This document shows, piece after piece, positions 1-64,000 of a stretch of DNA of 64,000 nucleotides. The position numbers were made by a program, and so were the translations under genes. The number at the start of each line of letters is the position of its first letter. The stretch's first letter is position 1. The stretch is taken from NCBI RefSeq assembly GCF_003014575.1, contig NZ_PYGF01000011.1, forward strand, positions 1-64,000, given 5' to 3'. The notes beneath the pieces were generated by a model that saw only the letters and a list, made by a program, of their open reading frames with translations, ran no database searches and was not told the origin of the DNA. This DNA is from Cecembia rubra. Lineage in GTDB: Bacteria; Bacteroidota; Bacteroidia; Cytophagales; Cyclobacteriaceae.

Positions 1-180
1 CTGTTATGAAGTCTGTTTTCCTCGCTTCAAGGGAAGCATCGAAAAAATGGACTATGCCCATTCGAGACTGGGGTACTATCCTTAACAGTTTCCTGCTTAT
101 ATTTGGTGATAGGGTCAGGCTTCTTGAAACCTGACCATAAAATCATAATTTAAAGTTTACACACTTATCGGGATAGTGTC
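1..180 (+). mobile_element. Right end of an IS256-family insertion sequence (cut by window edge)
   Basis: The window opens inside a transposase reading frame (3-134) whose C-terminus resembles IS256-family transposases. It is followed about 20 nt later by GTTTACACACTTATCGGGAT (155-174) and ATAGTGTC to 180, which looks like a typical IS256-family terminal repeat. The left end and the target duplication lie outside the window. The exact right boundary near 180 is inferred, because the partner repeat cannot be seen. Confidence 0.75.
3..134 (+). CDS. IS256-family transposase, C-terminal fragment (5' end outside window)
   Basis: Only the last 43 codons are present, ending at TGA 132-134. The peptide includes [17 protein letters not shown] followed by a hydrophobic tail (FLLIFGDRV), which matches the usual end of IS256/MutA-type DDE transposases, where a helical segment with a WTMPIRNW-like motif precedes the stop. 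The DDE catalytic residues are upstream of the window. Whether the full gene is intact cannot be judged. Confidence 0.78.
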
Positions 181-193
181 AAAATAATCAGCC

Positions 194-613
194 CTATTTC
201 AATTTATCTTCCAAGTCCTTTATGATTCGGTCTTTCAGGGAAATAATCCTTTCTTTTTCGTTGAGTTGCCTTTCAAGGGTAGCAATCACAAGTTTTAATG
301 AATCTACTATTTCTTGGTGTTGATCTTTTTCTATAAAGCCATACGGTGAAGAATCTTCTTCAAGAAGTGATTTTTTTTCCTCATTGACCGACGTATTTAA
401 TAGCATTTCTCCTTTGCCTGTCATCAACCAAATGGGGTTAACCTCAGGATAATGCGAAACAAATAACTCCACCCATTTGGTTTGAATGTCTTTATCCCTT
501 CCTATAGCTTTTGAGATTGTGCCATTTCCTGCCCCTATTTTTTGTTCTATTTTCCGAATACTTAGTCTGCATTTGCTAGCAAACTCTCCAATTCTGTCAA
601 TAATAGTCGACAT
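194..613 (-). CDS. Phage/element-type HTH repressor-like protein with coiled-coil tail
   Basis: This 139-aa protein has an N-terminal helix-turn-helix of the XRE/lambda-repressor type (about residues 1-50, with the segment IGAGNGTISKAIGRDKDI as likely recognition part). It is followed by NPIWLMTGKGEML (about 58-70), a segment typical of prophage and ICE repressors in Bacteroidota. Residues 100-139 are a charged helical stretch that probably forms a coiled coil. No LexA-like peptidase domain is present. The ATG at 613 is preferred over an in-frame upstream start because MSTIIDRIGEF is where homologues of this type begin. It probably regulates a resident mobile element, but the regulated genes are not obvious here. 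Confidence 0.72.
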   Translation of the reverse strand: MSTIIDRIGEFASKCRLSIRKIEQKIGAGNGTISKAIGRDKDIQTKWVELFVSHYPEVNPIWLMTGKGEMLLNTSVNEEKKSLLEEDSSPYGFIEKDQHQEIVDSLKLVIATLERQLNEKERIISLKDRIIKDLEDKLK

Positions 614-782
614 GGTCAATAAAATTCTAAATTTAATTTCATTTTTTAGATTAAAATCTATATATTTCAAATATCATTACTCAATATAGATAAATAAAGA
701 CGGATAACAATCATATCAATTAAATGAAGGGCTTCAATAAATTCAAGCATCTATAATTATTTTCAACTTATTCTCAATAACT

Positions 783-1034
783 ATGTGTCCTCCTGTATTT
801 ATTATCAACAATCAATTCGTTAACCCAAAATTTGGTTCAACCAACAATCATACTGTAGAAGAAGCAAGGGAATTGTTAAAGTTAGTTCTCAGAAAATGGG
901 CGGAGAACCATGCGCAAATCTTTTCACTCCTAAACGAAGAGTGGGATGATGAAGAAGCCCAAGTGCAAGAACTTTTGAGGTTAAAAAAAGAGGCTGAAAA
1001 AATGCATGCTTTGGTAAAGGATAAAATCAAATGA
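783..1034 (+). CDS. Small orphan protein, 83 aa
   Basis: The protein is not recognised. It starts at ATG 783, which is separated by about 170 bp of AT-rich DNA from the divergent repressor gene. The first 25 residues are polar; from about residue 24 the protein is strongly helical and charged (EEARELLKLVLRKW, then acidic EEWDDEEAQ and a Lys/Glu-rich end). No membrane segment or signal peptide is seen. The position opposite a repressor suggests a mobile-element accessory gene. It could also be a chance ORF, but its amphipathic composition argues for a real gene. Confidence 0.5.
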   Translation: MCPPVFIINNQFVNPKFGSTNNHTVEEARELLKLVLRKWAENHAQIFSLLNEEWDDEEAQVQELLRLKKEAEKMHALVKDKIK

Positions 1035-1206
1035 TAAGATAGCCAAGAGCATTAATTTTTATTAAAACTTGTTCCATGGTATTGTGTGGAAAGATTCGGA
1101 AAGAAAAAAATGGAAATTCTAATCCTAGGTTAATTGTAGTTTCTATTTAGGTATACATTATGGTTAAATATGGAGGAATTTGGCATTTGTTTTTCGTGAG
1201 AATTAA

Positions 1207-1231
1207 TTAAAAAAAACACCGTTACCGGTAT
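1207..1231 (-). terminator. Terminator-like hairpin behind the tRNA relic
   Basis: Read on the minus strand the sequence is ATACCG-GTAA-CGGTGT followed by a run of eight T. This gives a 6-bp stem with one G-U pair. It is the diverged counterpart of the terminator at 1336-1370, because the sequences GGATAC.GG.AACGGT align in both copies. Confidence 0.55.
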
Positions 1232-1240
1232 CCTTCGTAG

Positions 1241-1331
1241 TAGCTGGAACACCCGCCGGACTGTACCAATCGGTATGGGCGGGGGACTCGAACTGTATCC
1301 GCGGTGGCGGATATGAGCCCTCCATGGCATT
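1241..1331 (-). pseudogene. Degenerate tRNA-fMet copy with D-arm deletion and hairpin insertion
   Basis: On the minus strand this segment aligns with the intact initiator tRNA at 6145-6217. ATGGAG is followed directly by GGCTCATA, so about 16 nt covering the D arm are missing. Then come a diverged anticodon/variable part, the T-loop block ACAGTTCGAGTCC, a 32-nt insert (1252-1283) and the 3' acceptor block TGTTCCAGCTACT. The insert is itself a hairpin, with outer arms CCCGCC and GGCGGG and an inner TACC/GGTA stem. The segment is GC-rich in an AT-rich region. It cannot fold as a normal tRNA, so a relic is the best call; a structured RNA is an alternative. Confidence 0.55.
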
Positions 1332-1335
1332 GATG

Positions 1336-1370
1336 AAAAACAAAAAAGGATACCGTTTCCAGTATCCTTT
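1336..1370 (-). terminator. Terminator displaced from the initiator tRNA
   Basis: On the minus strand AAAGGATAC, a short loop and GTATCCTTT form a 9-bp hairpin followed by T-rich sequence. It lies immediately 3' of the left 15-bp attachment repeat. In the empty site it would therefore have followed the tRNA-fMet gene directly. Confidence 0.7.
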
Positions 1371-1372
1371 GC

Positions 1373-1387
1373 AGTAGCGGGAACAGG
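1373..1387. repeat. attL: 15-bp copy of the tRNA-fMet 3' end
   Basis: AGTAGCGGGAACAGG is identical to 6143-6157, where 13 of its bases belong to the mature 3' end of the initiator tRNA gene. The next bases also agree except for one (GCT against ACT). This is the expected signature of tyrosine-recombinase integration into a tRNA 3' end. Confidence 0.8.
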
Positions 1388-1501
1388 GCTAAACACCCCG
1401 TTTTTTAAACTAACTTTATTTAATTTAAATACATTGAAAATCAGTTTTATATGAATTTTACTAATTAAGTAAGGATAAAAGAAATAAGAGTAAATTAAAT
1501 A

Positions 1502-1525
1502 AAAGTGTCCCCCAAACTGTCCCCC
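1502..1525 (+). repeat. 24-bp direct repeat, left copy (putative integrase arm site)
   Basis: This is a perfect copy of 6077-6100. It contains two TGTCCCCC octamers whose starts are 12 bp apart. It lies 114 bp inside the left attachment repeat and just upstream of the integrase promoter region. Role as an arm-type binding site of the integrase is inferred from position. Confidence 0.7.
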
Positions 1526-1572
1526 GATTTTCTTTTGTGTATATTTGGGTATCCAATCAAAAGACAGAAATC

Positions 1573-2868
1573 ATGGCAAAATTTAACTTTTACCTGAGGG
1601 AAAAGAAAAAGGATAGCGAAACCCCAATTTTATTATTTATCAGTTTCAATGGTCAAAGAGTAAAATACCCAACAGGTAAGACTATCCATCCCAAATTTTG
1701 GAATGAAGAAACCCAGCAAGCGAGACAGGTTAAAGACTTTCCAACGGCAAAGATTTTTAACAGCAACCTGAAATTTATTCAGGATACGGCTTTTAAAATT
1801 TTTGAGGATTTGACTTTTAGACTGGAAAGAAATCCTTTCCCGACTGAAATAAAAACAGAACTTGACAGGGAATTAAAAGACCTCCACCAAAACACCTCCA
1901 CAGACCCCGAAAATAAGCCCACATTCATGGGGTTATTCAAAAGGTTTATCCATGAATCCGAACAGGGTTTAAGGCTTACAGCAAGCGGGAAAAGGTTTGA
2001 TAAAAGGTCTATCCAAAAATACAATACAGTCTATGATAAATTGGAACAGTTCGGGAAAAGGTATCATTTGACCTTTGAAACCATTGACCAAAATTTTTAC
2101 ACCAAGTTTGTCAATTACCTAAACAAGGAAAAGTATTCCCTAAACAATGTTGGAAAGTACATACAGGTAATCAAGACCTTTTTGACCTATGCCACAGAAA
2201 ACGGCTACAATACTAACATGTTTTTTCAATCAAGGCAGTTTAAAGCCCACAAAGTAGCGGGTTTTTCCATTTACCTAAATGAAAATGAAGTGAATGACCT
2301 TTACGAACTGGATTTAAGCAGTACACCCCATTTGGAGCGGGTTAGAGACCTTTTTATAGTGGGTTGCTGGACTGGATTAAGATTTTCAGATTTTACCAAC
2401 ATACAGCCCAAAAACATTGAAGGGGATTTTTTGAAAATCACTACATACAAAACAGGTGAAAAGGTAATTATCCCCATTCACAGGACTGTAAAAGAAATCA
2501 TGGCAAAATACAAAGACAGGTATCCAAACAGTTTGCCCCCAGCCATAGCAAACCAAAAAATGAATGCCTACCTAAAGGACATTGCAAAACAGGTGGACAG
2601 CCTTAAAACAGGGGTGGAGGTTGAAGGAATAAAGGGAGGCTTGAAAGTGAATACCATTAAGCAAAAATGGGAACTTGTTACCACCCACACCGCCCGCCGA
2701 TCCTTTGCCACCAACGTTTACAAAAGTGGTTTTCCCGCAATCAGTTTAATGAAAATCACAGGCCATAAGACTGAAAAGGCATTTTTACTATACATCAAAG
2801 TAACACCTGAGGAAAACGCCCAAAAGCTTTTGGAACATTGGAATAAATCGGTTTTAAAGGTTAGCTAA
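1573..2868 (+). CDS. Tyrosine recombinase (integrase) of the element
   Basis: This 431-aa protein catalyses site-specific strand exchange between the element and the tRNA-fMet 3' end. Residues 1-85 form a Bacteroidota-type arm-binding domain (MAKFNFYLREKK onward), about 110-220 the SAM-like core-binding domain, and 230-431 the catalytic domain. Catalytic residues are visible: Arg270 (TGLRFSDF), Lys293 (TYKTGEK), His372 and Arg375 (THTARRSF), His398 (TGHKT) and the nucleophile Tyr407 (LLYIKV). The ATG at 1573 is preferred to the in-frame start at 1537, because that longer version would overlap the -7-like box TATATTTG at 1540-1547. The gene is intact and transcribed inward. The next gene begins one base after its stop codon. 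Confidence 0.93.
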   Translation: MAKFNFYLREKKKDSETPILLFISFNGQRVKYPTGKTIHPKFWNEETQQARQVKDFPTAKIFNSNLKFIQDTAFKIFEDLTFRLERNPFPTEIKTELDRELKDLHQNTSTDPENKPTFMGLFKRFIHESEQGLRLTASGKRFDKRSIQKYNTVYDKLEQFGKRYHLTFETIDQNFYTKFVNYLNKEKYSLNNVGKYIQVIKTFLTYATENGYNTNMFFQSRQFKAHKVAGFSIYLNENEVNDLYELDLSSTPHLERVRDLFIVGCWTGLRFSDFTNIQPKNIEGDFLKITTYKTGEKVIIPIHRTVKEIMAKYKDRYPNSLPPAIANQKMNAYLKDIAKQVDSLKTGVEVEGIKGGLKVNTIKQKWELVTTHTARRSFATNVYKSGFPAISLMKITGHKTEKAFLLYIKVTPEENAQKLLEHWNKSVLKVS

Positions 2869-2869
2869 A

Positions 2870-3643
2870 ATGGAACAGGAATTTTTGACCCTTAGGAGGA
2901 TTGATTTTGAATTTTCAATCAACCTTAAAGATTTAGAAAAGACCAAATTCAAGTATTCAATTGGCACAAAATCAACCGATGAAAAAGAACAGCCCGAAAT
3001 CATTTTTTGGGATTGGGGGACTTTAAAGAAAAGCTGGTTTTATCAAAAAGGCCATTATTGGAAAATTGAAACTGAAAAACCAATAATCAAATCAAGACAA
3101 GATTTGGGAATTGTGGAGGTGAAAAATAAGGTTTTCAAGATCATGGCTGGATGGATAGGTAAACAGGAAAATGATTTTAAAACCTCAATGAAAAGAATTA
3201 AGCATGTTCTAAAAGGTGGGAACAAACCGATCCCAGCCCAATGGACAGACATTTTTTTTGATTGGGCAAATACCCAAAATCAAGATGAAATTTCTTTGAA
3301 TCAATTTCCCGAAATAACCCCTGAGGTAATTAATGATTGGGTTGAAAACAACTTACCTCCACATAATGAAATCATTAAAAACCATTCTCAAAAAACAAGG
3401 GTTGACTTAGAACCAAAATACAGGTTTTACATTATGAAGGAATTGGGAATGATTGACCCAAAGGGCATCTTTTTTAATGATAAATTATCCCTGAATGAAA
3501 GGGCTGATTTGTTATCAAAAGTTTTAGGATACAATTCAAGGGATTGCAAAGATTTATTGAATCGAAAAACAGAATTTGACCCTAAAAAGAAATCGGAAAT
3601 TGATGACTTTTTGAGCGAATTAAAAAAAAAAAGGAAAATGTGA
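2870..3643 (+). CDS. Element orphan protein, 257 aa, coupled to the integrase
   Basis: No family is recognised. The ATG directly follows the integrase stop codon, so the two are probably translated as a unit. The protein is soluble, Lys/Asp/Trp-rich and lacks signal or membrane segments. Its first half is mainly beta-type sequence with aromatic patches (IIFWDWGTLKKSWFYQKGHYWK, shown in part as DWGTLKKSWFYQKG). The C-terminal third is helical (FYIMKELGMIDPKGIFF, then ADLLSKVLGYNSRDCKDLL) and ends in a Lys-rich tail. Similar genes beside integrases in Bacteroidota are usually uncharacterised. A role in element maintenance or host interaction is only a guess. Confidence 0.75.
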   Translation: MEQEFLTLRRIDFEFSINLKDLEKTKFKYSIGTKSTDEKEQPEIIFWDWGTLKKSWFYQKGHYWKIETEKPIIKSRQDLGIVEVKNKVFKIMAGWIGKQENDFKTSMKRIKHVLKGGNKPIPAQWTDIFFDWANTQNQDEISLNQFPEITPEVINDWVENNLPPHNEIIKNHSQKTRVDLEPKYRFYIMKELGMIDPKGIFFNDKLSLNERADLLSKVLGYNSRDCKDLLNRKTEFDPKKKSEIDDFLSELKKKRKM

Positions 3644-3717
3644 AAAAATAGTGGGGTTTTTACCATGCCCCCACTTTAACCCCCCAACTATAATTGTCCA
3701 AACTAAACAAAGTTATC

Positions 3718-4005
3718 ATGGACAATTTAATCTTATCAACTTACAGCCCCGAGGAACTGACAGGGATCATCAATACAGCCGTGAAAGAGGCCGTAAAATC
3801 AATTCAGACCGCCCCACAGGAAAAGACAGGAGAAAAGCTTTTATCAAGGAAAGAAACGGCTGAAAAGCTTAAAATTTCGCTTGTCACCCTCAATGACTGG
3901 ACAAAAAGGGGAATGCTAACATCCTACATTATTGGAGGCCGTGTTTTGTACAAAGAAAGTGAAATTGAAAAATCACTAAATCAAGTCAAGACTGTAAAAT
4001 TCTAA
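3718..4005 (+). CDS. Excisionase-like helix-turn-helix protein
   Basis: This 95-aa protein has a MerR/AlpA-type winged HTH in its C-terminal half: LLSRKETAEKLKISLVTLND followed by WTKRGML and IGGRVLYKESEIEKSL. This is the standard helix_turn_helix_17 layout used by excisionases and Bacteroidota element regulators. The N-terminal 40 residues are helical and may mediate dimerisation. The ATG at 3718 is preferred to an in-frame TTG at 3694. As the only small Xis-like protein in the element it is the likely directionality factor for the integrase. It could alternatively activate the rep genes downstream. Confidence 0.8.
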   Translation: MDNLILSTYSPEELTGIINTAVKEAVKSIQTAPQEKTGEKLLSRKETAEKLKISLVTLNDWTKRGMLTSYIIGGRVLYKESEIEKSLNQVKTVKF

Positions 4006-4009
4006 TCCG

Positions 4010-4180
4010 ATGACAGCCCAAAAACAAACGGCACTAATCGGAACGAATCCAATTAATGCCATTCCCGCTTATGGTATCCAATCAAAAGCAGTATTCAAAT
4101 GTACTCAATTTTTGGAATACCTATCCCAGCCTAATCTTGAAATCTTACTTTTTGCAGGGGTGGAGGCTTGCAACCTATGA
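4010..4180 (+). CDS. Small element protein, 56 aa
   Basis: The frame from ATG 4010 to TGA 4178-4180 encodes 56 residues (MTAQKQTALIGTNPINAIPA at the start, LEILLFAGVEACNL at the end). It begins 5 bp after the excisionase-like gene. Its stop overlaps the start of the next gene as ATGA, so translational coupling is likely on both sides. No family is recognised. The ordered spacing supports a real gene despite its small size. Confidence 0.6.
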   Translation: MTAQKQTALIGTNPINAIPAYGIQSKAVFKCTQFLEYLSQPNLEILLFAGVEACNL

Positions 4181-4488
4181 AAGGGAAAAGAAATACCTCC
4201 GAAACTCAGTATCTATCATGGAAAGCCATTCAAAGAGGGCAATTAATCCCCAATGTTGCTGAAAGGGTTTATTCCTTTTTGATGGAAAACAGGCCAAATG
4301 AATACAGCGCAAAGGAACTGGAATCATTGATAGGTATAGAGGACACCACCCTAAGCCAGCCCCTTGTTAGGCTTCAAAAAACCAATCAAGTAGGTTTTGT
4401 AAAAGGACACCATGAGTTTTCAAAAAACAAGGTGAAAAAATACTATGCCAAAGACATGAATGATGACCCGCAACAAAAATTATTCTGA
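4177..4488 (+). CDS. Winged-helix DNA-binding protein of the element
   Basis: This 103-aa protein has a winged-helix core at about residues 25-85: VAERVYSFLMENRPNEYSAK, then ELESLIGIEDTTLSQPLVRL and KTNQVGFVKG. This helix-recognition helix-wing order resembles MarR/ArsR-type or replication-control proteins. The ATG at 4177 overlaps the preceding stop by 4 bp, and an in-frame TTG at 4168 is less likely. It sits just before the rep gene, so it may be a copy-number or transcription regulator of rep. That function is inferred from context only. Confidence 0.68.
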   Translation: MKGKRNTSETQYLSWKAIQRGQLIPNVAERVYSFLMENRPNEYSAKELESLIGIEDTTLSQPLVRLQKTNQVGFVKGHHEFSKNKVKKYYAKDMNDDPQQKLF

Positions 4489-4489
4489 C

Positions 4490-4561
4490 ATGGCAAGTAA
4501 GAAAGGAATGCTTTATAGTAAGGTGCTTTTATTGATAAAAAAAGTCAATTGCCGTGTATGA
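4490..4561 (+). CDS. Putative 23-aa leader peptide overlapping the rep start
   Basis: An ATG at 4490, one base after the previous stop codon, opens a 23-codon frame (MASKKGMLYSKVLLLIKKVN at the start). It ends at TGA 4559-4561 and overlaps the GTG start of rep at 4554 by 8 bp. Short leaders overlapping the replication initiator are known to couple and tune Rep translation in plasmids. Here the coupling is inferred from the overlap. Confidence 0.4.
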   Translation: MASKKGMLYSKVLLLIKKVNCRV

Positions 4562-5489
4562 TACAGTTCATTTATGGATACCAAAAGACCAAGTTTGTGG
4601 AATTGATTTGGACAGGGTATCAAATCATTTAAAATCATTCACAGAACATCAAAAAAATGATGGTGAAAGGTACAAAAGTGGGCAATTGGGGAACAGCTTT
4701 AAGGTTTATATTTCAGAACAGGGAATTTCTTTGAAAGGTAGTTTGGCAAAGTTTCTTTTGTCGGACAATTTCCAAACCTTAAAAAGGTCTGAAAGTAAGA
4801 CAGCCTTTGAAAAATTGGGGGATGAACTTGGTTTGCTTGTAAATCGGGCTAAAGTTAGCAGGATTGACTTTGCCCATAATTTCGAAATGAAATACAGGCC
4901 TGAAATTTATTACCCCTATTTAGGGGATTGTCAATACTTCAAACGGATTGCCCAACCAAATTCAGTCTATTGGACTAATAAAAACAGGACTAAGCTAGTT
5001 TACAATAAAGTACTAGAGGCCAAAACGAAAGGGGAAAGAATTTCAGGAGATTGGAAACAAAAAAATGTTCTGAGGTATGAAATGAGATATACCAAAAGGC
5101 TATGTGAGAACCTAAGACAACCTGAAATCTTTGCAAGTACCTTGTCAGATGAGAGGTTTTATAAGCGAATGGTAATCCATTGGATACAGGAATACAATTC
5201 TATTCATAAACTCAATGAAATCAATTTAAACTTTGATGCGATGAACAGCCCGAAAGATTTTATCAAACAATTGGCATTAATGAAAATCAAGGAAATTGGA
5301 CAGCAAAAAGTACTGGAAATGGTGGAGGAAATGAGAGAGAAAGGAACATTTGACAAACCTGAATACTATTCAAGGTTGAAAAAAGAAATAAGGGAAATTT
5401 GTAAAATGCCTGAACAAACCAAATCAACCGAGTTGATTTTAGAACTGGATGAGAAAGTAAGACAGGTAATAAGTTCCCCTTATGGCTAA
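4554..5489 (+). CDS. Rolling-circle-type replication initiator protein (gpII/X or Rep_trans-like)
   Basis: This 311-aa protein begins MYDTVHLWIPK, like the N-termini of phage gene II/X and Bacteroidota replication proteins. It then shows the order found in that HUH-related superfamily: RIDFAHNFEM (about 103-112), a TKLVYNKVLEAK block with a Tyr-x-Lys pair (about 145-156) and LRYEMRYTKRL (about 170-180). The rest is helical, with a long charged helix near 235-260. GTG at 4554 is the only reasonable start, because an in-frame stop lies 15 bp upstream. It would nick and replicate the excised circle. The family assignment is by motif order only; catalytic Tyr and metal-binding His residues cannot be assigned with certainty. 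Confidence 0.68.
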   Translation: MYDTVHLWIPKDQVCGIDLDRVSNHLKSFTEHQKNDGERYKSGQLGNSFKVYISEQGISLKGSLAKFLLSDNFQTLKRSESKTAFEKLGDELGLLVNRAKVSRIDFAHNFEMKYRPEIYYPYLGDCQYFKRIAQPNSVYWTNKNRTKLVYNKVLEAKTKGERISGDWKQKNVLRYEMRYTKRLCENLRQPEIFASTLSDERFYKRMVIHWIQEYNSIHKLNEINLNFDAMNSPKDFIKQLALMKIKEIGQQKVLEMVEEMREKGTFDKPEYYSRLKKEIREICKMPEQTKSTELILELDEKVRQVISSPYG

Positions 5490-5544
5490 TCTTGCAAAGA
5501 ATGTGGAGGCATTAGATCAGTATTTGGAATTTCGTAATTTGTAA
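5482..5544 (+). CDS. Possible 20-aa ORF after rep
   Basis: ATG 5482 overlaps the rep stop by 8 bp and the frame ends at TAA 5542-5544 (MANLAKNVEALDQYLEFRNL). It could be a re-initiation peptide. There is no family support. Confidence 0.2.
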   Translation: MANLAKNVEALDQYLEFRNL

Positions 5545-5562
5545 AAAACAAAAATTTACAAA
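5538..5562. promoter_or_regulatory. Inverted repeat before the DUF5681-like gene
   Basis: TTTGTAAA (5538-5545) and TTTACAAA (5555-5562) are perfect inverted 8-mers. They lie just before the ATG at 5566 and could be an operator. They are AT-rich, so chance is possible. Confidence 0.35.
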
Positions 5563-5565
5563 ACC

Positions 5566-5868
5566 ATGGGTTTAAAGAAAGGACAAACCAACAATCCTAA
5601 TGGGAGACCTAAAGGCTCAAAAAACAAAGCTAATGAAGCCATAAGGGATAAAATCCAATGTTTGTTTGAAGGAAATTTTGACAAAATCCAAACTGACATT
5701 GAAAAGCTTGACCCTAAGGATAGATTGAAATTTTTGACTGATTTAATGCCTTATTTAGTGCCAAAGCTTCAAAGTACCACATACACGAATGAAATTGATT
5801 GGGAAAACATCCCAGAGGATAAACTTGACCAACTGTTAAACAGGTATTCCGATGACAAAGACAGCTAA
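5566..5868 (+). CDS. DUF5681-like protein of the element, 100 aa
   Basis: The N-terminus KKGQTNNPNGRPKGSKNKAN matches the basic G-R-P-K-G-S-x-N-K signature of DUF5681. Proteins with this motif are often encoded beside phage terminases and in mobile elements. The rest is acidic and helical (LDPKDRLKFLTDLMPYLVPK, then an Asp/Glu-rich end). The basic head suggests DNA or RNA binding. No terminase gene is present in this element, which makes its role unclear. The stop overlaps the next gene by 17 bp. Confidence 0.72.
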   Translation: MGLKKGQTNNPNGRPKGSKNKANEAIRDKIQCLFEGNFDKIQTDIEKLDPKDRLKFLTDLMPYLVPKLQSTTYTNEIDWENIPEDKLDQLLNRYSDDKDS

Positions 5869-6073
5869 AATAAAATTATTGATTGCTTTTAAACAGGGTA
5901 AATTAACGGTGGAGGAACTGAAAGAATGCCTGACATTTGATAGCATCCCCCTTTTTATACTGAATGACAGAACCCCAAAAAATGAAACCGAAAAAAGGCA
6001 AATTGACCTATTCCAAAAGATTGGGGTTGAAATCATTTTGGTAAACATTGTTTCAAAAAACCAATCAATCTGA
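5852..6073 (+). CDS. Small orphan protein of the element, 73 aa
   Basis: The gene overlaps the end of the DUF5681-like gene by 17 bp. It begins MTKTAKIKLLIAFKQGKLTV and contains a helical KQGKLTVEELKECL segment, followed by a strand-rich half (IPLFILNDRT, IGVEIILVNIVSK). No known family is recognised. It is the last gene before the right-hand direct repeat, and its stop lies only 3 bp from the start of that repeat. Confidence 0.58.
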   Translation: MTKTAKIKLLIAFKQGKLTVEELKECLTFDSIPLFILNDRTPKNETEKRQIDLFQKIGVEIILVNIVSKNQSI

Positions 6074-6076
6074 TGC

Positions 6077-6100
6077 AAAGTGTCCCCCAAACTGTCCCCC
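6077..6100 (+). repeat. 24-bp direct repeat, right copy (putative integrase arm site)
   Basis: This is identical to 1502-1525, in the same orientation, and contains two TGTCCCCC octamers. It lies 42 bp inside the right attachment repeat and directly beside a terminator. It is probably the second arm of the recombination site. Confidence 0.7.
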
Positions 6101-6139
6101 AAAAAGAAAAAACCCCAAATACTTAACGTATAAGGGGTT
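6101..6139 (-). terminator. Element-borne terminator for tRNA-fMet
   Basis: On the minus strand AACCCC (6139-6134) pairs with GGGGTT (6116-6111) and is followed by a T run. It sits 5 nt after the tRNA 3' end. The element thus supplies its own terminator in place of the one displaced to 1336-1370. Confidence 0.75.
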
Positions 6140-6144
6140 CTAAG

Positions 6145-6217
<73 letters not shown>

Positions 6218-6274
6218 ATATATTATTAATCAAATGATTTTCTAAATCTGACAGCCTTTGCTGAATTCGTGGTA

Positions 6275-6306
6275 CAAAAGTAGGGTGTTTTTGGATATAA
6301 AACAAA
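6275..6306 (-). promoter_or_regulatory. Promoter of tRNA-fMet
   Basis: On the minus strand TTTG (6306-6303), a 20-nt spacer and TACTTTTG (6282-6275) match the Bacteroidota -33/-7 consensus. The box ends 57 nt before the tRNA 5' end. Confidence 0.75.
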
Positions 6307-6477
6307 TCTGGGTTGAATATAATTTTTTTGAAAATGTACTGTTTTGTTGGTATGGGCTGAAAATTAGGTATTTATTGAAAATATTTTTTTGGCTTCACAA
6401 AACTATTAAAATCTGTTTTAAGGCCATTTTTTCAGTTGTTTTCCAAAGTTTATTTGGTTTGTTTTCATCTTTAAGCA

Positions 6478-6506
6478 TTGTCTGTGGAAAAAATCAAGTA
6501 CCTTTG
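6478..6506 (+). promoter_or_regulatory. Promoter of era-der
   Basis: TTG (6478-6480), an 18-nt spacer and TACCTTTG (6499-6506) match the Bacteroidota consensus. They end 18 nt before the era ATG. This supports the short era start rather than the longer in-frame ORF from 6258. Confidence 0.72.
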
Positions 6507-6524
6507 CACAAAAAAATTGTAGTC

Positions 6525-7415
6525 ATGACCGATAAAATACACAAAGCAGGATTCGTCAACATCATTGGCAAACCCAATGTGGGCAAATCCACGCTTATGA
6601 ATGTGTTGATCGGTGAGAGACTTTCGATCATCTCCTCCAAAGCGCAGACCACAAGGCACCGCATCATGGGAATCATCAATGACGAGGACTATCAGATTGT
6701 GTTTTCTGATACCCCGGGCATGTTGAAACCCAAATATGAGCTTCATAAAAACATGATGGGCTTTGTGCATATGGCTCTGGAGGATGCAGATGTGATCCTT
6801 TTCGTAACCGATCTGTTTGAAACCGACGCGGAAATAGAAGACGTAATTGAAAAGATCAACCAATCAGGTGTTCCTGTACTCTTGGTCATCAACAAAATTG
6901 ACCTGTCCAAGGAGAATCAATTGGAAGAAGTGACAGCTTATTGGACGCAGCGTATCAAAGCCGATACGGTGATCCCAATCTCTGCAACCGAAAGTTTCAA
7001 CACCCAACGCATTCTTCAGGAAATCCTGGACAGGCTTCCCGAACATCCCCCATTTTATGATAAAGAAGAACTCACTGACAGGCCTGAGCGTTTCTTCGCC
7101 TCTGAGATAGTCCGTGAAAAAATCTTCCTCAATTACAAAAAAGAAATCCCTTACAGCACCGAAGTAGCGATCGAGGATTTTTATGAGGAGGAGAAAATCA
7201 TCCGGATCCGTGCAGTGATCTATGTGGAACGCAATAGCCAAAAGGGTATCATCATCGGGGAAGGAGGCAAAGCCCTTAAGCGGGTAGGAATCCAGTCCAG
7301 GGAAGAAATGGAGAAGTTTTTCGGAAAGAAAATCTTTTTGGAAACTTTCGTGAAAGTGGCGGATGATTGGAGAAAAGACAAAAACAAGTTGAAAAAATTT
7401 GGTTACGACCAATAA
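6525..7415 (+). CDS. era: GTPase Era
   Basis: This 296-aa essential GTPase binds 16S rRNA and assists 30S subunit maturation. The GTPase domain has G1 GKPNVGKST (15-23), G3 DTPG (62-65) and G4 NKID (123-126), followed by the SAT-type G5 region. The C-terminal KH RNA-binding domain contains GIIIGEGGKALKRVG (about 237-251). The start at 6525 gives the normal family length. The same frame is open upstream to 6258, but that part covers the promoter and has no homology-like features. It forms an operon with der, 12 bp downstream. Confidence 0.97.
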   Translation: MTDKIHKAGFVNIIGKPNVGKSTLMNVLIGERLSIISSKAQTTRHRIMGIINDEDYQIVFSDTPGMLKPKYELHKNMMGFVHMALEDADVILFVTDLFETDAEIEDVIEKINQSGVPVLLVINKIDLSKENQLEEVTAYWTQRIKADTVIPISATESFNTQRILQEILDRLPEHPPFYDKEELTDRPERFFASEIVREKIFLNYKKEIPYSTEVAIEDFYEEEKIIRIRAVIYVERNSQKGIIIGEGGKALKRVGIQSREEMEKFFGKKIFLETFVKVADDWRKDKNKLKKFGYDQ

Positions 7416-7427
7416 GACAAGTGTACA

Positions 7428-8741
7428 ATGGCAAATATAGTGGCAATAGTAGGTAGGCCCAACGTGGGGAAATCTACCTTTTTCAATAGATTGATTGAAG
7501 AGAGAAAAGCAATCGAGGACAACGTGTCCGGTGTAACCCGTGACCGTCATTATGGACATGCCCAATGGGGAGGTAAGTTTTTCTCAGTAGTTGATACCGG
7601 GGGTTATGTTACGGGTTCTGATGATGTGTTTGAGGCGGAAATCCGCAAGCAGGTAAAACTGGCCATTGAAGAGGCCAGTGTGATTCTTTTTGTAGTGGAT
7701 TGTTTGGACGGTCTGACAGACCTGGACAAAGAATTTGCCAATGAGCTCCGCAGTACCAAAAAACCGATATTTATCGTAGCCAACAAGGCAGATAGCCCAG
7801 AAAAGGCTCTTTTATCAGCTGAATTTTATGGTTTAGGTTTAGGGGATAATGAAGTGTTTCCTATCGCAGCTGTTAGTGGAAGCGGAACAGGAGACCTGTT
7901 GGATGAAGTCATCAAGCATTTCCCGGATTCAGGTGAAGAAGATCCGGATGAGGGAATCCCAAAAATAGCCATCTTGGGAAGACCAAATGTAGGAAAATCC
8001 TCATTTTTGAACGCCCTACTGGGTAAAGAGAGATTAATCGTTACCGATGAGGCTGGTACCACCAGGGATGCTATCCATACCAGATACAAACTTTACGGCA
8101 AAGATTTTATCATTACCGATACGGCGGGAATCCGAAAGAAGGCCAAGGTCAAGGAAGATATTGAATTCTATTCCGTCATGCGTTCATTGAGAACCCTAGA
8201 GGACTCCGATGTACTGATCATCATGGTGGACGCAACCAGAGGATTTGAATCCCAGGACATGAACCTCATCAATCTGGGCATCAAAAATAACAAGGGCATT
8301 ATGATCATGGTCAATAAATGGGATTTGATTGAAAAAGATCACAAGACCATGGATACTATCAAGAAAGACATGCTGGAGAAGTTGGGTGAAAACAGATGGA
8401 TTCCCATCATCTTTACCTCAGTGCTTACCAAACAGCGGATTTTCCAGGCCATTGAACTGGCAGTGAGGGTATTTGAAAACAAAACCAGAAAAGTGCCTAC
8501 CTCCAAACTCAATGAGCTGATTCTTCCGGAAATTGAAAATTATCCTCCTCCGGCAAACAAAGGGAAGTACATTAAAATCAAATATATTACCCAATTACCG
8601 ACCAAAAACCCGGTTTTTGCGTTCTTCTGTAACTTGCCACAATATATTAAAGAGCCTTACACTAGGTTTCTGGAGAACAGGCTGAGGGAAAACTTTGATT
8701 TTGAGGGAGTACCGATAAAAATTACTTACAAGAAAAAGTAA
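7428..8741 (+). CDS. der: Ribosome-associated double GTPase Der (EngA)
   Basis: This 437-aa protein has two tandem GTPase domains and a C-terminal KH-like domain, the unique Der layout required for 50S assembly. The first P-loop is GRPNVGKST (9-17) with DTGGY as G3. The second is GRPNVGKSS (about 184-192) with DTAGI and NKWD. The KH-like domain covers about 350-437 and ends in the usual basic tail. It follows era after 12 bp and is probably cotranscribed. Nothing unusual is seen. Confidence 0.97.
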
Positions 8742-8760
8742 AAAAAATCAACGTAACCCC

Positions 8761-8790
8761 TTGACAAGAATAAAATTCTGTTTAATTTTG
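8761..8790 (+). promoter_or_regulatory. Promoter of the acidic lipoprotein gene
   Basis: TTG (8761-8763), a 19-nt spacer and TAATTTTG (8783-8790) fit the Bacteroidota consensus closely. They lie 31 nt before the ATG at 8822. Confidence 0.75.
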
Positions 8791-8821
8791 CACGCTTAAT
8801 TTAAGAAACAAACCAAACATC

Positions 8822-9010
8822 ATGAAAAAGGTATTTGCATTATTCGCTATCACTGGTATGTTGTTCGCATCTGCTTGCGGAAACAAAGAAGTATCTGAAG
8901 AAGCTACTGAAGAAATCGAAGTGATCATCGAAGAAACTGAAGAAGTTACAGACGAGACTGAAGAAGTTATCGAGGAAACTGAAGAAGTTGAAGAAGTAGT
9001 TGAAGGTTAA
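8822..9010 (+). CDS. Small, extremely Glu-rich lipoprotein
   Basis: The 62-aa precursor has a lipoprotein signal peptide (MKKVFALFAITGMLFASACG) with the lipobox ASAC and acylated Cys19. The mature part of about 44 residues is mostly Glu, Val and Thr in an irregular EETEEV repeat with few basic residues (Lys21 only), so it is a strongly negative, probably disordered lipid-anchored peptide. It has its own consensus promoter and a strong terminator, which suggests a highly expressed monocistronic gene. No family is recognised. A role in cation binding or surface charge is a guess. Confidence 0.82.
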   Translation: MKKVFALFAITGMLFASACGNKEVSEEATEEIEVIIEETEEVTDETEEVIEETEEVEEVVEG

Positions 9011-9031
9011 TCCTAACTTCTTAAAAAAATT

Positions 9032-9066
9032 GAGGCTGTCCATAATTGGTCAGCCTCTTTTTTTTT
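9032..9066 (+). terminator. Intrinsic terminator after the acidic lipoprotein gene
   Basis: GAGGCTG and CAGCCTC form a stem around TCCATAATTGGT, followed by a run of nine T. Confidence 0.88.
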
Positions 9067-9080
9067 AATTTGTGGCAGGA

Positions 9081-9704
9081 ATGAGCCATCAAGAAGAACA
9101 GTTTTTAAATGCTTTCAAGAAACACCTGCCTGAAGAGGCTGTGATGTATTGTTATCAGCTTTGGAAGCAACAGCCTTTCAATTTCTTTATTACTAAAAGC
9201 AGGGCTTCGAAGTTGGGAGATTTCCGATACCGACAGGACAGGAAAATTCAGACCATAACGATCAATTTTAACCTTAGCTCCTATCAGTTTTTGATCACCT
9301 ATATCCATGAGGTAGCCCATTACAGGGCTTTTGAGAAATATGGACTAAGAATCAAGCCCCATGGTGCTGAATGGAAGAAGACCTTTCGGGAATTGATGCT
9401 ACCTGTCCTTTCAGATAAAGTATTTCCCAAAGATATTTACCTGGCATTATTGCTACATATGAAAAACCCTAAGGCCAGTACCGGAGGAGATCTATTTTTG
9501 GCTAAAACATTGAAGACTTATGATGCCAAATCCACAACCGATACTTCACTTTTGCTGGATTTGTCATTGGGGGAACTTTTTATCCTTCAAGGTAGAAAAT
9601 TCAGAAAAGACCATGTGAGAAGGACAAGGGTCCTTTGCGAAGAGATTTCTACAGGAAAAAAGTACCTCATCTCTGCCCATGCTGAAGTTAAAAAAGCATA
9701 TTAA
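9081..9704 (+). CDS. SprT-like zinc metalloprotease-family protein
   Basis: This 207-aa protein carries the SprT zinc signature HEVAH (near residue 78) with a third His in KPHGAEWKKTF, the arrangement found in SprT/Spartan-like domains. The C-terminal part is beta-rich (SLGELFILQGRKFRKDHVRR) and replaces the zinc ribbon of classical SprT. An alternative GTG start lies 9 bp upstream. It converges with scpB, and the last 4 bp of the two genes overlap. The substrate is unknown; DNA-protein crosslink proteolysis is known only for distant relatives. Confidence 0.85.
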   Translation: MSHQEEQFLNAFKKHLPEEAVMYCYQLWKQQPFNFFITKSRASKLGDFRYRQDRKIQTITINFNLSSYQFLITYIHEVAHYRAFEKYGLRIKPHGAEWKKTFRELMLPVLSDKVFPKDIYLALLLHMKNPKASTGGDLFLAKTLKTYDAKSTTDTSLLLDLSLGELFILQGRKFRKDHVRRTRVLCEEISTGKKYLISAHAEVKKAY

Positions 9705-10285
9705 GAAAGCTGGTCTTTTTCTTCTCCTATTTGATTGGTCTCAGAACTAAAGTCCTTTGGTTGTGGAAGATCCCCAAGGTTGTTGATACCAAAATACTCC
9801 ATGAACTTGTCGCTGGTTCCATACAACATGGGTTTCCCCACACTGTCAGATTTGCCTTTGATTACTATCAGCTCTTTTTCCAATAATTTTTGGATAGAAT
9901 AATCGCAGCTTACACCCCGGATCTGTTCGACTTCAGTTTTGGTTACAGGCTGTTTATAGGCAATTATAGAAAGTGTCTCCAGTTGGGCAGTGGAAAGCCT
10001 TTTCTGTGACTGCTGCCTCAAAAGTATAGAAATACTGCTCTGAAAAGCTGGCTTGGTCAAAAACTGATATCCTCCTCCCAAATGTTCCAGTGCAAATGAA
10101 AAATCGTCATGACCGTATTTTTCCTGAAGCGCTAAAATTGCATCGAGAATATGCTCTTTTGGCACCTCAGATTCAAACATCTCCGTCAGGCATTTTTGGA
10201 TCTCATCCAGACCTAACGGAGACGGTGAACAGAAAATTAAAGCTTCAATGTGTTTGTGTAGAAATTCCAATTTATTTCTTTGCAA
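9701..10285 (-). CDS. scpB: Segregation and condensation protein ScpB
   Basis: This 194-aa kleisin-associated protein of the SMC-ScpA-ScpB condensin is built of two winged-helix domains. The N-terminal part (LEFLHKHIEALIFCSPSPL) and the conserved central LETLSIIAYKQPVTKTEVEQ, IRGVSCDYSIQKLL and GKPMLYGTS motifs identify the family. The acidic C-terminal tail is variable. Its start overlaps the end of the DksA-like gene by 14 bp, so the two are cotranscribed. scpA is not nearby. Confidence 0.94.
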   Translation of the reverse strand: MQRNKLEFLHKHIEALIFCSPSPLGLDEIQKCLTEMFESEVPKEHILDAILALQEKYGHDDFSFALEHLGGGYQFLTKPAFQSSISILLRQQSQKRLSTAQLETLSIIAYKQPVTKTEVEQIRGVSCDYSIQKLLEKELIVIKGKSDSVGKPMLYGTSDKFMEYFGINNLGDLPQPKDFSSETNQIGEEKDQLS

Positions 10286-10655
10286 GTTTAGCTTCTATGG
10301 AATGCATGGTATGGGGCACAGCCTTTAAGCGATCTTTGGCGATCAATTTGCCGGTATCTACACAAACGCCATAAGTACCATTTTTGATCCTGATGAGCGC
10401 ATTCTCCAAGTTGATGATAAATTTCTGCTGTCTTGCAGCTAACTGGCTCAAACTCTCCCTTTCCAGTGTATCTGCACCGTCTTCCAAAAGCTTAGAGGTT
10501 GAGGCCGTAAAGTCTGTTCCGCTATCGTTTTTCTTACTAAGTGTTTCTTTAAGTGAAGTGAGTTCTTGTTTGGCAACAGCCAGTTTTTGAAGGATAATTT
10601 CTTCGAATTCCTTTAATTCCTCTGGGGAATAAGCAGTTTTTTCTTCTTGGCTCAT
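10272..10655 (-). CDS. TraR/DksA-family protein with incomplete zinc finger
   Basis: This 127-aa protein has the coiled-coil plus zinc-finger-like layout of TraR/DksA proteins that act on RNA polymerase. The coiled coil covers about 10-90. The C-terminal YGVCVDTGKLIAKDRLKAVP keeps the finger shape but only one of the four cysteines, which is common in Bacteroidota members. The ATG at 10655 is chosen over an upstream in-frame start because MSQEEK begins the conserved part. It is the first gene of a pair with scpB. Zinc binding is unlikely, so any DksA-like function would be structural. Confidence 0.88.
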   Translation of the reverse strand: MSQEEKTAYSPEELKEFEEIILQKLAVAKQELTSLKETLSKKNDSGTDFTASTSKLLEDGADTLERESLSQLAARQQKFIINLENALIRIKNGTYGVCVDTGKLIAKDRLKAVPHTMHSIEAKLAKK

Positions 10656-10740
10656 GACAATAATTTTTAAGGTTAAAATCCTCCAATCCATTCGACTGAT
10701 TGAAAAGTTCCCTAAAATAAGGGTAGCATTTTAATTTGCA

Positions 10741-10773
10741 AAAATAAAAAACCGCCTGGAGAGCGGTTTTTTT
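10741..10773 (-). terminator. Terminator after the 49-aa gene
   Basis: ACCGC and GCGGT pair around CTGGAGA, with A-rich and T-rich flanks on the two sides. It can act in both directions, but its position fits the minus-strand gene at 10777-10926. Confidence 0.72.
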
Positions 10774-10776
10774 CTG

Positions 10777-10926
10777 TTAGCTGATGCTGTTCAATCTTTT
10801 GAGAAGTAATTTTTCATCCAATATTAGCTTATGCTTGATACTTAGATAGCGTTGGATGACTTTAAGATCTTTTCCTTTTTCAATGAAATAGGTTTTCAGG
10901 GTCTGGGTGATCAGGTCTTTGGACAT
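10777..10926 (-). CDS. Small conserved-looking protein, 49 aa
   Basis: The minus-strand frame runs from ATG 10926 to TAA 10777 and reads MSKDLITQTLKTYFIEKGKD at its start. The sequence is helical and basic, with KVIQRYLSIKHKLILDEKLL in the middle. It fills the gap between the lamin-tail gene and the DksA-like gene and is followed at once by a terminator, which supports a real gene. The function is unknown. Confidence 0.6.
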   Translation of the reverse strand: MSKDLITQTLKTYFIEKGKDLKVIQRYLSIKHKLILDEKLLLKRLNSIS

Positions 10927-10994
10927 AGGAATAAGGGTTTAATCATGAGGATGTAGTACAATATACTAAAAATCTGCATATTATGTTTGGTCTG

Positions 10995-13900
10995 TCATAA
11001 ATTTGTTCCGACAACGGCTGTATTTTTAATCCTCATAATTGTTCCGTCCAGGTCATAAATTTCGGCCAAAACAATGTAATGGCCCGGTCTTACTTTTCTT
11101 CCTTGTATGTCTGTTCCATCCCAGAGAAAAAATCCTTCTTCCCCCAATACAGCATTCTGACATATTTCTCTGATTAATGAACCGTTAACAGCATAGATTC
11201 GGATGTTGGCAGTCTTTCCCCCGTTTTCCATTTTATAGCTGATGGTCACAAATGCTGATTGTCCTGGTATGTCAGGTGCAAATACTTTTGGGTGGATGGA
11301 AATTCCTAGTCCTTGATGCCCTTCAAAGGCTTGTGAATTTCTTGTTCCGGGAGTTGCAAATCCTGATGATGCGGAGGCAGATTGCCAGTTGTTAGGATCA
11401 TTCACAGCCTTAAAAGGCGATAACCTTTCCAAAGATACACCCCTCCTTTCTCTTAACAGAGGATGATGCATGCGCTCATGATATGAGAAAGTTTCAATGA
11501 TATCCTCTGTAGGGTTGAGAAGCACCACATTGCCACTGGTAATGGGATAACTTGGCAAACTGCTATATTGGATAAAACTGCTCCTGTTTCCTTTGGGGTA
11601 TTCTTGGTGAAGTTTTTCTGAATCGGTTGTGAAAACCAAAAAACTGTAAGGTTCGATGATAAAATCATCAGAAAAAAGGATCCGCCTATTGGCTATTTGC
11701 TGAGAGCTGTTATGGTTCGCAAGTTTCCAGTCTTTCAGATTGAGGAATTTGTCAGACCTGTTGTACACCTCTACAAATTTTGGTGCATTGACCCTGGCAT
11801 TAAAAAGCACCTCATTGATAACTAAGTCGCCTGCTGTGGCAACGCTTGGTCTGACCACCCAAACTATTTCTCCTTCGCCTATCAAATTGCCAAGGCAATC
11901 CCTCAAATTTTTAAACTTCAGGTTATACTTTTTCCCTTCCTGAAGTTCCTCATTGAACTCTATCCATAACTGATCAGGCGAAGGTCCCGGTGACATCCTT
12001 GAAATTTCCAGCCGGGGAACAACTTCAACAGGAAAGTTAATAGTATTAGGATTGAGGATTTTTGAAAAAGTTAAAAGTACTTGCCTGTTCCCAAGCCAAC
12101 TGCTTTTAACAAATTTTGGACCGCTGAGGTCAGATACGGTGGCGTAAACTGAATTTTTTTTACCGGGTGTTCCTCTTTTCTCATGTTGTGATGATTTAAT
12201 GTTACCTGGTAGATTGCAGGAGAGATAAGGATTGACAATTTCCAGACTAAATCCTCCCTGTGCAAAGGAGCTTCCTCCAAAGGATGCTGTGGTGTAATTG
12301 AGACTATCCAGCACCAGCCCTTGACTGTTTAGGAGCTTTACTTGATCAGCTGAATTGAGAAGGGTAGGCCAGTTGGTCAGGCCCACAACTTCTCCAAAAG
12401 GAGCTAAATCGGATATCCTTGCCCTAGGACATAGTAGCAGATAGGATTTAGGTCCAATTACTGCGGAAGGTAAGGTTGTGGTTCTACGGGAGTTGGCCAG
12501 TTGCAAGCCCCCCAGATAAATACTTTTGTCAGTAGTGTTGTAAAGTTCCACATATTCTACGTTGGGTAGGGGGTTACCTGCCCTTGGAGCAGGCATGACT
12601 TCATTGATGACAATTTCTTTAAAACCTAGTCCTTGACTTATTTCAAATTCAAAAGCAAAGTCTAAGTCTTCGGAATAGTTTCCTGAAAGGTCCACAGCTT
12701 TTTTTACTCTAAGAGTATAGTTCCTGCCATTTTCAAATTCGAAAGGGAAGCTGAGCAAAGCGGAACTATTGTTGTTCTGTAAGATTATTTGGTTGGGATT
12801 ACTTTCATCGATCAGGTAGTTTTCGGGAACCACCATAAAAGCAGGATCAAGTGGCTCCGAAAATACTGCAAGCAATTTATTTCTGTCCACGGGTTGTACT
12901 TGTACCAGTTCAGGAGCTGTCCTGTCCCAAAAGAATTCCCTTTTGGAAGCGTGTATGGGAAATCCCCTTGCACTTTTTCTATGGGGAAGTAAAAGGTTGT
13001 ACACAGGACCTTCTTCAAATGGTACTTTAAAAATCAATTGAATCCTTGAGGAAATGGGAAATTGAACTTCAAAGGATAGCTCTTCTACATCTTCAATTTT
13101 GAAACCATCAGCCAAAACTGAATTGGGGTCAATGTCAATTTCATGTATGATCTCAATTCTGTCCTGCTCTATAAGAAATAGATCATCAATAAAATCACGG
13201 TAGAAAAAGGATCTCCGCATTGGGACTTCCCCGCTATTTAGTTCCTTATCAATTATGCCTTTTGTCTCAAACACCAAAAGTGTGTTCAGGTTAAATTCAT
13301 TCGAAAAAGTCAAAAGGACCTGATATCCGTTTTCCAAAACATCTATGGAGATCGGCGATTGATTTCCAAGAAGAAAATTGCCCGTTTGGCTCACTGATGA
13401 TTCCAAAAATTCCTGGCTGAAACTGACCAGGAGTTGGTCAGGACGGACAATTAATAACGCTCCAATATCGATCTTTGAATTATCAACCTGAACTGTGATG
13501 ATGGGTGTGACAGTCCCATTTTTGTCTCTCAGATTTTCTAATTGGACGGAAAGGATCCCTTTCGGAAATGGTTCATTGGAGTGTAAAAAGAGTAAAGTGT
13601 CAGCGGGAAAAACCAGCTCAATATTATTAGATCCTTGAATCCTGATTTGGGATTGTTCAGGAGGAAAAATGCCTTTATCCAAATGCAATGCCAATCGGTA
13701 TGGATCCATAAGGTAAGCTGACCGTATAGCCACTGGGTCGACAACCTCTTCTCCATTGTAAATCCCGAAGTCATCCATAAAAAACCTGGCCGCCGAACCA
13801 GTTCCTGGCCCATAAAGGACCTGTATTCTTATAAAAACCTTTTCTTCCTCATGGAGAGTAAGCGGTAAAGGGATTTCATATAGTCTGTATTCAGTATTTT

Positions 13901-14333
13901 GGTTGGGAAAACTTGATGCCTCTCCAACAGGCAAAGTATAATCCCATTGCTCAAATCCAGACTTTGAAAAGGATATATTAACTAAAGCTGGTCTAGATCC
14001 GGTTCCATTTTGGCTGGTTTTTGCAAAAAATGCAATTTTTGGGGAAATAAAGTTCTGTGGATGAAAATGCGTATAAATTTCCCCAGCAAAAGAACTTATT
14101 GCCTGCACTCCCAGTGACCTGGAGCCAAACCTTCCTTCTGAATTGGACTGAAATACCCTTGCGGCCGTACTCCTGACTTCATTTGCGGACCAATCCGGTA
14201 AAAACTCCTGAGGATGGTCCACAATCCTAAAACTGCTTTCAAAGTCCTGGACTTGGCCAAAAGCCTTATTTTGGTAAAGCAATACCAGCAAGCCAATAGC
14301 AATGCAAATCTTTTTTAAAAAAACGCCAAACAT
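10995..14333 (-). CDS. Large secreted lamin-tail-domain protein
   Basis: This 1112-aa protein has an N-terminal signal peptide (KICIAIGLLVLLYQNKAFGQ). About 25-190 is a carbohydrate-binding-like beta domain (FFMDDFGIYNG near its end). Several Ig-like segments of the SbsA type follow (about 205-565). Two lamin-tail domains begin EIVINEVMPAP (about 573) and DLVINEVLFN (about 834), each with a VEYVELYN or FVEVYN motif. The last 80 residues resemble a FlgD-like Ig or sorting-type module (FLWDGTDIQGRKVRPGHYIV). Such proteins are common in Bacteroidota and often secreted; the substrate is unknown. It is monocistronic. Confidence 0.88.
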   Translation of the reverse strand: MFGVFLKKICIAIGLLVLLYQNKAFGQVQDFESSFRIVDHPQEFLPDWSANEVRSTAARVFQSNSEGRFGSRSLGVQAISSFAGEIYTHFHPQNFISPKIAFFAKTSQNGTGSRPALVNISFSKSGFEQWDYTLPVGEASSFPNQNTEYRLYEIPLPLTLHEEEKVFIRIQVLYGPGTGSAARFFMDDFGIYNGEEVVDPVAIRSAYLMDPYRLALHLDKGIFPPEQSQIRIQGSNNIELVFPADTLLFLHSNEPFPKGILSVQLENLRDKNGTVTPIITVQVDNSKIDIGALLIVRPDQLLVSFSQEFLESSVSQTGNFLLGNQSPISIDVLENGYQVLLTFSNEFNLNTLLVFETKGIIDKELNSGEVPMRRSFFYRDFIDDLFLIEQDRIEIIHEIDIDPNSVLADGFKIEDVEELSFEVQFPISSRIQLIFKVPFEEGPVYNLLLPHRKSARGFPIHASKREFFWDRTAPELVQVQPVDRNKLLAVFSEPLDPAFMVVPENYLIDESNPNQIILQNNNSSALLSFPFEFENGRNYTLRVKKAVDLSGNYSEDLDFAFEFEISQGLGFKEIVINEVMPAPRAGNPLPNVEYVELYNTTDKSIYLGGLQLANSRRTTTLPSAVIGPKSYLLLCPRARISDLAPFGEVVGLTNWPTLLNSADQVKLLNSQGLVLDSLNYTTASFGGSSFAQGGFSLEIVNPYLSCNLPGNIKSSQHEKRGTPGKKNSVYATVSDLSGPKFVKSSWLGNRQVLLTFSKILNPNTINFPVEVVPRLEISRMSPGPSPDQLWIEFNEELQEGKKYNLKFKNLRDCLGNLIGEGEIVWVVRPSVATAGDLVINEVLFNARVNAPKFVEVYNRSDKFLNLKDWKLANHNSSQQIANRRILFSDDFIIEPYSFLVFTTDSEKLHQEYPKGNRSSFIQYSSLPSYPITSGNVVLLNPTEDIIETFSYHERMHHPLLRERRGVSLERLSPFKAVNDPNNWQSASASSGFATPGTRNSQAFEGHQGLGISIHPKVFAPDIPGQSAFVTISYKMENGGKTANIRIYAVNGSLIREICQNAVLGEEGFFLWDGTDIQGRKVRPGHYIVLAEIYDLDGTIMRIKNTAVVGTNL

Positions 14334-14479
14334 GCTTTTAATTTAAGCATGAGCCATCCGTTATTCGGATTTTATCCGTTTAACCGATTTTTTTTCAAAT
14401 CTTTTCAAAAAAATGACCACCTATTTGAAAATTAAGTAATTAAATGTGTTAAGAGTATCTTTTTTGGGAATTCTTGCCT

Positions 14480-14487
14480 TACCTTTG
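14480..14487 (+). promoter_or_regulatory. -7 box of the asd promoter
   Basis: TACCTTTG matches the Bacteroidota -7 consensus 27 nt before the asd ATG. No well-placed -33 TTTG is visible, so strength is uncertain. Confidence 0.5.
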
Positions 14488-14514
14488 CGGTTCAATTCTA
14501 AAAAAAACAGTATA

Positions 14515-15504
14515 ATGAAACTAGCCGTTGTAGGAGCTACCGGATTGGTAGGCTCAGAAATCCTCGAAGTGCTGGATGAGCACAACTTTCCATTTGATGA
14601 ATTACTCTTGGTAGCCAGTGAAAGGTCTGCAGGTAAAAAGATGACTTTCAAGGGTAAGGAATACACAGTGATAGGATTGAAACAGGCTGTTTCTGAGAAG
14701 CCGGACATCGCTATTTTCTCTGCTGGAGGAAGTACTTCTCTGGAGTGGGCGCCGCAGTTTGCTGAAGTGGGCACCGTTGTTATCGATAACTCCTCAGCTT
14801 GGAGAATGGATCCCACCAAAAAACTGGTTGTACCGGAAATCAATGCTAAAGAATTAAAGGGTGAAGACAAGATCATAGCCAATCCAAATTGTTCTACCAT
14901 TCAAATGGTTTTGGCATTGAATAAACTCCGTGAGAGATATGGTATCAAAAGGATTGTTGTTTCTACCTATCAATCTGTGACCGGTACCGGAAAGGCAGCA
15001 GTGGATCAGATGATGGCTGAAAGGGCAGGACAACCAGCAGATATGGTATATCCTCACAAAATCGATTTGAATATACTTCCTCATATTGATGTTTTCCAAC
15101 CCAATGGTTATACCAAGGAGGAAATGAAAATGATCAATGAGACCAAAAAGATTTTTGGTGATGATAGCATTCAGGTGACAGCTACCACAGTAAGGGTACC
15201 AACCATTGGAGGTCATTCTGAATCAGCCAACGTAGAATTTAAGCAGGACTTTGACTTAGAAGAAGTAAGAAAAATCCTTTCTGAGACACCAGGTGTAGTC
15301 TTGCAGGATGATCCTGCCAACAATGTTTATCCTATGCCACTTACGGCCCATAAAAAGGATGAGGTATTTGTAGGTAGGTTGAGAAGGGATGAATCCCAGC
15401 CAAATACCCTGAACATGTGGATTGTGGCCGATAACTTGAGAAAAGGAGCAGCAACCAATGCCGTGCAGATTGCTGAATATTTGGTAGAGCACAGGTTGGT
15501 TTAA
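14515..15504 (+). CDS. asd: Aspartate-semialdehyde dehydrogenase
   Basis: This 329-aa enzyme reduces aspartyl phosphate to aspartate semialdehyde with NADPH, for lysine, threonine, methionine and diaminopimelate synthesis. The N-terminal Rossmann motif is VVGATGLVGSEIL. The catalytic cysteine lies in NPNCSTIQM (about 126-134), and the conserved VPTIGGHSESANVEF and GRLRRDESQPNTLNMWIVAD motifs follow. ATG 14515 is chosen over an in-frame upstream ATG because the latter would include the promoter. The next gene starts 32 bp downstream. Confidence 0.96.
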   Translation: MKLAVVGATGLVGSEILEVLDEHNFPFDELLLVASERSAGKKMTFKGKEYTVIGLKQAVSEKPDIAIFSAGGSTSLEWAPQFAEVGTVVIDNSSAWRMDPTKKLVVPEINAKELKGEDKIIANPNCSTIQMVLALNKLRERYGIKRIVVSTYQSVTGTGKAAVDQMMAERAGQPADMVYPHKIDLNILPHIDVFQPNGYTKEEMKMINETKKIFGDDSIQVTATTVRVPTIGGHSESANVEFKQDFDLEEVRKILSETPGVVLQDDPANNVYPMPLTAHKKDEVFVGRLRRDESQPNTLNMWIVADNLRKGAATNAVQIAEYLVEHRLV

Positions 15505-15536
15505 ATTGTCAAAATTAGCCCTTTGCAAAGTAAAAC

Positions 15537-16739
15537 GTGAATACAAAATTGGATATTGCTAAAATCAATACCGATACATTCAAACAATTTGTGCAGGATC
15601 ACCTTGAAGGGGATCCTGCACTCCTTTTTATGCGGCTTAGGGATAAAGTGAATTTTGACTTAAGTCTGGCCATCAATCAAATAGAGGCCAGAAGAAAAGC
15701 CCTTAAAAAACTTCCCAATTGGTCCGGAAATTTTGACCTTTTTTTTCCTTCTGGACTTTCCGTCGAACAGGCATCATCTGAGGAAACAGCCGAATTCAAA
15801 TCGGAATTGGTAAAAGGTGAAACCATGAATGACCTTACAGGAGGATTTGGGGTGGACACTTATTTTCTCTCCAGGAATTTCAAAAAAGCCACTTATTGTG
15901 AGCGTAATGAAGAGCTGGTGGATATATTCAGGTACAATATGGAGGTCCTAGATGAACATAAGTTCCGGATTCAGCAAGGGGATGGAATTGAGATTCTTAG
16001 GGGAACCTCGGAAATTTTTGACCTCATTTTTGTTGATCCGGCCCGAAGGGGTGGCCAAAATCAAAAGCTTTATAAACTTTCAGATTGCGAACCTGATATA
16101 GTGGCTAATTGGGAGCTCATCCGATCAAAAACTAGATCAGTGTTGGTAAAGGCCTCACCCATGATGGATATCAAACAGTCCCTTCAGGAATTACCGGATA
16201 TACAACAAGTTTGGGTCGTTTCTGTCAAAAATGAAGTGAAGGAAGTGTTACTTTTTTGGGAAAAAGATAAGAAAATAGATGAAATAGCAATCCATTGTGT
16301 GGACCTACGACCGGAAGGAAGACAGGAATTTGATTTTTCATTTGAAAAAGAGGCCTCTGCTGAAAGTACTTTTTCAGAAGTGAAGTCTTATATCATTGAA
16401 CCCATGGCCGGTATATTGAAGGCAGGTGGTTTCAAATATTTTGGGCAGGAATATGGCCTTAAAAAATTACATCCCAACAGTCACCTTTACACTACAGACG
16501 GTTATTTGGAGGGGATTCCGGGAAGGGTTTTCGAGCTGATCAGTGAATTGCATCAGCCTAAAAAAGAACTCAAATCACTTTTCCCTAAAGGTCAGGTAAA
16601 TGTAATTGCCAGGAACTTTGCCCTTTCTGCCGAAGAAATCAAAAATAAATTTAGGCTCAAAGATGGAGGAAATGACTTTTTGATCTGCACCAAAGTTGGG
16701 GAGAAATACCGCTTTTTTCATTGCCGAAAAATGCTTTAG
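15537..16739 (+). CDS. Class I SAM-dependent methyltransferase with THUMP-like C-terminal domain
   Basis: This 400-aa protein has a Rossmann methyltransferase core with motif I in DLTGGFGVDTYFLS (about 98-111), an acidic CERNEELV loop and IFVDPARRGGQ (motif IV region, about 160-170). Residues about 320-390 (FPKGQVNVIARNFALSAEEI and GGNDFLICTK) match the THUMP-like domain that usually follows it. Known relatives are annotated as RNA methyltransferase-like, but the substrate is not established. The start is GTG 15537, since no ATG lies nearby in frame. Confidence 0.85.
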   Translation: MNTKLDIAKINTDTFKQFVQDHLEGDPALLFMRLRDKVNFDLSLAINQIEARRKALKKLPNWSGNFDLFFPSGLSVEQASSEETAEFKSELVKGETMNDLTGGFGVDTYFLSRNFKKATYCERNEELVDIFRYNMEVLDEHKFRIQQGDGIEILRGTSEIFDLIFVDPARRGGQNQKLYKLSDCEPDIVANWELIRSKTRSVLVKASPMMDIKQSLQELPDIQQVWVVSVKNEVKEVLLFWEKDKKIDEIAIHCVDLRPEGRQEFDFSFEKEASAESTFSEVKSYIIEPMAGILKAGGFKYFGQEYGLKKLHPNSHLYTTDGYLEGIPGRVFELISELHQPKKELKSLFPKGQVNVIARNFALSAEEIKNKFRLKDGGNDFLICTKVGEKYRFFHCRKML

Positions 16740-16802
16740 ACTTCTCTGCAAGTAAGAAGGAATTGCTTATCTTTTCAAAGTTTTACCATGCTTTCCGGTA
16801 CG

Positions 16803-18389
16803 ATGAAGAGAACACTGATCCTTTTATTGACATTTCTTGCTTCCTTTCAGGGCTTTGCTCAAATCCAAAAAAACTGGAACTGGGGAGGTCCACTTGACCC
16901 TCTTCAGCAAAAATACCAGGTAATGCATTATCAATTGGAGCTGGAGTTATTTCCGGAAGAGCAGGAAATCCATGGAAAGAATAGAATCACTTTTCAGACG
17001 GAAGAAAAGCTGGACACCTTAAGACTTAACCTCATAGAGGAATACCAAGTCCTGAAAGTAATCATGAACGGAGAGGAAGTGGCCTTTAGCCATAAGGGAG
17101 ATATTTTGGATATTTACCCTGCAGATTGCACTTGTGAGGAAGTGGAGGTGTATTACGGTGGGAAAACGCCCATTGCCATTAGGCCTCCCTGGACCGGAGG
17201 TTTTACTTGGGAATTGGATGAACTCGGGAATCATTGGATGGGGTTGTCTTCTCAGAATGAGGGAGCTAAAATATTTATGCCTTGCCTCGACCATCCTTCA
17301 AGTGAGCCTCTCAAGGGTGTTGACCTGATTTTTACAGCAACTCAACCATATTTCGTAGCTTCTAATGGCAGGTTGGTCAGTACCCAGGAGCGAAATGGAA
17401 AAATAACCTACCATTGGAGTACCCGATACCCAATCAATAATTATAATATCAATTTTACACTAGGTGTATTCCACGAGGAGTCAACAAGTTTTAAAAGTGT
17501 TGACGGAAAAGAAATCCCGATGCATGTATGGGTGCTTCAGCAAAACAAGAGTAAAGCTTTGGAATTACTTGAGGTATTGAAAACTTCTACGGCAACCCTT
17601 GAATATTATTTTGGTCCATATCCTTTTCCTGATGACAAAATTGCAGTGGTGGAAACCCCTTATCTTGGGATGGAACATCAGACTATCAATGCTTACGGCA
17701 ATAATTTCCAATTTGAGAAAATTGGAAACACAACTTTTGATTGGCTCTTGCATCATGAATTGGGACATGAATGGTTCGGAAATAAAATTTCTGTTAAAGA
17801 CTGGGCGGATTTTTGGATCCATGAAGGTTTGACTGCCTATGGAGATTGGCTTTTTTACCTGAAACATGGAGGAGAGGAGGCCTATCTCGATAAAGTAGCC
17901 TCAGTAAAATCAAATATAAGAAACCTCAGGCCGGTAGTGTCCCCTCGGAATTCCAATTCAGATTTTGCTTATCACCCTGAGATTTACACCAAGGGGGCAT
18001 TTATCATTCATTCCCTCAGGTATTATGTTGGGGATGAACTCTTTTTCCCTATGTTGAAAGCTTTTGTTTCTGATGAAAGATTTACCTATGAAAATCTAGT
18101 GGAAACAAGTGATTTTACAAGTTTTGCGCAGGACTTTACCGATATTGACCTACAGGGCTTTTTTGACCTATACCTTAAAACTGTTAGGCTTCCGAATGTT
18201 AAAGTGAAGAAAAAAGGAAAAAAAGGATATCAGGTAAGTGCTACTAACATTTCATTCAATATGCCAGTTGAAATCAGAACATCCAATGGGTATGAACGCC
18301 ATGTTATTTCTTCCAAACCTATCTTGGTAAAGAGTGAAGGGCCTATAGAGGTTGACCCGCGTGGCTGGTATTTAATGGTTAAGAAATGA
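16803..18389 (+). CDS. Secreted M1-family metallopeptidase
   Basis: This 528-aa protein is a zinc aminopeptidase-like enzyme exported by an N-terminal signal peptide (RTLILLLTFLASFQGFAQ). The catalytic signature is HHELGHEWFGNK (about 316-327) with the third zinc ligand Glu in WIHEGLTAYGDW 18 residues on. The substrate-side motif reads LGMEHQTINAYG rather than GAMEN, a usual variant. It is shorter than full aminopeptidase N and ends in a beta domain. An in-frame ATG at 16788 is an alternative start. Confidence 0.9.
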   Translation: MKRTLILLLTFLASFQGFAQIQKNWNWGGPLDPLQQKYQVMHYQLELELFPEEQEIHGKNRITFQTEEKLDTLRLNLIEEYQVLKVIMNGEEVAFSHKGDILDIYPADCTCEEVEVYYGGKTPIAIRPPWTGGFTWELDELGNHWMGLSSQNEGAKIFMPCLDHPSSEPLKGVDLIFTATQPYFVASNGRLVSTQERNGKITYHWSTRYPINNYNINFTLGVFHEESTSFKSVDGKEIPMHVWVLQQNKSKALELLEVLKTSTATLEYYFGPYPFPDDKIAVVETPYLGMEHQTINAYGNNFQFEKIGNTTFDWLLHHELGHEWFGNKISVKDWADFWIHEGLTAYGDWLFYLKHGGEEAYLDKVASVKSNIRNLRPVVSPRNSNSDFAYHPEIYTKGAFIIHSLRYYVGDELFFPMLKAFVSDERFTYENLVETSDFTSFAQDFTDIDLQGFFDLYLKTVRLPNVKVKKKGKKGYQVSATNISFNMPVEIRTSNGYERHVISSKPILVKSEGPIEVDPRGWYLMVKK

Positions 18390-18602
18390 TTGGGAAGCCG
18401 AGTGTTGAAAAGTGTGAAGTTTCAGCCAAAAGGGTTCAATCCGCTTATTGCCTCTTTCTTGAAGTAGGAAGTAAAACACAAGTCAGATAGATTATCCATT
18501 AATACAATGTAGGGAATAGAAGGATTGGATTTGGCAATTTTTAAATTATTGGCCAAATTGAATTCCAGTTGTTTTTAAGATTTCATAACAATTAAACTTC
18601 AG

Positions 18603-19835
18603 ATGACTTCAAGAGCATTGATAAGGCTTTCATTGATTGTCAATTACATGGTTTTTGCGGTGTTGCTCAATTCAGTGGGAGCTGTGATCCTCCAGGTACA
18701 GCGCAGCTTTGATGTCAGCAAGGCAGAAGCTTCGGTTCTTGAAGGATTCAAAGATCTTCCCATTGCTGTTTTTTCTTTTATAGTAGCCTCCATGTTGCCC
18801 AAGATCGGGCTAAAAAGAGGGATGTTGGCTGTGTTATTTTTGGTTGCAGCCATTTGCTTTATCATGCCTTTGACAGCTGACCAATTCTGGTATTTCAAGA
18901 TGCTGTTTGCCGCAGTAGGGATTTCTTTTGCGGTGATCAAGGTTTCGGTTTTCGCCATGATAGGTTTAGTGACTTCCAATGCCAAAGAGCACAGCAGCCT
19001 GATGAGTACCATAGAAGGATTCTTTATGGTGGGGGTGCTGTTGGGCAATATTTTCTTTTCCCTTTTTGTCAGTGATATTGACCCGGGTTCTAGAGATTGG
19101 CTGAACGTTTATTGGTATCTTGGAGCAATGAGTTTGGCAGCGGCCCTTCTACTGTTCTTTGCCAAAATCAATGAATCTGAGTCCAAAAGGGAGGAAACCA
19201 ACACTTGGGAGGAATTTTTGGAAATGCTTAAATTGGTCATCAGGCCTCTTGTTTTGGTCTTTGCAGCTTCGGCTTTTCTATTTGTTCTGATTGAGCAAAG
19301 CTTTATGACCTGGACACCTACTTTTTATCAGGATGTACTGATGGTTCCTGCCAGTATGAGCATTCAGGCAGGGGCTGTTTTAGCAGGAGCTTTAGCAGTA
19401 GGACGTTTATTGGCGGGGATAGTACTCAAGCGGGTACATTGGTTGACCTTCACCCTGATTTGTACCATTTTGGTAGGTGTCTGTGTACTTCTAACCCTGC
19501 CATTGACAAACAGTCTCCCCGAGTCAGTGGAGACCATTACCTGGTTCAATGCGCCATTTGTTGTGTACTTATTTCCGATTTTGGGGATATTTCTGGCGCC
19601 GATTTATCCTACGATCAATTCGGTAGTCTTAAGTGCTTTGCCGAAATATATGCAAAGTTCCATGTCCGGACTGATTGTGGTATTTTCGGCTTTGGGCGGC
19701 ACTACGGGATCCATCATCACAGGCCATATCTTTGAGGCTTATGGAGGTACCAATGCATTCTATTTCTCTTTATTGCCCATTGCCCTGCTCTGCTTGGTTT
19801 TGGTATTGTTAAACAGACAGGTTAAGCTATCATGA
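18603..19835 (+). CDS. MFS transporter, coupled to trehalase
   Basis: This 410-aa protein has about 12 hydrophobic segments and the two-halves layout of the major facilitator superfamily, with a cytoplasmic loop near 190-205 (KINESESKREETNTWEEFLE). The last codon overlaps the trehalase start as ATGA, so the genes are translationally coupled. The transporter probably imports trehalose or a related disaccharide for the cytoplasmic trehalase. Substrate is inferred only from that coupling. The 213 bp before it show no clear promoter. Confidence 0.88.
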   Translation: MTSRALIRLSLIVNYMVFAVLLNSVGAVILQVQRSFDVSKAEASVLEGFKDLPIAVFSFIVASMLPKIGLKRGMLAVLFLVAAICFIMPLTADQFWYFKMLFAAVGISFAVIKVSVFAMIGLVTSNAKEHSSLMSTIEGFFMVGVLLGNIFFSLFVSDIDPGSRDWLNVYWYLGAMSLAAALLLFFAKINESESKREETNTWEEFLEMLKLVIRPLVLVFAASAFLFVLIEQSFMTWTPTFYQDVLMVPASMSIQAGAVLAGALAVGRLLAGIVLKRVHWLTFTLICTILVGVCVLLTLPLTNSLPESVETITWFNAPFVVYLFPILGIFLAPIYPTINSVVLSALPKYMQSSMSGLIVVFSALGGTTGSIITGHIFEAYGGTNAFYFSLLPIALLCLVLVLLNRQVKLS

Positions 19836-21358
19836 GTTTACATCAATTTACTCCTCCGGAAGAACTGTATTGGGAACTATTTGATGCCGTGCAGATGAGC
19901 GGGATTTTTCCTGATTCCAAAACATTTGTTGATTGCATACCAAAAAGGCCGGCCAAAGATATTTTGTTGGATTATTATGAGGAATCCAAAGTGAAGGCAT
20001 TTGATCTGCTGGAGTTTGTAAAAGCCAATTTTCACCTGCCTCCAGATCCAAAGCCTTTAGATATACCCCAAAACCTTCCTTTAGAAGAAAGGCTTCATCT
20101 TCAATGGGAGTTGCTCAGAAGAGATCCGGACCCTGAAATCCAGGATTCTAGCCTTTTGGCCTTACCCCATCCTTATATTGTACCAGGAGGTAGGTTCAGG
20201 GAAATTTATTATTGGGACAGCTATTTTACTATGTTGGGACTGAAGGTCTCAGGAAAAACATATCTAATTGAGTCCATGGTGGCTAATTTTGCCCACCTGA
20301 TCAATACCGTGGGGCATATCCCTAATGGCAACAGGACCTATTTCCTTTCCAGGTCACAACCTCCTTTTTTTGCCAAAATGGTCGAATTGCTGGCTGAGTC
20401 GAAGCAGGATGAGGGAATTTTGGAAAAGTATATTCCAGAAATGCTCATGGAATACCTGTTTTGGGTGGAAGGGGATACGGAATTGTATTTACCTGGAAAA
20501 AGGTACAAAAGAGTGGTAAGACTGGATGAGGATGCCTTTTTAAACAGGTATTTTGATGATGAAGATACGCCTCGTCCAGAGTCATTTCAAGAAGATATTC
20601 ACCTGGCCCAAAGAACCACCCGCTTTCCGTATAAAGTATACAGGAATCTACGGGCAGCATGCGAGTCCGGTTGGGATTTCAGTTCAAGATGGTGCTATGA
20701 CCCCTTAGACCTGCGGACAATCCAGACTACAGCCATTATTCCCGTGGATTTGAATGTATTGCTCTCCGAAACAGAGCGGATTTTGATTTATGCCAATAAG
20801 ATGGTGGGAAATGAAAAATTGGCTTCCAATCTGGAAAAAAACAGGAGAAACAGGATTGAAGGGATCAACAGGTACTGTTGGGATGAGAAAAAAGGCATTT
20901 ATCTGGATTTTCACATCAAATTCAAAGAATTTGTAGACCGCCCTTCTTTGGCAATGTTGTTTCCATTATGGGCAGGAACAGCAGATGCGCATCAGGCAGG
21001 AAAAGTAATCAAATATGTAGAACAAAAGCTCCTCAAGCCCGGAGGTTTGGTCACTACGAATTACAATTCCGGACAACAATGGGATGCACCCAATGGTTGG
21101 GCGCCCCTACAGTGGATAGGTTTCGAAGCTTTTTGGAATTATGGAAGAAGGGATCTGGCTTTGGAACTTGCCAATAGATGGACTGGCTTAAATGAAAAAG
21201 TTTATGAAAGGACAGGGAAGATGATGGAAAAATATAATGTGGAGGACCTGAGTCTAGAAGCAGGAGGAGGGGAGTACCCAGTTCAGGATGGTTTTGGTTG
21301 GACAAATGGCGTGTATTTGGCTCTTAAAGAAAAATTGAAGTCAAACTCAAAGTCATAA
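19832..21358 (+). CDS. Cytoplasmic trehalase (GH37)
   Basis: This 508-aa glycoside hydrolase splits trehalose to two glucose. Both trehalase signatures are present: PGGRFREIYYWDSYF (about 116-130) and QWDAPNGWAPLQW (about 416-428). The catalytic acid would be the Asp in the GWDFSSRW region, and the base the Glu in GGEYPVQDGFGWTNG. No signal peptide is present, so it acts in the cytoplasm, unlike periplasmic TreA. It overlaps the upstream MFS gene by 4 bp. Confidence 0.94.
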   Translation: MSLHQFTPPEELYWELFDAVQMSGIFPDSKTFVDCIPKRPAKDILLDYYEESKVKAFDLLEFVKANFHLPPDPKPLDIPQNLPLEERLHLQWELLRRDPDPEIQDSSLLALPHPYIVPGGRFREIYYWDSYFTMLGLKVSGKTYLIESMVANFAHLINTVGHIPNGNRTYFLSRSQPPFFAKMVELLAESKQDEGILEKYIPEMLMEYLFWVEGDTELYLPGKRYKRVVRLDEDAFLNRYFDDEDTPRPESFQEDIHLAQRTTRFPYKVYRNLRAACESGWDFSSRWCYDPLDLRTIQTTAIIPVDLNVLLSETERILIYANKMVGNEKLASNLEKNRRNRIEGINRYCWDEKKGIYLDFHIKFKEFVDRPSLAMLFPLWAGTADAHQAGKVIKYVEQKLLKPGGLVTTNYNSGQQWDAPNGWAPLQWIGFEAFWNYGRRDLALELANRWTGLNEKVYERTGKMMEKYNVEDLSLEAGGGEYPVQDGFGWTNGVYLALKEKLKSNSKS

Positions 21359-21429
21359 ATTTCGTTTTAAACCATTGACCCTGTTCAATACAAAACAAGT
21401 TTCCAAAACCGTCAACATGAGTACTTAAT

Positions 21430-21574
21430 AATTGAGGAAATTGTACAGAAATGATAATGACAAAATTACGCGTCATGCTGATTCGCTATAGGTGGAGAAG
21501 CATTTCCTCTATTTTAGGAGAACCCTCGAATTGCTCAGGGTGACGAGTTCAGCAAAGTAATCTGTCAATTGGTA
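21430..21574 (+). repeat. Dispersed repeat, copy A
   Basis: The first 52 bp (21430-21481) match 47354-47405 at 42 positions. The block AATCTGTCAATTGGTA at the end matches AATCTGTCATTGGTA of copy B. Inside copy A, CGTCATGCTGA and TCAGGGTGACG form an imperfect inverted pair 50 bp apart. It lies just upstream of the phosphatase gene at 21593. Confidence 0.55.
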
Positions 21575-21592
21575 ATAAAAGAAAATCTCATT

Positions 21593-22828
21593 ATGAATAA
21601 ACTTATCCTAAGCAGTTTCACCCTTATATTCTTTGTTTTTACGGCAGTAAGCCAGGCACAAAATGCCCCCTATGCCTTTTACCTTACCTGGAATCAAGAC
21701 CCTACTACCTCGATGGTGGTGGATTGGCATTCGGACGGTTTGCAGTCACAGCAGCTGAATATCAGGAGGAAAGGCACAGCGAATTGGAGTCAGATGGAAA
21801 GTGACGTGCTTCCTTATCCTTTTTCAGAAAGGGTGGTACACAGGGTATCATTATTGAATTTGAGACCAGATACCGCCTATGAAATTCAGTTTCCAGGTTC
21901 CAATGAAGTGTACTATTTCAGCACAATGCCTTCCAACCTGAATGAAAAGTCCATTAAAATTGCTATTGGCGGAGATGCAATGCACCGTAAAGAATGGTTT
22001 GAAAAGACCAATAGAGTTGTGTCCTTTTTTGAACCGGACTTCGTGATCATTGGTGGAGATATGGCTTATGAAAATGGCATAGCTGAAAATATTCAAAGGA
22101 TATATGACTGGTTTGAAGGTTATTCCAATACCTTAATAACGGCTGACAATCGGATTCTACCCTGTGTCGTAGCCATAGGCAATCACGAAGTAGTAGGTGG
22201 ATACTACAGCAGAAATCCAGGTTATGAACAAAACAACTCCTTTAGAAAGAGAATAGCCCCTTATTTTTATGGTTTATTTGCCTTTCCCGGGCAGCCAGGA
22301 TACAATGTCCTTGACTTTGGGGATTACCTCAGTTTGATTATTTTGGATACAGAGCATTCCAATCCTATTCCTGGTGTACAGACCCAATGGCTGGCAAAAA
22401 CGCTTGAAGAGAGAACACATGTATTGCACCGTATCCCAATTTATCATGTTCCGGGATTTCCTTCAGTGAGAAATTATGAAGACATTACCCAGACTATGGT
22501 CAGGGAACATTGGGTGCCACTGTTTGAGAAAAGCGGGGTCAGAATAGCATTTGAAAACCATGACCATGCCTATAAAAGGACATACCCTATCCGTAACCTG
22601 CAAAGGGACCAATCCGGCGTCATTTATGTGGGTGATGGTTCTTGGGGGGTCGGAGAAAGACCAATCCATGATGTGGAAAATACTTGGTATTTGAAAAGAG
22701 CCCAATCCGTAAAAGCTTTTACCCTGTTGACCTTGGAAGGGCCACAGTTCAATTTGATTTCTGTGGATGAAAATGGGAGGATTATTGACTCTTATCCAGA
22801 AAGCCCGCTCCCTTATCGAAGTCATTAA
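21593..22828 (+). CDS. Secreted purple-acid-phosphatase-like metallophosphoesterase
   Basis: This 411-aa protein has a signal peptide (LILSSFTLIFFVFTAVSQA), an N-terminal fibronectin III-like domain (about 25-120) and a calcineurin-type phosphoesterase domain (about 125-390). Metal-ligand motifs are visible: IGGDAM, GGDMAYENG, GNHEVVGG and FENHDHAYKRT near the end. The layout is that of plant-type purple acid phosphatases. The usual first-motif Asp is kept. Start ATG 21593 is chosen because the signal peptide begins there. It converges with the symporter gene, overlapping by 4 bp. Confidence 0.9.
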   Translation: MNKLILSSFTLIFFVFTAVSQAQNAPYAFYLTWNQDPTTSMVVDWHSDGLQSQQLNIRRKGTANWSQMESDVLPYPFSERVVHRVSLLNLRPDTAYEIQFPGSNEVYYFSTMPSNLNEKSIKIAIGGDAMHRKEWFEKTNRVVSFFEPDFVIIGGDMAYENGIAENIQRIYDWFEGYSNTLITADNRILPCVVAIGNHEVVGGYYSRNPGYEQNNSFRKRIAPYFYGLFAFPGQPGYNVLDFGDYLSLIILDTEHSNPIPGVQTQWLAKTLEERTHVLHRIPIYHVPGFPSVRNYEDITQTMVREHWVPLFEKSGVRIAFENHDHAYKRTYPIRNLQRDQSGVIYVGDGSWGVGERPIHDVENTWYLKRAQSVKAFTLLTLEGPQFNLISVDENGRIIDSYPESPLPYRSH

Positions 22829-24300
22829 GATTGAGTACTTTTAGTACTCATTAATAATCCTGCAAAAAAACCACTTAAAACAATAGCCATTGTTCCTAGG
22901 ATAATGGCTAAATTTTTATGTAGCCGAGGTAATGGAATATTTGGGAAAAATTCGCAAAGACTGATCCAGCTAATAACCATTAAACCAAGAATAACGCCGA
23001 AAATGGCGGGCCCTCGAGGAGCAGAAAAATTGAAAAAACTCAAAAGAAACAGTCCCAGAATTCCTCCACTGAAAATGGAGGCCAAGGCCCACCAGGCATC
23101 AAGGGCGCTTTCCACCCCATTAAAGGCCAAAGCTACCCCAATACTGATCAACCCAACTAAAGTAGAACTCAGGTAGAGTACTTTGACTGCGGCTTTATCT
23201 GTGATTTTTGGGTTCACATATTTCTTCACATGGTCCTCCAAAATCACAGTGGCAGAACTATTGATGGAGGTGGAAAGGGTACTCATCCCGGCAGCAAAAA
23301 GGGCTGCTACCAATAGTCCGGTGATTCCTTGGGGAAGTGAATGAACAATGAAATAAGGAAAAACCTTATCTCCTTCTTTGGCAATTTCCAAAGGAAGGCT
23401 TCCGGCATTCTCCTGGTAAAAAACAAATAGTCCAGTGCCTATCATAAAAAATAGAAGGGAAACTGGAATATATAGCAAAGCCCCAAAGGCGGCGGATTTT
23501 TGCGCTTCCAGTGTATTTTTTGCACCCAAGTACCTTTGGATATAACTTTGATCTACACCAAAATTCTGTAGGTTGATAAATAATCCATATAACAACACCA
23601 TCCAAAAGCTGCTTTCTGTCCAGTTCCAAGCATAAGGGCCTAGAGAAAATTTACCTTGTTTACTTCCTTCTTCTAAATATTGAGGCAGACCTTGGGGCAA
23701 GTCTGATAGGATCACGAAAAAACAAAGCAAAGCACCTGCAATTAATACTATGCCCTGCACCGCATCCGTCCAGACTACCGCTTCAATGCCCCCTGCTACG
23801 GCATAGACCATCACTCCAAATCCGGTAGCTACGATAATAACAGGGATGCTCCAGCCAAGAAGTACGTGCATGGGCAAGGCCAGAAGGTACAAGATGGCAC
23901 CCATCCTTGCCAATTGGGTGAGGAGATAGCAAACAGAGGCGTAGATCCTTGCCCAAAGCCCAAAGCGCTCTTCAAAATAGGAATAAGCTGATGGGCTCTG
24001 GAGTTTTCTGTAAAGTGGAACAAAAAATAGCAAAGCAAAAACGGTAGCAATAGGAATGGATAAGCTGAAAACAAAGGAGTTCCAATTGCCTTGGTAAGCA
24101 TTTCCAGGAAGGGCCAAGAAACTGATGCTGCTTACATAAGTTGCAAAAATTGACATCCCCAAAGTCCATGATGGCAATCTACCCTTCCCGGTGATATATT
24201 CCAGACTGGTTCTTTTTTTGAAGTAGAATGAAATCCCAAAACCTAATATTCCCGATAAATAGATGAAGAAAATGAGAAGGTCTAGGAAGGGAAGTTGCAT
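22825..24300 (-). CDS. Sodium:solute symporter (SSS family)
   Basis: This 491-aa membrane protein has about 13 hydrophobic segments. Family marks include the N-terminal YITGKGRLPSW region, SFLALPGNAYQGNW, the TDAVQGIVLI segment and AAGMSTLSTSINSSATVI. It lies 7 bp after the DapA/NanA-family lyase gene and is probably cotranscribed with it. The pair suggests uptake and cleavage of a 2-keto acid such as a sialic acid. The substrate is not determined by sequence. Confidence 0.9.
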   Translation of the reverse strand: MQLPFLDLLIFFIYLSGILGFGISFYFKKRTSLEYITGKGRLPSWTLGMSIFATYVSSISFLALPGNAYQGNWNSFVFSLSIPIATVFALLFFVPLYRKLQSPSAYSYFEERFGLWARIYASVCYLLTQLARMGAILYLLALPMHVLLGWSIPVIIVATGFGVMVYAVAGGIEAVVWTDAVQGIVLIAGALLCFFVILSDLPQGLPQYLEEGSKQGKFSLGPYAWNWTESSFWMVLLYGLFINLQNFGVDQSYIQRYLGAKNTLEAQKSAAFGALLYIPVSLLFFMIGTGLFVFYQENAGSLPLEIAKEGDKVFPYFIVHSLPQGITGLLVAALFAAGMSTLSTSINSSATVILEDHVKKYVNPKITDKAAVKVLYLSSTLVGLISIGVALAFNGVESALDAWWALASIFSGGILGLFLLSFFNFSAPRGPAIFGVILGLMVISWISLCEFFPNIPLPRLHKNLAIILGTMAIVLSGFFAGLLMSTKSTQS

Positions 24301-24307
24301 GTAGATT

Positions 24308-25240
24308 TCAGATAGCTTTGATCTTTCGAATGATGGACTGCATGTCTTGCTGTATGGCCATCTGAACGGTGGCCGGTGCAGCTAAAAGTGGTCTGGACAA
24401 ATGGGGTTGGCAAATTCCCAGGAAACTCAAAGCCTGCTTCATTCCCTGAAAATAACTGTAACTCTTTTTTCCGGCTCCATAAATCTTACTGGAAATTTCC
24501 ATGATAATAGGCTGAATCACTTGAATCGTGTCCCAGTCTTTCGCCTTTGCTGCTTCATAAAGACGGACATATAATTCGGGAAATAAATTAGCACCTCCAT
24601 TGACTCCGCCATCAGCACCTGCAATTACTGATTGGACCATGATTTCTTCTGGTCCTGGTAATACAGAAAATTCCGGTTTTTCAGATTTGATTTCCAAAAG
24701 CTTCTCAAGATATACCCCATTTCCTGAACTGTCTTTGATGCCGATGATGTTGGGATGTGCTGCCAAGGCTTTCACAGTTCCTACTTCCAGATGACATTTG
24801 GTCATGTTCGGGTAATTATACAAGAATAGGGGTAACTCGCATTGATCTGCCAAAAGGGAGAAATAGTTGTATAAATCTTCCTGATCCAAATGGAAAAAGA
24901 AGGGAGACAATGCAACCACAGCAGTAGCTCCTTCGGACCTGGCTATCTGGGCCAATTCTAAACTTACATCCATGCAGGGATCACTGATGCCTACCATTAC
25001 AGGTTTTTCATTATTGGCATATTGGCAGGTGTTTTTGATTAAATTCTTTCTCAGGTCTACCTTCAAACTTGGTGTTTCTCCGGTAGTTCCCAAAATAAAA
25101 ATACCATGTACACCCCCATCTATCAGGTGTCTTGTAATGGTTTCAATTCCCTTTAGGTCCAGTTTACCTGACTCTAGTAAAGGCGTCACTGTCGGTACTA
25201 TGATTCCTTCTATCTTTGGTAATAGGTTTGTTGCTTTCAT
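24308..25240 (-). CDS. DapA/NanA-family aldolase (dihydrodipicolinate synthase family)
   Basis: This 310-aa TIM-barrel enzyme keeps the family motifs FILGTTGETPSL, the tyrosine in LYNYPNMTKC and the Schiff-base lysine in IIGIKDSSGNG (about residue 170). It is distinct from housekeeping DapA in context, as it precedes a sodium symporter gene and is not near lysine genes. N-acetylneuraminate lyase or another 2-keto-3-deoxy acid aldolase is plausible. It is divergent from the LytTR regulator gene across 59 bp. Confidence 0.87.
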   Translation of the reverse strand: MKATNLLPKIEGIIVPTVTPLLESGKLDLKGIETITRHLIDGGVHGIFILGTTGETPSLKVDLRKNLIKNTCQYANNEKPVMVGISDPCMDVSLELAQIARSEGATAVVALSPFFFHLDQEDLYNYFSLLADQCELPLFLYNYPNMTKCHLEVGTVKALAAHPNIIGIKDSSGNGVYLEKLLEIKSEKPEFSVLPGPEEIMVQSVIAGADGGVNGGANLFPELYVRLYEAAKAKDWDTIQVIQPIIMEISSKIYGAGKKSYSYFQGMKQALSFLGICQPHLSRPLLAAPATVQMAIQQDMQSIIRKIKAI

Positions 25241-25299
25241 TGATGTAATTTAAAAAATATTTTAAGGTCACCGACCTGTTTTAAAAAATTGCTAATAGG

Positions 25300-26190
25300 A
25301 TGTCTTTGAATATTAATAAAAAAAGATGGGGTGAGGTTTTGGAAGTTTTTCGCCAGCCTTATCCTTTCTATTACACAGGTACTGGTTTTTTATTCGTAGC
25401 CGGAATTGTTTTAATAATGAGTTTACTTTTCAATTATCTTTTTGAACCTTTTGTAGTGTACAGGCCGGAACATAAATTTGATTACTTCTGGATTTCTATG
25501 GTCCATTCCTTCAATGCCTTTTTGGTAGTTTTTGTGATTTTGTTCATAAAAAGTAGAAAAATAAATGAAGACTGTTGGACAGTGGGGAAGGAAATTGGTT
25601 TGATAGGCTTGATGCTTCTGATGATTGGAATATGTCAGTTTTTAACAAGAGATTTGATATACGATAATCCTGATAATTGGTCTTTGAGATACTTATTAGA
25701 GGAAATACGCAATACCTTTTTAGTTGGTATTTTGTTTGTCATTATTTTGGAACCGCTTAATTACCTCAGGTTGCTCAAGGCAAATTTGATAACAGCCCAG
25801 TCTATCAATGCTCAATCTTTGCAGGTTCAAACCCCAGAAAGCTCATCCGTAATTTCCATCATCACACAGCAAAAAAGTGATGATTTTGAAATGGACATTA
25901 CCCGATTTCTTTATGCCAAAGCAGATGGCAATTATTTGGAGTTTTTTTTAGAAAGTGAAGAAACAGCTTCAAAATTGATCAAGAGGATGACTTTAAAGGA
26001 ACTGGAGCAGCAGCTGGAACCTTTCCCTGCATTTTTGAAAACCCATCGGTCTTATTTGGTCAACCTTCAAAAAGTAATTCATGTAAAGGGCAATGCCCAA
26101 GGCTATTTTCTGCAATTAAAGGGGGTGAATGAAGAGGTCCCTGTTTCCAGAGGAATGATCTCAAAGTTTGAAGAACAATATGCGAATTGA
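25300..26190 (+). CDS. Membrane-bound LytTR transcription regulator
   Basis: This 296-aa protein has four predicted membrane helices in residues 25-170 (FLFVAGIVLIMSLLF, SFNAFLVVFVILFI, LIGLMLLMIGICQFL, FLVGILFVIILEPL). A C-terminal LytTR DNA-binding domain follows at about 195-296 (FLYAKADGNYLEFF, FLKTHRSYLVNL, VPVSRGMISKFEEQ). There is no receiver domain, so it is a one-component regulator anchored in the membrane. It is divergent from the aldolase-symporter pair and could regulate it, although this is inferred only from position. Confidence 0.88.
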   Translation: MSLNINKKRWGEVLEVFRQPYPFYYTGTGFLFVAGIVLIMSLLFNYLFEPFVVYRPEHKFDYFWISMVHSFNAFLVVFVILFIKSRKINEDCWTVGKEIGLIGLMLLMIGICQFLTRDLIYDNPDNWSLRYLLEEIRNTFLVGILFVIILEPLNYLRLLKANLITAQSINAQSLQVQTPESSSVISIITQQKSDDFEMDITRFLYAKADGNYLEFFLESEETASKLIKRMTLKELEQQLEPFPAFLKTHRSYLVNLQKVIHVKGNAQGYFLQLKGVNEEVPVSRGMISKFEEQYAN

Positions 26191-26258
26191 AATTCTTGTA
26201 TTTCATCCCATTTTCTTGATAGCCATCACTGTCTTGTCCTAAGCATTTGAAATCAATT

Positions 26259-26266
26259 TACCTTTG
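26259..26266 (+). promoter_or_regulatory. -7 box before the acyltransferase gene
   Basis: TACCTTTG lies 16 nt before ATG 26283, with TTG 22 nt upstream (26234-26236). The spacing is slightly long for the Bacteroidota consensus. Confidence 0.45.
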
Positions 26267-26282
26267 GGCAAAAACTTGATTT

Positions 26283-27422
26283 ATGATGAGAAGATATGAT
26301 CTGGATTGGCTAAGGGTAATAGTATTTGCTTTATTAATTTTCTATCATGTGGGGATGTTTTTTGTTCCCTGGGGTTTTCATATTAAGAACAATGTCATCT
26401 ATGAAGCCATCAAATGGCCCATGTTGTTTGTCAATCAATGGCGCCTCTCCATTCTTTTTGTGATTTCTGGTATGGGAACTTATTATGCCTTATCTAAAAG
26501 GAGTGGAGAACAGTTTGCCTTAGAGCGGATGAAGCGCTTATTTCTACCTTTAGTGGCTGGGATTTTATTTATTGTTCCTCCCCAGGTGTATTTCGAGAGA
26601 TTGTCCAAAGACCAGTTTGAAGGCAGTTTTTTTGACTATTGGCCTGCCCAGGCATTTATCGGGGTTTATCCGGAAGGCAATTTCTCTTGGCATCACTTGT
26701 GGTTTTTGCCCTACCTTTTGGTTTTTTCCTTGATGTTGATCCCCTGCTTTTTATACCTGAGGAATAATCCCCAAACCGGCTTGATCAGACGAATGAGGCG
26801 ATTGGCGGAAAGACCCATGGGTTTGTTTTGGTTGCTTGTGCCTTTGTATTTCTGGGAGGCATTTCTGGAGCCCTTCTTTCCTTCTACCCATGCTTTTTGG
26901 GGAGATTGGTTTAATATGGTCAATTACCTCACGCTTTTCTTTTATGGGTTCCTGATGATTTCGGTGGGGGATGTTTTTTGGAAAACTGTAGCATCAAATC
27001 GCAAAAAATACCTGTATTTAGGTGTCATAGGGTTTAGTTCAATGATAGGATTAAGATTGATTTGGGAGGATTCTACATTGATCCATTTTATAGAGGCTTT
27101 TATTAAAGTGGTGAATTATTGGGCTTGGATTTTGGCAATTTTCGGATATGCATCGGCTTATCTTAATCGTTCCAGCCCTACTTTGGCCTACGCAAATGAG
27201 GCAGTCTATCCATTTTATATTCTTCATCAGACCATCACCATCGCCATCGGATTTTATATAATGGACTTGGACTGGGGGTTTTGGCCAAAATTCCTGATCA
27301 TGGTAGTTGGCACTTTTGGCTTTTCTTGGTTGATCTATGAAGCAGGTATCAGAAGGTGGACTTGGATCAGGCCTTTGTTCGGTTTGAAAAACCGTCATCA
27401 GGGTTCTTCTGCGGCTGCCTGA
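26283..27422 (+). CDS. Membrane acyltransferase (acyltransferase 3 / OpgC-like)
   Basis: This 379-aa protein has about ten hydrophobic segments. The start RRYDLDWLRVIVFALLIFYH with its conserved Arg and His is the hallmark of the acyltransferase 3 family, which moves acyl groups onto membrane or extracellular glycans. FSWHHLWFLPYLLVF is a second conserved patch. The acceptor is unknown. Its end overlaps the convergent App1-type gene by 25 bp. A second in-frame ATG follows the first codon. Confidence 0.88.
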   Translation: MMRRYDLDWLRVIVFALLIFYHVGMFFVPWGFHIKNNVIYEAIKWPMLFVNQWRLSILFVISGMGTYYALSKRSGEQFALERMKRLFLPLVAGILFIVPPQVYFERLSKDQFEGSFFDYWPAQAFIGVYPEGNFSWHHLWFLPYLLVFSLMLIPCFLYLRNNPQTGLIRRMRRLAERPMGLFWLLVPLYFWEAFLEPFFPSTHAFWGDWFNMVNYLTLFFYGFLMISVGDVFWKTVASNRKKYLYLGVIGFSSMIGLRLIWEDSTLIHFIEAFIKVVNYWAWILAIFGYASAYLNRSSPTLAYANEAVYPFYILHQTITIAIGFYIMDLDWGFWPKFLIMVVGTFGFSWLIYEAGIRRWTWIRPLFGLKNRHQGSSAAA

Positions 27423-28513
27423 ACCTGGCCTATTGCCGCTTCAGGAATCCAACCTTGAGCAGCTGCATGGGCGGCCGCCTCCCCAGTATCTTTAATTAAT
27501 AGCATTGGCACACCTAGATTTTTCAATTCCTTTTCGATTGCAAGCAACTTTGTTTGTCTAGAGGTTTTGATATCCCGGATATAGATTATTTTCACCCTTT
27601 CAGGAAAGTCCTTGACTACCTGAAGATAGATTTCGGGGTCATGTTGACCCGAGTCGCCGATAAGGATAAACTGGAGATTTTTTTCAATCTCAAATATTTT
27701 TTCTACCTGCCTGAGCTTGTGTTCCCAATGACTTCCGGCAATAAACTGTTCCCTTGATAAACCTAAATCCCGCAACATCAAAGGACCCTTGGGGATACTG
27801 TGTACTTCTAAAAATTCTACCAAAAAATCATATAGGTTCCATGGAGAACTGGAGACATAGAAGAAGGGGTTGCTCTCAATGCCGTCATTGCCTTTGGCCA
27901 AAGCCTGGTAAAAATCCGCTACTCCGGGGAAGGGCAAACGGGTATGGGCATTGCCCAGAAAAGTAGTCTTCAGCATGGTGAGAAGTCTGGTGGCTCCTGT
28001 GGGTACGATGGTGTCATCGATGTCAGATATTACACCATACTCCACATTTTTGTAGGGAATGAAGACCTTGTTGACCGCGGTAACTTGTTCCTGATTTTTC
28101 ACTACCGGATCCAATAACTCCAACCGTATTTCTTGCCAAGGAGCATCTATTGAGAATGGATGGGGAGATTTTAGATGCACACAGAAGTAACCTTCCTCAT
28201 CTGTAATCACCGTTTGCTCGATATGCTGAAAGCTTGCTTTTATTTTTACACCTGGAATTTCCCATGACATAAAACGCTTGTACATTTTTTTAAAATTTTT
28301 CCATGGTCCATCTTCCAGGCTAGAATTTACTATTCCCCTTTCTTTAAGTACCCTTCCCAAAAAGTAGATTTCATTTTCATTCCCGAATCCTTTAAAGGGC
28401 AAAATCATTACCTTGTCAATGAGCCCGGTTTTAAGACCTATCCATAGTAGCCCTTTTGAAAAGTTGCTTTTGATAAAATATAGGGTTGTAAGGCTGATTT
28501 TCTTGATTGGCAT
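27398..28513 (-). CDS. App1-type protein (DUF2183 phosphatase domain)
   Basis: This 371-aa protein carries the HAD-like App1 motif VISDIDDTIVPTGATRL (about 169-185) and FFYVSSSPWNLYDFLVEFLE, followed by FILIGDSGQHDPEIY, the DxDxT, Ser and second-Asp motifs of phosphatidate phosphatase App1. The N-terminal part is a beta domain (ILPFKGFGNENEIYFLGRVL). The start at 28513 is chosen because the family begins near MPIKK and leaves a promoter region to the divergent gene; the frame is open to 28606. Substrate is unproven. Confidence 0.85.
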   Translation of the reverse strand: MPIKKISLTTLYFIKSNFSKGLLWIGLKTGLIDKVMILPFKGFGNENEIYFLGRVLKERGIVNSSLEDGPWKNFKKMYKRFMSWEIPGVKIKASFQHIEQTVITDEEGYFCVHLKSPHPFSIDAPWQEIRLELLDPVVKNQEQVTAVNKVFIPYKNVEYGVISDIDDTIVPTGATRLLTMLKTTFLGNAHTRLPFPGVADFYQALAKGNDGIESNPFFYVSSSPWNLYDFLVEFLEVHSIPKGPLMLRDLGLSREQFIAGSHWEHKLRQVEKIFEIEKNLQFILIGDSGQHDPEIYLQVVKDFPERVKIIYIRDIKTSRQTKLLAIEKELKNLGVPMLLIKDTGEAAAHAAAQGWIPEAAIGQVQAAAEEP

Positions 28514-28640
28514 CTGAAATAGTTCATTTTGGTCTTTCGGTAAATTTAGTGAAAAACATTTTCCCAAAATTTTGTAATCCATGCCCTGTATGGGTAAATT
28601 TCTCACTTAACCAATAACCCAAAGACCTTAATAAGAAAAC

Positions 28641-29594
28641 ATGAAACATTCCCAAGATTCCCAAAGAAGAGAATTTATTAAGACAGCCAGCTTGGCTAGC
28701 TTAGCTTTAGGCTTTTTCTCCATCCCGCTTCCAGGATTGGCCAAAACAAACAAAGCCCTGCCCTTTAAAATTTCTTTGGCGGAATGGTCGGTCAACAGAC
28801 TGATTTTTCAGGGAAAGCTGGACCACCTGGATTTTCCTCTGGAAACCAAGAAGCATGGCATCCATGCGGTGGAATATGTGAACCAGTTTTTCATGGACAA
28901 GGCAAAGGATAAAGCCTATCTCGGCGAAATGAATACCCGATGCAAAAACGAAGGTATTGAGCAGGTCCTGATCATGTGTGATAGGGAAGGTATGCTGGGG
29001 GCAAAATCAGCCACGGATAGACAGCAAACAGTGGAAAACCATAAAAAATGGGTGGAGGCTGCTCAATTTTTGGGTTGTCATTCCATCAGGATCAATGCCT
29101 ACACAGAGATTCCATGGTCCGCTGATCCAAATGATGCAGCGGAGGCTATGAAATTATGTGCAGATGGGATGCGGTCTTTGTGTGAATTTGCGGATGATTT
29201 TGATATCAATATCCTCATTGAGAATCACGGCGGTTATTCCAGTGATGCCAAGTGGTTGGTAGGTATGCTGCAGCAAACAGCACATCCCAGAGCAGGGAGT
29301 TTGCCGGATTTTGGAAATTTCAGGATTTTCAGGGATGAAAACAGGGAGGTATCCTATGATTCTTACCGTGGGGTAGATGAATTGATGACAATGGCGAAAG
29401 GGGTCAGCCTAAAACCTACAGCCTTTGATGACCATGGAAATCAGACTCCTTTGGATTATGAACGGATGATGAAAATAGTACTTTCTCATGGGTACCATGG
29501 CCATGTCGGTATCGAACATGGAGACCGTGACAGGGAATGGGCAAGTATCGTAGAGATCAGGGAAATTTTGGAAGACCTTCAAAAAAAGTTGTAA
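28641..29594 (+). CDS. Tat-exported sugar phosphate isomerase/epimerase-like protein
   Basis: This 317-aa protein begins with a twin-arginine signal (SQRREFIKTASLASLALGFF), so it is exported folded. The rest is an AP endonuclease 2/xylose isomerase-type TIM barrel with metal-ligand motifs such as LIENHGGYSS, GSLPDFGNF and VGIEHGD. Similar proteins are frequent in Bacteroidota sugar catabolism. The substrate is unknown. It is divergent from the App1-type gene. Confidence 0.88.
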   Translation: MKHSQDSQRREFIKTASLASLALGFFSIPLPGLAKTNKALPFKISLAEWSVNRLIFQGKLDHLDFPLETKKHGIHAVEYVNQFFMDKAKDKAYLGEMNTRCKNEGIEQVLIMCDREGMLGAKSATDRQQTVENHKKWVEAAQFLGCHSIRINAYTEIPWSADPNDAAEAMKLCADGMRSLCEFADDFDINILIENHGGYSSDAKWLVGMLQQTAHPRAGSLPDFGNFRIFRDENREVSYDSYRGVDELMTMAKGVSLKPTAFDDHGNQTPLDYERMMKIVLSHGYHGHVGIEHGDRDREWASIVEIREILEDLQKKL

Positions 29595-29776
29595 ACGGAA
29601 AGACATTTAAAGATACTTCTCATTAGGCTTTGTCCATTTGCTTTCAGAAAAATGGGGAAGCTAAAGCAGGTATGAAAGGTCTCCTGTACATAGATATTTT
29701 CTGAAAAGGGAACCAAGCGAGGAGCATTTTGGGTTTTTGCCCTTATGGAGGGATAAAAAATCCCTACCTTTGCATC

Positions 29777-30838
29777 ATGGAAAATACCGCTAAAAAAGAC
29801 ATCAGAAAATTCACATTGGCCCAATTGGAGGAGTTTTTTGTTGCCCAAGGGGACAAAAAATTCCGCGCCAAGCAGGTTTACGACTGGCTTTGGAATAAGT
29901 CACTCAAGAATTTTGATGACATGACCAACATTTCCAAGGAGACCAGGGAGATGTTGAAAGCGAATTTTTCCATCAACCACATCCATGTGGACCTCATGCA
30001 GCATTCAACCGATGGAACCATTAAGAATGCGGTTAAGCTTTTTGATGATAAAATTGTGGAGTCGGTACTGATCCCAACAACAAAGAGAATTACTGCCTGT
30101 GTATCTTCCCAGGTAGGATGTAGTCTAGACTGTAACTTTTGTGCTACGGCAAGATTGAAAAGAATGCGCAACCTCAATCCTGATGAAATTTATGACCAGG
30201 TAGTCGCCATCAAGGAGGAAGCAGAAACCTATTTCAACCGCCCGCTGACCAATATTGTGTTTATGGGTATGGGCGAACCCCTGTTGAATTACACCAATGT
30301 CATCGAGGCCATTGACAAGATTACCTCTCCTGAAGGATTGGGAATGGCACCTAGAAGAATTACACTTTCCACTGTTGGGATTCCTAAGATGATCAAGAAA
30401 ATGGCTGATGATGGGGTTAAATTCAATTTGGCGATTTCCTTACACTCTGCCATCAATGAGACCCGTAGTCGCCTGATGCCGATCAATGAGGTCAATCCAT
30501 TGGAAGATCTGTCTGAGTCTTTAAAATATTGGTACCAAAAGACCAAAAGAAAAGTTACCTATGAATATGTGATCTGGGAAGGGGTAAATGATGATGATCG
30601 TCATGCCAAAGCTTTGGCAAAATTCTGCAAAATCATTCCTTCCAAAGTGAATATCATCCAATATAATCCAATAGATGAGGGAGAATTCCGCCAGGCTTCC
30701 CAGGAGGCAGTGGATATGTATGTGAGGATTTTGGAAGAAAATGGCATAGTGGCCAAGGTCAGAAAGTCCAGAGGACAGGACATTGATGCAGCCTGTGGTC
30801 AGTTGGCCAATAAGAATGAGGTGGCTCAGCTTCAGTAG
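29777..30838 (+). CDS. rlmN: 23S rRNA (adenine-2503-C2)-methyltransferase RlmN
   Basis: This 353-aa radical SAM enzyme methylates A2503 of 23S rRNA and A37 of some tRNAs. The iron-sulfur cluster motif is C115-SLD-C119-NF-C122. MGMGEPLLN (about 165-173) and the AISLHSA and NIIQYNP motifs also fit, and the second catalytic cysteine is the Cys in DIDAACGQLANK. ATG 29777 follows a TACCTTTG -7 box at 29765-29772, which excludes a longer in-frame start. Confidence 0.96.
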   Translation: MENTAKKDIRKFTLAQLEEFFVAQGDKKFRAKQVYDWLWNKSLKNFDDMTNISKETREMLKANFSINHIHVDLMQHSTDGTIKNAVKLFDDKIVESVLIPTTKRITACVSSQVGCSLDCNFCATARLKRMRNLNPDEIYDQVVAIKEEAETYFNRPLTNIVFMGMGEPLLNYTNVIEAIDKITSPEGLGMAPRRITLSTVGIPKMIKKMADDGVKFNLAISLHSAINETRSRLMPINEVNPLEDLSESLKYWYQKTKRKVTYEYVIWEGVNDDDRHAKALAKFCKIIPSKVNIIQYNPIDEGEFRQASQEAVDMYVRILEENGIVAKVRKSRGQDIDAACGQLANKNEVAQLQ

Positions 30839-30918
30839 ATTACATGGCTAGTTTTGCTTGTTTTTGTTCCATTTACACCAAGGGGTATCAATAAAGTTAT
30901 TTTTAGCAGTGGTTTTTG

Positions 30919-30974
30919 AATATTTTATTTTTTTAGTTTTATTTGCAAAAAATAAAACCGCCGAATAAAATATT
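30919..30974. promoter_or_regulatory. Nested palindrome downstream of rlmN
   Basis: AATATTTTATT (30919-30929) pairs with AATAAAATATT (30964-30974). Inside it GTTTTATT (30936-30943) pairs with AATAAAAC (30951-30958) around a 7-nt loop. It lies 80 nt after rlmN and 87 nt before the next gene. It may be a weak terminator or regulatory hairpin. Confidence 0.4.
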
Positions 30975-31060
30975 TCGTAACAAAGGTAACTCGGAGGTTT
31001 TGGCTAGTCCATTGTCTTCAGGCTATTTGAATTGTTTGATTGTTGTAAAACTTATTTTCT

Positions 31061-33775
31061 ATGAAAAAAATCAAGTACCTCATTCCGTTTTTATTGATTC
31101 CGGCCATTTACATTTTTACGGCTTTCAAAGAAAAGCCTGGTATCTCAGAACTGACAGAAAAAATCATTTCCATGATGGAATTTTATGTCGATGAAATTCC
31201 CGAGGAAAAAGTTTTTCTGCATTTGGATAAGAATCTCTATGCAGCGGGAGATAATATCTGGTTTTCCGTTTACATGACCGCGGGGAGTCCAGATGTTCCG
31301 TCCCCGCTCAGCAAGGTGGTTTATGTGGATTTGCTTGACAATGAGGGACGCCTGTTGCAGCAGAGGACTGTAAAGATGGAAGATGGCCATGGATATGGAG
31401 ATTTAAAACTGGATCTCTTTACACAAGAGGGTCTGTATCATATCAAGGCCTACTCCTATTGGTTGAAGGGATTTGGGGAGGATGCGGTTTTTCAGACGAG
31501 TATTCAGGTATTGGATCCTTACAACTTGAAATTCCAACCTTCCGTGACTTTTGACAAGAAGGAAAATGGTAATCAGGTAAATTACCTGGCCAAGATTTCT
31601 GCTGTGGATAATTCACTAAAGCCCCTTTCCGGTGATTCCTTGCATTATGAACTGGTGAATAGGGACAAGACGATTCAGAAGGGTATATTTATTTTAGACC
31701 AAAACGGTCAATATGAATTCTCTTTTGACCTTCCTGCAGCATCATTGAATCAGGTGACAGCACTAGAATTGAAACAAGTTGAAAACGAGGATTTTGCTAT
31801 TTCCAGGAGATTTGTTTTACCCTTTCCCAGTTTCTCTATTGATGTTCAGTTTTTACCTGAAGGAGGAGACCTGATAGCAGGTTTCAACAATAAGGTGGCA
31901 GTCCGGGCGGTATATCCTGATGGTTCTCCGGTAAAGTTACAAGGTAAAGTAGTCTCTGGTTCACAGGAGGTGGAATTCAGCACCAATGAATCCGGTCTGG
32001 CTGCATTTAATATAACCCCTCAGGCTGGACAAAATATCACAACTGAATTGGTGACAGATTCTGGAAAATTAAATAAATCCGTTGGTCAGGTCAAAACCAA
32101 AGGAGTAAACCTTTCTGTGGACAACACTAATGAAAACCTCGTGAATATCCTGATTCAATCCAATAATTTTACAGAGATCTCGCCTACAGGTGAAGGACTA
32201 CTTGTAATTCATGCACGGGGCAGGATAGGTCACATGCAGATGATCAATCTTCAAAATGGGGTTACCGGTGCCAGGGTCAACAAAACCCAGCTTCCCGAGG
32301 GGATCAATCAGGTTACCATATTTGAGCCGGGAGGAACACCCTTGGCTGAGCGATTGATATTTATCCCCGTGGAAAAGGAAGTTTCTTTGAAACTCGAGGC
32401 AAATCAAGTCAATAGTCAGCCAAGGGGAAAAAATAAATGGAAATTGCTGTTGGAGGGGGAAGCCTTTGAAGGGGGGAATTATTCTGTTTCCATTACAGAT
32501 GCTAATGAAAGTCCATATAGTAACCAATCCCATATAATTTCCTATCTCAAGATGGAATCTGAGTTGAAGGGTATCATCCATAACCCCAAGCAATTTTTTG
32601 GTGAAAGCAGAGATGATCAGGGAATTGATCTGGTGATGCTGACCCATGGCTGGAGAAGATTCAATTGGGAAAAGGTTTTGGCAGGAAAAATGGAGAATAA
32701 AAACTTTATCGAACAGGGCATCAATGTCACCGGAACTGTCAGTCCAAAAAATGGAGGAAGAAGGGGACTTTCCGGAGGGGTGCTCAATGTTTTTTCAAAA
32801 GGTAAGGAAGAAGAATTCTTCGCTGTGGAATTCGGTGAAAACGGAAAATTCATTCTCGATGACCTGGATTTTCAAGATACTACCCTGCTGACCATTTCTG
32901 CCTCTGATAAAAGGCAAAAGGAATTTGTAAACCTTGAGATGGATCCGCCTTTGTCCAAGTATGTTTCATGGGAAGGTTTTAAGCCCAAAGTGGGTAATTT
33001 TCATATTTCACCTGTGGTGCGGGAGTACCTGCTTCAGGCAGAGAAAAGGAGGGCTTCTGAAGCGGCTTTTGGAGAAGTTCAGGAAATTAAGTTGGATGAA
33101 TTTGTAATAAAATCTGAGAAAATTGATCCCAATGAGGAGCAAATTGTCAGAATGTATGGAAAGGGAGATGCTTCTCTTAGACCTGAGGATATCAGTGGAT
33201 TTGAGGGTTTTCGGGATATTTTCCAATTGCTTCAAGGTAGATTTGCCGGAGTTAGGGTTACACCTGACCCCATGGGAATGCCTAGTATAACCATCAGAGG
33301 TGTAGGCTCACTTCAGGCAGGAGGTCCACCTTTGATATTATTGGATAATGTGCCAGTTGATATCAGTTTTGCCTCTTCCATCAGTCCGAGGGACTTGGCT
33401 TCAGTAGAAGTGTTCAAGGATGCTGCTTCTTTGGCCGTTTTCGGTGCTACAGGTGGAAGTGGTGTGATTGCCCTTTACACCAAGAGAGGAGCAGGAATTG
33501 GAGATCTGGGTAATGGGGTGTTCAATTTAAGGTTCCCTGGTTATTCAGTCACCCGGGAGTTTTATATGCCACGATATGATAAGGAAAGCTCCCCTGCGCC
33601 GGATTTCAGGTCTACCTTATATTGGAATCCCAAATTGACCCTGAATGGCAACAGTGCTGATATCGAGTTTTTCAACAACGATGTGGTACAAAAATTCAAG
33701 GTTGTAGTACAGGGAATGGATAATATGGGAAGGTTATCATACTTGGAACAAGAGATCAATCTGAACAGGAATTGA
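31061..33775 (+). CDS. MG2/plug protein: TonB-receptor plug domain without a barrel
   Basis: This 904-aa exported protein (signal peptide MKKIKYLIPFLLIPAIYIF) has alpha-2-macroglobulin MG-type beta domains in its first half (EEKVFLHLDKNLYAAGDNIW is the usual MG2 opening). A SusC-like TonB plug covers about 700-812 (LLQGRFAGVRVTPDP, ITIRGVGSLQAGGPPLILLD, VEVFKDAASLAVFGATGGSG). Only about 90 residues follow the plug, so there is no 22-strand barrel. This architecture recurs in Bacteroidota and is not a truncation: the frame ends with a stop and a terminator. The function is unknown; interaction with an outer-membrane partner is plausible. Confidence 0.85.
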   Translation: MKKIKYLIPFLLIPAIYIFTAFKEKPGISELTEKIISMMEFYVDEIPEEKVFLHLDKNLYAAGDNIWFSVYMTAGSPDVPSPLSKVVYVDLLDNEGRLLQQRTVKMEDGHGYGDLKLDLFTQEGLYHIKAYSYWLKGFGEDAVFQTSIQVLDPYNLKFQPSVTFDKKENGNQVNYLAKISAVDNSLKPLSGDSLHYELVNRDKTIQKGIFILDQNGQYEFSFDLPAASLNQVTALELKQVENEDFAISRRFVLPFPSFSIDVQFLPEGGDLIAGFNNKVAVRAVYPDGSPVKLQGKVVSGSQEVEFSTNESGLAAFNITPQAGQNITTELVTDSGKLNKSVGQVKTKGVNLSVDNTNENLVNILIQSNNFTEISPTGEGLLVIHARGRIGHMQMINLQNGVTGARVNKTQLPEGINQVTIFEPGGTPLAERLIFIPVEKEVSLKLEANQVNSQPRGKNKWKLLLEGEAFEGGNYSVSITDANESPYSNQSHIISYLKMESELKGIIHNPKQFFGESRDDQGIDLVMLTHGWRRFNWEKVLAGKMENKNFIEQGINVTGTVSPKNGGRRGLSGGVLNVFSKGKEEEFFAVEFGENGKFILDDLDFQDTTLLTISASDKRQKEFVNLEMDPPLSKYVSWEGFKPKVGNFHISPVVREYLLQAEKRRASEAAFGEVQEIKLDEFVIKSEKIDPNEEQIVRMYGKGDASLRPEDISGFEGFRDIFQLLQGRFAGVRVTPDPMGMPSITIRGVGSLQAGGPPLILLDNVPVDISFASSISPRDLASVEVFKDAASLAVFGATGGSGVIALYTKRGAGIGDLGNGVFNLRFPGYSVTREFYMPRYDKESSPAPDFRSTLYWNPKLTLNGNSADIEFFNNDVVQKFKVVVQGMDNMGRLSYLEQEINLNRN

Positions 33776-33790
33776 CTTAAAAATTGAATG

Positions 33791-33819
33791 AAAAGGGCCC
33801 CTTTCTTGGGGCTTTTTTG
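33791..33819 (+). terminator. Intrinsic terminator after the plug protein gene
   Basis: GCCCC (33797-33801) pairs with GGGGC (33808-33812), extended by A-rich and T-rich arms and followed by a T run. Confidence 0.8.
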
Positions 33820-33839
33820 ATTTTCCTTATATTTAGGGC

Positions 33840-34316
33840 ATGAAAAAATTAATTTTTGTAATTGTTTTACTGATATATTGCTCGACTGTCACAGCTCAGG
33901 AGCAAGGGGATTTTAGGATACAGGTTGCAGGGGATTATAAGCTGCAGATCAATGATTTAGGCGGAAATGCTGGTTTTGAGTACCTATTCGCTGACAAATT
34001 TTCCTTCGCCCCTAGTTTTACCTATTGGTTTCCGGATATAGGGAGGAGCTATAGCCTCAACGCAGATCTCAGGTACTATCTCACAGAGGGGATTTCCCAG
34101 GTTTACCTTGTTGGAGGCTACAATAATCTTTGGCTCAATTTTCAACCTGGAGAACCTGGTCAAGTGCTATCCAGGGCAGGTGCTAATTTTGGAGTTGGCG
34201 CTTTTTTGGATCTTTTGGATCAATTCGGGGTAGTTACGGAATTCAAGATGCAAAGCCAAAACACACGTCAGCCAGTTTTGAGGGTTGGGATGGTGTTTAA
34301 ATTGGGATCCAATTGA
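33840..34316 (+). CDS. Small outer-membrane beta-barrel-like protein
   Basis: This 158-aa protein has a signal peptide (KLIFVIVLLIYCSTVTAQ). The mature part consists of alternating amphipathic strands with aromatic girdles (FSFAPSFTYWFPDIG, YSLNADLRYYL, VYLVGGYNNLWLNF) and ends in FKLGSN. This fits a small 8-stranded OmpW/OmpX-like barrel. No specific family is recognised. It lies between terminators and is probably monocistronic. Confidence 0.78.
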   Translation: MKKLIFVIVLLIYCSTVTAQEQGDFRIQVAGDYKLQINDLGGNAGFEYLFADKFSFAPSFTYWFPDIGRSYSLNADLRYYLTEGISQVYLVGGYNNLWLNFQPGEPGQVLSRAGANFGVGAFLDLLDQFGVVTEFKMQSQNTRQPVLRVGMVFKLGSN

Positions 34317-34352
34317 GAAAAAAATCCAGGAGAAATAAGATTTAAAGTCGGA

Positions 34353-35294
34353 TTATTTTTTGCTGTATTCGAAGAGTTTACGCTTCTCTTCTTTACTTAA
34401 TCCATCATAGCCTTTTTCTGCTATTTTATCCAGAATCTGATCGATTTCTTCTTGAGTAGGTAAATTGGCACCTGAATAGGGTGTGGATTTGAGGTTGGTC
34501 GATCCTGAAGTATAACTTTCTGAAGTGGAATAGGATTTTTTTCGATAAGAGACTTTGACTTTTGGCTTTTTGGTAAATAATCTCTCAAAAAACTGACCCA
34601 CAGCCTGTACTGGTCTTCCCCAATCGTTTCCTTTTCTAAGTTGGTTGATATAAAAAAAGCCTAAGGCAGCTCCACCCAAATGTGCCAATTCACCCCCAGC
34701 ATTACTTCCGGCAGAATTGACAAATGCTATGATGACATAAAAGATGGCAATATATTTAATTTTTACGGGTCCCAATAAGATCAGGTGAAAGGTTGTGTTG
34801 GGCGTAAGGGTGGCGGCTCCGACTACAATGGCATATACTCCGGCACTTGCTCCAAGCATTTTGGCCATAGGGAGTACGTCTGAAAAATAAGGTGATATAT
34901 TGTACATAAGGACGTAAAACATGGCTCCTGCGATACCTCCTAAAATGTACAAATTTGCCAATTTGCGGCTGCCCAAATATTCGTGGACCAATAGGCCAAA
35001 CCAATATAAGAAAAGTAAATTGAAAAGGATATGGAAGAGCCCTTCATGAAAAAACATGTAGGAAAATAGGGACCATGGCTGCCTCATAAAGACAGAAAGG
35101 TCTGCCGGCATCATCATGTAGGCCCTGAAACCTTCATAAATATTTCCAGCTCCGGACAAAGTGAAAACCACCCGGAATATGACCATGGCAAAAAACACGA
35201 TCAAATTGATGGCCAAAATCTTGTACAGGCTGTTATTGTTTTGCCTGAACGCATTTCTCAAATTGTCCCAGAATCCTCCGTACATTGCTTTCAA
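34353..35294 (-). CDS. Rhomboid-family intramembrane serine protease (downstream copy)
   Basis: This 313-aa protein has about six membrane helices and the catalytic Ser in MLGASAGVYAIVVG (about 145-158) with the catalytic His in GELAHLGGAALGFFY (about 195-210). The C-terminal about 90 residues are soluble, Ser/Lys-rich and end in a short helical segment (EEIDQILDKIAEKGYDGLSK). Its start overlaps the end of the upstream rhomboid gene by 4 bp. Both copies keep the catalytic dyad, so both should be active. Confidence 0.9.
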   Translation of the reverse strand: MKAMYGGFWDNLRNAFRQNNNSLYKILAINLIVFFAMVIFRVVFTLSGAGNIYEGFRAYMMMPADLSVFMRQPWSLFSYMFFHEGLFHILFNLLFLYWFGLLVHEYLGSRKLANLYILGGIAGAMFYVLMYNISPYFSDVLPMAKMLGASAGVYAIVVGAATLTPNTTFHLILLGPVKIKYIAIFYVIIAFVNSAGSNAGGELAHLGGAALGFFYINQLRKGNDWGRPVQAVGQFFERLFTKKPKVKVSYRKKSYSTSESYTSGSTNLKSTPYSGANLPTQEEIDQILDKIAEKGYDGLSKEEKRKLFEYSKK

Positions 35295-36082
35295 TAAAAG
35301 TTACGCCTATCTTTTTTCCAATACCAGACTAGTGCTGCGCCGATTACCAATCCACTGAGATGGGCAAAATGAGCCACATTATCCAATGGATTATTGTAAA
35401 TTACGTTATAAACTGTGTAAAGGCCATAGAATAGGACTAAATATTTGGCTTTTACCGGCATAGGAGGAAACAACAAAAACAACTGAGTGTTTGGAAAAAG
35501 CATGGCAAAGGCAATTAGGACACCAAATAAAGCTCCTGAAGCTCCCACCATTGGTACATTGGCCTGCATTTCTCTTACAGACATCAGGTTGTCTTTGGCT
35601 CGCTGGATCAAATTGGCATTGTCAGGATTCCTGTCGTAAGCATCAATAAAATCATAAACCCCCGGTTTGAAAAAACCGGGATTATTATTCACAAATTCTC
35701 TAAAGTTATCAGGGTTTGGATTGCTGTAAAAGGCCGAAATACTGTTATCCATTTGGTTCATCCTGTAGGCTGTATATCCAGAGTAGAGTAGACCTGAACC
35801 AACTCCACAGATCATCCATAAGCTGAGTATTTTTTTAGGACCTAGAAACTGCTCCAGGAGGGGCCCAAATATAAACAGGCCAAACATGTTGCTAAACAGG
35901 TGCCAACCATCTGCATGCATGAACATGTAGGTCAAGAACTGGGTAGGTATAAACCTGTTGCTGTGAACATAATAAAGCGCGAAAAAAGCTTTCAACTGTG
36001 GCATGAAAAAGGAAGCTACCACATAGACACCAATGGTGATCAGCAATAAATTTTTTACGACAGGTGTTAAGTTTCTGAACAT
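35291..36082 (-). CDS. Rhomboid-family intramembrane serine protease (upstream copy)
   Basis: This 263-aa protein is a six-helix rhomboid with an unusual lumenal loop (about residues 100-175: MDNSISAFYSNPNPDNFREF and following). The catalytic Ser is in MVGASGALFGVLIAFAML (about 176-193) and the His in HFAHLSGLVIGAALVW near the end. It begins 3 bp after the mutL stop codon, so the order is the 136-aa protein, mutL, rhomboid, rhomboid in one operon. Substrates are unknown. Confidence 0.9.
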   Translation of the reverse strand: MFRNLTPVVKNLLLITIGVYVVASFFMPQLKAFFALYYVHSNRFIPTQFLTYMFMHADGWHLFSNMFGLFIFGPLLEQFLGPKKILSLWMICGVGSGLLYSGYTAYRMNQMDNSISAFYSNPNPDNFREFVNNNPGFFKPGVYDFIDAYDRNPDNANLIQRAKDNLMSVREMQANVPMVGASGALFGVLIAFAMLFPNTQLFLLFPPMPVKAKYLVLFYGLYTVYNVIYNNPLDNVAHFAHLSGLVIGAALVWYWKKDRRNFY

Positions 36083-36085
36083 AAA

Positions 36086-37966
36086 TTATCTGTTAAAAAA
36101 GGCTTGTATCTTTTGTATATCGAGTTTGACGAAGGTTTTGTTCCCCGAAAGCCCATAATTTGGGTTTTGACAGGAAAATAATTGTGCAACAATCGTTTCC
36201 ATTTCTTGAGTGTTGAGCTTTATTCCTCTTTTTATTGAAGATTTTTTTGCCAAAGATCTTGCCAGATTTTCTCTTTTATCTAAGGAAAGCTCGGATTTGA
36301 AATGTTTGTATTGCTCCAATAGTCCCTCAAAGAGTGCTTTTTCATTGGTGACCTGTACGTCTGCAGGCACACCTTGGATAAGAAGAGTGTCCTTTCCAAA
36401 TTCCACTAGCACAAACCCCAGACTGTGGAGTTCGTCTTTGATGTCCATAACCAATGCAAAATCTCCTGGAGCCAACTGAACATGTGGGGGGAAAAGACAT
36501 TGTTGCGAGGCGCCGGAAGCTTGGGAAAGCTGTCTCGAATAGCGCTCATACAAGATCCGCTCATGTGCGGCTTGTTGGTCAATGATCAGAAGGCCGGTTG
36601 ACATTTGGCCGATGATATAATTGAGCTCTACCTGGAAAGTCGTCCCAGTACTTTCTTCTAGCTTTCCGAAATCCAAAGAGGGCCTTGAAAGCTCTTCGTT
36701 GGCTTTGGATGGAAATGTCAGAAAATCCTTTTCATCTTCCCTTGTTATTTTTTGGCTATATTCAGAAAGTCCAGTACCACCTTCAAATAGCTTTTCCCAA
36801 CCTGATACCGATTGTTTTTTGAAAGAAGGGTTCTGAAAGGACTTGTAAGATTTCTCTTTGGCCAGGTCATCCGGCACTAAGGTATTTTCTAAATTGATCT
36901 CCTGTCTTTTACCGCTGTCATATTTCCAGTTTTCTGTAAAATTGACATCCAGTGAGAAATCCAAAGTCGGAACCACATTGTGTGCGCCAAGTGCCTGTTT
37001 TACAGCTGAGCGAATCACTGCATATACAGTTCTTTCATCATCAAATTTGATTTCAGTTTTGGTAGGGTGGACATTGATGTCTATATGGCTTGGATCGATT
37101 TCAAGGAATAGCACATAAAAAGGATGCATATCCGAAGGCATTAGTCCTTCATAGGCATTGGCCACAGCATGGTGAAGGTAATTGCTTTTGATAAAGCGGT
37201 TATTGACGAAGAAAAACTGTTCCCCCCTTGTTTTTTTGGAGTTTTCGGGTTTGCCTACATAGCCTCTGACATTCAGATGAGGTGTTTCTTCTTTGCAGGC
37301 CACCAATTGTCCCTGATAGTTTTTGCCGAAGAGCCCAACAATCCTTTGGCTTAGCTTTCCAGGTTGGAGGTTATAAAGCTCCATGTCATTTTGAATAAAG
37401 TTGAATCCGATTTCAGGATAAGCAAGTGCGACCCTTTGGAATTCATCCACAAGATGCTTCATTTCTACCGGATTGGACTTCAGAAAATTTCTTCGGGCCG
37501 GGACATTAAAAAAAAGATTCTTAACCGAAATGCTTGTGCCTTCCTGGCAGGATACAAGTTCCTGTTTCTTAATTTCCGAACCTTCAATTTGTATAAGTGT
37601 GCCCAACTCGGCTCCTTTTTCCCTGGTTTTCATTTCCACCTGGGCTACTGCAGCTATAGAAGCCAATGCCTCACCCCTGAATCCAAAAGTCCGGATAGCA
37701 AAAAGATCCGCTGAAGACCGGATTTTGGAAGTTGCATGTCTTTCGAAACTCATTCTTGCATCGGTCATGGTCATTCCCTTCCCATTGTCGATGACCTGGA
37801 TCAGCATTTTTCCTGCTTCTTTTACCAAAACCTGTACCTGGCTTGCCCCGGCATCAATGGCATTTTCCATCAATTCTTTCAGTGCAGATGCAGGACGTTG
37901 TACTACTTCACCTGCAGCAATCTGATTGGCGATGGCATCAGGAAGAAGTTGGATGATATCACTCAT
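36086..37966 (-). CDS. mutL: DNA mismatch repair protein MutL
   Basis: This 626-aa GHKL-ATPase links MutS to strand removal. The N-terminal ATPase has ENAIDAGA (about 35-42), VIDNGKGMT and GFRGEALASI (about 95-104). The C-terminal dimerisation domain carries LLIIDQQAAHERILYERY, the DQHA-type motif (with Gln in place of His) of the MutL endonuclease site, so nicking activity may be retained or reduced. Its start overlaps the upstream small gene by 4 bp and the rhomboid gene follows after 3 bp. Confidence 0.96.
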   Translation of the reverse strand: MSDIIQLLPDAIANQIAAGEVVQRPASALKELMENAIDAGASQVQVLVKEAGKMLIQVIDNGKGMTMTDARMSFERHATSKIRSSADLFAIRTFGFRGEALASIAAVAQVEMKTREKGAELGTLIQIEGSEIKKQELVSCQEGTSISVKNLFFNVPARRNFLKSNPVEMKHLVDEFQRVALAYPEIGFNFIQNDMELYNLQPGKLSQRIVGLFGKNYQGQLVACKEETPHLNVRGYVGKPENSKKTRGEQFFFVNNRFIKSNYLHHAVANAYEGLMPSDMHPFYVLFLEIDPSHIDINVHPTKTEIKFDDERTVYAVIRSAVKQALGAHNVVPTLDFSLDVNFTENWKYDSGKRQEINLENTLVPDDLAKEKSYKSFQNPSFKKQSVSGWEKLFEGGTGLSEYSQKITREDEKDFLTFPSKANEELSRPSLDFGKLEESTGTTFQVELNYIIGQMSTGLLIIDQQAAHERILYERYSRQLSQASGASQQCLFPPHVQLAPGDFALVMDIKDELHSLGFVLVEFGKDTLLIQGVPADVQVTNEKALFEGLLEQYKHFKSELSLDKRENLARSLAKKSSIKRGIKLNTQEMETIVAQLFSCQNPNYGLSGNKTFVKLDIQKIQAFFNR

Positions 37967-38373
37967 TTGCGTTGTTTTCTTCTTAATCTAAAAAATAGGA
38001 ACAACAATGAAATGCCTGCTACTATGTAAAGTATGGTGTAGATGGCTTCCGGGCCATAATAAATATAACCGAACAAACTTCCAATCAACAGAACAAATAT
38101 GACCAATCGGAGCATTCCTGCACTTTGTAATGGAGAAGTATGCCGTCCTTTAATCTGTCCTCCTGATGTAAATGCACCACGAATTGATGATCCGTGAAAT
38201 CCTGTACCTTCCATAGTGTGGTCTCCGTCGTAAGGTATTTTCCCTTCTGCCTGCAACTCTCTTTTGATGCGAGCAGTCCTTTGTTCGATTTCTTCTTTGA
38301 CCGGGTCATAATACCTCGGTTTGATATCAAACCTCATTGGCTGGGCTGTTCGGAAAATCTGAGGAAATTTCAT
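37963..38373 (-). CDS. Conserved membrane protein upstream of mutL, 136 aa
   Basis: The protein starts MKFPQIFRTAQPMRFDIKPR, a motif common to Bacteroidota proteins before mutL. Residues 15-45 are helical (KEEIEQRTARIKRELQAEGK). Two C-terminal membrane helices follow (RLVIFVLLIGSLFGYIYYG and TILYIVAGISLLFLFF) with a basic tail. No function is known. ATG 38373 is chosen because that methionine begins the recognisable region. It overlaps mutL by 4 bp. Confidence 0.8.
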   Translation of the reverse strand: MKFPQIFRTAQPMRFDIKPRYYDPVKEEIEQRTARIKRELQAEGKIPYDGDHTMEGTGFHGSSIRGAFTSGGQIKGRHTSPLQSAGMLRLVIFVLLIGSLFGYIYYGPEAIYTILYIVAGISLLFLFFRLRRKQRK

Positions 38374-38536
38374 GGTTATGCTCAATTCAAATGGTACTTC
38401 TGACGTTAAGTACAAAACTTGTCCCGTTGATCAAAATTGATCCTTAGGGATAATAAATTCGTGTAAGTTTGTACAAATCGATGTATATTCATACAAAGTT
38501 ATTTTAAAAATCAAGCAATAAAAATTAAACTGGGAT

Positions 38537-41515
38537 ATGCGGATCAAACTTTGGGGGTTTTTGTTGGCAGCGGTGGTCATTTTTCAGGCCGATGCAGTGT
38601 TGGGTTGGGAAAAGGCCAATGAAGACAGAAAGCGGGAAGAACGGGATCCCCTGTCTGTTAAAGACCAGCTCAAACAGCAGGCTTGGGTAGACAGTATTTT
38701 CAGAAATACGAGCTTTGACGAAAGGTTAGGTCAGCTTTTTATGGTGGCTGCCTATTCCAATAAAGATACTAGGCATATAGATGAAATTGCCCGTCTCATC
38801 CAGGAACAGAGCTTGGGAGGGCTGATTTTTTTTCAGGGAGGCCCTGTTAGGCAGGCAAACCTCACCAATTATTACCAATCAATTTCCAAAATCCCGCTTT
38901 TCATTGCCATGGATGCAGAATGGGGGATCAATATGCGTTTGGATTCCGTCATTACCTTTCCAAGGGCGATGACTTTAGGGGCCCTTCACAGGGAAGACCT
39001 GATCTATGATATGGGCAAAGAAATTGCCAAGCAGTTCAAGGAGTTGGGAATGCACATCAACTTCGCCCCTGTTGTTGATGTCAATTCCAACCCAAACAAT
39101 CCTGTAATTGGTTTCAGGGCTTTTGGAGAGGAGAAAAGATTGGTCGCCAAAAAATCCCTGGCCTATATGAAAGGACTTCAGGACCATGGTGTTATGGCCA
39201 ATGCCAAACATTTTCCCGGTCATGGAGATACTGAAACTGATTCACATTACACTCTTCCTGTAATTAAACATTCTGAAAACAGGATAAAAGATGTGGACCT
39301 GTATCCATACAGGGAATTGATCGATCAAGACCTGATGAGTGTAATGGTGGCCCATCTCCATATTCCCAGTATGGACTCAGAGCGCAACAAAGCCAGTACA
39401 CTTTCCAAATATATAGTTTCAGACCTGCTCAAAACTCAAATGAATTTCAATGGGCTGGTCTTTACCGATGCTTTGAACATGAAAGGGGTTGCCAATTATT
39501 ACAAACCAGGTGAAGTGGACCTCATGGCCCTATTGGCTGGAAATGATATTCTGGTTTATTCCCAGGATGTGCCCAAAGCCAAAGCCATGATCATGCAGGC
39601 AATAGATGAAGGGAAAATCAGCCGGGAAGAAGTGGATATGCGTGTCAGGAAAGTTCTCAAGGCAAAGTATTGGGCAGGATTGAATCAAATGAAAAAAATT
39701 GAGACCTCCAATTTGGTGGAGAGGTTAAATAGTCCGGAAGCCAGGATTTTGGTCGAAAATTTGTATGCGGAAGCGATTACGGTGACTTCTAACAAAAAAA
39801 ATGTGCTGCCCCTTAGGCATTTGGATTTGCACAATTTTGCTTCCCTGATCATAGGTGGTGAAGGCAAACTGTTTCAGGACAAACTTTCCAAATATGCCAA
39901 ATTTGATCATTTTGATATACCAAAGAATGCAGACTCAGCAACCCAAGCCAATTTAGAGAGAGATTTGGCCGGATATTCAACAGTAGTGATAGGTATTATG
40001 GGAGTGACCAATAACCCATCCAAAGGATTTGGTATCAATGGAACGGATATCAATTTTATCCGCAAAATCAGTCAGGAGAAAACTGTTATCACGGTGCTTT
40101 TTGGCAATGCCTATGGAGCAAAGGACATGGCGGATTTCCCTAATCATATTATGGCCTTTGAGAATAATGAGTTTACCCAAAGTCTGGTGCCTGAGATTAT
40201 ATTTGGGGCTAGGAATGCCTATGGAATGCTTCCAGTATCAGTAAGTGAAGACTTGAGGATTGGTACAGGAGGATATCTGGAAGGCTTGGGAAGGCTAGCT
40301 TATACCATTCCGGAAAGTGAGGGTCTTGATAGCCGTAAACTATCGGAAATTGACAGAATCATGGAGATAAGCATAGCCAAAAGGGCATTTCCTGGAGGAG
40401 TGGTATTGGTGGCAAAGGATGGAAAAGTAATATTTGAAAAGGCTTACGGCCATGTGGATTACAACAAGACCAGGCCAGTGAGAACCAATACGGTGTATGA
40501 TTTGGCTTCGATCACCAAAGTTATGGCCACCACCCAAGCTGTTATGTTTTTGGCAAGTCGTAAAATGATCGATTTGGACAAGCCAATTGGTCATTATCTC
40601 CCTGAATTGAGGAGAACCAATAAAGGGGGGCTTATACTGAATGATATTTTGGCCCATGAAGCAGGTCTTGTGGCTTTTATTCCCCATTATGCTAAGACAG
40701 TCGAGGCTGGATCTTGGAAAAGCGAATATTATAGAGAAAAGCCTGAACCAGGTTATTTGCTTCCAGTTTCCAATGATATGTATGGCCTCAATTCCCTTAG
40801 GGACAGTCTCTGGAACTGGACAGTAAAGTCAGAGCTTAGGAAATTGGATCCTGGAAGAAGAAAACACAGTTATGTGTATTCTGATCTTACCATGTATCTT
40901 TTGCAGGAGCTTGTGGAAAAAATCACCAATCAGCCATTGGACGAGTTTGTGAGTCAAAACTTCTATGAGCCTTTAGGCCTAAATTCCCTTACATTCAATC
41001 CTGCCTTCAAGATGCCCTTGGATAGAATTGCGCCTACTGAGGATGATATTACTTTCCGAAAAAGGACAGTGCATGGCTTTGTTCATGATCCTGGAGCAGC
41101 CATGTACGGAGGAGTGGCAGGACATGCCGGCCTGTTTGGTACGGCCAATGACCTGGCAGTTATGATGCAGTTAATGCTCAATGGCGGGAAATATGCAGAT
41201 GTAGAAATACTTGACCAAAAAACTATCAGAGATTTTACAAAAAGGCAATCTGACCAAAGCAGGAGAGGCTGGGGCTGGGATAAGCCGGAACCTGAGCGGG
41301 GCAAAGGAGGAAGTGCCGGTGTATTAGCGCCAAAAAGCACTTTTGGCCATACAGGATTTACAGGGACTTGCGTATGGGCTGATCCAGAAAATAACCTTAT
41401 CTACGTGTTTTTATCCAATAGAGTGCATCCCAATGCAAACAATGATATTTTGTTGAAAGATGGCGTAAGAACCCAAATTCATGATGTTATTTACCAGGCC
41501 ATGAAAAAAGGATAA
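38537..41515 (+). CDS. GH3 beta-N-acetylhexosaminidase fused to a serine hydrolase
   Basis: This 992-aa fusion has a signal-like N-terminus (LWGFLLAAVVIFQADAVLG). A GH3 domain follows (about 50-400) with KHFPGHGDTETDSH, where the His and Asp pair typical of NagZ enzymes is seen, and the nucleophile Asp in FTDALNMKGV. After the GH3 C-domain, residues about 600-985 form a class C beta-lactamase-like hydrolase with SITK (about 658), a Y-S-D motif in YVYSDLT and HTG in FGHTGFTG. Such fusions are typical of Bacteroidota and act on peptidoglycan fragments, the two activities likely cutting sugar and peptide parts. Confidence 0.9.
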   Translation: MRIKLWGFLLAAVVIFQADAVLGWEKANEDRKREERDPLSVKDQLKQQAWVDSIFRNTSFDERLGQLFMVAAYSNKDTRHIDEIARLIQEQSLGGLIFFQGGPVRQANLTNYYQSISKIPLFIAMDAEWGINMRLDSVITFPRAMTLGALHREDLIYDMGKEIAKQFKELGMHINFAPVVDVNSNPNNPVIGFRAFGEEKRLVAKKSLAYMKGLQDHGVMANAKHFPGHGDTETDSHYTLPVIKHSENRIKDVDLYPYRELIDQDLMSVMVAHLHIPSMDSERNKASTLSKYIVSDLLKTQMNFNGLVFTDALNMKGVANYYKPGEVDLMALLAGNDILVYSQDVPKAKAMIMQAIDEGKISREEVDMRVRKVLKAKYWAGLNQMKKIETSNLVERLNSPEARILVENLYAEAITVTSNKKNVLPLRHLDLHNFASLIIGGEGKLFQDKLSKYAKFDHFDIPKNADSATQANLERDLAGYSTVVIGIMGVTNNPSKGFGINGTDINFIRKISQEKTVITVLFGNAYGAKDMADFPNHIMAFENNEFTQSLVPEIIFGARNAYGMLPVSVSEDLRIGTGGYLEGLGRLAYTIPESEGLDSRKLSEIDRIMEISIAKRAFPGGVVLVAKDGKVIFEKAYGHVDYNKTRPVRTNTVYDLASITKVMATTQAVMFLASRKMIDLDKPIGHYLPELRRTNKGGLILNDILAHEAGLVAFIPHYAKTVEAGSWKSEYYREKPEPGYLLPVSNDMYGLNSLRDSLWNWTVKSELRKLDPGRRKHSYVYSDLTMYLLQELVEKITNQPLDEFVSQNFYEPLGLNSLTFNPAFKMPLDRIAPTEDDITFRKRTVHGFVHDPGAAMYGGVAGHAGLFGTANDLAVMMQLMLNGGKYADVEILDQKTIRDFTKRQSDQSRRGWGWDKPEPERGKGGSAGVLAPKSTFGHTGFTGTCVWADPENNLIYVFLSNRVHPNANNDILLKDGVRTQIHDVIYQAMKKG

Positions 41516-41527
41516 AAAAGGATACAG

Positions 41528-41566
41528 GAATTTTGGCAGGATATTGAACAAATTCCTGCCAAATTC
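41528..41566. terminator. Hairpin between the GH3 fusion gene and bshA
   Basis: GAATTTTGGCAGGA pairs with TCCTGCCAAATTC around a 12-nt loop with one bulge. There is no T run, so it may be a weak terminator or a processing site. Confidence 0.45.
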
Positions 41567-41611
41567 ATGTTTATACAACTGTTAGGAAAGGCAAAACCAG
41601 AAAAGTTAAAT

Positions 41612-42757
41612 ATGAAAATAGGCATAGTCTGCTATCCAACTTTCGGGGGTAGTGGTGTAGTGGCAACAGAGCTGGGTAAAGCGCTGGCAAAAAAAGGGCA
41701 TCAGGTTCATTTTATCACCTACAGACAACCTACCCGCTTGGATTTTTTCAGTGAAAATCTTTACTACCATGAAGTGGATATCAAAAGTTATCCATTATTT
41801 GAATTTGCTCCCTATGAATTGGCATTGGCAAGTAAAATGGTCAATGTGGTGAAATATGAAGGTCTGGATCTCCTTCACGTGCATTATGCCATTCCTCATG
41901 CTTCAGCGGCATATATGGCCAAACAAATATTGAAGGAGGATGGTATATACATTCCTGTGGTCACTACCCTGCATGGAACAGATATTACCTTGGTGGGAAA
42001 AGATCCTAGCTATGAACCTGTAGTAACCTTCAGTATCAATCAATCTGATGGGGTTACGGCAGTTTCAGAGGATCTTAGGAAGGATACTTTCGAACACTTT
42101 GATGTAAAAAATCATATTGAAGTCATTCCAAATTTTATTGACCTGGAAAGGTTCAAAAAGCAGAAAAAGGAACACTTCAAATTGGCCATCTGCCCCCAAG
42201 GGGAAAAATTATTGGTTCATACATCCAACTTTAGGAAAGTTAAGCGCGTTGAAGATGTTATCAAAGTATTTTATGAACTAAGAAAACAAATTCCTGCAAA
42301 ATTGCTTTTAGTAGGTGATGGACCTGAAAGGGATCGAATGGAGCGCTTATGCAGGGACTTGGGTACTTGCGACGATATCAGATTCTTGGGTAAGCTGGAG
42401 GCTGTAGAGGAGGTATTGTCGGTAGCAGATTTGTTCATGATGCCCTCAGAGAAAGAAAGCTTTGGTCTTGCAGCATTGGAAGCTATGGCCTGTGAAGTAC
42501 CAGTACTTTCCTCCAATGCCGGAGGGATACCGGAGTTGAATCTAGATGGGATTACAGGTTTTGTAAGCCAAATTGGAGATGTAACGACAATGACCCAAAG
42601 GGCACTTGAAATACTGGACGAAAATAATCTTCCCAGATTCAAAGCCAACGCTTTGGCCCGTGCAAAGGAGTTTGATGTGACCAATATATTACCTAAATAC
42701 GAAGTGTTTTATAGAGATACCGTCCAAAAGGCCAATCAAAAGTTGATGGGTGTATGA
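41612..42757 (+). CDS. bshA: N-acetyl-alpha-D-glucosaminyl L-malate synthase BshA
   Basis: This 381-aa GT4 glycosyltransferase makes GlcNAc-malate, the first step of bacillithiol synthesis. MKIGIVCYPTFGGSGVVATE is the characteristic N-terminus. It also has HVHYAIPHASAAYMA (about 90-104), TLHGTDITLVGKDP, VIPNFIDLERF and the GT4 C-terminal EKESFGLAALEAMACEVPVL. ATG 41612 fits the family; an upstream in-frame ATG exists. bshB and bshC are not in the window. Confidence 0.96.
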   Translation: MKIGIVCYPTFGGSGVVATELGKALAKKGHQVHFITYRQPTRLDFFSENLYYHEVDIKSYPLFEFAPYELALASKMVNVVKYEGLDLLHVHYAIPHASAAYMAKQILKEDGIYIPVVTTLHGTDITLVGKDPSYEPVVTFSINQSDGVTAVSEDLRKDTFEHFDVKNHIEVIPNFIDLERFKKQKKEHFKLAICPQGEKLLVHTSNFRKVKRVEDVIKVFYELRKQIPAKLLLVGDGPERDRMERLCRDLGTCDDIRFLGKLEAVEEVLSVADLFMMPSEKESFGLAALEAMACEVPVLSSNAGGIPELNLDGITGFVSQIGDVTTMTQRALEILDENNLPRFKANALARAKEFDVTNILPKYEVFYRDTVQKANQKLMGV

Positions 42758-42903
42758 TAAAAATCATATAGGAATTTCAAGGAAAAATGTTGCATTTCAA
42801 TGCCTTCGCTTTAATTTTGTATCGAATTCACTGCTTTTCTTATTGAAAACCAGTAATACGTTTTAAAAACCAACTATATTATTTTAACAAATTTAGGATA
42901 ATT

Positions 42904-43548
42904 ATGTCAACGACCACTTTGAAAAAAATTGGGAGATTGGATAGACCGGATAATAATGGTTCCGCAAAAATGTTTGATAATCCTGTTTTGGAAAGATTGT
43001 CCAGGACTCATATCAGCATTCCTATCATTCTGTTTTTCATCATTTCAGGGATATCACTTTACTATGCAGTTACTGCTACTGAAATAGGGTTGCTTATAGG
43101 TGTTCCTGTTTTGGTTTTGGGTATTTTGGCTTTTTCCTATGTGGAATACATGATGCACAAGTATTTTTTCCATATGGAGCCAGATACTCCAATTAAGGAT
43201 AAGTTACAATATACAGTACATGGAGTACACCATGACTATCCAAGAGACAAAGATCGCTTAGCCATGCCCCCATTTGTAAGTGCGGCTTATGCATTGATAT
43301 TTTACGGAGTGTTTACTCTTATCATGGGTGATTATGCCCTGTATTTTCTTCCCGGATTTCTGATTGGTTATGCAGCCTATTTGGGAGTCCACTATGCCGT
43401 GCATGCCTTTCAGCCCCCAAAAAACTTCCTGAAGATTTTATGGGTTAACCATGCAGTGCATCATTACAAGGATCCAGATGCAGCTTTTGGAGTTAGCTCA
43501 CCTTTATGGGATTACCTTTTGGGAACCATGCCGAAGAAAGAAAAATAA
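42904..43548 (+). CDS. Fatty acid hydroxylase / sterol desaturase-family protein
   Basis: This 214-aa di-iron membrane enzyme has the histidine boxes HKYFFH (about 82-87), HGVHHDYPRD (about 104-113), HYAVH and NHAVHHYKDP near the end. Four hydrophobic segments surround them. The HHDYPRDKDRLAMPP motif resembles fatty acid 2-hydroxylases that act on sphingolipids or sulfonolipids, which Bacteroidota possess. The substrate is inferred. It is followed by a 12-bp stem hairpin. Confidence 0.88.
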   Translation: MSTTTLKKIGRLDRPDNNGSAKMFDNPVLERLSRTHISIPIILFFIISGISLYYAVTATEIGLLIGVPVLVLGILAFSYVEYMMHKYFFHMEPDTPIKDKLQYTVHGVHHDYPRDKDRLAMPPFVSAAYALIFYGVFTLIMGDYALYFLPGFLIGYAAYLGVHYAVHAFQPPKNFLKILWVNHAVHHYKDPDAAFGVSSPLWDYLLGTMPKKEK

Positions 43549-43569
43549 GCACATAAACTATATTTTATC

Positions 43570-43610
43570 AATCCTTCATTGTTTTGCAGGTTGCATTCCA
43601 ATGAAGGATT
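43570..43610. terminator. Bidirectional terminator-like hairpin
   Basis: AATCCTTCATTG (43570-43581) and CAATGAAGGATT (43599-43610) are perfect inverted 12-mers around a 17-nt loop. They lie between convergent genes. T-rich sequence follows, but no long T run is present. Confidence 0.6.
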
Positions 43611-43612
43611 AT

Positions 43613-44032
43613 TTATTGCTTGTGGCTTTGAGTTCTTTCTAAAAAACCTTCTTTGAAAGTGAAAAATCCTGTACTGTCATTCATGCTCTCAAAAAAACCG
43701 GCAGGAATGTTTAATCTTTTATAGTGGTGGGTTTCTAAAGTATCTTTTATTGTAAAGCTGGAATCATTCAGGCTTTCCAAATCCCAAATTCTCTCAAAAA
43801 ATAATGGGGTGGTGGTGATAAGCCGTTGACCATCCCTTAAATAGGTGTATTCTGCAATTCCTAAGTTTTCATGGTTGAGAATGATTAGGGTATCAGAAAT
43901 GTAAAGTTCATAATACATAGAATCCGAATCAAATCCATACCAATTTCCTAAAAGCTCGTTTTTGCTTTCTTCTTTTTTGCATGAAACAAAAAGGATAAAA
44001 ATGAACAATATTCTGAAAATTTTTGTCCTCAT
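43613..44032 (-). CDS. Putative lipoprotein, 139 aa
   Basis: The precursor has a hydrophobic signal (MRTKIFRILFIFILFVSCKK) with lipobox FVSC and Cys18. The mature part is strand-rich: LGNWYGFDSDSMYYELYI, with the LLGNWY opening seen in lipocalin-like small lipoproteins, then DGQRLITTTPLFFERIWDLE. No specific function is known. It converges with the hydroxylase gene. Confidence 0.75.
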   Translation of the reverse strand: MRTKIFRILFIFILFVSCKKEESKNELLGNWYGFDSDSMYYELYISDTLIILNHENLGIAEYTYLRDGQRLITTTPLFFERIWDLESLNDSSFTIKDTLETHHYKRLNIPAGFFESMNDSTGFFTFKEGFLERTQSHKQ

Positions 44033-44132
44033 ATCAAATCAATGAATTTTTGATGATGGAAACCAAAATCGTTCCAAAAATTGGAGCTTTCAAATATCAA
44101 TATACTCAAATTTTCCAATAATTTACGTTTAC

Positions 44133-44954
44133 ATGACTAGAGTTAGCATTATAGGGTTGGGCTGGCTTGGTAAACCTTTGGCCACAATTCTTCAAAAAGA
44201 AGGTTTTGAAGTGAAAGGGAGCAGCACTTCTCCTGAAAAAGTTGCCGTGTTACAATCCCAGGGAATTAAGGCTTTTCAGTTTCAGTTAAATCCTTATCCC
44301 CAGGGTTTAGGCTATCACGCTTTGTTTTTTGATACTGATATTCTTTTTGTAAATATTCCACCAAAGTCAAGAACTATGCCGGAGACCTTTCATCCAGAAC
44401 AGATTAAATTTTTGAAGGAATTGATTGTGCAGGCAAGGGTGCAGAAAGTTATTTATGTATCATCTACTTCTGTATATCCTGACCATTGCCAGCTTGCCAA
44501 AGAAGAAGACGTGCTGGATGAAGACAATACCGGTAATAGATCATTACTCGCAGCAGAAAAGCTGTTGGCCAAAGATAGAACTTATGACCTTAGCATAATT
44601 AGGTATGGAGGCTTGTTGGGTGTAGACCGGATTCCCGGACGTTATTTTTCAGGGAAGGAAAATGTTGATGGTAATGCGCCCGTTAATTACATTCATCAAG
44701 AAGATGCCGTTAATGTCGCATATTGGATAATTGTGAAACAGCTATGGAATGAGACCTTTAATGCAGTAGCTCCATTGCATCCAACACGGAAAGAGGTTTT
44801 TGAAAAAAATGCAGCTGATTTGGGTTTCCCACCACCAAAAAGCTATGCTTCAAGCTCTGGTCCATGGAAGGAAATTGCAGCAGATAAGATCCTAACTACC
44901 GGATTTAGGTTCAAATTTTCCGATCCCCTTGATTTTTCTTACAGCCTTCAATAA
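44133..44954 (+). CDS. NAD(P)-binding epimerase-like protein (YeeZ-type SDR)
   Basis: This 273-aa extended SDR has the dinucleotide motif IIGLGWLGKPLATIL (about 6-20) and the family-typical VIYVSSTSVYPD (about 108-119). The catalytic tyrosine would be in the SVYPD segment. A GNRSLLAAEKLL region follows in place of the YxxxK helix. YeeZ-like proteins are of unknown reaction. The SDR gene follows 39 bp downstream, so an operon is likely. Confidence 0.82.
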   Translation: MTRVSIIGLGWLGKPLATILQKEGFEVKGSSTSPEKVAVLQSQGIKAFQFQLNPYPQGLGYHALFFDTDILFVNIPPKSRTMPETFHPEQIKFLKELIVQARVQKVIYVSSTSVYPDHCQLAKEEDVLDEDNTGNRSLLAAEKLLAKDRTYDLSIIRYGGLLGVDRIPGRYFSGKENVDGNAPVNYIHQEDAVNVAYWIIVKQLWNETFNAVAPLHPTRKEVFEKNAADLGFPPPKSYASSSGPWKEIAADKILTTGFRFKFSDPLDFSYSLQ

Positions 44955-44993
44955 TTATTTTATTTAGCGGGTCATATTAATTAAATTCAGGAC

Positions 44994-45755
44994 ATGGAAA
45001 AGAAAATAGCTTTTGTGACAGGAGCCACTTCAGGAATTGGCTGGGCTACAGCAGTGGCACTTGCTCAGCTGGGATACCATATTATCGCTACTGGAAGAAG
45101 GCAATTAAAACTTCAGGACCTGCAGAAAGAAATTTCAAAAGAAGGGGTGGATGTGCTGACTTTGAATTTTGATGTTAGAGATCCACAAGCAGTAAAGGAA
45201 GCTATCAATACGCTGCCTGATAGTTGGAGGAAAATTGAAATATTGGTCAATAATGCGGGAAATGCACATGGTCTGGATCCTATTCAGACAGGTAGTCTGG
45301 AAGACTGGGATGCCATGGTTGATATCAATGTAAAAGGTTTGTTGTATGTATCCAAAGAGATCATCCCAGGAATGGTAGCAAGGAGTTCAGGTACCATTGT
45401 CAATATTGGATCCATAGCAGGAAAGGAAGTTTATCCAATGGGGAACGTTTACTGTGCGTCAAAGCATGCTGTGGATGCCCTTACTAAGGGAATGCGGATG
45501 GATCTAAACCCCTATGGGATCAGAGTTATTGGTGTGCATCCGGGATTGGTGGAGACTGAATTTTCACTTGTTCGTTTCAAGGGTGATGAAGATCGGTCAA
45601 AATCTGTTTACAAGGGATTACAGCCTCTTACTGCAGAAGATATTGCAGAGACCATTGCCTTTGCTGTAAGCAGACCTTCCCATGTGGTATTGGCTGATAT
45701 TATGATATTGCCAACAGCCCAAGCTTCGGCCACTCTTGTGAAAAAAAATTCCTGA
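44994..45755 (+). CDS. Short-chain dehydrogenase/reductase
   Basis: This 253-aa classical SDR has the cofactor motif TGATSGIG (9-16), NNAG (about 88-91), a catalytic Ser near 138 (NIGSIAGKEVYP) and the active pair YCASK (about 151-155). The Arg in ATGRRQLKL after strand 2 indicates NADP preference. It is similar to 3-hydroxy acid dehydrogenases of the YdfG type. The dipeptidase gene starts 3 bp after its stop. Confidence 0.92.
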   Translation: MEKKIAFVTGATSGIGWATAVALAQLGYHIIATGRRQLKLQDLQKEISKEGVDVLTLNFDVRDPQAVKEAINTLPDSWRKIEILVNNAGNAHGLDPIQTGSLEDWDAMVDINVKGLLYVSKEIIPGMVARSSGTIVNIGSIAGKEVYPMGNVYCASKHAVDALTKGMRMDLNPYGIRVIGVHPGLVETEFSLVRFKGDEDRSKSVYKGLQPLTAEDIAETIAFAVSRPSHVVLADIMILPTAQASATLVKKNS

Positions 45756-45758
45756 ACC

Positions 45759-46529
45759 ATGTTTCCTAAACCACTATCTTTCATAATCTGTATTTCAGCC
45801 ATTTTAATTGCTTGCCATTCTCAAGATATCAAAGTTGAAGAAAGTCAAGAAGCCTTATGGGATGCCACAGAGGAATGGGTGATTGATGATGAAGATTTTG
45901 AAATCGTTGAGGAGATAGGTCAATTGGAAAAAAGTCTGATTGATGCTGGATTGGTAGATGTAGAGGAAGTGATTTCGGGAATCTTTGTTGACCTAAAATA
46001 CTCCAGTACGGATAATTTTTTTGGGCAGGATGTCTATGGGGACCTTACACGTTGTTATTTACAGCCAGAAGTGGCATTAATGCTAAAGAGAGCGCATCAA
46101 AAACTCCAGCAGGAACATCCTGGACTGACCTTTTTGGTCTATGATGGGGTACGTCCTTTGAGTGTACAACAAATCCTTTGGGATAATTTGGACAAGCCGG
46201 ACAGCATCAAACCCTTGTATGTGGCAGATCCCAAAGTGGGAGGCCTTCATAATTATGGTGTAGCTGTAGACCTGACATTGGCTGATTCCGATACTGGTGA
46301 AGCATTGGATATGGGTACTCCTTATGATTATTTTGGCTATCCGGCTTATCCAGATAGAGAAAGCCAGATGTTGAGAGAAGGGAAAATAACCAAACAACAA
46401 ATTGCTAACCGTGAAATACTCAGGAAAGTGATGAAGCATGGCGGTTTTTCAGGAATCGGCTCGGAGTGGTGGCATTTCAATGCCTATTCCCGAAAGGATG
46501 CTGCCGAAAAATTTGGTTTGGTACAATAA
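45759..46529 (+). CDS. Lipoprotein D-alanyl-D-alanine dipeptidase (VanX/DdpX family)
   Basis: This 256-aa protein has a lipoprotein signal with lipobox LIAC (Cys19). A very acidic spacer follows (about 25-60: EEWVIDDEDFEIVEEIGQLE). The peptidase domain keeps YDGVRPLSVQ with the conserved Arg, the zinc ligands in GGLHNYGVAVDLTL and the catalytic Glu and His in GSEWWHFN. It trims D-Ala-D-Ala or related dipeptides in the periplasm. No vancomycin-resistance partners lie nearby, so a peptidoglycan recycling role is more likely. Confidence 0.92.
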   Translation: MFPKPLSFIICISAILIACHSQDIKVEESQEALWDATEEWVIDDEDFEIVEEIGQLEKSLIDAGLVDVEEVISGIFVDLKYSSTDNFFGQDVYGDLTRCYLQPEVALMLKRAHQKLQQEHPGLTFLVYDGVRPLSVQQILWDNLDKPDSIKPLYVADPKVGGLHNYGVAVDLTLADSDTGEALDMGTPYDYFGYPAYPDRESQMLREGKITKQQIANREILRKVMKHGGFSGIGSEWWHFNAYSRKDAAEKFGLVQ

Positions 46530-46570
46530 ATCAGAATCACTATTTAACAATACAACCTAAACAAAACAAT

Positions 46571-47329
46571 ATGAATTCAAAGCACCCCTTCCCTTTCATT
46601 GTCCTGTTATTGGCAGTGCTGTTAGGGTTTTCCAATTTAGCTGAAGCGCAAAATCATCAGTTCAGAGCACTGGTTTTCAGCAAGACCAAGGGTTTTCGCC
46701 ACCAGTCCATACCAGATGGAGTAGTAGCCATCAAAAAACTTGGAAGAGACCATCAGTTTGAGGTGTTTTCTACAGAAGATGCGGATATTTTCACCGACGA
46801 GAGATTAAAACGTTTTGATGTTATCATCTTGATGAGTACCACAGGTACCATTTTCAATGAAGAACAAAAAGCAGCTTTCCAGAGATTTGTCCAAAGCGGA
46901 AAGGGTGTAGTAGGCATCCACAGCGCCACCGATACCGAATATGAATGGCCTTGGTATACCAAGCTGATCGGTGCACAATTCAAAAACCATCCGCACATTC
47001 AATCCGTAAGGCTCAATGTAGTGGATAAAAAACATCCATCAACTTACCACTTACCAGAAAAATGGCTATGGACCGATGAGCTCTATGCTTTTAAGAACTT
47101 TAATCCTAATGTCCGTGTTTTAGTCACTGCAGATGAAACCTCTTATGATACTGGTTCTGCAGAAGGAATGGGTGAGTTTCATCCTATGGCCTGGACACAT
47201 GAATACGATGGCGGAAGGATTTTCTACACTGCTTTGGGCCATACAGATTGGGCATTTCTAAGTGATAATTTCCTTCAACATATTTATGGAGGTATTTGGT
47301 ATGCGGCTAAAGGTTATCCGATAGAATAA
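46571..47329 (+). CDS. Secreted ThuA-domain protein
   Basis: This 252-aa protein has a signal peptide (FPFIVLLLAVLLGFSNLAEA) and a ThuA glutamine-amidotransferase-like domain. Typical motifs are VFSKTKGFRHQSIPDG, GVVGIHSATDTEYEWPW, FKNHPHIQSV, and HPMAWTHEYDGGRIFYTALG near the end. ThuA proteins are linked to sugar catabolism and heme-like fold variants; no catalytic triad is certain here. ATG 46571 is preferred because it begins the signal peptide. Confidence 0.9.
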   Translation: MNSKHPFPFIVLLLAVLLGFSNLAEAQNHQFRALVFSKTKGFRHQSIPDGVVAIKKLGRDHQFEVFSTEDADIFTDERLKRFDVIILMSTTGTIFNEEQKAAFQRFVQSGKGVVGIHSATDTEYEWPWYTKLIGAQFKNHPHIQSVRLNVVDKKHPSTYHLPEKWLWTDELYAFKNFNPNVRVLVTADETSYDTGSAEGMGEFHPMAWTHEYDGGRIFYTALGHTDWAFLSDNFLQHIYGGIWYAAKGYPIE

Positions 47330-47353
47330 TTGAAAACATTTAGAAAATTCAAC

Positions 47354-47467
47354 AATTGAGGCAATAGTTCAGAAATGATCATGGCAGCATTTCGCGTGAA
47401 GCTGAGAAATTAACATTTAGGAGATTTTATAGAATAAAATGACGGTTCAAGCAATCTGTCATTGGTA
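47354..47467 (+). repeat. Dispersed repeat, copy B
   Basis: The first 52 bp match copy A (21430-21481) at 42 positions. The end block also matches. It lies upstream of the esterase gene at 47561, as copy A lies upstream of a phosphatase gene. The rest of the 230-bp gap shows nothing else. Confidence 0.55.
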
Positions 47468-47560
47468 TCCCGAGTATTAAGGGTTTAGCTTTCTTTGGTA
47501 GAATCTTCATTTCGTTAGGATTAACGCTCGTTTCTGACATGGGTAAAATTTATTGTATTG

Positions 47561-48322
47561 ATGAAACTTCATTTTAAAAAAACAGGGGCTGGAAAGCCCC
47601 TTATTATTGTACATGGTCTGTTTGGTTCATCAGACAACTGGTTCAGTATAGCCAAGGAACTTGAAAAAAACTATACATTATACCTCGTAGATCAAAGGAA
47701 CCATGGGGATTCCCCTCATAGTGAGGAATGGAATTATACGGTAATGGCCGATGACCTGAAGGAGTTGATGGAGGATGAAAGGATCCACTCAGCCTATTTC
47801 ATGGGGCACTCCATGGGGGGGAAAACTGTCATGAAACTTGCCATGAATTATCCGGATTTGGTTGAAAAATTGATCGTTGCAGACATAGCTCCCCGTTTTT
47901 ATCCTTTACATCATCAACAAATTCTAGAAGGATTGAATGCTGTGCCAGTGGATCAACTGAAGTCGAGGAAAGAAGCAGATGATATTCTTACTGAATATAT
48001 CAAAATCCCTGGTATAAGGCAATTTCTTATGAAGAGTTTGGGAAGGGATGATAATGGAAAATTTATCTGGAAAATTAATCTCCCTGTGATTACAGAAAAA
48101 ATCGGAAATGTAGGAGAAGAACTGAAGTCCGATGCGCCATTTGAAAAGCCTACTTTGTTTATAGGAGGTGCCAATTCTGATTATATAACAGAGAAGGACA
48201 AGGTGGATATCGAACGGTTTTTCCCAAATAGTCGATTGGTTTATATCAAAGATGCAGGGCATTGGTTACATGCCGAACAGCCTGCAGCAGTGATTGAGAC
48301 AGTAAAGGCATTTTTGAAGTGA
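47561..48322 (+). CDS. Alpha/beta hydrolase (YbfF-like esterase)
   Basis: This 253-aa protein has the alpha/beta-hydrolase fold with oxyanion motif VHGLFGSSDNW (about 20-30), LVDQRNHGDS, and the nucleophile Ser in GHSMGGKTVMKLA (about 86-98). A catalytic His lies in AGHWLHAEQP near the end. These features match YbfF-type acyl esterases. ATG 47561 is chosen over an in-frame TTG one codon earlier. The methyltransferase gene follows after 24 bp. Confidence 0.9.
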   Translation: MKLHFKKTGAGKPLIIVHGLFGSSDNWFSIAKELEKNYTLYLVDQRNHGDSPHSEEWNYTVMADDLKELMEDERIHSAYFMGHSMGGKTVMKLAMNYPDLVEKLIVADIAPRFYPLHHQQILEGLNAVPVDQLKSRKEADDILTEYIKIPGIRQFLMKSLGRDDNGKFIWKINLPVITEKIGNVGEELKSDAPFEKPTLFIGGANSDYITEKDKVDIERFFPNSRLVYIKDAGHWLHAEQPAAVIETVKAFLK

Positions 48323-48346
48323 TTTCCTTTTTCCCATCTTTACTTT

Positions 48347-49069
48347 ATGAAAACTGATAAAACCAGATTAGGAAAATTATTTTTAATTCCCACAGTACTT
48401 GCAGAAGGAACAGCTCAAAAGATTATCAGTCCCCAAGTAAAGGAAGTGATACACCAAACCCAATACTTTTTGGTTGAAAATATTCGTACTGCCCGAAGGT
48501 ATATCAGTAGCCTGAAGCTGGGGGTGAATATTGAGGAGCTTTATTTTGAAGTCTTGGATAAGAAGACAAAGGAAGCTGAATTAGCAAAAATGATGCAGCC
48601 AATTTTAGAGGGAAATGATATGGGAGTCATGTCAGAAGCTGGATGCCCTGGTATTGCAGATCCCGGCTCCATCGCAGTGGCATATGCCCATAATAAAGGG
48701 ATAGAAGTAGTTCCACTGAGCGGACCAAGTTCTATGTTTCTGGCCCTTATGGGATCAGGCTTCAATGGACAGTCTTTTGCCTTTCATGGGTATTTGCCTA
48801 TAGACAAAAAAGAAAGGATTCAAGCAATAAAAAACCTGGAAGCAGAGTCTTTGAGGCAGAAGAGAACCCAGATTTTCATGGAGACCCCTTTCAGGAACAA
48901 TCAACTGTTAGAAGATCTGTTGCAAAATTTACATCCCAATACCCAGCTATGTATAGCCAAAAACTTGACAGGTACGGATGAGTTTATCCAGACCAGGCCA
49001 ATCAGAGATTGGCAGAAGTTTAAGCTGGACCTGCATAAGTTGCCTGTAGTTTTTGTGTTATCAGCTTAA
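48347..49069 (+). CDS. RsmI-related SAM-dependent methyltransferase
   Basis: This 240-aa tetrapyrrole-methylase-fold protein keeps VMSEAGCPGIADPGS (about 91-105) and PLSGPSSMFLALMGSGF (about 124-140), both typical of RsmI. It lacks the usual C-terminal extension and starts GKLFLIPTVLAEG instead of GxLYLVxTPIG, so it belongs to the RsmI-like side family common in Bacteroidota. An rRNA target is not established. Confidence 0.85.
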   Translation: MKTDKTRLGKLFLIPTVLAEGTAQKIISPQVKEVIHQTQYFLVENIRTARRYISSLKLGVNIEELYFEVLDKKTKEAELAKMMQPILEGNDMGVMSEAGCPGIADPGSIAVAYAHNKGIEVVPLSGPSSMFLALMGSGFNGQSFAFHGYLPIDKKERIQAIKNLEAESLRQKRTQIFMETPFRNNQLLEDLLQNLHPNTQLCIAKNLTGTDEFIQTRPIRDWQKFKLDLHKLPVVFVLSA

Positions 49070-49079
49070 AAAAAATAAG

Positions 49080-49110
49080 GCCCTCCAGAATTCATTCTAA
49101 GAGGGCTTTT
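49080..49110 (+). terminator. Terminator after the RsmI-like gene
   Basis: GCCCTC and GAGGGC form the outer stem and AGAAT with ATTCT an inner stem. TTTT follows. A-rich sequence on the other side allows use by the minus-strand mltF gene as well. Confidence 0.72.
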
Positions 49111-49117
49111 ATATGCT

Positions 49118-50518
49118 TTAAGGGTCTATAAGGACTCTGTAGGATTCATAAAGAATCAGGATATCATCCACGTAATTAACTGCCAGGTGACCTTTTGCAT
49201 AGCCACTCTTGACTACTGGGTCACGGAAGTATTTAGGGTCATTTTTTAATTGAAGGAACCTTGCAATGCTTTCCCAACTTTGAGGATTTCCTCCATATTT
49301 CAGGGTGAGTTTCCAGGCATCTTCCACATGTCCATGGCCAATATTATAAGATGCTAACATTACCTTAATTCGTTCATTGGCTTCAGGAATTCTTTCCCTC
49401 CAGAATTTGTCCAGGTATTTCAGGTAATTAACACCACCCATTAGGCTTTCCAATGGATCATTGGGATTTTCGACTCCAAACCTCTCTAAAGTCACAGGCA
49501 TCAACTGCAAGAGTCCGACTGCACCTGCATAGGAAGTGGCTGTGGTATCAAAGCCTGATTCTTTGTAAACCAGGGATGCCAGAAGTCTCCAGTCCCAGCC
49601 AAGGGATTCTGCACCCTTTTTGATAATATTATCATAAGGAGAGATGGTATTTCCTGCTACTGAAGAAAAAGGACTGTTATTTCTAAAAAAGCTGTTTTTT
49701 GAATTTTGGAAATATTTGGCAAAAAGGGTGTTTATTAGACCAGCTTTATTTTTCTTCTCAATCCATTCATTGATTGCTGCTTCCAGTTGAGGTGCATTTT
49801 TTCTAACTGCCCAGGCAACATCAGATTTTGGACTGATTTCTAAGTTGATGTCCAAATTATCATAATACGTGCTGCTGACCATGGCTTCCACCCTGTCGAC
49901 TACAGTATAGTCTATTTCTTTATTGATTACTTTTTGGATAAAACTTTCATTGTCTCCTTTTTCTTCCTGAATAGAGAAATTTACGCCATAGGCTTCCTGA
50001 ATATTGTCCAGTTGGGCTTTATACACTGCATCCTTTCGGATGTGTATGACCTTGTCCTGCAATTCCCAAAAGTCATTCAAAGGTTTTTTGTCCTTCCTTT
50101 GGACAAGGACTGTCCCCATCTGACCGAGAGGATAAGAGAACTTTGCAAGTTTTTGTCTTGGTTCTGTAATCTCCAGGTTCATTGCAATGACATCAGCTTT
50201 CCCTTTGTTGAGTAAGTAGAAAGCTTCCTGAATATCAGATTTGATGATCAGATGTAATCTGACACCCAATTCATTTGCAAGGTTTTTGAGTAATTCAAAC
50301 TCATAACCCATTCTTCTGCCGCGGTAGATATAATAACTTGTGGAAGAATTGTCTACAATGGCACGTAGGTATCCTCTTTTGACGATTTCATCAAGATCGA
50401 TTTGTACTGGGTTTTCCCAGTATTTTTCTTGGGTTTCTCTATTATCAATGAAAGTACATTGAAACCCAAAAAATGAAATCACAAAAAAAACTAAAACTCC
50501 GACTAGGGCTTTTTTCAT
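49118..50518 (-). CDS. mltF: Membrane-bound lytic transglycosylase F-like protein
   Basis: This 466-aa lipoprotein has a signal with FGFQC as lipobox (Cys21). A periplasmic solute-binding type 3 domain covers about 45-270 (LRAIVDNSSTSYYIYRGRRM, GYEFELLKNLANELGV). An SLT domain covers about 300-450 with catalytic Glu in YKESGFDTTATSYAGAVGLL and the conserved ASYNIGHGHVEDA. It cleaves peptidoglycan strands with anhydro-muropeptide formation. The two-domain layout matches MltF. Confidence 0.93.
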   Translation of the reverse strand: MKKALVGVLVFFVISFFGFQCTFIDNRETQEKYWENPVQIDLDEIVKRGYLRAIVDNSSTSYYIYRGRRMGYEFELLKNLANELGVRLHLIIKSDIQEAFYLLNKGKADVIAMNLEITEPRQKLAKFSYPLGQMGTVLVQRKDKKPLNDFWELQDKVIHIRKDAVYKAQLDNIQEAYGVNFSIQEEKGDNESFIQKVINKEIDYTVVDRVEAMVSSTYYDNLDINLEISPKSDVAWAVRKNAPQLEAAINEWIEKKNKAGLINTLFAKYFQNSKNSFFRNNSPFSSVAGNTISPYDNIIKKGAESLGWDWRLLASLVYKESGFDTTATSYAGAVGLLQLMPVTLERFGVENPNDPLESLMGGVNYLKYLDKFWRERIPEANERIKVMLASYNIGHGHVEDAWKLTLKYGGNPQSWESIARFLQLKNDPKYFRDPVVKSGYAKGHLAVNYVDDILILYESYRVLIDP

Positions 50519-50620
50519 TCATTTAAGGTCCGAATGGTCGGACATGGTGAACACAATTGGTAAAAATAACAAATTTTATACCAAATATTATTCGGGGTAT
50601 GACAAAAAATCATTTAAATA

Positions 50621-50657
50621 AAAAAAGCCATCCTGTTGATAATCAGGACGGCTTTTT
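50621..50657 (-). terminator. Terminator of the efflux operon
   Basis: AGCCATCCTG and CAGGACGGCT form a stem with one mismatch around TTGATAAT, flanked by A and T runs. It ends the minus-strand TolC gene and could act both ways. Confidence 0.82.
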
Positions 50658-50675
50658 ATAACCTGACAATTTGGC

Positions 50676-52022
50676 TTACTTCAAAACAAGAGAAAATCTG
50701 TTTTCCGATCCCTGATAGAAGATTCTTCCGGATAGGCGCATGAGTTCGATTTCCATTTCTTTGATATTGAAGAGCGCGGTAATCAACCTGTTTTCTGCTG
50801 TAAGTAGGTTGACCTGGGCGTCCCTGAACTGAAGGTAATCAGCTATACCCAGCCTGAATCTTTCTAATGCTATATCTGCGCTTTCCATAGCGACTTTATA
50901 ATTTGCGAATTCAATATCCAATAGTTGCATGTTGGTATTGTAGGTATTATATGCTCTTTGGATATCGGATGCCAGCTGTATTTCAAATTGCTTAACTGCA
51001 TATTCAGCATTGACCTTTTGGACCTTGGCATTCTGTATTCTTCTGTTAAGGGCAAATCCGTTGAATACATTAAAGCTTGCTGTCAAGCCATAGTTAAAAC
51101 CTTCTCTTTGGTTGAAAAGCAAGAAACCCGCATCGGAATTGAGGGTATTGTTATTGTAAGCCGCATTAAAATTAACAGAAGGTAATCTGGAAGCTTGGAT
51201 TTCCTTTAAACTTAGAAATGCGATGTTCTCATTTCTTTGGGCAATGAGAAAATCTTTGTTGTTCAGATAGGCATTTTCCAGTAAATCATTCAAAATGAGG
51301 TTATTCTCCACCACTATTGTATCTCTGACCTTTAATTTGGTATCAGGTGGCATTGCAAGCAATTCATTTAGGTTGATCTGGGCATTTTTGATAGCCAATT
51401 CCTGATTGACCAGCATGGAGCGATCTGCATTAAAGTCCACTTGAGCTGTCAAGTAATCCCTTTTACCTGCACCACCCAATTCATACCTGGCCTGTGCAAT
51501 GTCCAATCGGGATTGGGAAAGCTCTAAGGTTGTTTCCAGTACTTTCTGACGCTGTAATTCCAGAACTAACCTATAATAGGCAGATGCAATAGAAGCTACT
51601 GTATTTTCAACGGTAACTTTTGCCTGCAATTCACTAAGTTCTGCAAGCTTACCAACTACCTTCATGGTGTAAATGGCTTCAGGCCTTAAACCGTAAACGC
51701 CAACTAAAGAATAATTTTCATTATTGGTTTTAGCATTATCTATTCTGTTGGGTTCAGGGGAATTAAGAAATTGCTGAGTTACGTCTTCAAATGAGAAAGA
51801 TCTCAAAAAATTGGCATCGATAATGGGCATCAAAAAACTCCCTGTAGTAATTTTCACTTCCCTTTCGGCAATGATCTGGTTGTTGGCGGCAATTTTTACC
51901 CCAAAATTCCTGTCCAGGCCCAACAGGATGGCCTTTTCTAGATCTATCTTTTCTTCTTCCTGTGCAAAAACAATAGGCTGGCCTAGAAGGACCAAGGCCA
52001 GCATACAAAGTATTTTTTTCAT
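50676..52022 (-). CDS. TolC-family outer-membrane efflux protein
   Basis: This 448-aa protein has a signal peptide (KKILCMLALVLLGQPIVFAQ) and two repeated long-helix halves typical of TolC/OEP proteins (for example ARYELGGAGKRDYLTAQVDF and ALERFRLGIADYLQFRDAQV). It forms the outer channel of a tripartite pump. The start codon overlaps the RND stop as TGATG, so translation is coupled. It is the last gene of the operon and is followed by a terminator. Confidence 0.93.
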   Translation of the reverse strand: MKKILCMLALVLLGQPIVFAQEEEKIDLEKAILLGLDRNFGVKIAANNQIIAEREVKITTGSFLMPIIDANFLRSFSFEDVTQQFLNSPEPNRIDNAKTNNENYSLVGVYGLRPEAIYTMKVVGKLAELSELQAKVTVENTVASIASAYYRLVLELQRQKVLETTLELSQSRLDIAQARYELGGAGKRDYLTAQVDFNADRSMLVNQELAIKNAQINLNELLAMPPDTKLKVRDTIVVENNLILNDLLENAYLNNKDFLIAQRNENIAFLSLKEIQASRLPSVNFNAAYNNNTLNSDAGFLLFNQREGFNYGLTASFNVFNGFALNRRIQNAKVQKVNAEYAVKQFEIQLASDIQRAYNTYNTNMQLLDIEFANYKVAMESADIALERFRLGIADYLQFRDAQVNLLTAENRLITALFNIKEMEIELMRLSGRIFYQGSENRFSLVLK

Positions 52023-55000
52023 CAGACTCTAGCTAATCTTCCTTTTTTAGAAGTTAAATAAGTATATACTGCAGGTATGACAAATAATGTCAAAATAGTT
52101 GAGAATGCAAGTCCGCCAACTACAGCTACTCCCATAGGTACACGGCTTTCAGCACCGGCACCTAGGGCAAGGGCAATAGGTAATATACCAAGGATAGTGG
52201 ACAAGCTCGTCATTAGAATTGGTCTGAACCTGGCTTTTGCTGCTCCTATGATGGCTTCATCTACGGTCAGGCCTTGTGCTTTCCTTTGGTTGGCAAATTC
52301 AACAATCAGGATCCCATTTTTGGTCACTAAGCCTATGAGCATAATGATTCCAATTTGACTAAAGATATTTAGGGTAAAATCAAATGCCCAAAGAGATAGC
52401 AATGCACCAAATAAGGCCAGAGGTACAGTAAACATAATGGTCAGAGGATCTTTGAAACTTTCAAATTGTGCTGATAATACCAAGTAAATCAGGATCAGTG
52501 CAAAGAGGAAAGCAAAGATCAAGCTGTTGGAACTATCACGAAACTCTTTGGAAAGTCCTGCCAAATCAGTGCTATAGGTTTCGTCAAGGACCTCATCTGC
52601 AATCCTATCCATTTCATCAAGACCTGTTCCAAGTGTGTATCCCGGAGCCAAACCTGCCGATACTGTCGCACTTACAAATCGGTTGAATCGGTATAATTGT
52701 GGAGGAGTGCTTTTTTCTCTGATAGTCACCAAGTTGTCCAGTTGGATCAATTGACCATTGTCAGCCCGTACATATAGCATTCGTAAATTGACAGGTTCAT
52801 TTCTGTCTTCCAATTGCATTTCACCTACCACCTGATATTGTTTGCCGTTCATGATAAAATAGGCAAAACGTTGGCCAGAGTAAGAAAGCTGCAAGGTTCT
52901 TGCAATTTCCTGAACGGATACGCCAACGTTTCTGGCTTTTTCCCTGTCAATTTCTACTTCAATTTCAGGTTTTGTAAATTTCAGGTTTACATCTGCAAAG
53001 CTGAAAACAGGGCTTTGATTGGCCTTTTCCAGAAAAGCAGGAATTACTTCTTTGAGTTTGTCCAAAGTAGGAGCCTGAATGACATACTGTACAGGCAAGC
53101 CACCTCTTCTGTCACCAATGGAGGGAGGCTGGGTAGCAAATGCCCTCACTGAGGTATAGTTTCTCAGCATACCCTGTACCTGATCGAAAATTTGTTGTTG
53201 GCTTCTTTCTCTCTCAGTGGATTCCTTCAAAATCAATCTTAAGAAACCTGAGTTAGTGCTTGCTGTACCAAATCCAGGGGAGGTTACTGTGATGATACCT
53301 TCCCTTTCCTCATCAGGGATTTTATCCAGGAAGTCCAAAAGCATTTCGTCAAGAACATTATCCATGTAACTGAAAGTAGCTCCTTCAGGTCCGGTCAAAT
53401 TGACCCTCATCTCTCCTCTGTCTTCTATTGGGGATAACTCAGTAGGAATGATGTTGAATAACTGATATATTCCAAAACCCATGAGGGCTATGATCACAAA
53501 AGCTGACCAACGGATCTTCATGAATTTTTCCAGACCAATATTGTATTTATCATTCAACCACACAAAGAATGGTTCGGTCAAATTGTAAAAGGCATTTTGT
53601 TTTTCCCTCCTTTTCAAAAGTTTGGAGCTGAGCATGGGGGTCATTGTCAAGGCAACAAAGGAAGAAATGATCACTGCTCCGGCCACGACAATACCAAATT
53701 CCCTAAATAATCTTCCTGTAGTACCTGTTAAAAATATAACAGGTAGGAATACCGCGGCCAAAGCCACAGTTGTCGCAATAACTGCAAAGAAGATTTCTTC
53801 TGCACCTTTCTCAGCAGCATTATCGGGATTTTCTCCTTTTTCGATACGGGTGTAAATATTTTCAAGTACCACAATGGCATCATCCACCACCAAGCCAATT
53901 GAAAGTACTATACCGAGCAATGTGAGTACATTGATTGAGAAATCCATGAGGTACATGACAAAGAATACCCCAATTAAAGAAATAGGTATCGTCAGTACGG
54001 GAATAAAGGTTGTCCGCCAATCTCTCAAAAAGAGGAAGATAATACTAACGACCAGAATAAATGCGATAAAGATGGTTTCCTGTACTTCCTTGATGGAATT
54101 TCGGATAAATTTGGTAGCATCGAATCCAATGTCCAACTTGATGTCTTCAGGAAGATCTTTCTTGATGATCTCAAGTCTTCTGTAGAATTCATCTACGATT
54201 TCTATATTATTTGAACCAGGAAGGGGTACCAAAACCACGCCCACCATAGGAATTCCATCCCTTTTCAGTACTGTTCTTTCATTCAGGGCGGCCAATTCTG
54301 CCCTTCCTATATCCTGGAATCTTACTATGTTATTCTGATCTTCTTTAATGATCAGCTGGTTGAATTCCTGTGGTGTGCTCAAGCGGCTTTTGGTCCTAAC
54401 GGATAGTTCAATGGACGAACCTTCAATTCTTCCTGAAGGAAGTTCCACGTTTTCACTTTGAACCTTATTGAGTACGTCGAGAGGGGTGATGCCATAGGAG
54501 GCCATTTTTAAGGGATCCATCCTCAACCGGATGGCATAACGTTTTTCTCCCCAAATCTGGACAGTACTAACACCTGGAATGGTCTGAAGTCTTTCTTTAA
54601 AGATATTGTTGGCAATATCTGAAATCTCGAGTAAGTTTCTCCTGTCACTTTGTACGTTCAAAAATACAATAGGCTGTGAGTCAGAATCAGCCTTCGAGAC
54701 TACAGGAGGTTCGGTGTCCGGAGGAAGGTTCCTTTGCGCTCCGGATACTTTGTCCCTGACGTCATTGGCAGCAGCTTCCAGATCAGCACCTACATCAAAT
54801 TCGACTGTGATGTTACTTGTACCATCATTACTTACAGAAGTCAGGGATTTGATCCCCGCAATCCCATTGATAGCTTCTTCCAAAGGCTCAGTAATCTGTG
54901 CCTCGATTACATCTGCATTTGCTCCTACGTAAGTAGTCCGCACATTGATGATGGGTGGATCAACACTGGGAAATTCTCTTACACCCAAAAGGGATATACC

Positions 55001-55084
55001 TATTGATCCAAATAGAAGAATGGTCAGGGACATTACAATGGCCAAGACCGGTCTTCGGATACTAATGGTTGAAAGACTCGCCAT
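52022..55084 (-). CDS. RND efflux permease (AcrB/MexF-like, HAE-1)
   Basis: This 1020-aa inner-membrane proton antiporter starts SLSTISIRRPVLAIVMSLTI and has the 12-helix RND layout with two large periplasmic loops. LGIVLSIGLVVDDAIVVLEN in helix 4 carries the two adjacent Asp residues of the proton relay. The C-terminal half shows ILMTSLSTILGILPIALALG. This is the drug/hydrophobe (HAE1) type rather than heavy-metal type. It is coupled to the TolC gene and starts 3 bp after the adaptor's stop codon. Confidence 0.96.
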   Translation of the reverse strand: MASLSTISIRRPVLAIVMSLTILLFGSIGISLLGVREFPSVDPPIINVRTTYVGANADVIEAQITEPLEEAINGIAGIKSLTSVSNDGTSNITVEFDVGADLEAAANDVRDKVSGAQRNLPPDTEPPVVSKADSDSQPIVFLNVQSDRRNLLEISDIANNIFKERLQTIPGVSTVQIWGEKRYAIRLRMDPLKMASYGITPLDVLNKVQSENVELPSGRIEGSSIELSVRTKSRLSTPQEFNQLIIKEDQNNIVRFQDIGRAELAALNERTVLKRDGIPMVGVVLVPLPGSNNIEIVDEFYRRLEIIKKDLPEDIKLDIGFDATKFIRNSIKEVQETIFIAFILVVSIIFLFLRDWRTTFIPVLTIPISLIGVFFVMYLMDFSINVLTLLGIVLSIGLVVDDAIVVLENIYTRIEKGENPDNAAEKGAEEIFFAVIATTVALAAVFLPVIFLTGTTGRLFREFGIVVAGAVIISSFVALTMTPMLSSKLLKRREKQNAFYNLTEPFFVWLNDKYNIGLEKFMKIRWSAFVIIALMGFGIYQLFNIIPTELSPIEDRGEMRVNLTGPEGATFSYMDNVLDEMLLDFLDKIPDEEREGIITVTSPGFGTASTNSGFLRLILKESTERERSQQQIFDQVQGMLRNYTSVRAFATQPPSIGDRRGGLPVQYVIQAPTLDKLKEVIPAFLEKANQSPVFSFADVNLKFTKPEIEVEIDREKARNVGVSVQEIARTLQLSYSGQRFAYFIMNGKQYQVVGEMQLEDRNEPVNLRMLYVRADNGQLIQLDNLVTIREKSTPPQLYRFNRFVSATVSAGLAPGYTLGTGLDEMDRIADEVLDETYSTDLAGLSKEFRDSSNSLIFAFLFALILIYLVLSAQFESFKDPLTIMFTVPLALFGALLSLWAFDFTLNIFSQIGIIMLIGLVTKNGILIVEFANQRKAQGLTVDEAIIGAAKARFRPILMTSLSTILGILPIALALGAGAESRVPMGVAVVGGLAFSTILTLFVIPAVYTYLTSKKGRLARV

Positions 55085-55086
55085 AG

Positions 55087-56184
55087 TTAATTGATTTTAT
55101 TGTAGTTGACAGGCATACCTGCGCGTACTTGCAATACTCCGGTGGTCAATACTAAATCACCATCACTCACTCCATTGACAATCTGTACATATCTATCTGT
55201 ACGTGTGCCGATGGATACCTGTCTTTCTTCAACTTTTCCTTCAGAGTTGACCACGAACACCTTATACCCATTAAGTTCTGGAATAATTGCTTCAGACGGA
55301 ACCATTAAGGCATTTTCTTCAACCCCTAAGATGTATTTTATCCTTACAAACATCCCTGGAAGAAACCTTCTGTCTTTATTGGGGCTTGTAGCCCTTAGTT
55401 TTAATGTCCTTGTTCCTGCATCAATGTTGGGTTCATAGGCATAAACCGTACCTTCTACTTCCTGCCCTCCTGCTTCATTGGAAAAATATACCTTTGAACC
55501 CAGTTTCACCATGTTGGCATATCTTTCAGGGATGGAAAATTCAATCTTAATCGGGTCGATATTAACAATACTGGCTATCACGTCTCCTGTACCGATTACA
55601 CTTCCTTCTGAAATCTGCCTTAGGCCCAGGACTCCGTCAAAAGGTGCCCTGACGATCGTTTTGTTCAATTGAGCTTCAACTAATCTCAGATCAGCCAAGT
55701 TAGTGTTGAACTGATTCAGTACGATGTCATATTCTTCCTGGGAAATGGCCTCTTTCTCCAACAATTGTTTTTGCCTGTTTTCTTGACTTTCAAATAGTTT
55801 TTTGGTGTATTCCAGCCTTTGGTATTGTGCTTTCAGTTCGTCATCGTTGAGATAGACCAAAGGAGTGCCTTTCTTCACAAATTCACCTTCTCTGAAAGCG
55901 ATATTTTTTACCAATCCGGCAATTTCCGTTCTTAGGTTTACAGTTTCATTAGGGATGATTGTACCCGTTACGCTCAGGTTATTTTCCAGTCGCTCCGGTT
56001 TTAATTCCACCACATTGACAGGTAAAGCTTGGCCTTGTCCAGGCCCTCCCAGTCCTTGGCTTTGAGTCGGGGAAGGGGCATTCTTATTTTTCCCCATTAA
56101 AGTATCCCTTCTTGGGTAAATAAAAATCACTGCAATCACGGCAACGATCACCAAGGTTAAAATAATTTTGGTCTGTTTTTTCAT
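55087..56184 (-). CDS. RND periplasmic adaptor (membrane fusion protein)
   Basis: This 365-aa protein has an N-terminal membrane anchor (TKIILTLVIVAVIAVIFIYP). Lipoyl-like halves follow with LRTEIAGLVKNIAFREGEFV and RAPFDGVLGLRQISEGSVIG, separated by a helical hairpin (about 120-165). A beta-barrel domain and the GYKVFVVNSEGKVEERQVS membrane-proximal region end it. It bridges the permease and TolC. Confidence 0.95.
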   Translation of the reverse strand: MKKQTKIILTLVIVAVIAVIFIYPRRDTLMGKNKNAPSPTQSQGLGGPGQGQALPVNVVELKPERLENNLSVTGTIIPNETVNLRTEIAGLVKNIAFREGEFVKKGTPLVYLNDDELKAQYQRLEYTKKLFESQENRQKQLLEKEAISQEEYDIVLNQFNTNLADLRLVEAQLNKTIVRAPFDGVLGLRQISEGSVIGTGDVIASIVNIDPIKIEFSIPERYANMVKLGSKVYFSNEAGGQEVEGTVYAYEPNIDAGTRTLKLRATSPNKDRRFLPGMFVRIKYILGVEENALMVPSEAIIPELNGYKVFVVNSEGKVEERQVSIGTRTDRYVQIVNGVSDGDLVLTTGVLQVRAGMPVNYNKIN

Positions 56185-56187
56185 TCT

Positions 56188-57024
56188 TTATGAATCCAAA
56201 GAATTAATGTATAAAGTTTGATTTTGATTTCTTAGAAATTGAAGAGATACCTGATTGAAGACCTCAGGCTGCTCCACATTGACAACATGCCCACAAGCTT
56301 TGACAATTTTCAAAAAGGATAGTTTATGCTCCTGTACGATTTTTTTTACCGGTTCCAAAAACATGATGTCTTCTTCTCCCATAACATAAAGGGTAGGGAT
56401 TTTAATATCCTTTTGTTTGAAATATTTTAATAGTGGATTAACATCTTTAGTAAGTTTGAACCAGCGGATGAATTCCTTTTGACAAAGTCTTTTTGCCTCT
56501 CTGATAAAAAGGTTTCTGGATTCTGCATGATGTTTTCGGGGCATGATGATCCAGGCAAAAAGGCTGTAAAGCCACATGTATGGGACCAAAGACTTGAATG
56601 CGTTCCCAAGTAACACCAATAGTCTTGAAGTTATGTTCAATTTGGTGACAGCACCGGCCATAACCATTGATTTTACGCGCTGTGGTTCCATTTCCGCTAG
56701 TTGACGGGTAAGAATGGTACCAAGTGAAACACCCATAAAGTGCGCTGGTGGTAAACCAATGTGATCCAAAACTTCAATAATGTCTTTGGTCACAGCCTCG
56801 AAGGTGTATTTTTCGTTCCAAATATTTTTGAATGAGCCTGCAGACTTTCCATGACCTCTTAAGTCGATCAATAACAAATTGAATTCCTCTCTGAACTCCC
56901 TGATTTGTTTATGCCAGATCGCAGACGATCCTCCAGCTCCATGGATGAATACTACCCATTCCAGACTGGAAGGATGATGGTACGTTTTATAGTACAACAT
57001 GCCTTTTTTTTGTTTACCTAGCAT
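56188..57024 (-). CDS. Alpha/beta hydrolase heading the efflux operon
   Basis: This 278-aa protein has the oxyanion motif FIHGAGGSSAIWHKQ (about 26-40), LLLIDLRGHGKSAGSF and the nucleophile Ser in FMGVSLGTILTRQLAE (about 97-112). The conserved His is in CGHVVNVEQPEV near the end. It precedes the adaptor gene by 3 bp and is likely cotranscribed. Its position in a pump operon suggests acting on a substrate of the pump, which is an inference. ATG 57024 is chosen over TTG 57033. Confidence 0.87.
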   Translation of the reverse strand: MLGKQKKGMLYYKTYHHPSSLEWVVFIHGAGGSSAIWHKQIREFREEFNLLLIDLRGHGKSAGSFKNIWNEKYTFEAVTKDIIEVLDHIGLPPAHFMGVSLGTILTRQLAEMEPQRVKSMVMAGAVTKLNITSRLLVLLGNAFKSLVPYMWLYSLFAWIIMPRKHHAESRNLFIREAKRLCQKEFIRWFKLTKDVNPLLKYFKQKDIKIPTLYVMGEEDIMFLEPVKKIVQEHKLSFLKIVKACGHVVNVEQPEVFNQVSLQFLRNQNQTLYINSLDS

Positions 57025-57066
57025 ATAACCCAAACTTGTGCAGATAGTTATTCAACCGAAAGCTAC

Positions 57067-57117
57067 GCCCTTTCGTTCGCCTATGAAATGAAATAAACAT
57101 AGGTGGCATTAAAGGGC
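57067..57117. promoter_or_regulatory. Imperfect palindrome upstream of the efflux operon
   Basis: GCCCTTTCGTTCGCCTATG (57067-57085) and CATAGGTGGCATTAAAGGGC (57098-57117) are inverted, with GCCCTTT and CCTATG parts matching and a mismatched middle. The nearest arm ends 43 nt from the ATG at 57024. It may be an operator or an mRNA hairpin. Confidence 0.45.
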
Positions 57118-57148
57118 TATTAGTGGTCATATGTAGGGCCATTATTTA

Positions 57149-57193
57149 CAAAAAACCACCTTTTTTGTGTAGCTTTTACACAAAGGTTTTTTG
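57149..57193 (-). terminator. Terminator after the VOC gene
   Basis: CAAAAAACC pairs with GGTTTTTTG, and TTTGTGTA pairs with TACACAAA inside it around a 5-nt loop. On the minus strand a T run follows the stem, 89 nt after the VOC stop. Confidence 0.72.
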
Positions 57194-57281
57194 AGCTTGC
57201 CAAATATGAAAATGCATGTACGTTTGGAATATTTTATTTTACTCTGTTTCAATCCCAAATCACTCAATAGAAAAAGAGAAA

Positions 57282-57704
57282 TTATTTTGCGAAAATCTGG
57301 GATTCATCCTGAAATGATTTGAATTCAAGGGCATTGCCGGCCGGATCCAGAAAAAACATAGTGGCCTGTTCACCCACTTCTCCTTTGAAGCGGATATAGG
57401 GTTCAATTACAAATTCAATGCCATGACGGGTGAGTTTGTCAGCCAGTAGATGCCATTCGTCCCAAGGCAAGATAGCACCAAAATGTCTTACAGGAACATT
57501 TTTCCCGTCCACTTCATTGGCCTTTGCCAGGCTAAGCTCCTCGGGTCTGACATGTGCGGATAACTGATGTCCAAAGAAATTGAAGTCTATCCATTTGTCA
57601 GTACTTCTGCCGATTTCGCAACCTAAAAGGTCTCCATAGAAAGCGCGGGTTTCTTCTATATCCCGAATGGGAAATGCCAGGTGAAATGGTTTGAATTGGC
57701 TCAT
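57282..57704 (-). CDS. VOC-family (glyoxalase-fold) protein
   Basis: This 140-aa protein has the paired beta-alpha-beta units of the vicinal-oxygen-chelate fold. The N-terminal half is [20 protein letters not shown], and the C-terminal half contains [19 protein letters not shown] and [17 protein letters not shown]. Metal-ligand positions (His8, Glu near 127) are kept. The substrate is unknown. It is monocistronic on the minus strand. Confidence 0.88.
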
Positions 57705-57768
57705 ATTTCTTTAAATTCGTCCTGCAAATTTGTGTGCAAATTCTTTTTTTTAAAAGTGATACTTAACT

Positions 57769-58677
57769 ATGGGTAAGAAAACTGTTTCATTGGTACTTTC
57801 AAGTGGTGGGGCGAGAGGAATGGCACATATTGGTGCTATAGAGGCATTAGAAGAAAAAGGGTACAAGATAGTATCCATTGCAGGATGTTCTGCCGGAGCG
57901 CTTATTGGGGGCATATATGGAACAGGGCAACTTCCCAAATTCAAAGATTGGATATGTAATTTGGACAGGATTGATGTTTTTTCACTGATGGATTTTACAT
58001 TGTCCAGTAAGGGTTTTATCAAAGGGGAAAAAGTATTTGGAGAATTAAAAAAACTAATTGAAGACTGTAATATCGAAGACTTGTCAATCCCCTTTCGATG
58101 TAATGCGGTGGAAATTCCTAGTGGTAAGGAGAGGGTTTTCAAGTCAGGAAGCCTTTACAGGGCGATTAGAGCTTCCGTATCTATCCCAACAGTGCTTATG
58201 CCAGCACGTATTGGAAAACAGGAGTATATAGATGGTGGCATACTCAATCCCATTCCCTTCAATTTATTGGATGAGGAACATTTAGGGGATTGGATAGTGG
58301 CGGTAGACCTTAATGGGCCTAAAACTGCCTTAATGAATGTGGATAAGGAAAGCAAAAAAGAATCTGCCATTAAACTGCCATCTTGGCTTAAAGAATACCA
58401 AAAGAAGTTCAGCAATTATTTTAATGCTGAAGATAAGCGCCCAAAGGAAGGGAATTACAAAGGGATGAGTTCAGTTGAATTGCTCAATTATTCGTTTGAT
58501 CTCCTTCAAGACAGGCTTTCAGCCCTTGTCATTGAAAAGCACCAAGCTGATATTTTGATTGAAATTTCCAGGGAACAGGCCGGTACTTTGGAGTTTCATA
58601 GATCGGAAGAGTTGATCAAGGTAGGAAAAGTGAAAATGTTGGAAGCATTAAATGAAATTGACAATGGAAGTAAATGA
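57769..58677 (+). CDS. Patatin-like phospholipase
   Basis: This 302-aa protein has the oxyanion hole SSGGARGMAHIGAIEAL (about 10-26), the nucleophile elbow GCSAGALIGG (about 40-49, GxSxG) and the catalytic Asp in YIDGGILNPIPF (about 152-163, DGG). These are the complete patatin catalytic residues. No signal peptide is present, so it acts inside the cell. Its end overlaps the methyltransferase gene by 14 bp. Confidence 0.93.
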   Translation: MGKKTVSLVLSSGGARGMAHIGAIEALEEKGYKIVSIAGCSAGALIGGIYGTGQLPKFKDWICNLDRIDVFSLMDFTLSSKGFIKGEKVFGELKKLIEDCNIEDLSIPFRCNAVEIPSGKERVFKSGSLYRAIRASVSIPTVLMPARIGKQEYIDGGILNPIPFNLLDEEHLGDWIVAVDLNGPKTALMNVDKESKKESAIKLPSWLKEYQKKFSNYFNAEDKRPKEGNYKGMSSVELLNYSFDLLQDRLSALVIEKHQADILIEISREQAGTLEFHRSEELIKVGKVKMLEALNEIDNGSK

Positions 58678-59284
58678 ACTAAATTCCTTTTTGGGAAATA
58701 TTGACATTTATCTTTTGGACCAGATTCTTAAAGGTAGGTTTGTTAAGGAAATGAAAATTTTGGATGCAGGGTGCGGAGAAGGGAGAAACTGTATTTATTT
58801 TCTTCACCAGGGGTATCAGATTTTTGGATGTGATTCCAATCCCATCGCAATTCAGATGGCGAGAGTATATGCCCAGACCATTCAGAAGGATTATGATATC
58901 CATCGCTTCCAAAAGGCATCTGTTGAGGATATGCCTTTTCATAATGGGGCCTTTGATGCTTTGATCAGTTCAGCAGTTCTGCATTTTGCCCGTTCAGAAA
59001 GCCATTTTTTCCAAATGTTGGAAGAGATGATGCGGATACTGAAACCAGGTGGAGTTTTTTTGCTTAGGATGTGTACTGATGCAGGAAATATATTGGAGAA
59101 CTCTTTTAGGGTAGGTGATGGCGTTTACTTATTGCCGGATGGCTCGGAACGCTTTATATTAACCTCCAACCTGGAAAAGGAGATGGTAGCACGCTTTAAT
59201 CTGGATTATTTGGAACCTGCAAAAAGTGTCTTGGTTCATGGTTTAAGAAGTATGGGGGTGTTTGTTTTTAGGAAAAAAAGTTAA
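58664..59284 (+). CDS. Class I SAM-dependent methyltransferase
   Basis: This 206-aa protein has SAM motif I ILDAGCGEGRNCIYFLHQGY (about 29-48), DSNPIAIQMAR, the VEDMPFHNGAFDALISSAVL segment (motif IV) and RILKPGGVFLLRM. It belongs to the methyltransf_11 group acting on small molecules or lipids. ATG 58664 is chosen; the frame is open to another ATG at 58652. The overlap with patatin suggests a joint lipid-related function, which is unproven. Confidence 0.87.
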   Translation: MEVNELNSFLGNIDIYLLDQILKGRFVKEMKILDAGCGEGRNCIYFLHQGYQIFGCDSNPIAIQMARVYAQTIQKDYDIHRFQKASVEDMPFHNGAFDALISSAVLHFARSESHFFQMLEEMMRILKPGGVFLLRMCTDAGNILENSFRVGDGVYLLPDGSERFILTSNLEKEMVARFNLDYLEPAKSVLVHGLRSMGVFVFRKKS

Positions 59285-59478
59285 GATTCAAAGTAAAAGT
59301 GTGATTACTTGAATTCCAGACTTCTCAACTCATTAATGATGTTTTCTCCCTTAGAAATGACAAGGATATGCCTTTACAGATAACCATCCTAAAACTCTAG
59401 GACTACTGATTATTAGCACCTACTCCTTCATCATTTGTAATTACCATTTCCGAAATTTTTATCACTAGCCACTCGCTT

Positions 59479-60948
59479 TTAAGTCTCCTTTACCATCTCT
59501 GTCATAATCTTCGCTGAAAGCAAGCAGAGGGGAATTCCTCCACCGGGGTGCACGCTGCCACCACAGAAGTAAAGATTCTTAATATCTGAGGAATAATTGG
59601 CATGCCGCAGAAAGGCTGAGTACATATTGTTTGAACTGTTTCCATATAGCGCCCCATTTGCACTAGAAGTACGGCTTTCAATTGTTCTGGGATCCAAAAG
59701 ATCTTCCACCTCAATCATCGACTCAATATCTGTTTTCAGGATACGGTTGACCTTGGCGATTATTTGTTTTCTGGCTTCTTGGATCATACTGTCCCAGTCC
59801 TGTCCTTGGTTGTTGGGCACATTGATCATGGTAAACCAGTTCATGCAGCCCTCAGGAGCATCATCCGGTTTGTATACCGAAGTGATGTTGATGTAGATGG
59901 TAGGGTCATGATAGATGCTTTTTTTATGGAAGATGTGTTCAAATTCTTCCTTGTAATTGTCCGAAAAGAGAATGTTGTGAAGGTCAAGTTCTGGAAATTT
60001 CTTTTTTATACCCCAGTAGAAAATCAGTGCGGAACTGGATTTGGGTTGGTTAAGCAGGAATTTGGGCTGCTTTTGTTTTTTCAAAATGGACTTATAAGCA
60101 TTGACCATGTCCATATTATTGACAATGATGTCTGATAGGTATTTTTGTCCATTGACCAAAACACCAATAGCTTTTTTGTTTTCCACCAAAATCTCATCCA
60201 CCTTAGAATTAAAAATAAAATTTACACCCAGTTCCTGTGCCAGACGGTAGATGGATTGGGTAATATCGTGCATACCTTTTTTTGGAAAAAAGGCACCGAT
60301 ATTGAATTCAAGGTGGGGGATAATGTTGAGGGTGGCTGGAGATTCATACGGATTGGAGCCATTGTAGGTGGCATAGCGGTTGAAAAGCTGCACCATTTTG
60401 GAGTGAGTAAATTTTTTTTCATTGGCCTTATTCATGGTGCTGAAAATTCCCAGTTTACCTATTTTAAGGTAGGATTTTAGGGCATCTTTGTTGGTCCAGG
60501 TGTTCAATTTATGCAGTGATCGATGCATAAATAGGGGGGAGAGATGTTCATAAATGAATGCCGAGGATTTGAGTGCTTTACGGATATTTTCTGCAGGTTC
60601 TCCCAATTTGGATTCTACCTCATCAGCAAAACGGTTAATATCTGACCAGGCCTTTATCTGATTTCCGTCTTCCCAGAAGTAATGGCATGCCACTGGTAGT
60701 TTGATGTATTGGAAGTGCTCTGATGGATTTTTTCCCGAAAGTAGGAATAGTTCTTCCACCTGAACTGGAAGTGTAAAGAGCGAAGGACCTGCATCAAATC
60801 TGTAGCCTTTTTTTTCGATTTCGGAGAGCTTACCTCCTGGGTAAGAATTGGCTTCAAAAACCTGAACCTGATAACCTTTATGTATAAGGCGCGTTGCGGC
60901 TGCTAGTCCTGCTATTCCTGCACCGATAACAATTGCTTTTTTGGACAT
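59479..60948 (-). CDS. Carotenoid desaturase (CrtI/CrtD family)
   Basis: This 489-aa FAD-dependent enzyme has the N-terminal dinucleotide motif VIGAGIAGLAAATRLIHKGY and VFEANSYPGGKLSEIEKKGY, then FDAGPSLFTLP. The C-terminal FAD region is YFCGGSVHPGGGIPLCLLSA. That GGSVHPGGGIP variant is closer to 1-hydroxycarotenoid 3,4-desaturase (CrtD) than to phytoene desaturase, but I cannot settle this without comparison. No crtB or other carotenoid gene lies within the window. Confidence 0.86.
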   Translation of the reverse strand: MSKKAIVIGAGIAGLAAATRLIHKGYQVQVFEANSYPGGKLSEIEKKGYRFDAGPSLFTLPVQVEELFLLSGKNPSEHFQYIKLPVACHYFWEDGNQIKAWSDINRFADEVESKLGEPAENIRKALKSSAFIYEHLSPLFMHRSLHKLNTWTNKDALKSYLKIGKLGIFSTMNKANEKKFTHSKMVQLFNRYATYNGSNPYESPATLNIIPHLEFNIGAFFPKKGMHDITQSIYRLAQELGVNFIFNSKVDEILVENKKAIGVLVNGQKYLSDIIVNNMDMVNAYKSILKKQKQPKFLLNQPKSSSALIFYWGIKKKFPELDLHNILFSDNYKEEFEHIFHKKSIYHDPTIYINITSVYKPDDAPEGCMNWFTMINVPNNQGQDWDSMIQEARKQIIAKVNRILKTDIESMIEVEDLLDPRTIESRTSSANGALYGNSSNNMYSAFLRHANYSSDIKNLYFCGGSVHPGGGIPLCLLSAKIMTEMVKET

Positions 60949-61345
60949 GGGATTTTAACAAACAAAAGGGGAGAGAGTTTAAAGTTATAAGTTTTTCTAT
61001 AGATGTGTTAGATAAGAAAGTTTACATCTTAGTATCCAAACTTTCAAATTCACTCGGCAAGGCTAATATTTTTTCGAAAAAATTAATTTTTTTTTAGAAA
61101 ATCAGATTAAAATTCTTGTACTATCTAAAAAAAATAATTTAACAAGTAAAAATGAAATTAATGATTATTTTAAAATAGAAAAGCAATAAAAAAAATTTTT
61201 ATAATTTAAAAAAAATAGGTGTATAATTAATTTTTAAATATCAAAATATATACAAAAAAAGGATAAAAGTATATTAAAAATTGCATTTTATTATCAAAAA
61301 ATGTACTTTTAAATAAATTATTAAAAACAATTAGATCTTAAAAAA
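60949..61345. other. AT-rich intergenic region
   Basis: No gene is seen. It includes the 16-bp palindrome ATTTTTTCGAAAAAAT at 61068-61083 and, from about 61080 to 61345, nearly pure A/T sequence with many A runs. It may hold the promoter of the downstream lipoprotein gene, although no clear TAnnTTTG box can be picked out. Confidence 0.5.
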
Positions 61346-62479
61346 ATGATAAAGCCCTATTTTACACAGCTCAGAGGCCTGGGATTGGCCTTGTTGAGCG
61401 CAGTGTTGCTTTTTTCATGCAACCAAATTGAGACCTTTGATGCTCCGGATTTAAGTAATGGTTTAGAAAGAATTTTATTCAAGTTTAAATCAGATGATCC
61501 AAATGCAAGGATGCATAAGGATATGTTTACCTGCAATGATGTCGAGACGATACTACTTGCTGGACAGCACATTCCAGTAGGTAAGGTACATGCATACAAT
61601 GATTTAGATAGCCTTTATATCAATGTAACGATTGAAGGAGAATATGAAGAGGATTGGGTAATTAGAAAGTTAAATTTGTTTGTGGGACAAACAAAGCTTG
61701 AATTCGAACCAGTTGGAAATGGGAAATCAAAAGCTAAAAAAGGGGCAATTATAAATCCAGCTCCAGGTAAATTTCCTTTCCCTTCTGACATTGATTCAGA
61801 AAATATCATAGGCGTACAAGAGTACTATTTTGCTTTACCAATTGGAGGAGGTGATGAAAAGGTTGGTGTTAAGGATTTTGGCGAGATTGATATAGCAGTT
61901 CATGCAGATGTTGTAAGAGTAGAAGGTATTGAATTTAATGATAAAGGGGAGGCTGTAAGTGGAACTATAGCGCAAACAGAAGGTGCTTGGGCAGAGGGGG
62001 AAAGATTTAATCCTGAAGGTCTTGGAAATTGGTCCATGTTTTTTTCCTACACTGTCACAGAATGTGAAGAAAACAATTGTAACCCAAATTGGACTAGAAG
62101 TTTTACAATGGCGGGTCAAAGAAATAATGATGTTGATAATGATGAATTAGAGGTTGACTTCCAAGTGAATGGGAAATCGGGAGGCAGAGTTGGTGTAGTT
62201 ACCGTCAAAAGGACAGGTAATGAGTCTAATTATACATTTACAGCAACTTTTGTCCCTGATACTGGATTTTCATTCAATGAAATCTCAATTTGTGTAAATG
62301 ATGAGGAATTCAAACCAGTTAATGAAACAGATGTAGATCTAACACCTCAAGTATGTTCCACTTTAAGTGGTCTAAATGTAGTTTCAGTTATTACAAATAA
62401 CTCGATTACAGTTGGTCCAGGAACTAGCGGTAGGTCAAATTATGTGACTATTAGTGCAATTTCTTCTGCTTGTGATTAA
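61346..62479 (+). CDS. Secreted lipoprotein of unknown function, 377 aa
   Basis: The precursor begins MIKPYFTQLRGLGLALLSAV and has lipobox LFSC at about residue 25. The mature protein is acidic, Asn/Gly-rich and strand-rich. Two parts can be seen: about 30-230 (VHAYNDLDSLYINVTIEGEY region) and a C-terminal beta module (about 250-377) with several Cys. The C-terminal part resembles the gene at 63221 in Cys spacing and strand pattern (YTFTATFVPDTGFSFNEISI). GC content is lower than in neighbours. Surface display is likely and the partner unknown. Confidence 0.82.
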   Translation: MIKPYFTQLRGLGLALLSAVLLFSCNQIETFDAPDLSNGLERILFKFKSDDPNARMHKDMFTCNDVETILLAGQHIPVGKVHAYNDLDSLYINVTIEGEYEEDWVIRKLNLFVGQTKLEFEPVGNGKSKAKKGAIINPAPGKFPFPSDIDSENIIGVQEYYFALPIGGGDEKVGVKDFGEIDIAVHADVVRVEGIEFNDKGEAVSGTIAQTEGAWAEGERFNPEGLGNWSMFFSYTVTECEENNCNPNWTRSFTMAGQRNNDVDNDELEVDFQVNGKSGGRVGVVTVKRTGNESNYTFTATFVPDTGFSFNEISICVNDEEFKPVNETDVDLTPQVCSTLSGLNVVSVITNNSITVGPGTSGRSNYVTISAISSACD

Positions 62480-62533
62480 TTTGATGATAGATAATTAAAG
62501 CAATATTGAATTTTAATATTCGATTTTCCTTTG

Positions 62534-62565
62534 AAAGCTGCCAGAAAGTCCTGGCAGCTTTTTTA
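62534..62565 (+). terminator. Strong terminator after the lipoprotein gene
   Basis: AAGCTGCCAG (62535-62544) and CTGGCAGCTT (62551-62560) form a perfect 10-bp stem with a 6-nt loop and a T run. Confidence 0.9.
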
Positions 62566-63220
62566 GTCTCAATTTTTAAAATTCTTTGCACATTCAACAA
62601 GGGATTTGTTTTGAGCATATTTATTGAAATGGCCTAAAATCAACTTTTAATTTAATTCTCTTCATTGAGCCAATAGCACTTTTTTGATTCTTTATTCCGC
62701 CTCCCCTAGATTAACACATCCACAAAAAAAGTTTAAAATGAATGTACGCTTTCTTAACAGTAGAAACTTCCCAATATAATAAACCTACAATTTCAAGCCC
62801 ATATCAATGAAAAACTTGTACCAGCCGAGTCGTATAAATTCTAAGCCATATTTGGGCTTGAATACTTCCCGCTCTTCAAAAATTGAAATAAAGCACTTAT
62901 ACAACCTCATTTATTTTCTACAAACTGAATCAATTGTATTCTTTTTAAAAGTTTCACACCTGACATAGACAAACAATGTTTTTCCAATACAAAAATTTAT
63001 TTTTCAAAATATTTAAAATGCATTTCGAATTTACTTTTATAAAAAAAAATAGAAATTTCTTTTAGCTGAAAAATGGCCTAATTAAGCCATTAAAGGCATT
63101 TTTGATTAATTTGTCATTTTTAGTAAATACATATTTATGTTTTTCGTATACAAAATTTTGCTTTTAATATACTTTTTACTAACTTAGCAGCATCGAATAA
63201 CATTTTTAAACAAATAGACC
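62566..63220. other. Intergenic region before the last lipoprotein gene
   Basis: No convincing gene is seen. An inverted pair TTCAAGCCCATAT (62791-62803) and ATATTTGGGCTTGA (around 62848-62861) is present, and AATGGC with GCCATT forms a small hairpin near 63072-63091. A 54-codon ORF at 62807-62971 has no supporting features. Composition is AT-rich. Confidence 0.45.
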
Positions 63221-64000
63221 ATGACAAAATTAATGACAAACTCAAAAAATATCCTGGTGCTGGGAGTGGCAACCATGATGATGTTCTCTTGTGAAATGGT
63301 GGAACCTATGGCTCCTGCAGAAAGAGCAATTGAGACTAATGAGAAGATGGCCGGTAGTGCCTTCAATCTTTACGGATTCGGAATGGGCATGGAAAATGCC
63401 AGAAGCTATGCAGATGCAGATTGCAATTTGGATTGTATTGAGGCAGGTTCCGGGGAATATTTTGTGATGGCTGACACCAAAACAGGAACCCAAGGAATTA
63501 ACAGCAAAGCGGTCACTTATAGAGCATACAACACCGAGACAGAATTCGTGGTAGAGGTTGATTATGATATCACCGCTGGCAGCTCCAGCGCAAAAGCAGA
63601 AATCAGCATCACCATTAACGGTGACTCCAAGCTTTTTGAAGAGGTAGAAAAAGGCAGTACAGTAAAACATAGCATTGCAGTAGTAGGCGGACCTGTAGCC
63701 TGTGAGGAAGTGGATTTCTCTATCAGGCAGGAAGGTCTTGGCCAACCTATCGAATTCAATGAGTCTTATTCTCTATTTGCCGTCTGCGAAGAAGCATGCG
63801 ATAATTCCTTAAGCTATGTAGACAATGGAGATGGGAGCTTTACCTTCACATTTACTCCTAGATCCAGCATAGAAGATGCACAACTGGTATTCACTTTTGC
63901 ACAGGGTGTAACAATAGGTGGCGATTTGGCTACTTGGGACGGAGCTGGTGTAACCAAACAAAAAACCATGAACCTTAGCGCTATGGCTACTTATGAGTGG
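63221..64000 (+). CDS. Secreted lipoprotein, N-terminal part (continues past window)
   Basis: The frame is open from ATG 63221 to the window end (260 codons). The signal peptide TKLMTNSKNILVLGVATMMM leads to lipobox MFSC with Cys24. The mature part has paired Cys segments (ADCNLDCIEAG, PVACEEVDF and FAVCEEACDN), short alternating strands and NGDGSFTFTFTPRS, a repeat-like beta module. It resembles the preceding lipoprotein gene in signal type and Cys spacing. Codon use is less AT-rich than in that gene. It was absent from the list of closed frames because it has no stop here. Confidence 0.85.
   Translation, partial: MTKLMTNSKNILVLGVATMMMFSCEMVEPMAPAERAIETNEKMAGSAFNLYGFGMGMENARSYADADCNLDCIEAGSGEYFVMADTKTGTQGINSKAVTYRAYNTETEFVVEVDYDITAGSSSAKAEISITINGDSKLFEEVEKGSTVKHSIAVVGGPVACEEVDFSIRQEGLGQPIEFNESYSLFAVCEEACDNSLSYVDNGDGSFTFTFTPRSSIEDAQLVFTFAQGVTIGGDLATWDGAGVTKQKTMNLSAMATYEW

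Follow-up and report, generated by a model that had tools for sequence, protein, structure and literature searches.

Which kind of mobile element occupies the initiator tRNA gene near the left end of this Cecembia rubra contig, and how does it pass from host to host? In the window, that is, the whole stretch of 64,000 nucleotides that was analysed, an element of 4,770 bp is bounded on either side by a perfect 15-bp copy of the tRNA-fMet 3' end. The window begins at the contig end, and DNA left of position 1 is not visible. The boundaries and the target site are as follows:

1373..1387, + strand: attL core, 15-bp copy of the tRNA-fMet 3' end, AGTAGCGGGAACAGG (repeat search, shuffles, empty site)
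6104..6141, - strand: intrinsic terminator for the tRNA gene, carried by the element (RNA fold -15.8 kcal/mol, z -4.8, T-run)
6143..6157, + strand: attR core inside the tRNA-fMet 3' end, AGTAGCGGGAACAGG (repeat search, empty site)
6144..6217, - strand: tRNA-fMet, left intact by integration (ARAGORN, tRNA-Met(CAT))

The initiator identity of the tRNA-Met(CAT) was read from three G-C pairs in the anticodon stem and the C1xU72 mismatch, and the target site is located upstream of era. When the left region was Markov-shuffled 5,000 times, matches to the tRNA reached at most 12 bp, versus the 15 bp observed. A genome of the same genus, G001, possesses a single core copy at tRNA-fMet and represents a precise empty site, its left flank continuing window positions 1305-1390 (88.5%) and its right flank positions 6143-9000 (90%). 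The circular form was inserted precisely at the 15-bp core in the tRNA-fMet 3' end by its own type of tyrosine integrase, and the element restored the tRNA 3' end and supplied a replacement terminator. The terminator at 6104-6141 substitutes for the native one, which stayed behind at 1340-1372. No tRNA-fMet-like relics were detected elsewhere in the same genome by pattern search.

The genes of the element are all on one strand and tightly packed, in the order Int, X, Xis-like HTH, short leader ORF, winged HTH, rolling-circle Rep, DUF5681 protein and 73-aa ORF. Genes and repeat sites are listed here from left to right:

1502..1525, + strand: left integrase arm-site pair, TGTCCCCC twice at 12-bp pitch (24/24 identical to 6077-6100)
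1548..1563, + strand: 16-bp motif GGTATCCAATCAAAAG, immediately 5' of int (second copy at 4073-4088)
1573..2868, + strand: tyrosine integrase, 431 aa, with Arm-DNA-bind_5 domain (Pfam)
2870..3643, + strand: variable gene X, 257 aa, adjoining int (without Pfam match; weak homologues at the same place in sister elements)
3718..4005, + strand: HTH_17/excisionase-family regulator, 95 aa (Pfam, PHROGs and NCBIfam searches)
4010..4180, + strand: short leader ORF, 56 aa, spanning the second 16-bp motif (ORF list)
4168..4488, + strand: winged-HTH-like protein, 106 aa, before rep (inferred; small proteins at the same place in L052 and L190)
4554..5489, + strand: rolling-circle Rep, Phage_CRI/G2P family, 311 aa (Pfam PF05144, 8.5e-18)
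5566..5868, + strand: DUF5681 protein, putative terminase small subunit (TerS), 100 aa (Pfam PF18932, 1.4e-6)
5852..6073, + strand: 73-aa ORF (ORF list, sister-element comparison)
6077..6100, + strand: right integrase arm-site pair, TGTCCCCC repeat (24-bp direct repeat of 1502-1525)

The element harbours its own genes for integration/excision and replication, and the search of all window ORFs with Pfam and PHROGs revealed no relaxase, TerL, capsid or tail gene in it. The sequence-only reading had claimed a compact integrative element in tRNA-fMet with 15-bp repeats and packed same-strand genes, lacking transfer and capsid genes; all these points of anatomy held.

The integrase contains the Pfam domains Arm-DNA-bind_5, SAM_5 and Phage_integrase and is 91% identical to that of an element in Belliella kenyensis. 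Its start is more likely ATG 1573, the position used by relatives, than GTG 1537. The 24-bp direct repeat, which was newly added here, probably provides the arm sites of the integrase, an arm-binding role that is inferred. The left pair recurs at the same place, similarly arranged, in 11 related elements, and in the Belliella element the pairs consist of TAGCCTACT, versus TGTCCCCC in the present one. The 16-bp motif is conserved in relatives. The HTH_17 regulator is 55-71% identical to its counterparts in sister elements; comparable short ORFs follow the HTH gene in L178, L183, L184 and L053/L015. No significant family match was obtained for the winged-HTH-like protein with Pfam or PHROGs. At their right end, sister elements carry small ORFs related to the 73-aa ORF, as 1-4 copies in tandem.

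The Rep scores 65.3 bits against PF05144, above the Pfam gathering cut-off of 21.7, and conserves the motifs RxD, YxK and LRYE. The top Foldseek match was RepDE, a staphylococcal rolling-circle initiator (probability 0.98-1.00, E 1.7e-3), while the Rep profile gave no significant match to the sequences of solved structures. The protein is Phage_CRI/Rep_trans-like, without demonstration of a classical HUH motif. The earlier description of a gpII-like Rep held, and is refined by the RepDE match. Relatives of the Rep were not found in IMG/VR, phage or plasmid collections, nor those of the integrase in IMG/VR; related elements were gathered by integrase and whole-genome searches.

Two alternative explanations involve the Rep. 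According to the first, the element derives from filamentous (inovirus-like) phages, as their satellite or as a decayed relative, and a G2P-type Rep yields single strands that a filamentous helper packages, as for TLC or RS1 of Vibrio. In favour of this, the G2P replication proteins of filamentous phages make up the Phage_CRI family, and TLC and RS1 share a G2P/Cri-type replication protein with the element. However, the element has no coat or Zot gene, Zot is absent from its own genome and from 8/9 other genomes with the same Rep type, and TerS-type genes are a property of tailed phages. Unlike TLC and RS1, the element has its own tyrosine integrase, a tRNA site and a TerS-like gene, and filamentous helper genes were undetected. 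We regard this explanation as very improbable. The second is an integrative mobilizable element (IME): a conjugative system, either resident or newly arriving, would move the circle, and the Rep would serve as relaxase or an oriT that escaped recognition would be used. The Rep of the related element L045 weakly matches a Relaxase profile (1.1e-3), Rep_trans-like initiators can be relaxases in some ICEs, such as that of ICEBs1, and small IMEs of the NBU type are common in Bacteroidota. Similar to the element, NBUs of Bacteroides integrate in tRNA genes by a tyrosine recombinase. Nonetheless, NBUs encode a mobilization protein and none was found here; a relaxase is absent from the window proteins (Pfam) and from the 25 commonest Pfam families of 68 sister-element proteins, and an IME would not be expected to carry an orphan gene of TerS type. 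This explanation is unlikely, though less remote than the filamentous one.

Homologues of the DUF5681 protein in IMG/VR contigs are encoded directly 5' of TerL, the usual TerS position, and in most cases the two genes overlap or abut. The long ORF after the DUF5681-like gene matched phrog_3717 TerL in 42/63 cases, and the 14 most frequent families of such ORFs were all TerL. On this synteny the protein is a putative satellite-encoded TerS, whose activity is inferred; neither Pfam nor PHROGs nor NCBIfam gives it that name. Its likeness to phage proteins mostly covers the first 25 residues, with L071-L074 aligning to residue 74. The structure model was of low confidence (mean pLDDT 68) and had no PDB match, and therefore no fold is claimed. 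MT839454, a 4.3-kb virome scaffold considered as a free satellite, was rejected as a phage fragment with TerS and TerL.

The relatives are mostly stand-alone elements of 4.8-10 kb rather than parts of ICEs or phages. Two observations that would have refuted the sequence-only reading were thus not borne out, namely homologues always within larger ICEs or phages and, given the single core copy in G001, the lack of the 15-bp duplication relative to an empty site. The ends are stereotyped in 12 elements: at the left the tRNA core is followed, after a spacing of about 110 bp, by paired arm sites and Int, and the right end consists of an arm pair, terminator and core. Among 18 loci sampled via the HTH anchor, Int was present in 17/18, Rep in 8/18, DUF5681 in 4/18 and TerL in 0/18. 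A CRI-like Rep together with DUF5681 recurs in L052, L190, L213 and L215. Sister elements of the Int-X-HTH-(Y)-Rep type bear recognised TerS of three other families:

L052: TerS, Terminase_4 5.4e-14 / phrog_83 5.4e-18
L060: TerS, phrog_309 3.2e-13
L062: TerS, phrog_6299 4.5e-16

Many sister elements have no identifiable TerS, including the Belliella element, which is the closest by integrase. Cargo in relatives includes restriction-modification or HKD-Snf2 genes. Two 'virion structural' PHROG matches were also observed among sister-element proteins. Over 6.5 kb, a second element in the same genome shares 99.98% identity with an element of a congener, the flanks being only ~90% identical. Sequenced carriers include Belliella kenyensis and Cyclobacterium sp. 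1_MG-2023. The element is a member of a widespread Bacteroidota island family, of which no published description was found in the literature searched.

A third alternative is an integrative plasmid-like element that spreads passively by transformation or generalised transduction, with DUF5681 as its own nucleoid- or partition-type AT-hook protein. The AT-hook-like N-terminus of DUF5681, the many relatives without TerS and the lack of a known helper speak for it. Against it stand the TerS-position synteny in phages and the three further TerS families that sister elements encode at this place, and we consider it very doubtful. For the same reasons, of the satellite and integrative plasmid family left open by the sequence-only reading, the satellite is now preferred, with packaging inferred.

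We read the element as likely being a small integrative satellite of tailed phages (probability about 0.7): it carries a protein of a kind by which phages seem to select the DNA to be packaged, and therefore probably spreads in the particles of other viruses. Packaging, a helper phage and TerS activity are not shown. When a helper phage infects or is induced, the HTH protein would act as excisionase/activator; the circle would excise, and the CRI-type Rep would initiate rolling-circle replication to concatemers. The DUF5681 protein would bind element DNA and pass it to the TerL of the helper for packaging, and the transduced DNA would recircularise and integrate in the next host. Counted in favour are the empty site with its 15-bp core, the shared attP anatomy, the TerS synteny, the sister TerS, the recurrence of a CRI-like Rep with DUF5681, the cargo, the 99.98% identical second element and the absence of TerL from the elements and, with one marginal exception, from the 16 genomes named below. 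Counted against are the lack of a demonstrated circular form, packaging or helper, the absence of Rep and Int relatives from IMG/VR, the mostly N-terminal likeness of DUF5681, its unmatched model and the many relatives without TerS. TerL_ATPase was not detected in the same genome, and TerL (profile A5) was not found in 16 DUF5681-positive or element-bearing genomes, except for one marginal 57-residue match.

The closest known kinds are PICMI and PICI, which differ in gene content and host. In PICMI (phage-inducible chromosomal minimalist islands) of Vibrionaceae, the mandatory genes int, alpA and prim are co-localised, PICMI115 measures 6.1 kb and concatemers are made by rolling circle (PMC10803314). 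Common to both are small size, a gene content of int, int-adjacent gene (iolg in PICMI, gene X here), HTH (alpA) and replication gene, site-specific integration, the absence of capsid genes and, by inference for the element, rolling-circle concatemers; defence is also listed as shared, with restriction-modification cargo in the relatives of the element. However, PICMI integrate next to fis, encode a primase, lack terS and occur in Vibrionaceae, whereas the element has tRNA-fMet, a CRI-type Rep, a putative TerS and a Bacteroidota host. Int and HTH are present, but with a CRI Rep instead of a primase the int/alpA/prim set is incomplete, and the element lacks the fis site, which is an optional marker of PICMI. 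Similar to PICI and SaPI, the element combines int, a regulator or excisionase, a replication module and a satellite TerS (putative here) without TerL; it is smaller, with another TerS family and in another phylum. PICI replication (pri/rep), Stl and capsid-remodelling genes were not detectable in it with Pfam and PHROGs, which showed a Phage_CRI Rep and no other phage families. VEIMEs and tycheposons, integrative elements of marine bacteria, have been proposed as phage satellites (named in PMC11389934), and no Bacteroidota member of that type with a CRI Rep was found in the literature searched.

A bolder reading, for and against which the case seems equally strong, is that Int - X - Xis-like HTH - (Y) - rolling-circle Rep - exchangeable TerS elements are phylum-wide, previously unnamed minimal tailed-phage satellites of Bacteroidota. 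These would use a filamentous-phage-type initiator, redirect packaging via DUF5681 as a TerS family unrecognised in the libraries searched, exchange the arm-binding domain together with its arm sites as one unit, and bear genes for defence. The well-characterised families of phage satellites are from a small number of other groups, Vibrionaceae and staphylococci among them, and none is described for Bacteroidota in the literature searched; Bacteroidota are the dominant bacteria of many communities in the sea, in soil and in the gut. If true, a phylum-wide satellite lineage would exist as islands of 4.8-10 kb, a TerS function would be assigned to DUF5681, and a filamentous-phage-type replication initiator would be joined with tailed-phage packaging.

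Integration of the element at the tRNA-fMet gene is site-specific and restores the tRNA. The following features define the site, with the tRNA predicted by ARAGORN and showing initiator features in its sequence:

1373-1387 and 6143-6157, 15-bp core AGTAGCGGGAACAGG, the second copy within the tRNA 3' end
1573-2868, tyrosine integrase (Int) with Arm-DNA-bind_5, SAM_5 and Phage_integrase domains
6144-6217, minus strand, tRNA-Met(CAT)

When the left region was Markov-shuffled 5,000 times, matches to the tRNA reached at most 12 bp. A genome of the same genus (G001) provided the control that we consider decisive. It has a single core copy at the tRNA-fMet/era locus, where the left flank of the window (1305-1390, 88.5% identity) abuts the right flank from 6143 onward (90%), and therefore the 4,770-bp element was inserted precisely. 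Older material to the left cannot be traced, because the window starts at the contig end.

Left of the left core copy (attL), at 1209-1372, we found decayed core copies and tRNA-fMet-like sequence with the palindrome TCCGCGGTGGCGGA. The tRNA of Belliella kenyensis is flanked by similar palindromic tRNA relics (L053, about 7726 and 14415), and repeated past integrations are a possibility that these relics suggest. The stretch from the contig end to the element encodes a phage-repressor-like protein (194-670, minus strand) and has a small ORF (783-1034, plus strand), which could be remnants of another element.

Int is followed by a 257-aa ORF without an assigned family, an HTH_17/excisionase-type protein, a short leader ORF, a winged-HTH-like protein, Rep, the DUF5681 protein (1.4e-6) and a 73-aa ORF. 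Rep matches Phage_CRI (8.5e-18), and the family motifs RxD, YxK and LRYE are conserved. The best match predicted from its medium-confidence model is the staphylococcal rolling-circle initiator RepDE (probability 0.98-1.00, E 1.7e-3). Relaxase, TerL, capsid and tail proteins were not found among the genes of the element. A 16-bp motif, GGTATCCAATCAAAAG, is present just 5' of int (1548-1563) and inside the leader ORF (4073-4088). It is kept in the Belliella and other sister elements, and might be an operator or leader signal.

A second direct repeat, AAAGTGTCCCCCAAACTGTCCCCC, lies close to both ends (1502-1525 and 6077-6100). The end layout is common to 12 elements from several genera, including this one. 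On the left, about 110 bp separate the tRNA-derived core from a tandem pair of units, each 8-9 bp long and repeated at a pitch of about 12 bp, and int comes next; the right end consists of the same unit pair, a terminator-like hairpin and the core. The unit pairs are inferred to be integrase arm sites. The hairpin (-15.8 kcal/mol, z -4.8 in the window) takes the place of the native tRNA terminator, which now sits outside attL. Elements range from 4.8 to 10 kb and occupy tRNA-fMet, -Met, -Arg, -Thr, -Leu and -Lys.

The Belliella element (L053/L015) shares its integration core in tRNA-fMet with the present one. From residue 44 to the end the two integrases are 94% identical, yet identity over the arm domain (1-43) is just 65%, and the Belliella arm sites are TAGCCTACT where the window has TGTCCCCC. 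DNA identity drops to 57-78% across 1479-1718 only (arm sites, int promoter and arm-domain codons), compared with 80-88% leftward and mostly 90-100% rightward. Since the arm domain is also closer (70-79%) to integrases of elements bearing TGTCCCCC-type arms, the arm-binding domain appears to have been exchanged along with the arm sites.

The source genome harbours a second element of the family (L178; contig C8, about 8550-16041, 7,475 bp) at tRNA-Arg(CCT), where it carries AAA_25 and BT4734-like genes for replication and four small paralogues resembling orf73. It is 99.985% identical to an element in G001 over 6,468 bp, whereas the tRNA-fMet flanks of both genomes share about 90% identity, which implies recent transfer of this sister element.

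DUF5681 occupies the slot of the terminase small subunit (TerS) in phage contigs; TerS activity itself is inferred from this position. In IMG/VR, 63 of 79 contigs with a DUF5681-like ORF have a downstream ORF of 250 aa or more whose start lies no further than 3 kb away, usually overlapping or abutting. Of these 63 ORFs, 42 have phrog_3717 TerL as a PHROG match; the 14 PHROG families hit most often are all terminase large subunits. The PHROGs matching DUF5681 itself (15261, 8771, 4114, 26239) are annotated as unknown, and only one paper in the literature searched mentions the domain. Except for one marginal 57-residue match, TerL of these types was not found in 16 genomes with such elements or a DUF5681 gene, so DUF5681 is apparently orphan there. 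IMG/VR scans detected no relatives of Rep and Int. Separately, a viral contig (L208, IMG/VR 3300039305_000015) carries the same Int-X-HTH module (X, the variable gene beside int), then replication genes and TerS-like and TerL-like ORFs; the module is thus common to satellites and prophages.

In the proposed mechanism, the HTH protein would act as excisionase/activator, Rep would drive rolling-circle replication to concatemers, and DUF5681 would recognise element DNA and deliver it to a helper TerL, all of this inferred without virion, circle or helper evidence. By analogy, the nearest working system is PICMI, a 6.1-kb island that carries int, a gene next to int, alpA and prim; it replicates by rolling circle, and its concatemers are packaged by a virulent phage (PMC10803314). 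Despite this similar working logic the element is not a PICMI, because PICMI has no terS, relies on a primase and inserts at fis (PMC10803314). No description of Bacteroidota phage satellites was found in the literature searched, although coverage was incomplete and novelty is provisional.

A search with DUF5681 was positive in 23 of 295 Cyclobacteriaceae genomes. Hits with E <1e-40 lie within Int-HTH-replication-DUF5681 elements adjoining tRNA genes, with two exceptions, one truncated at the edge of its contig and the other (G001) away from tRNA and interrupted by an IS-like ORF. The replication modules differ, being CRI Rep, AAA_25 with BT4734-like primase, or D5_N/DUF5906 with DUF6371; a related element without DUF5681 has PriCT_2/DUF3987. 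Among the cargo genes are type I and II methyltransferases and an HKD-Snf2 helicase. A further CRI-Rep element (L017 in G028, 1219-12212) lies next to era, also in tRNA-fMet; its integrase is distant and in the opposite orientation, and the element encodes unknown proteins of 505 aa and 223 aa.

HTH profile matches were present in 85 of 345 Bacteroidia genomes. Among the 18 top-scoring loci outside the family, Int lies just upstream of HTH in 17, a tRNA 3'-end repeat was found in seven (elements of 5.5-9.0 kb), CRI-like Rep in eight and TerL in none. For 68 of their proteins, the 25 commonest Pfam families include Rep_1, DUF3987, DUF6371, DUF5681, methylases, Fic and nSTAND; no relaxase is among them. 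DUF5681 occurs in four of the 18 loci, so TerS is a recurrent, yet not universal, part of the elements. Elsewhere in the phylum, most CRI-Rep elements follow the arrangement Int-X-HTH-(Y)-Rep, Y marking an optional gene, and in several of them Rep is followed by other TerS families: Terminase_4 (L052, the same element as L224 of the sample), phrog_309 (L060) and phrog_6299 (L062). That three unrelated TerS families share one slot is hard to explain other than by selection for packaging.
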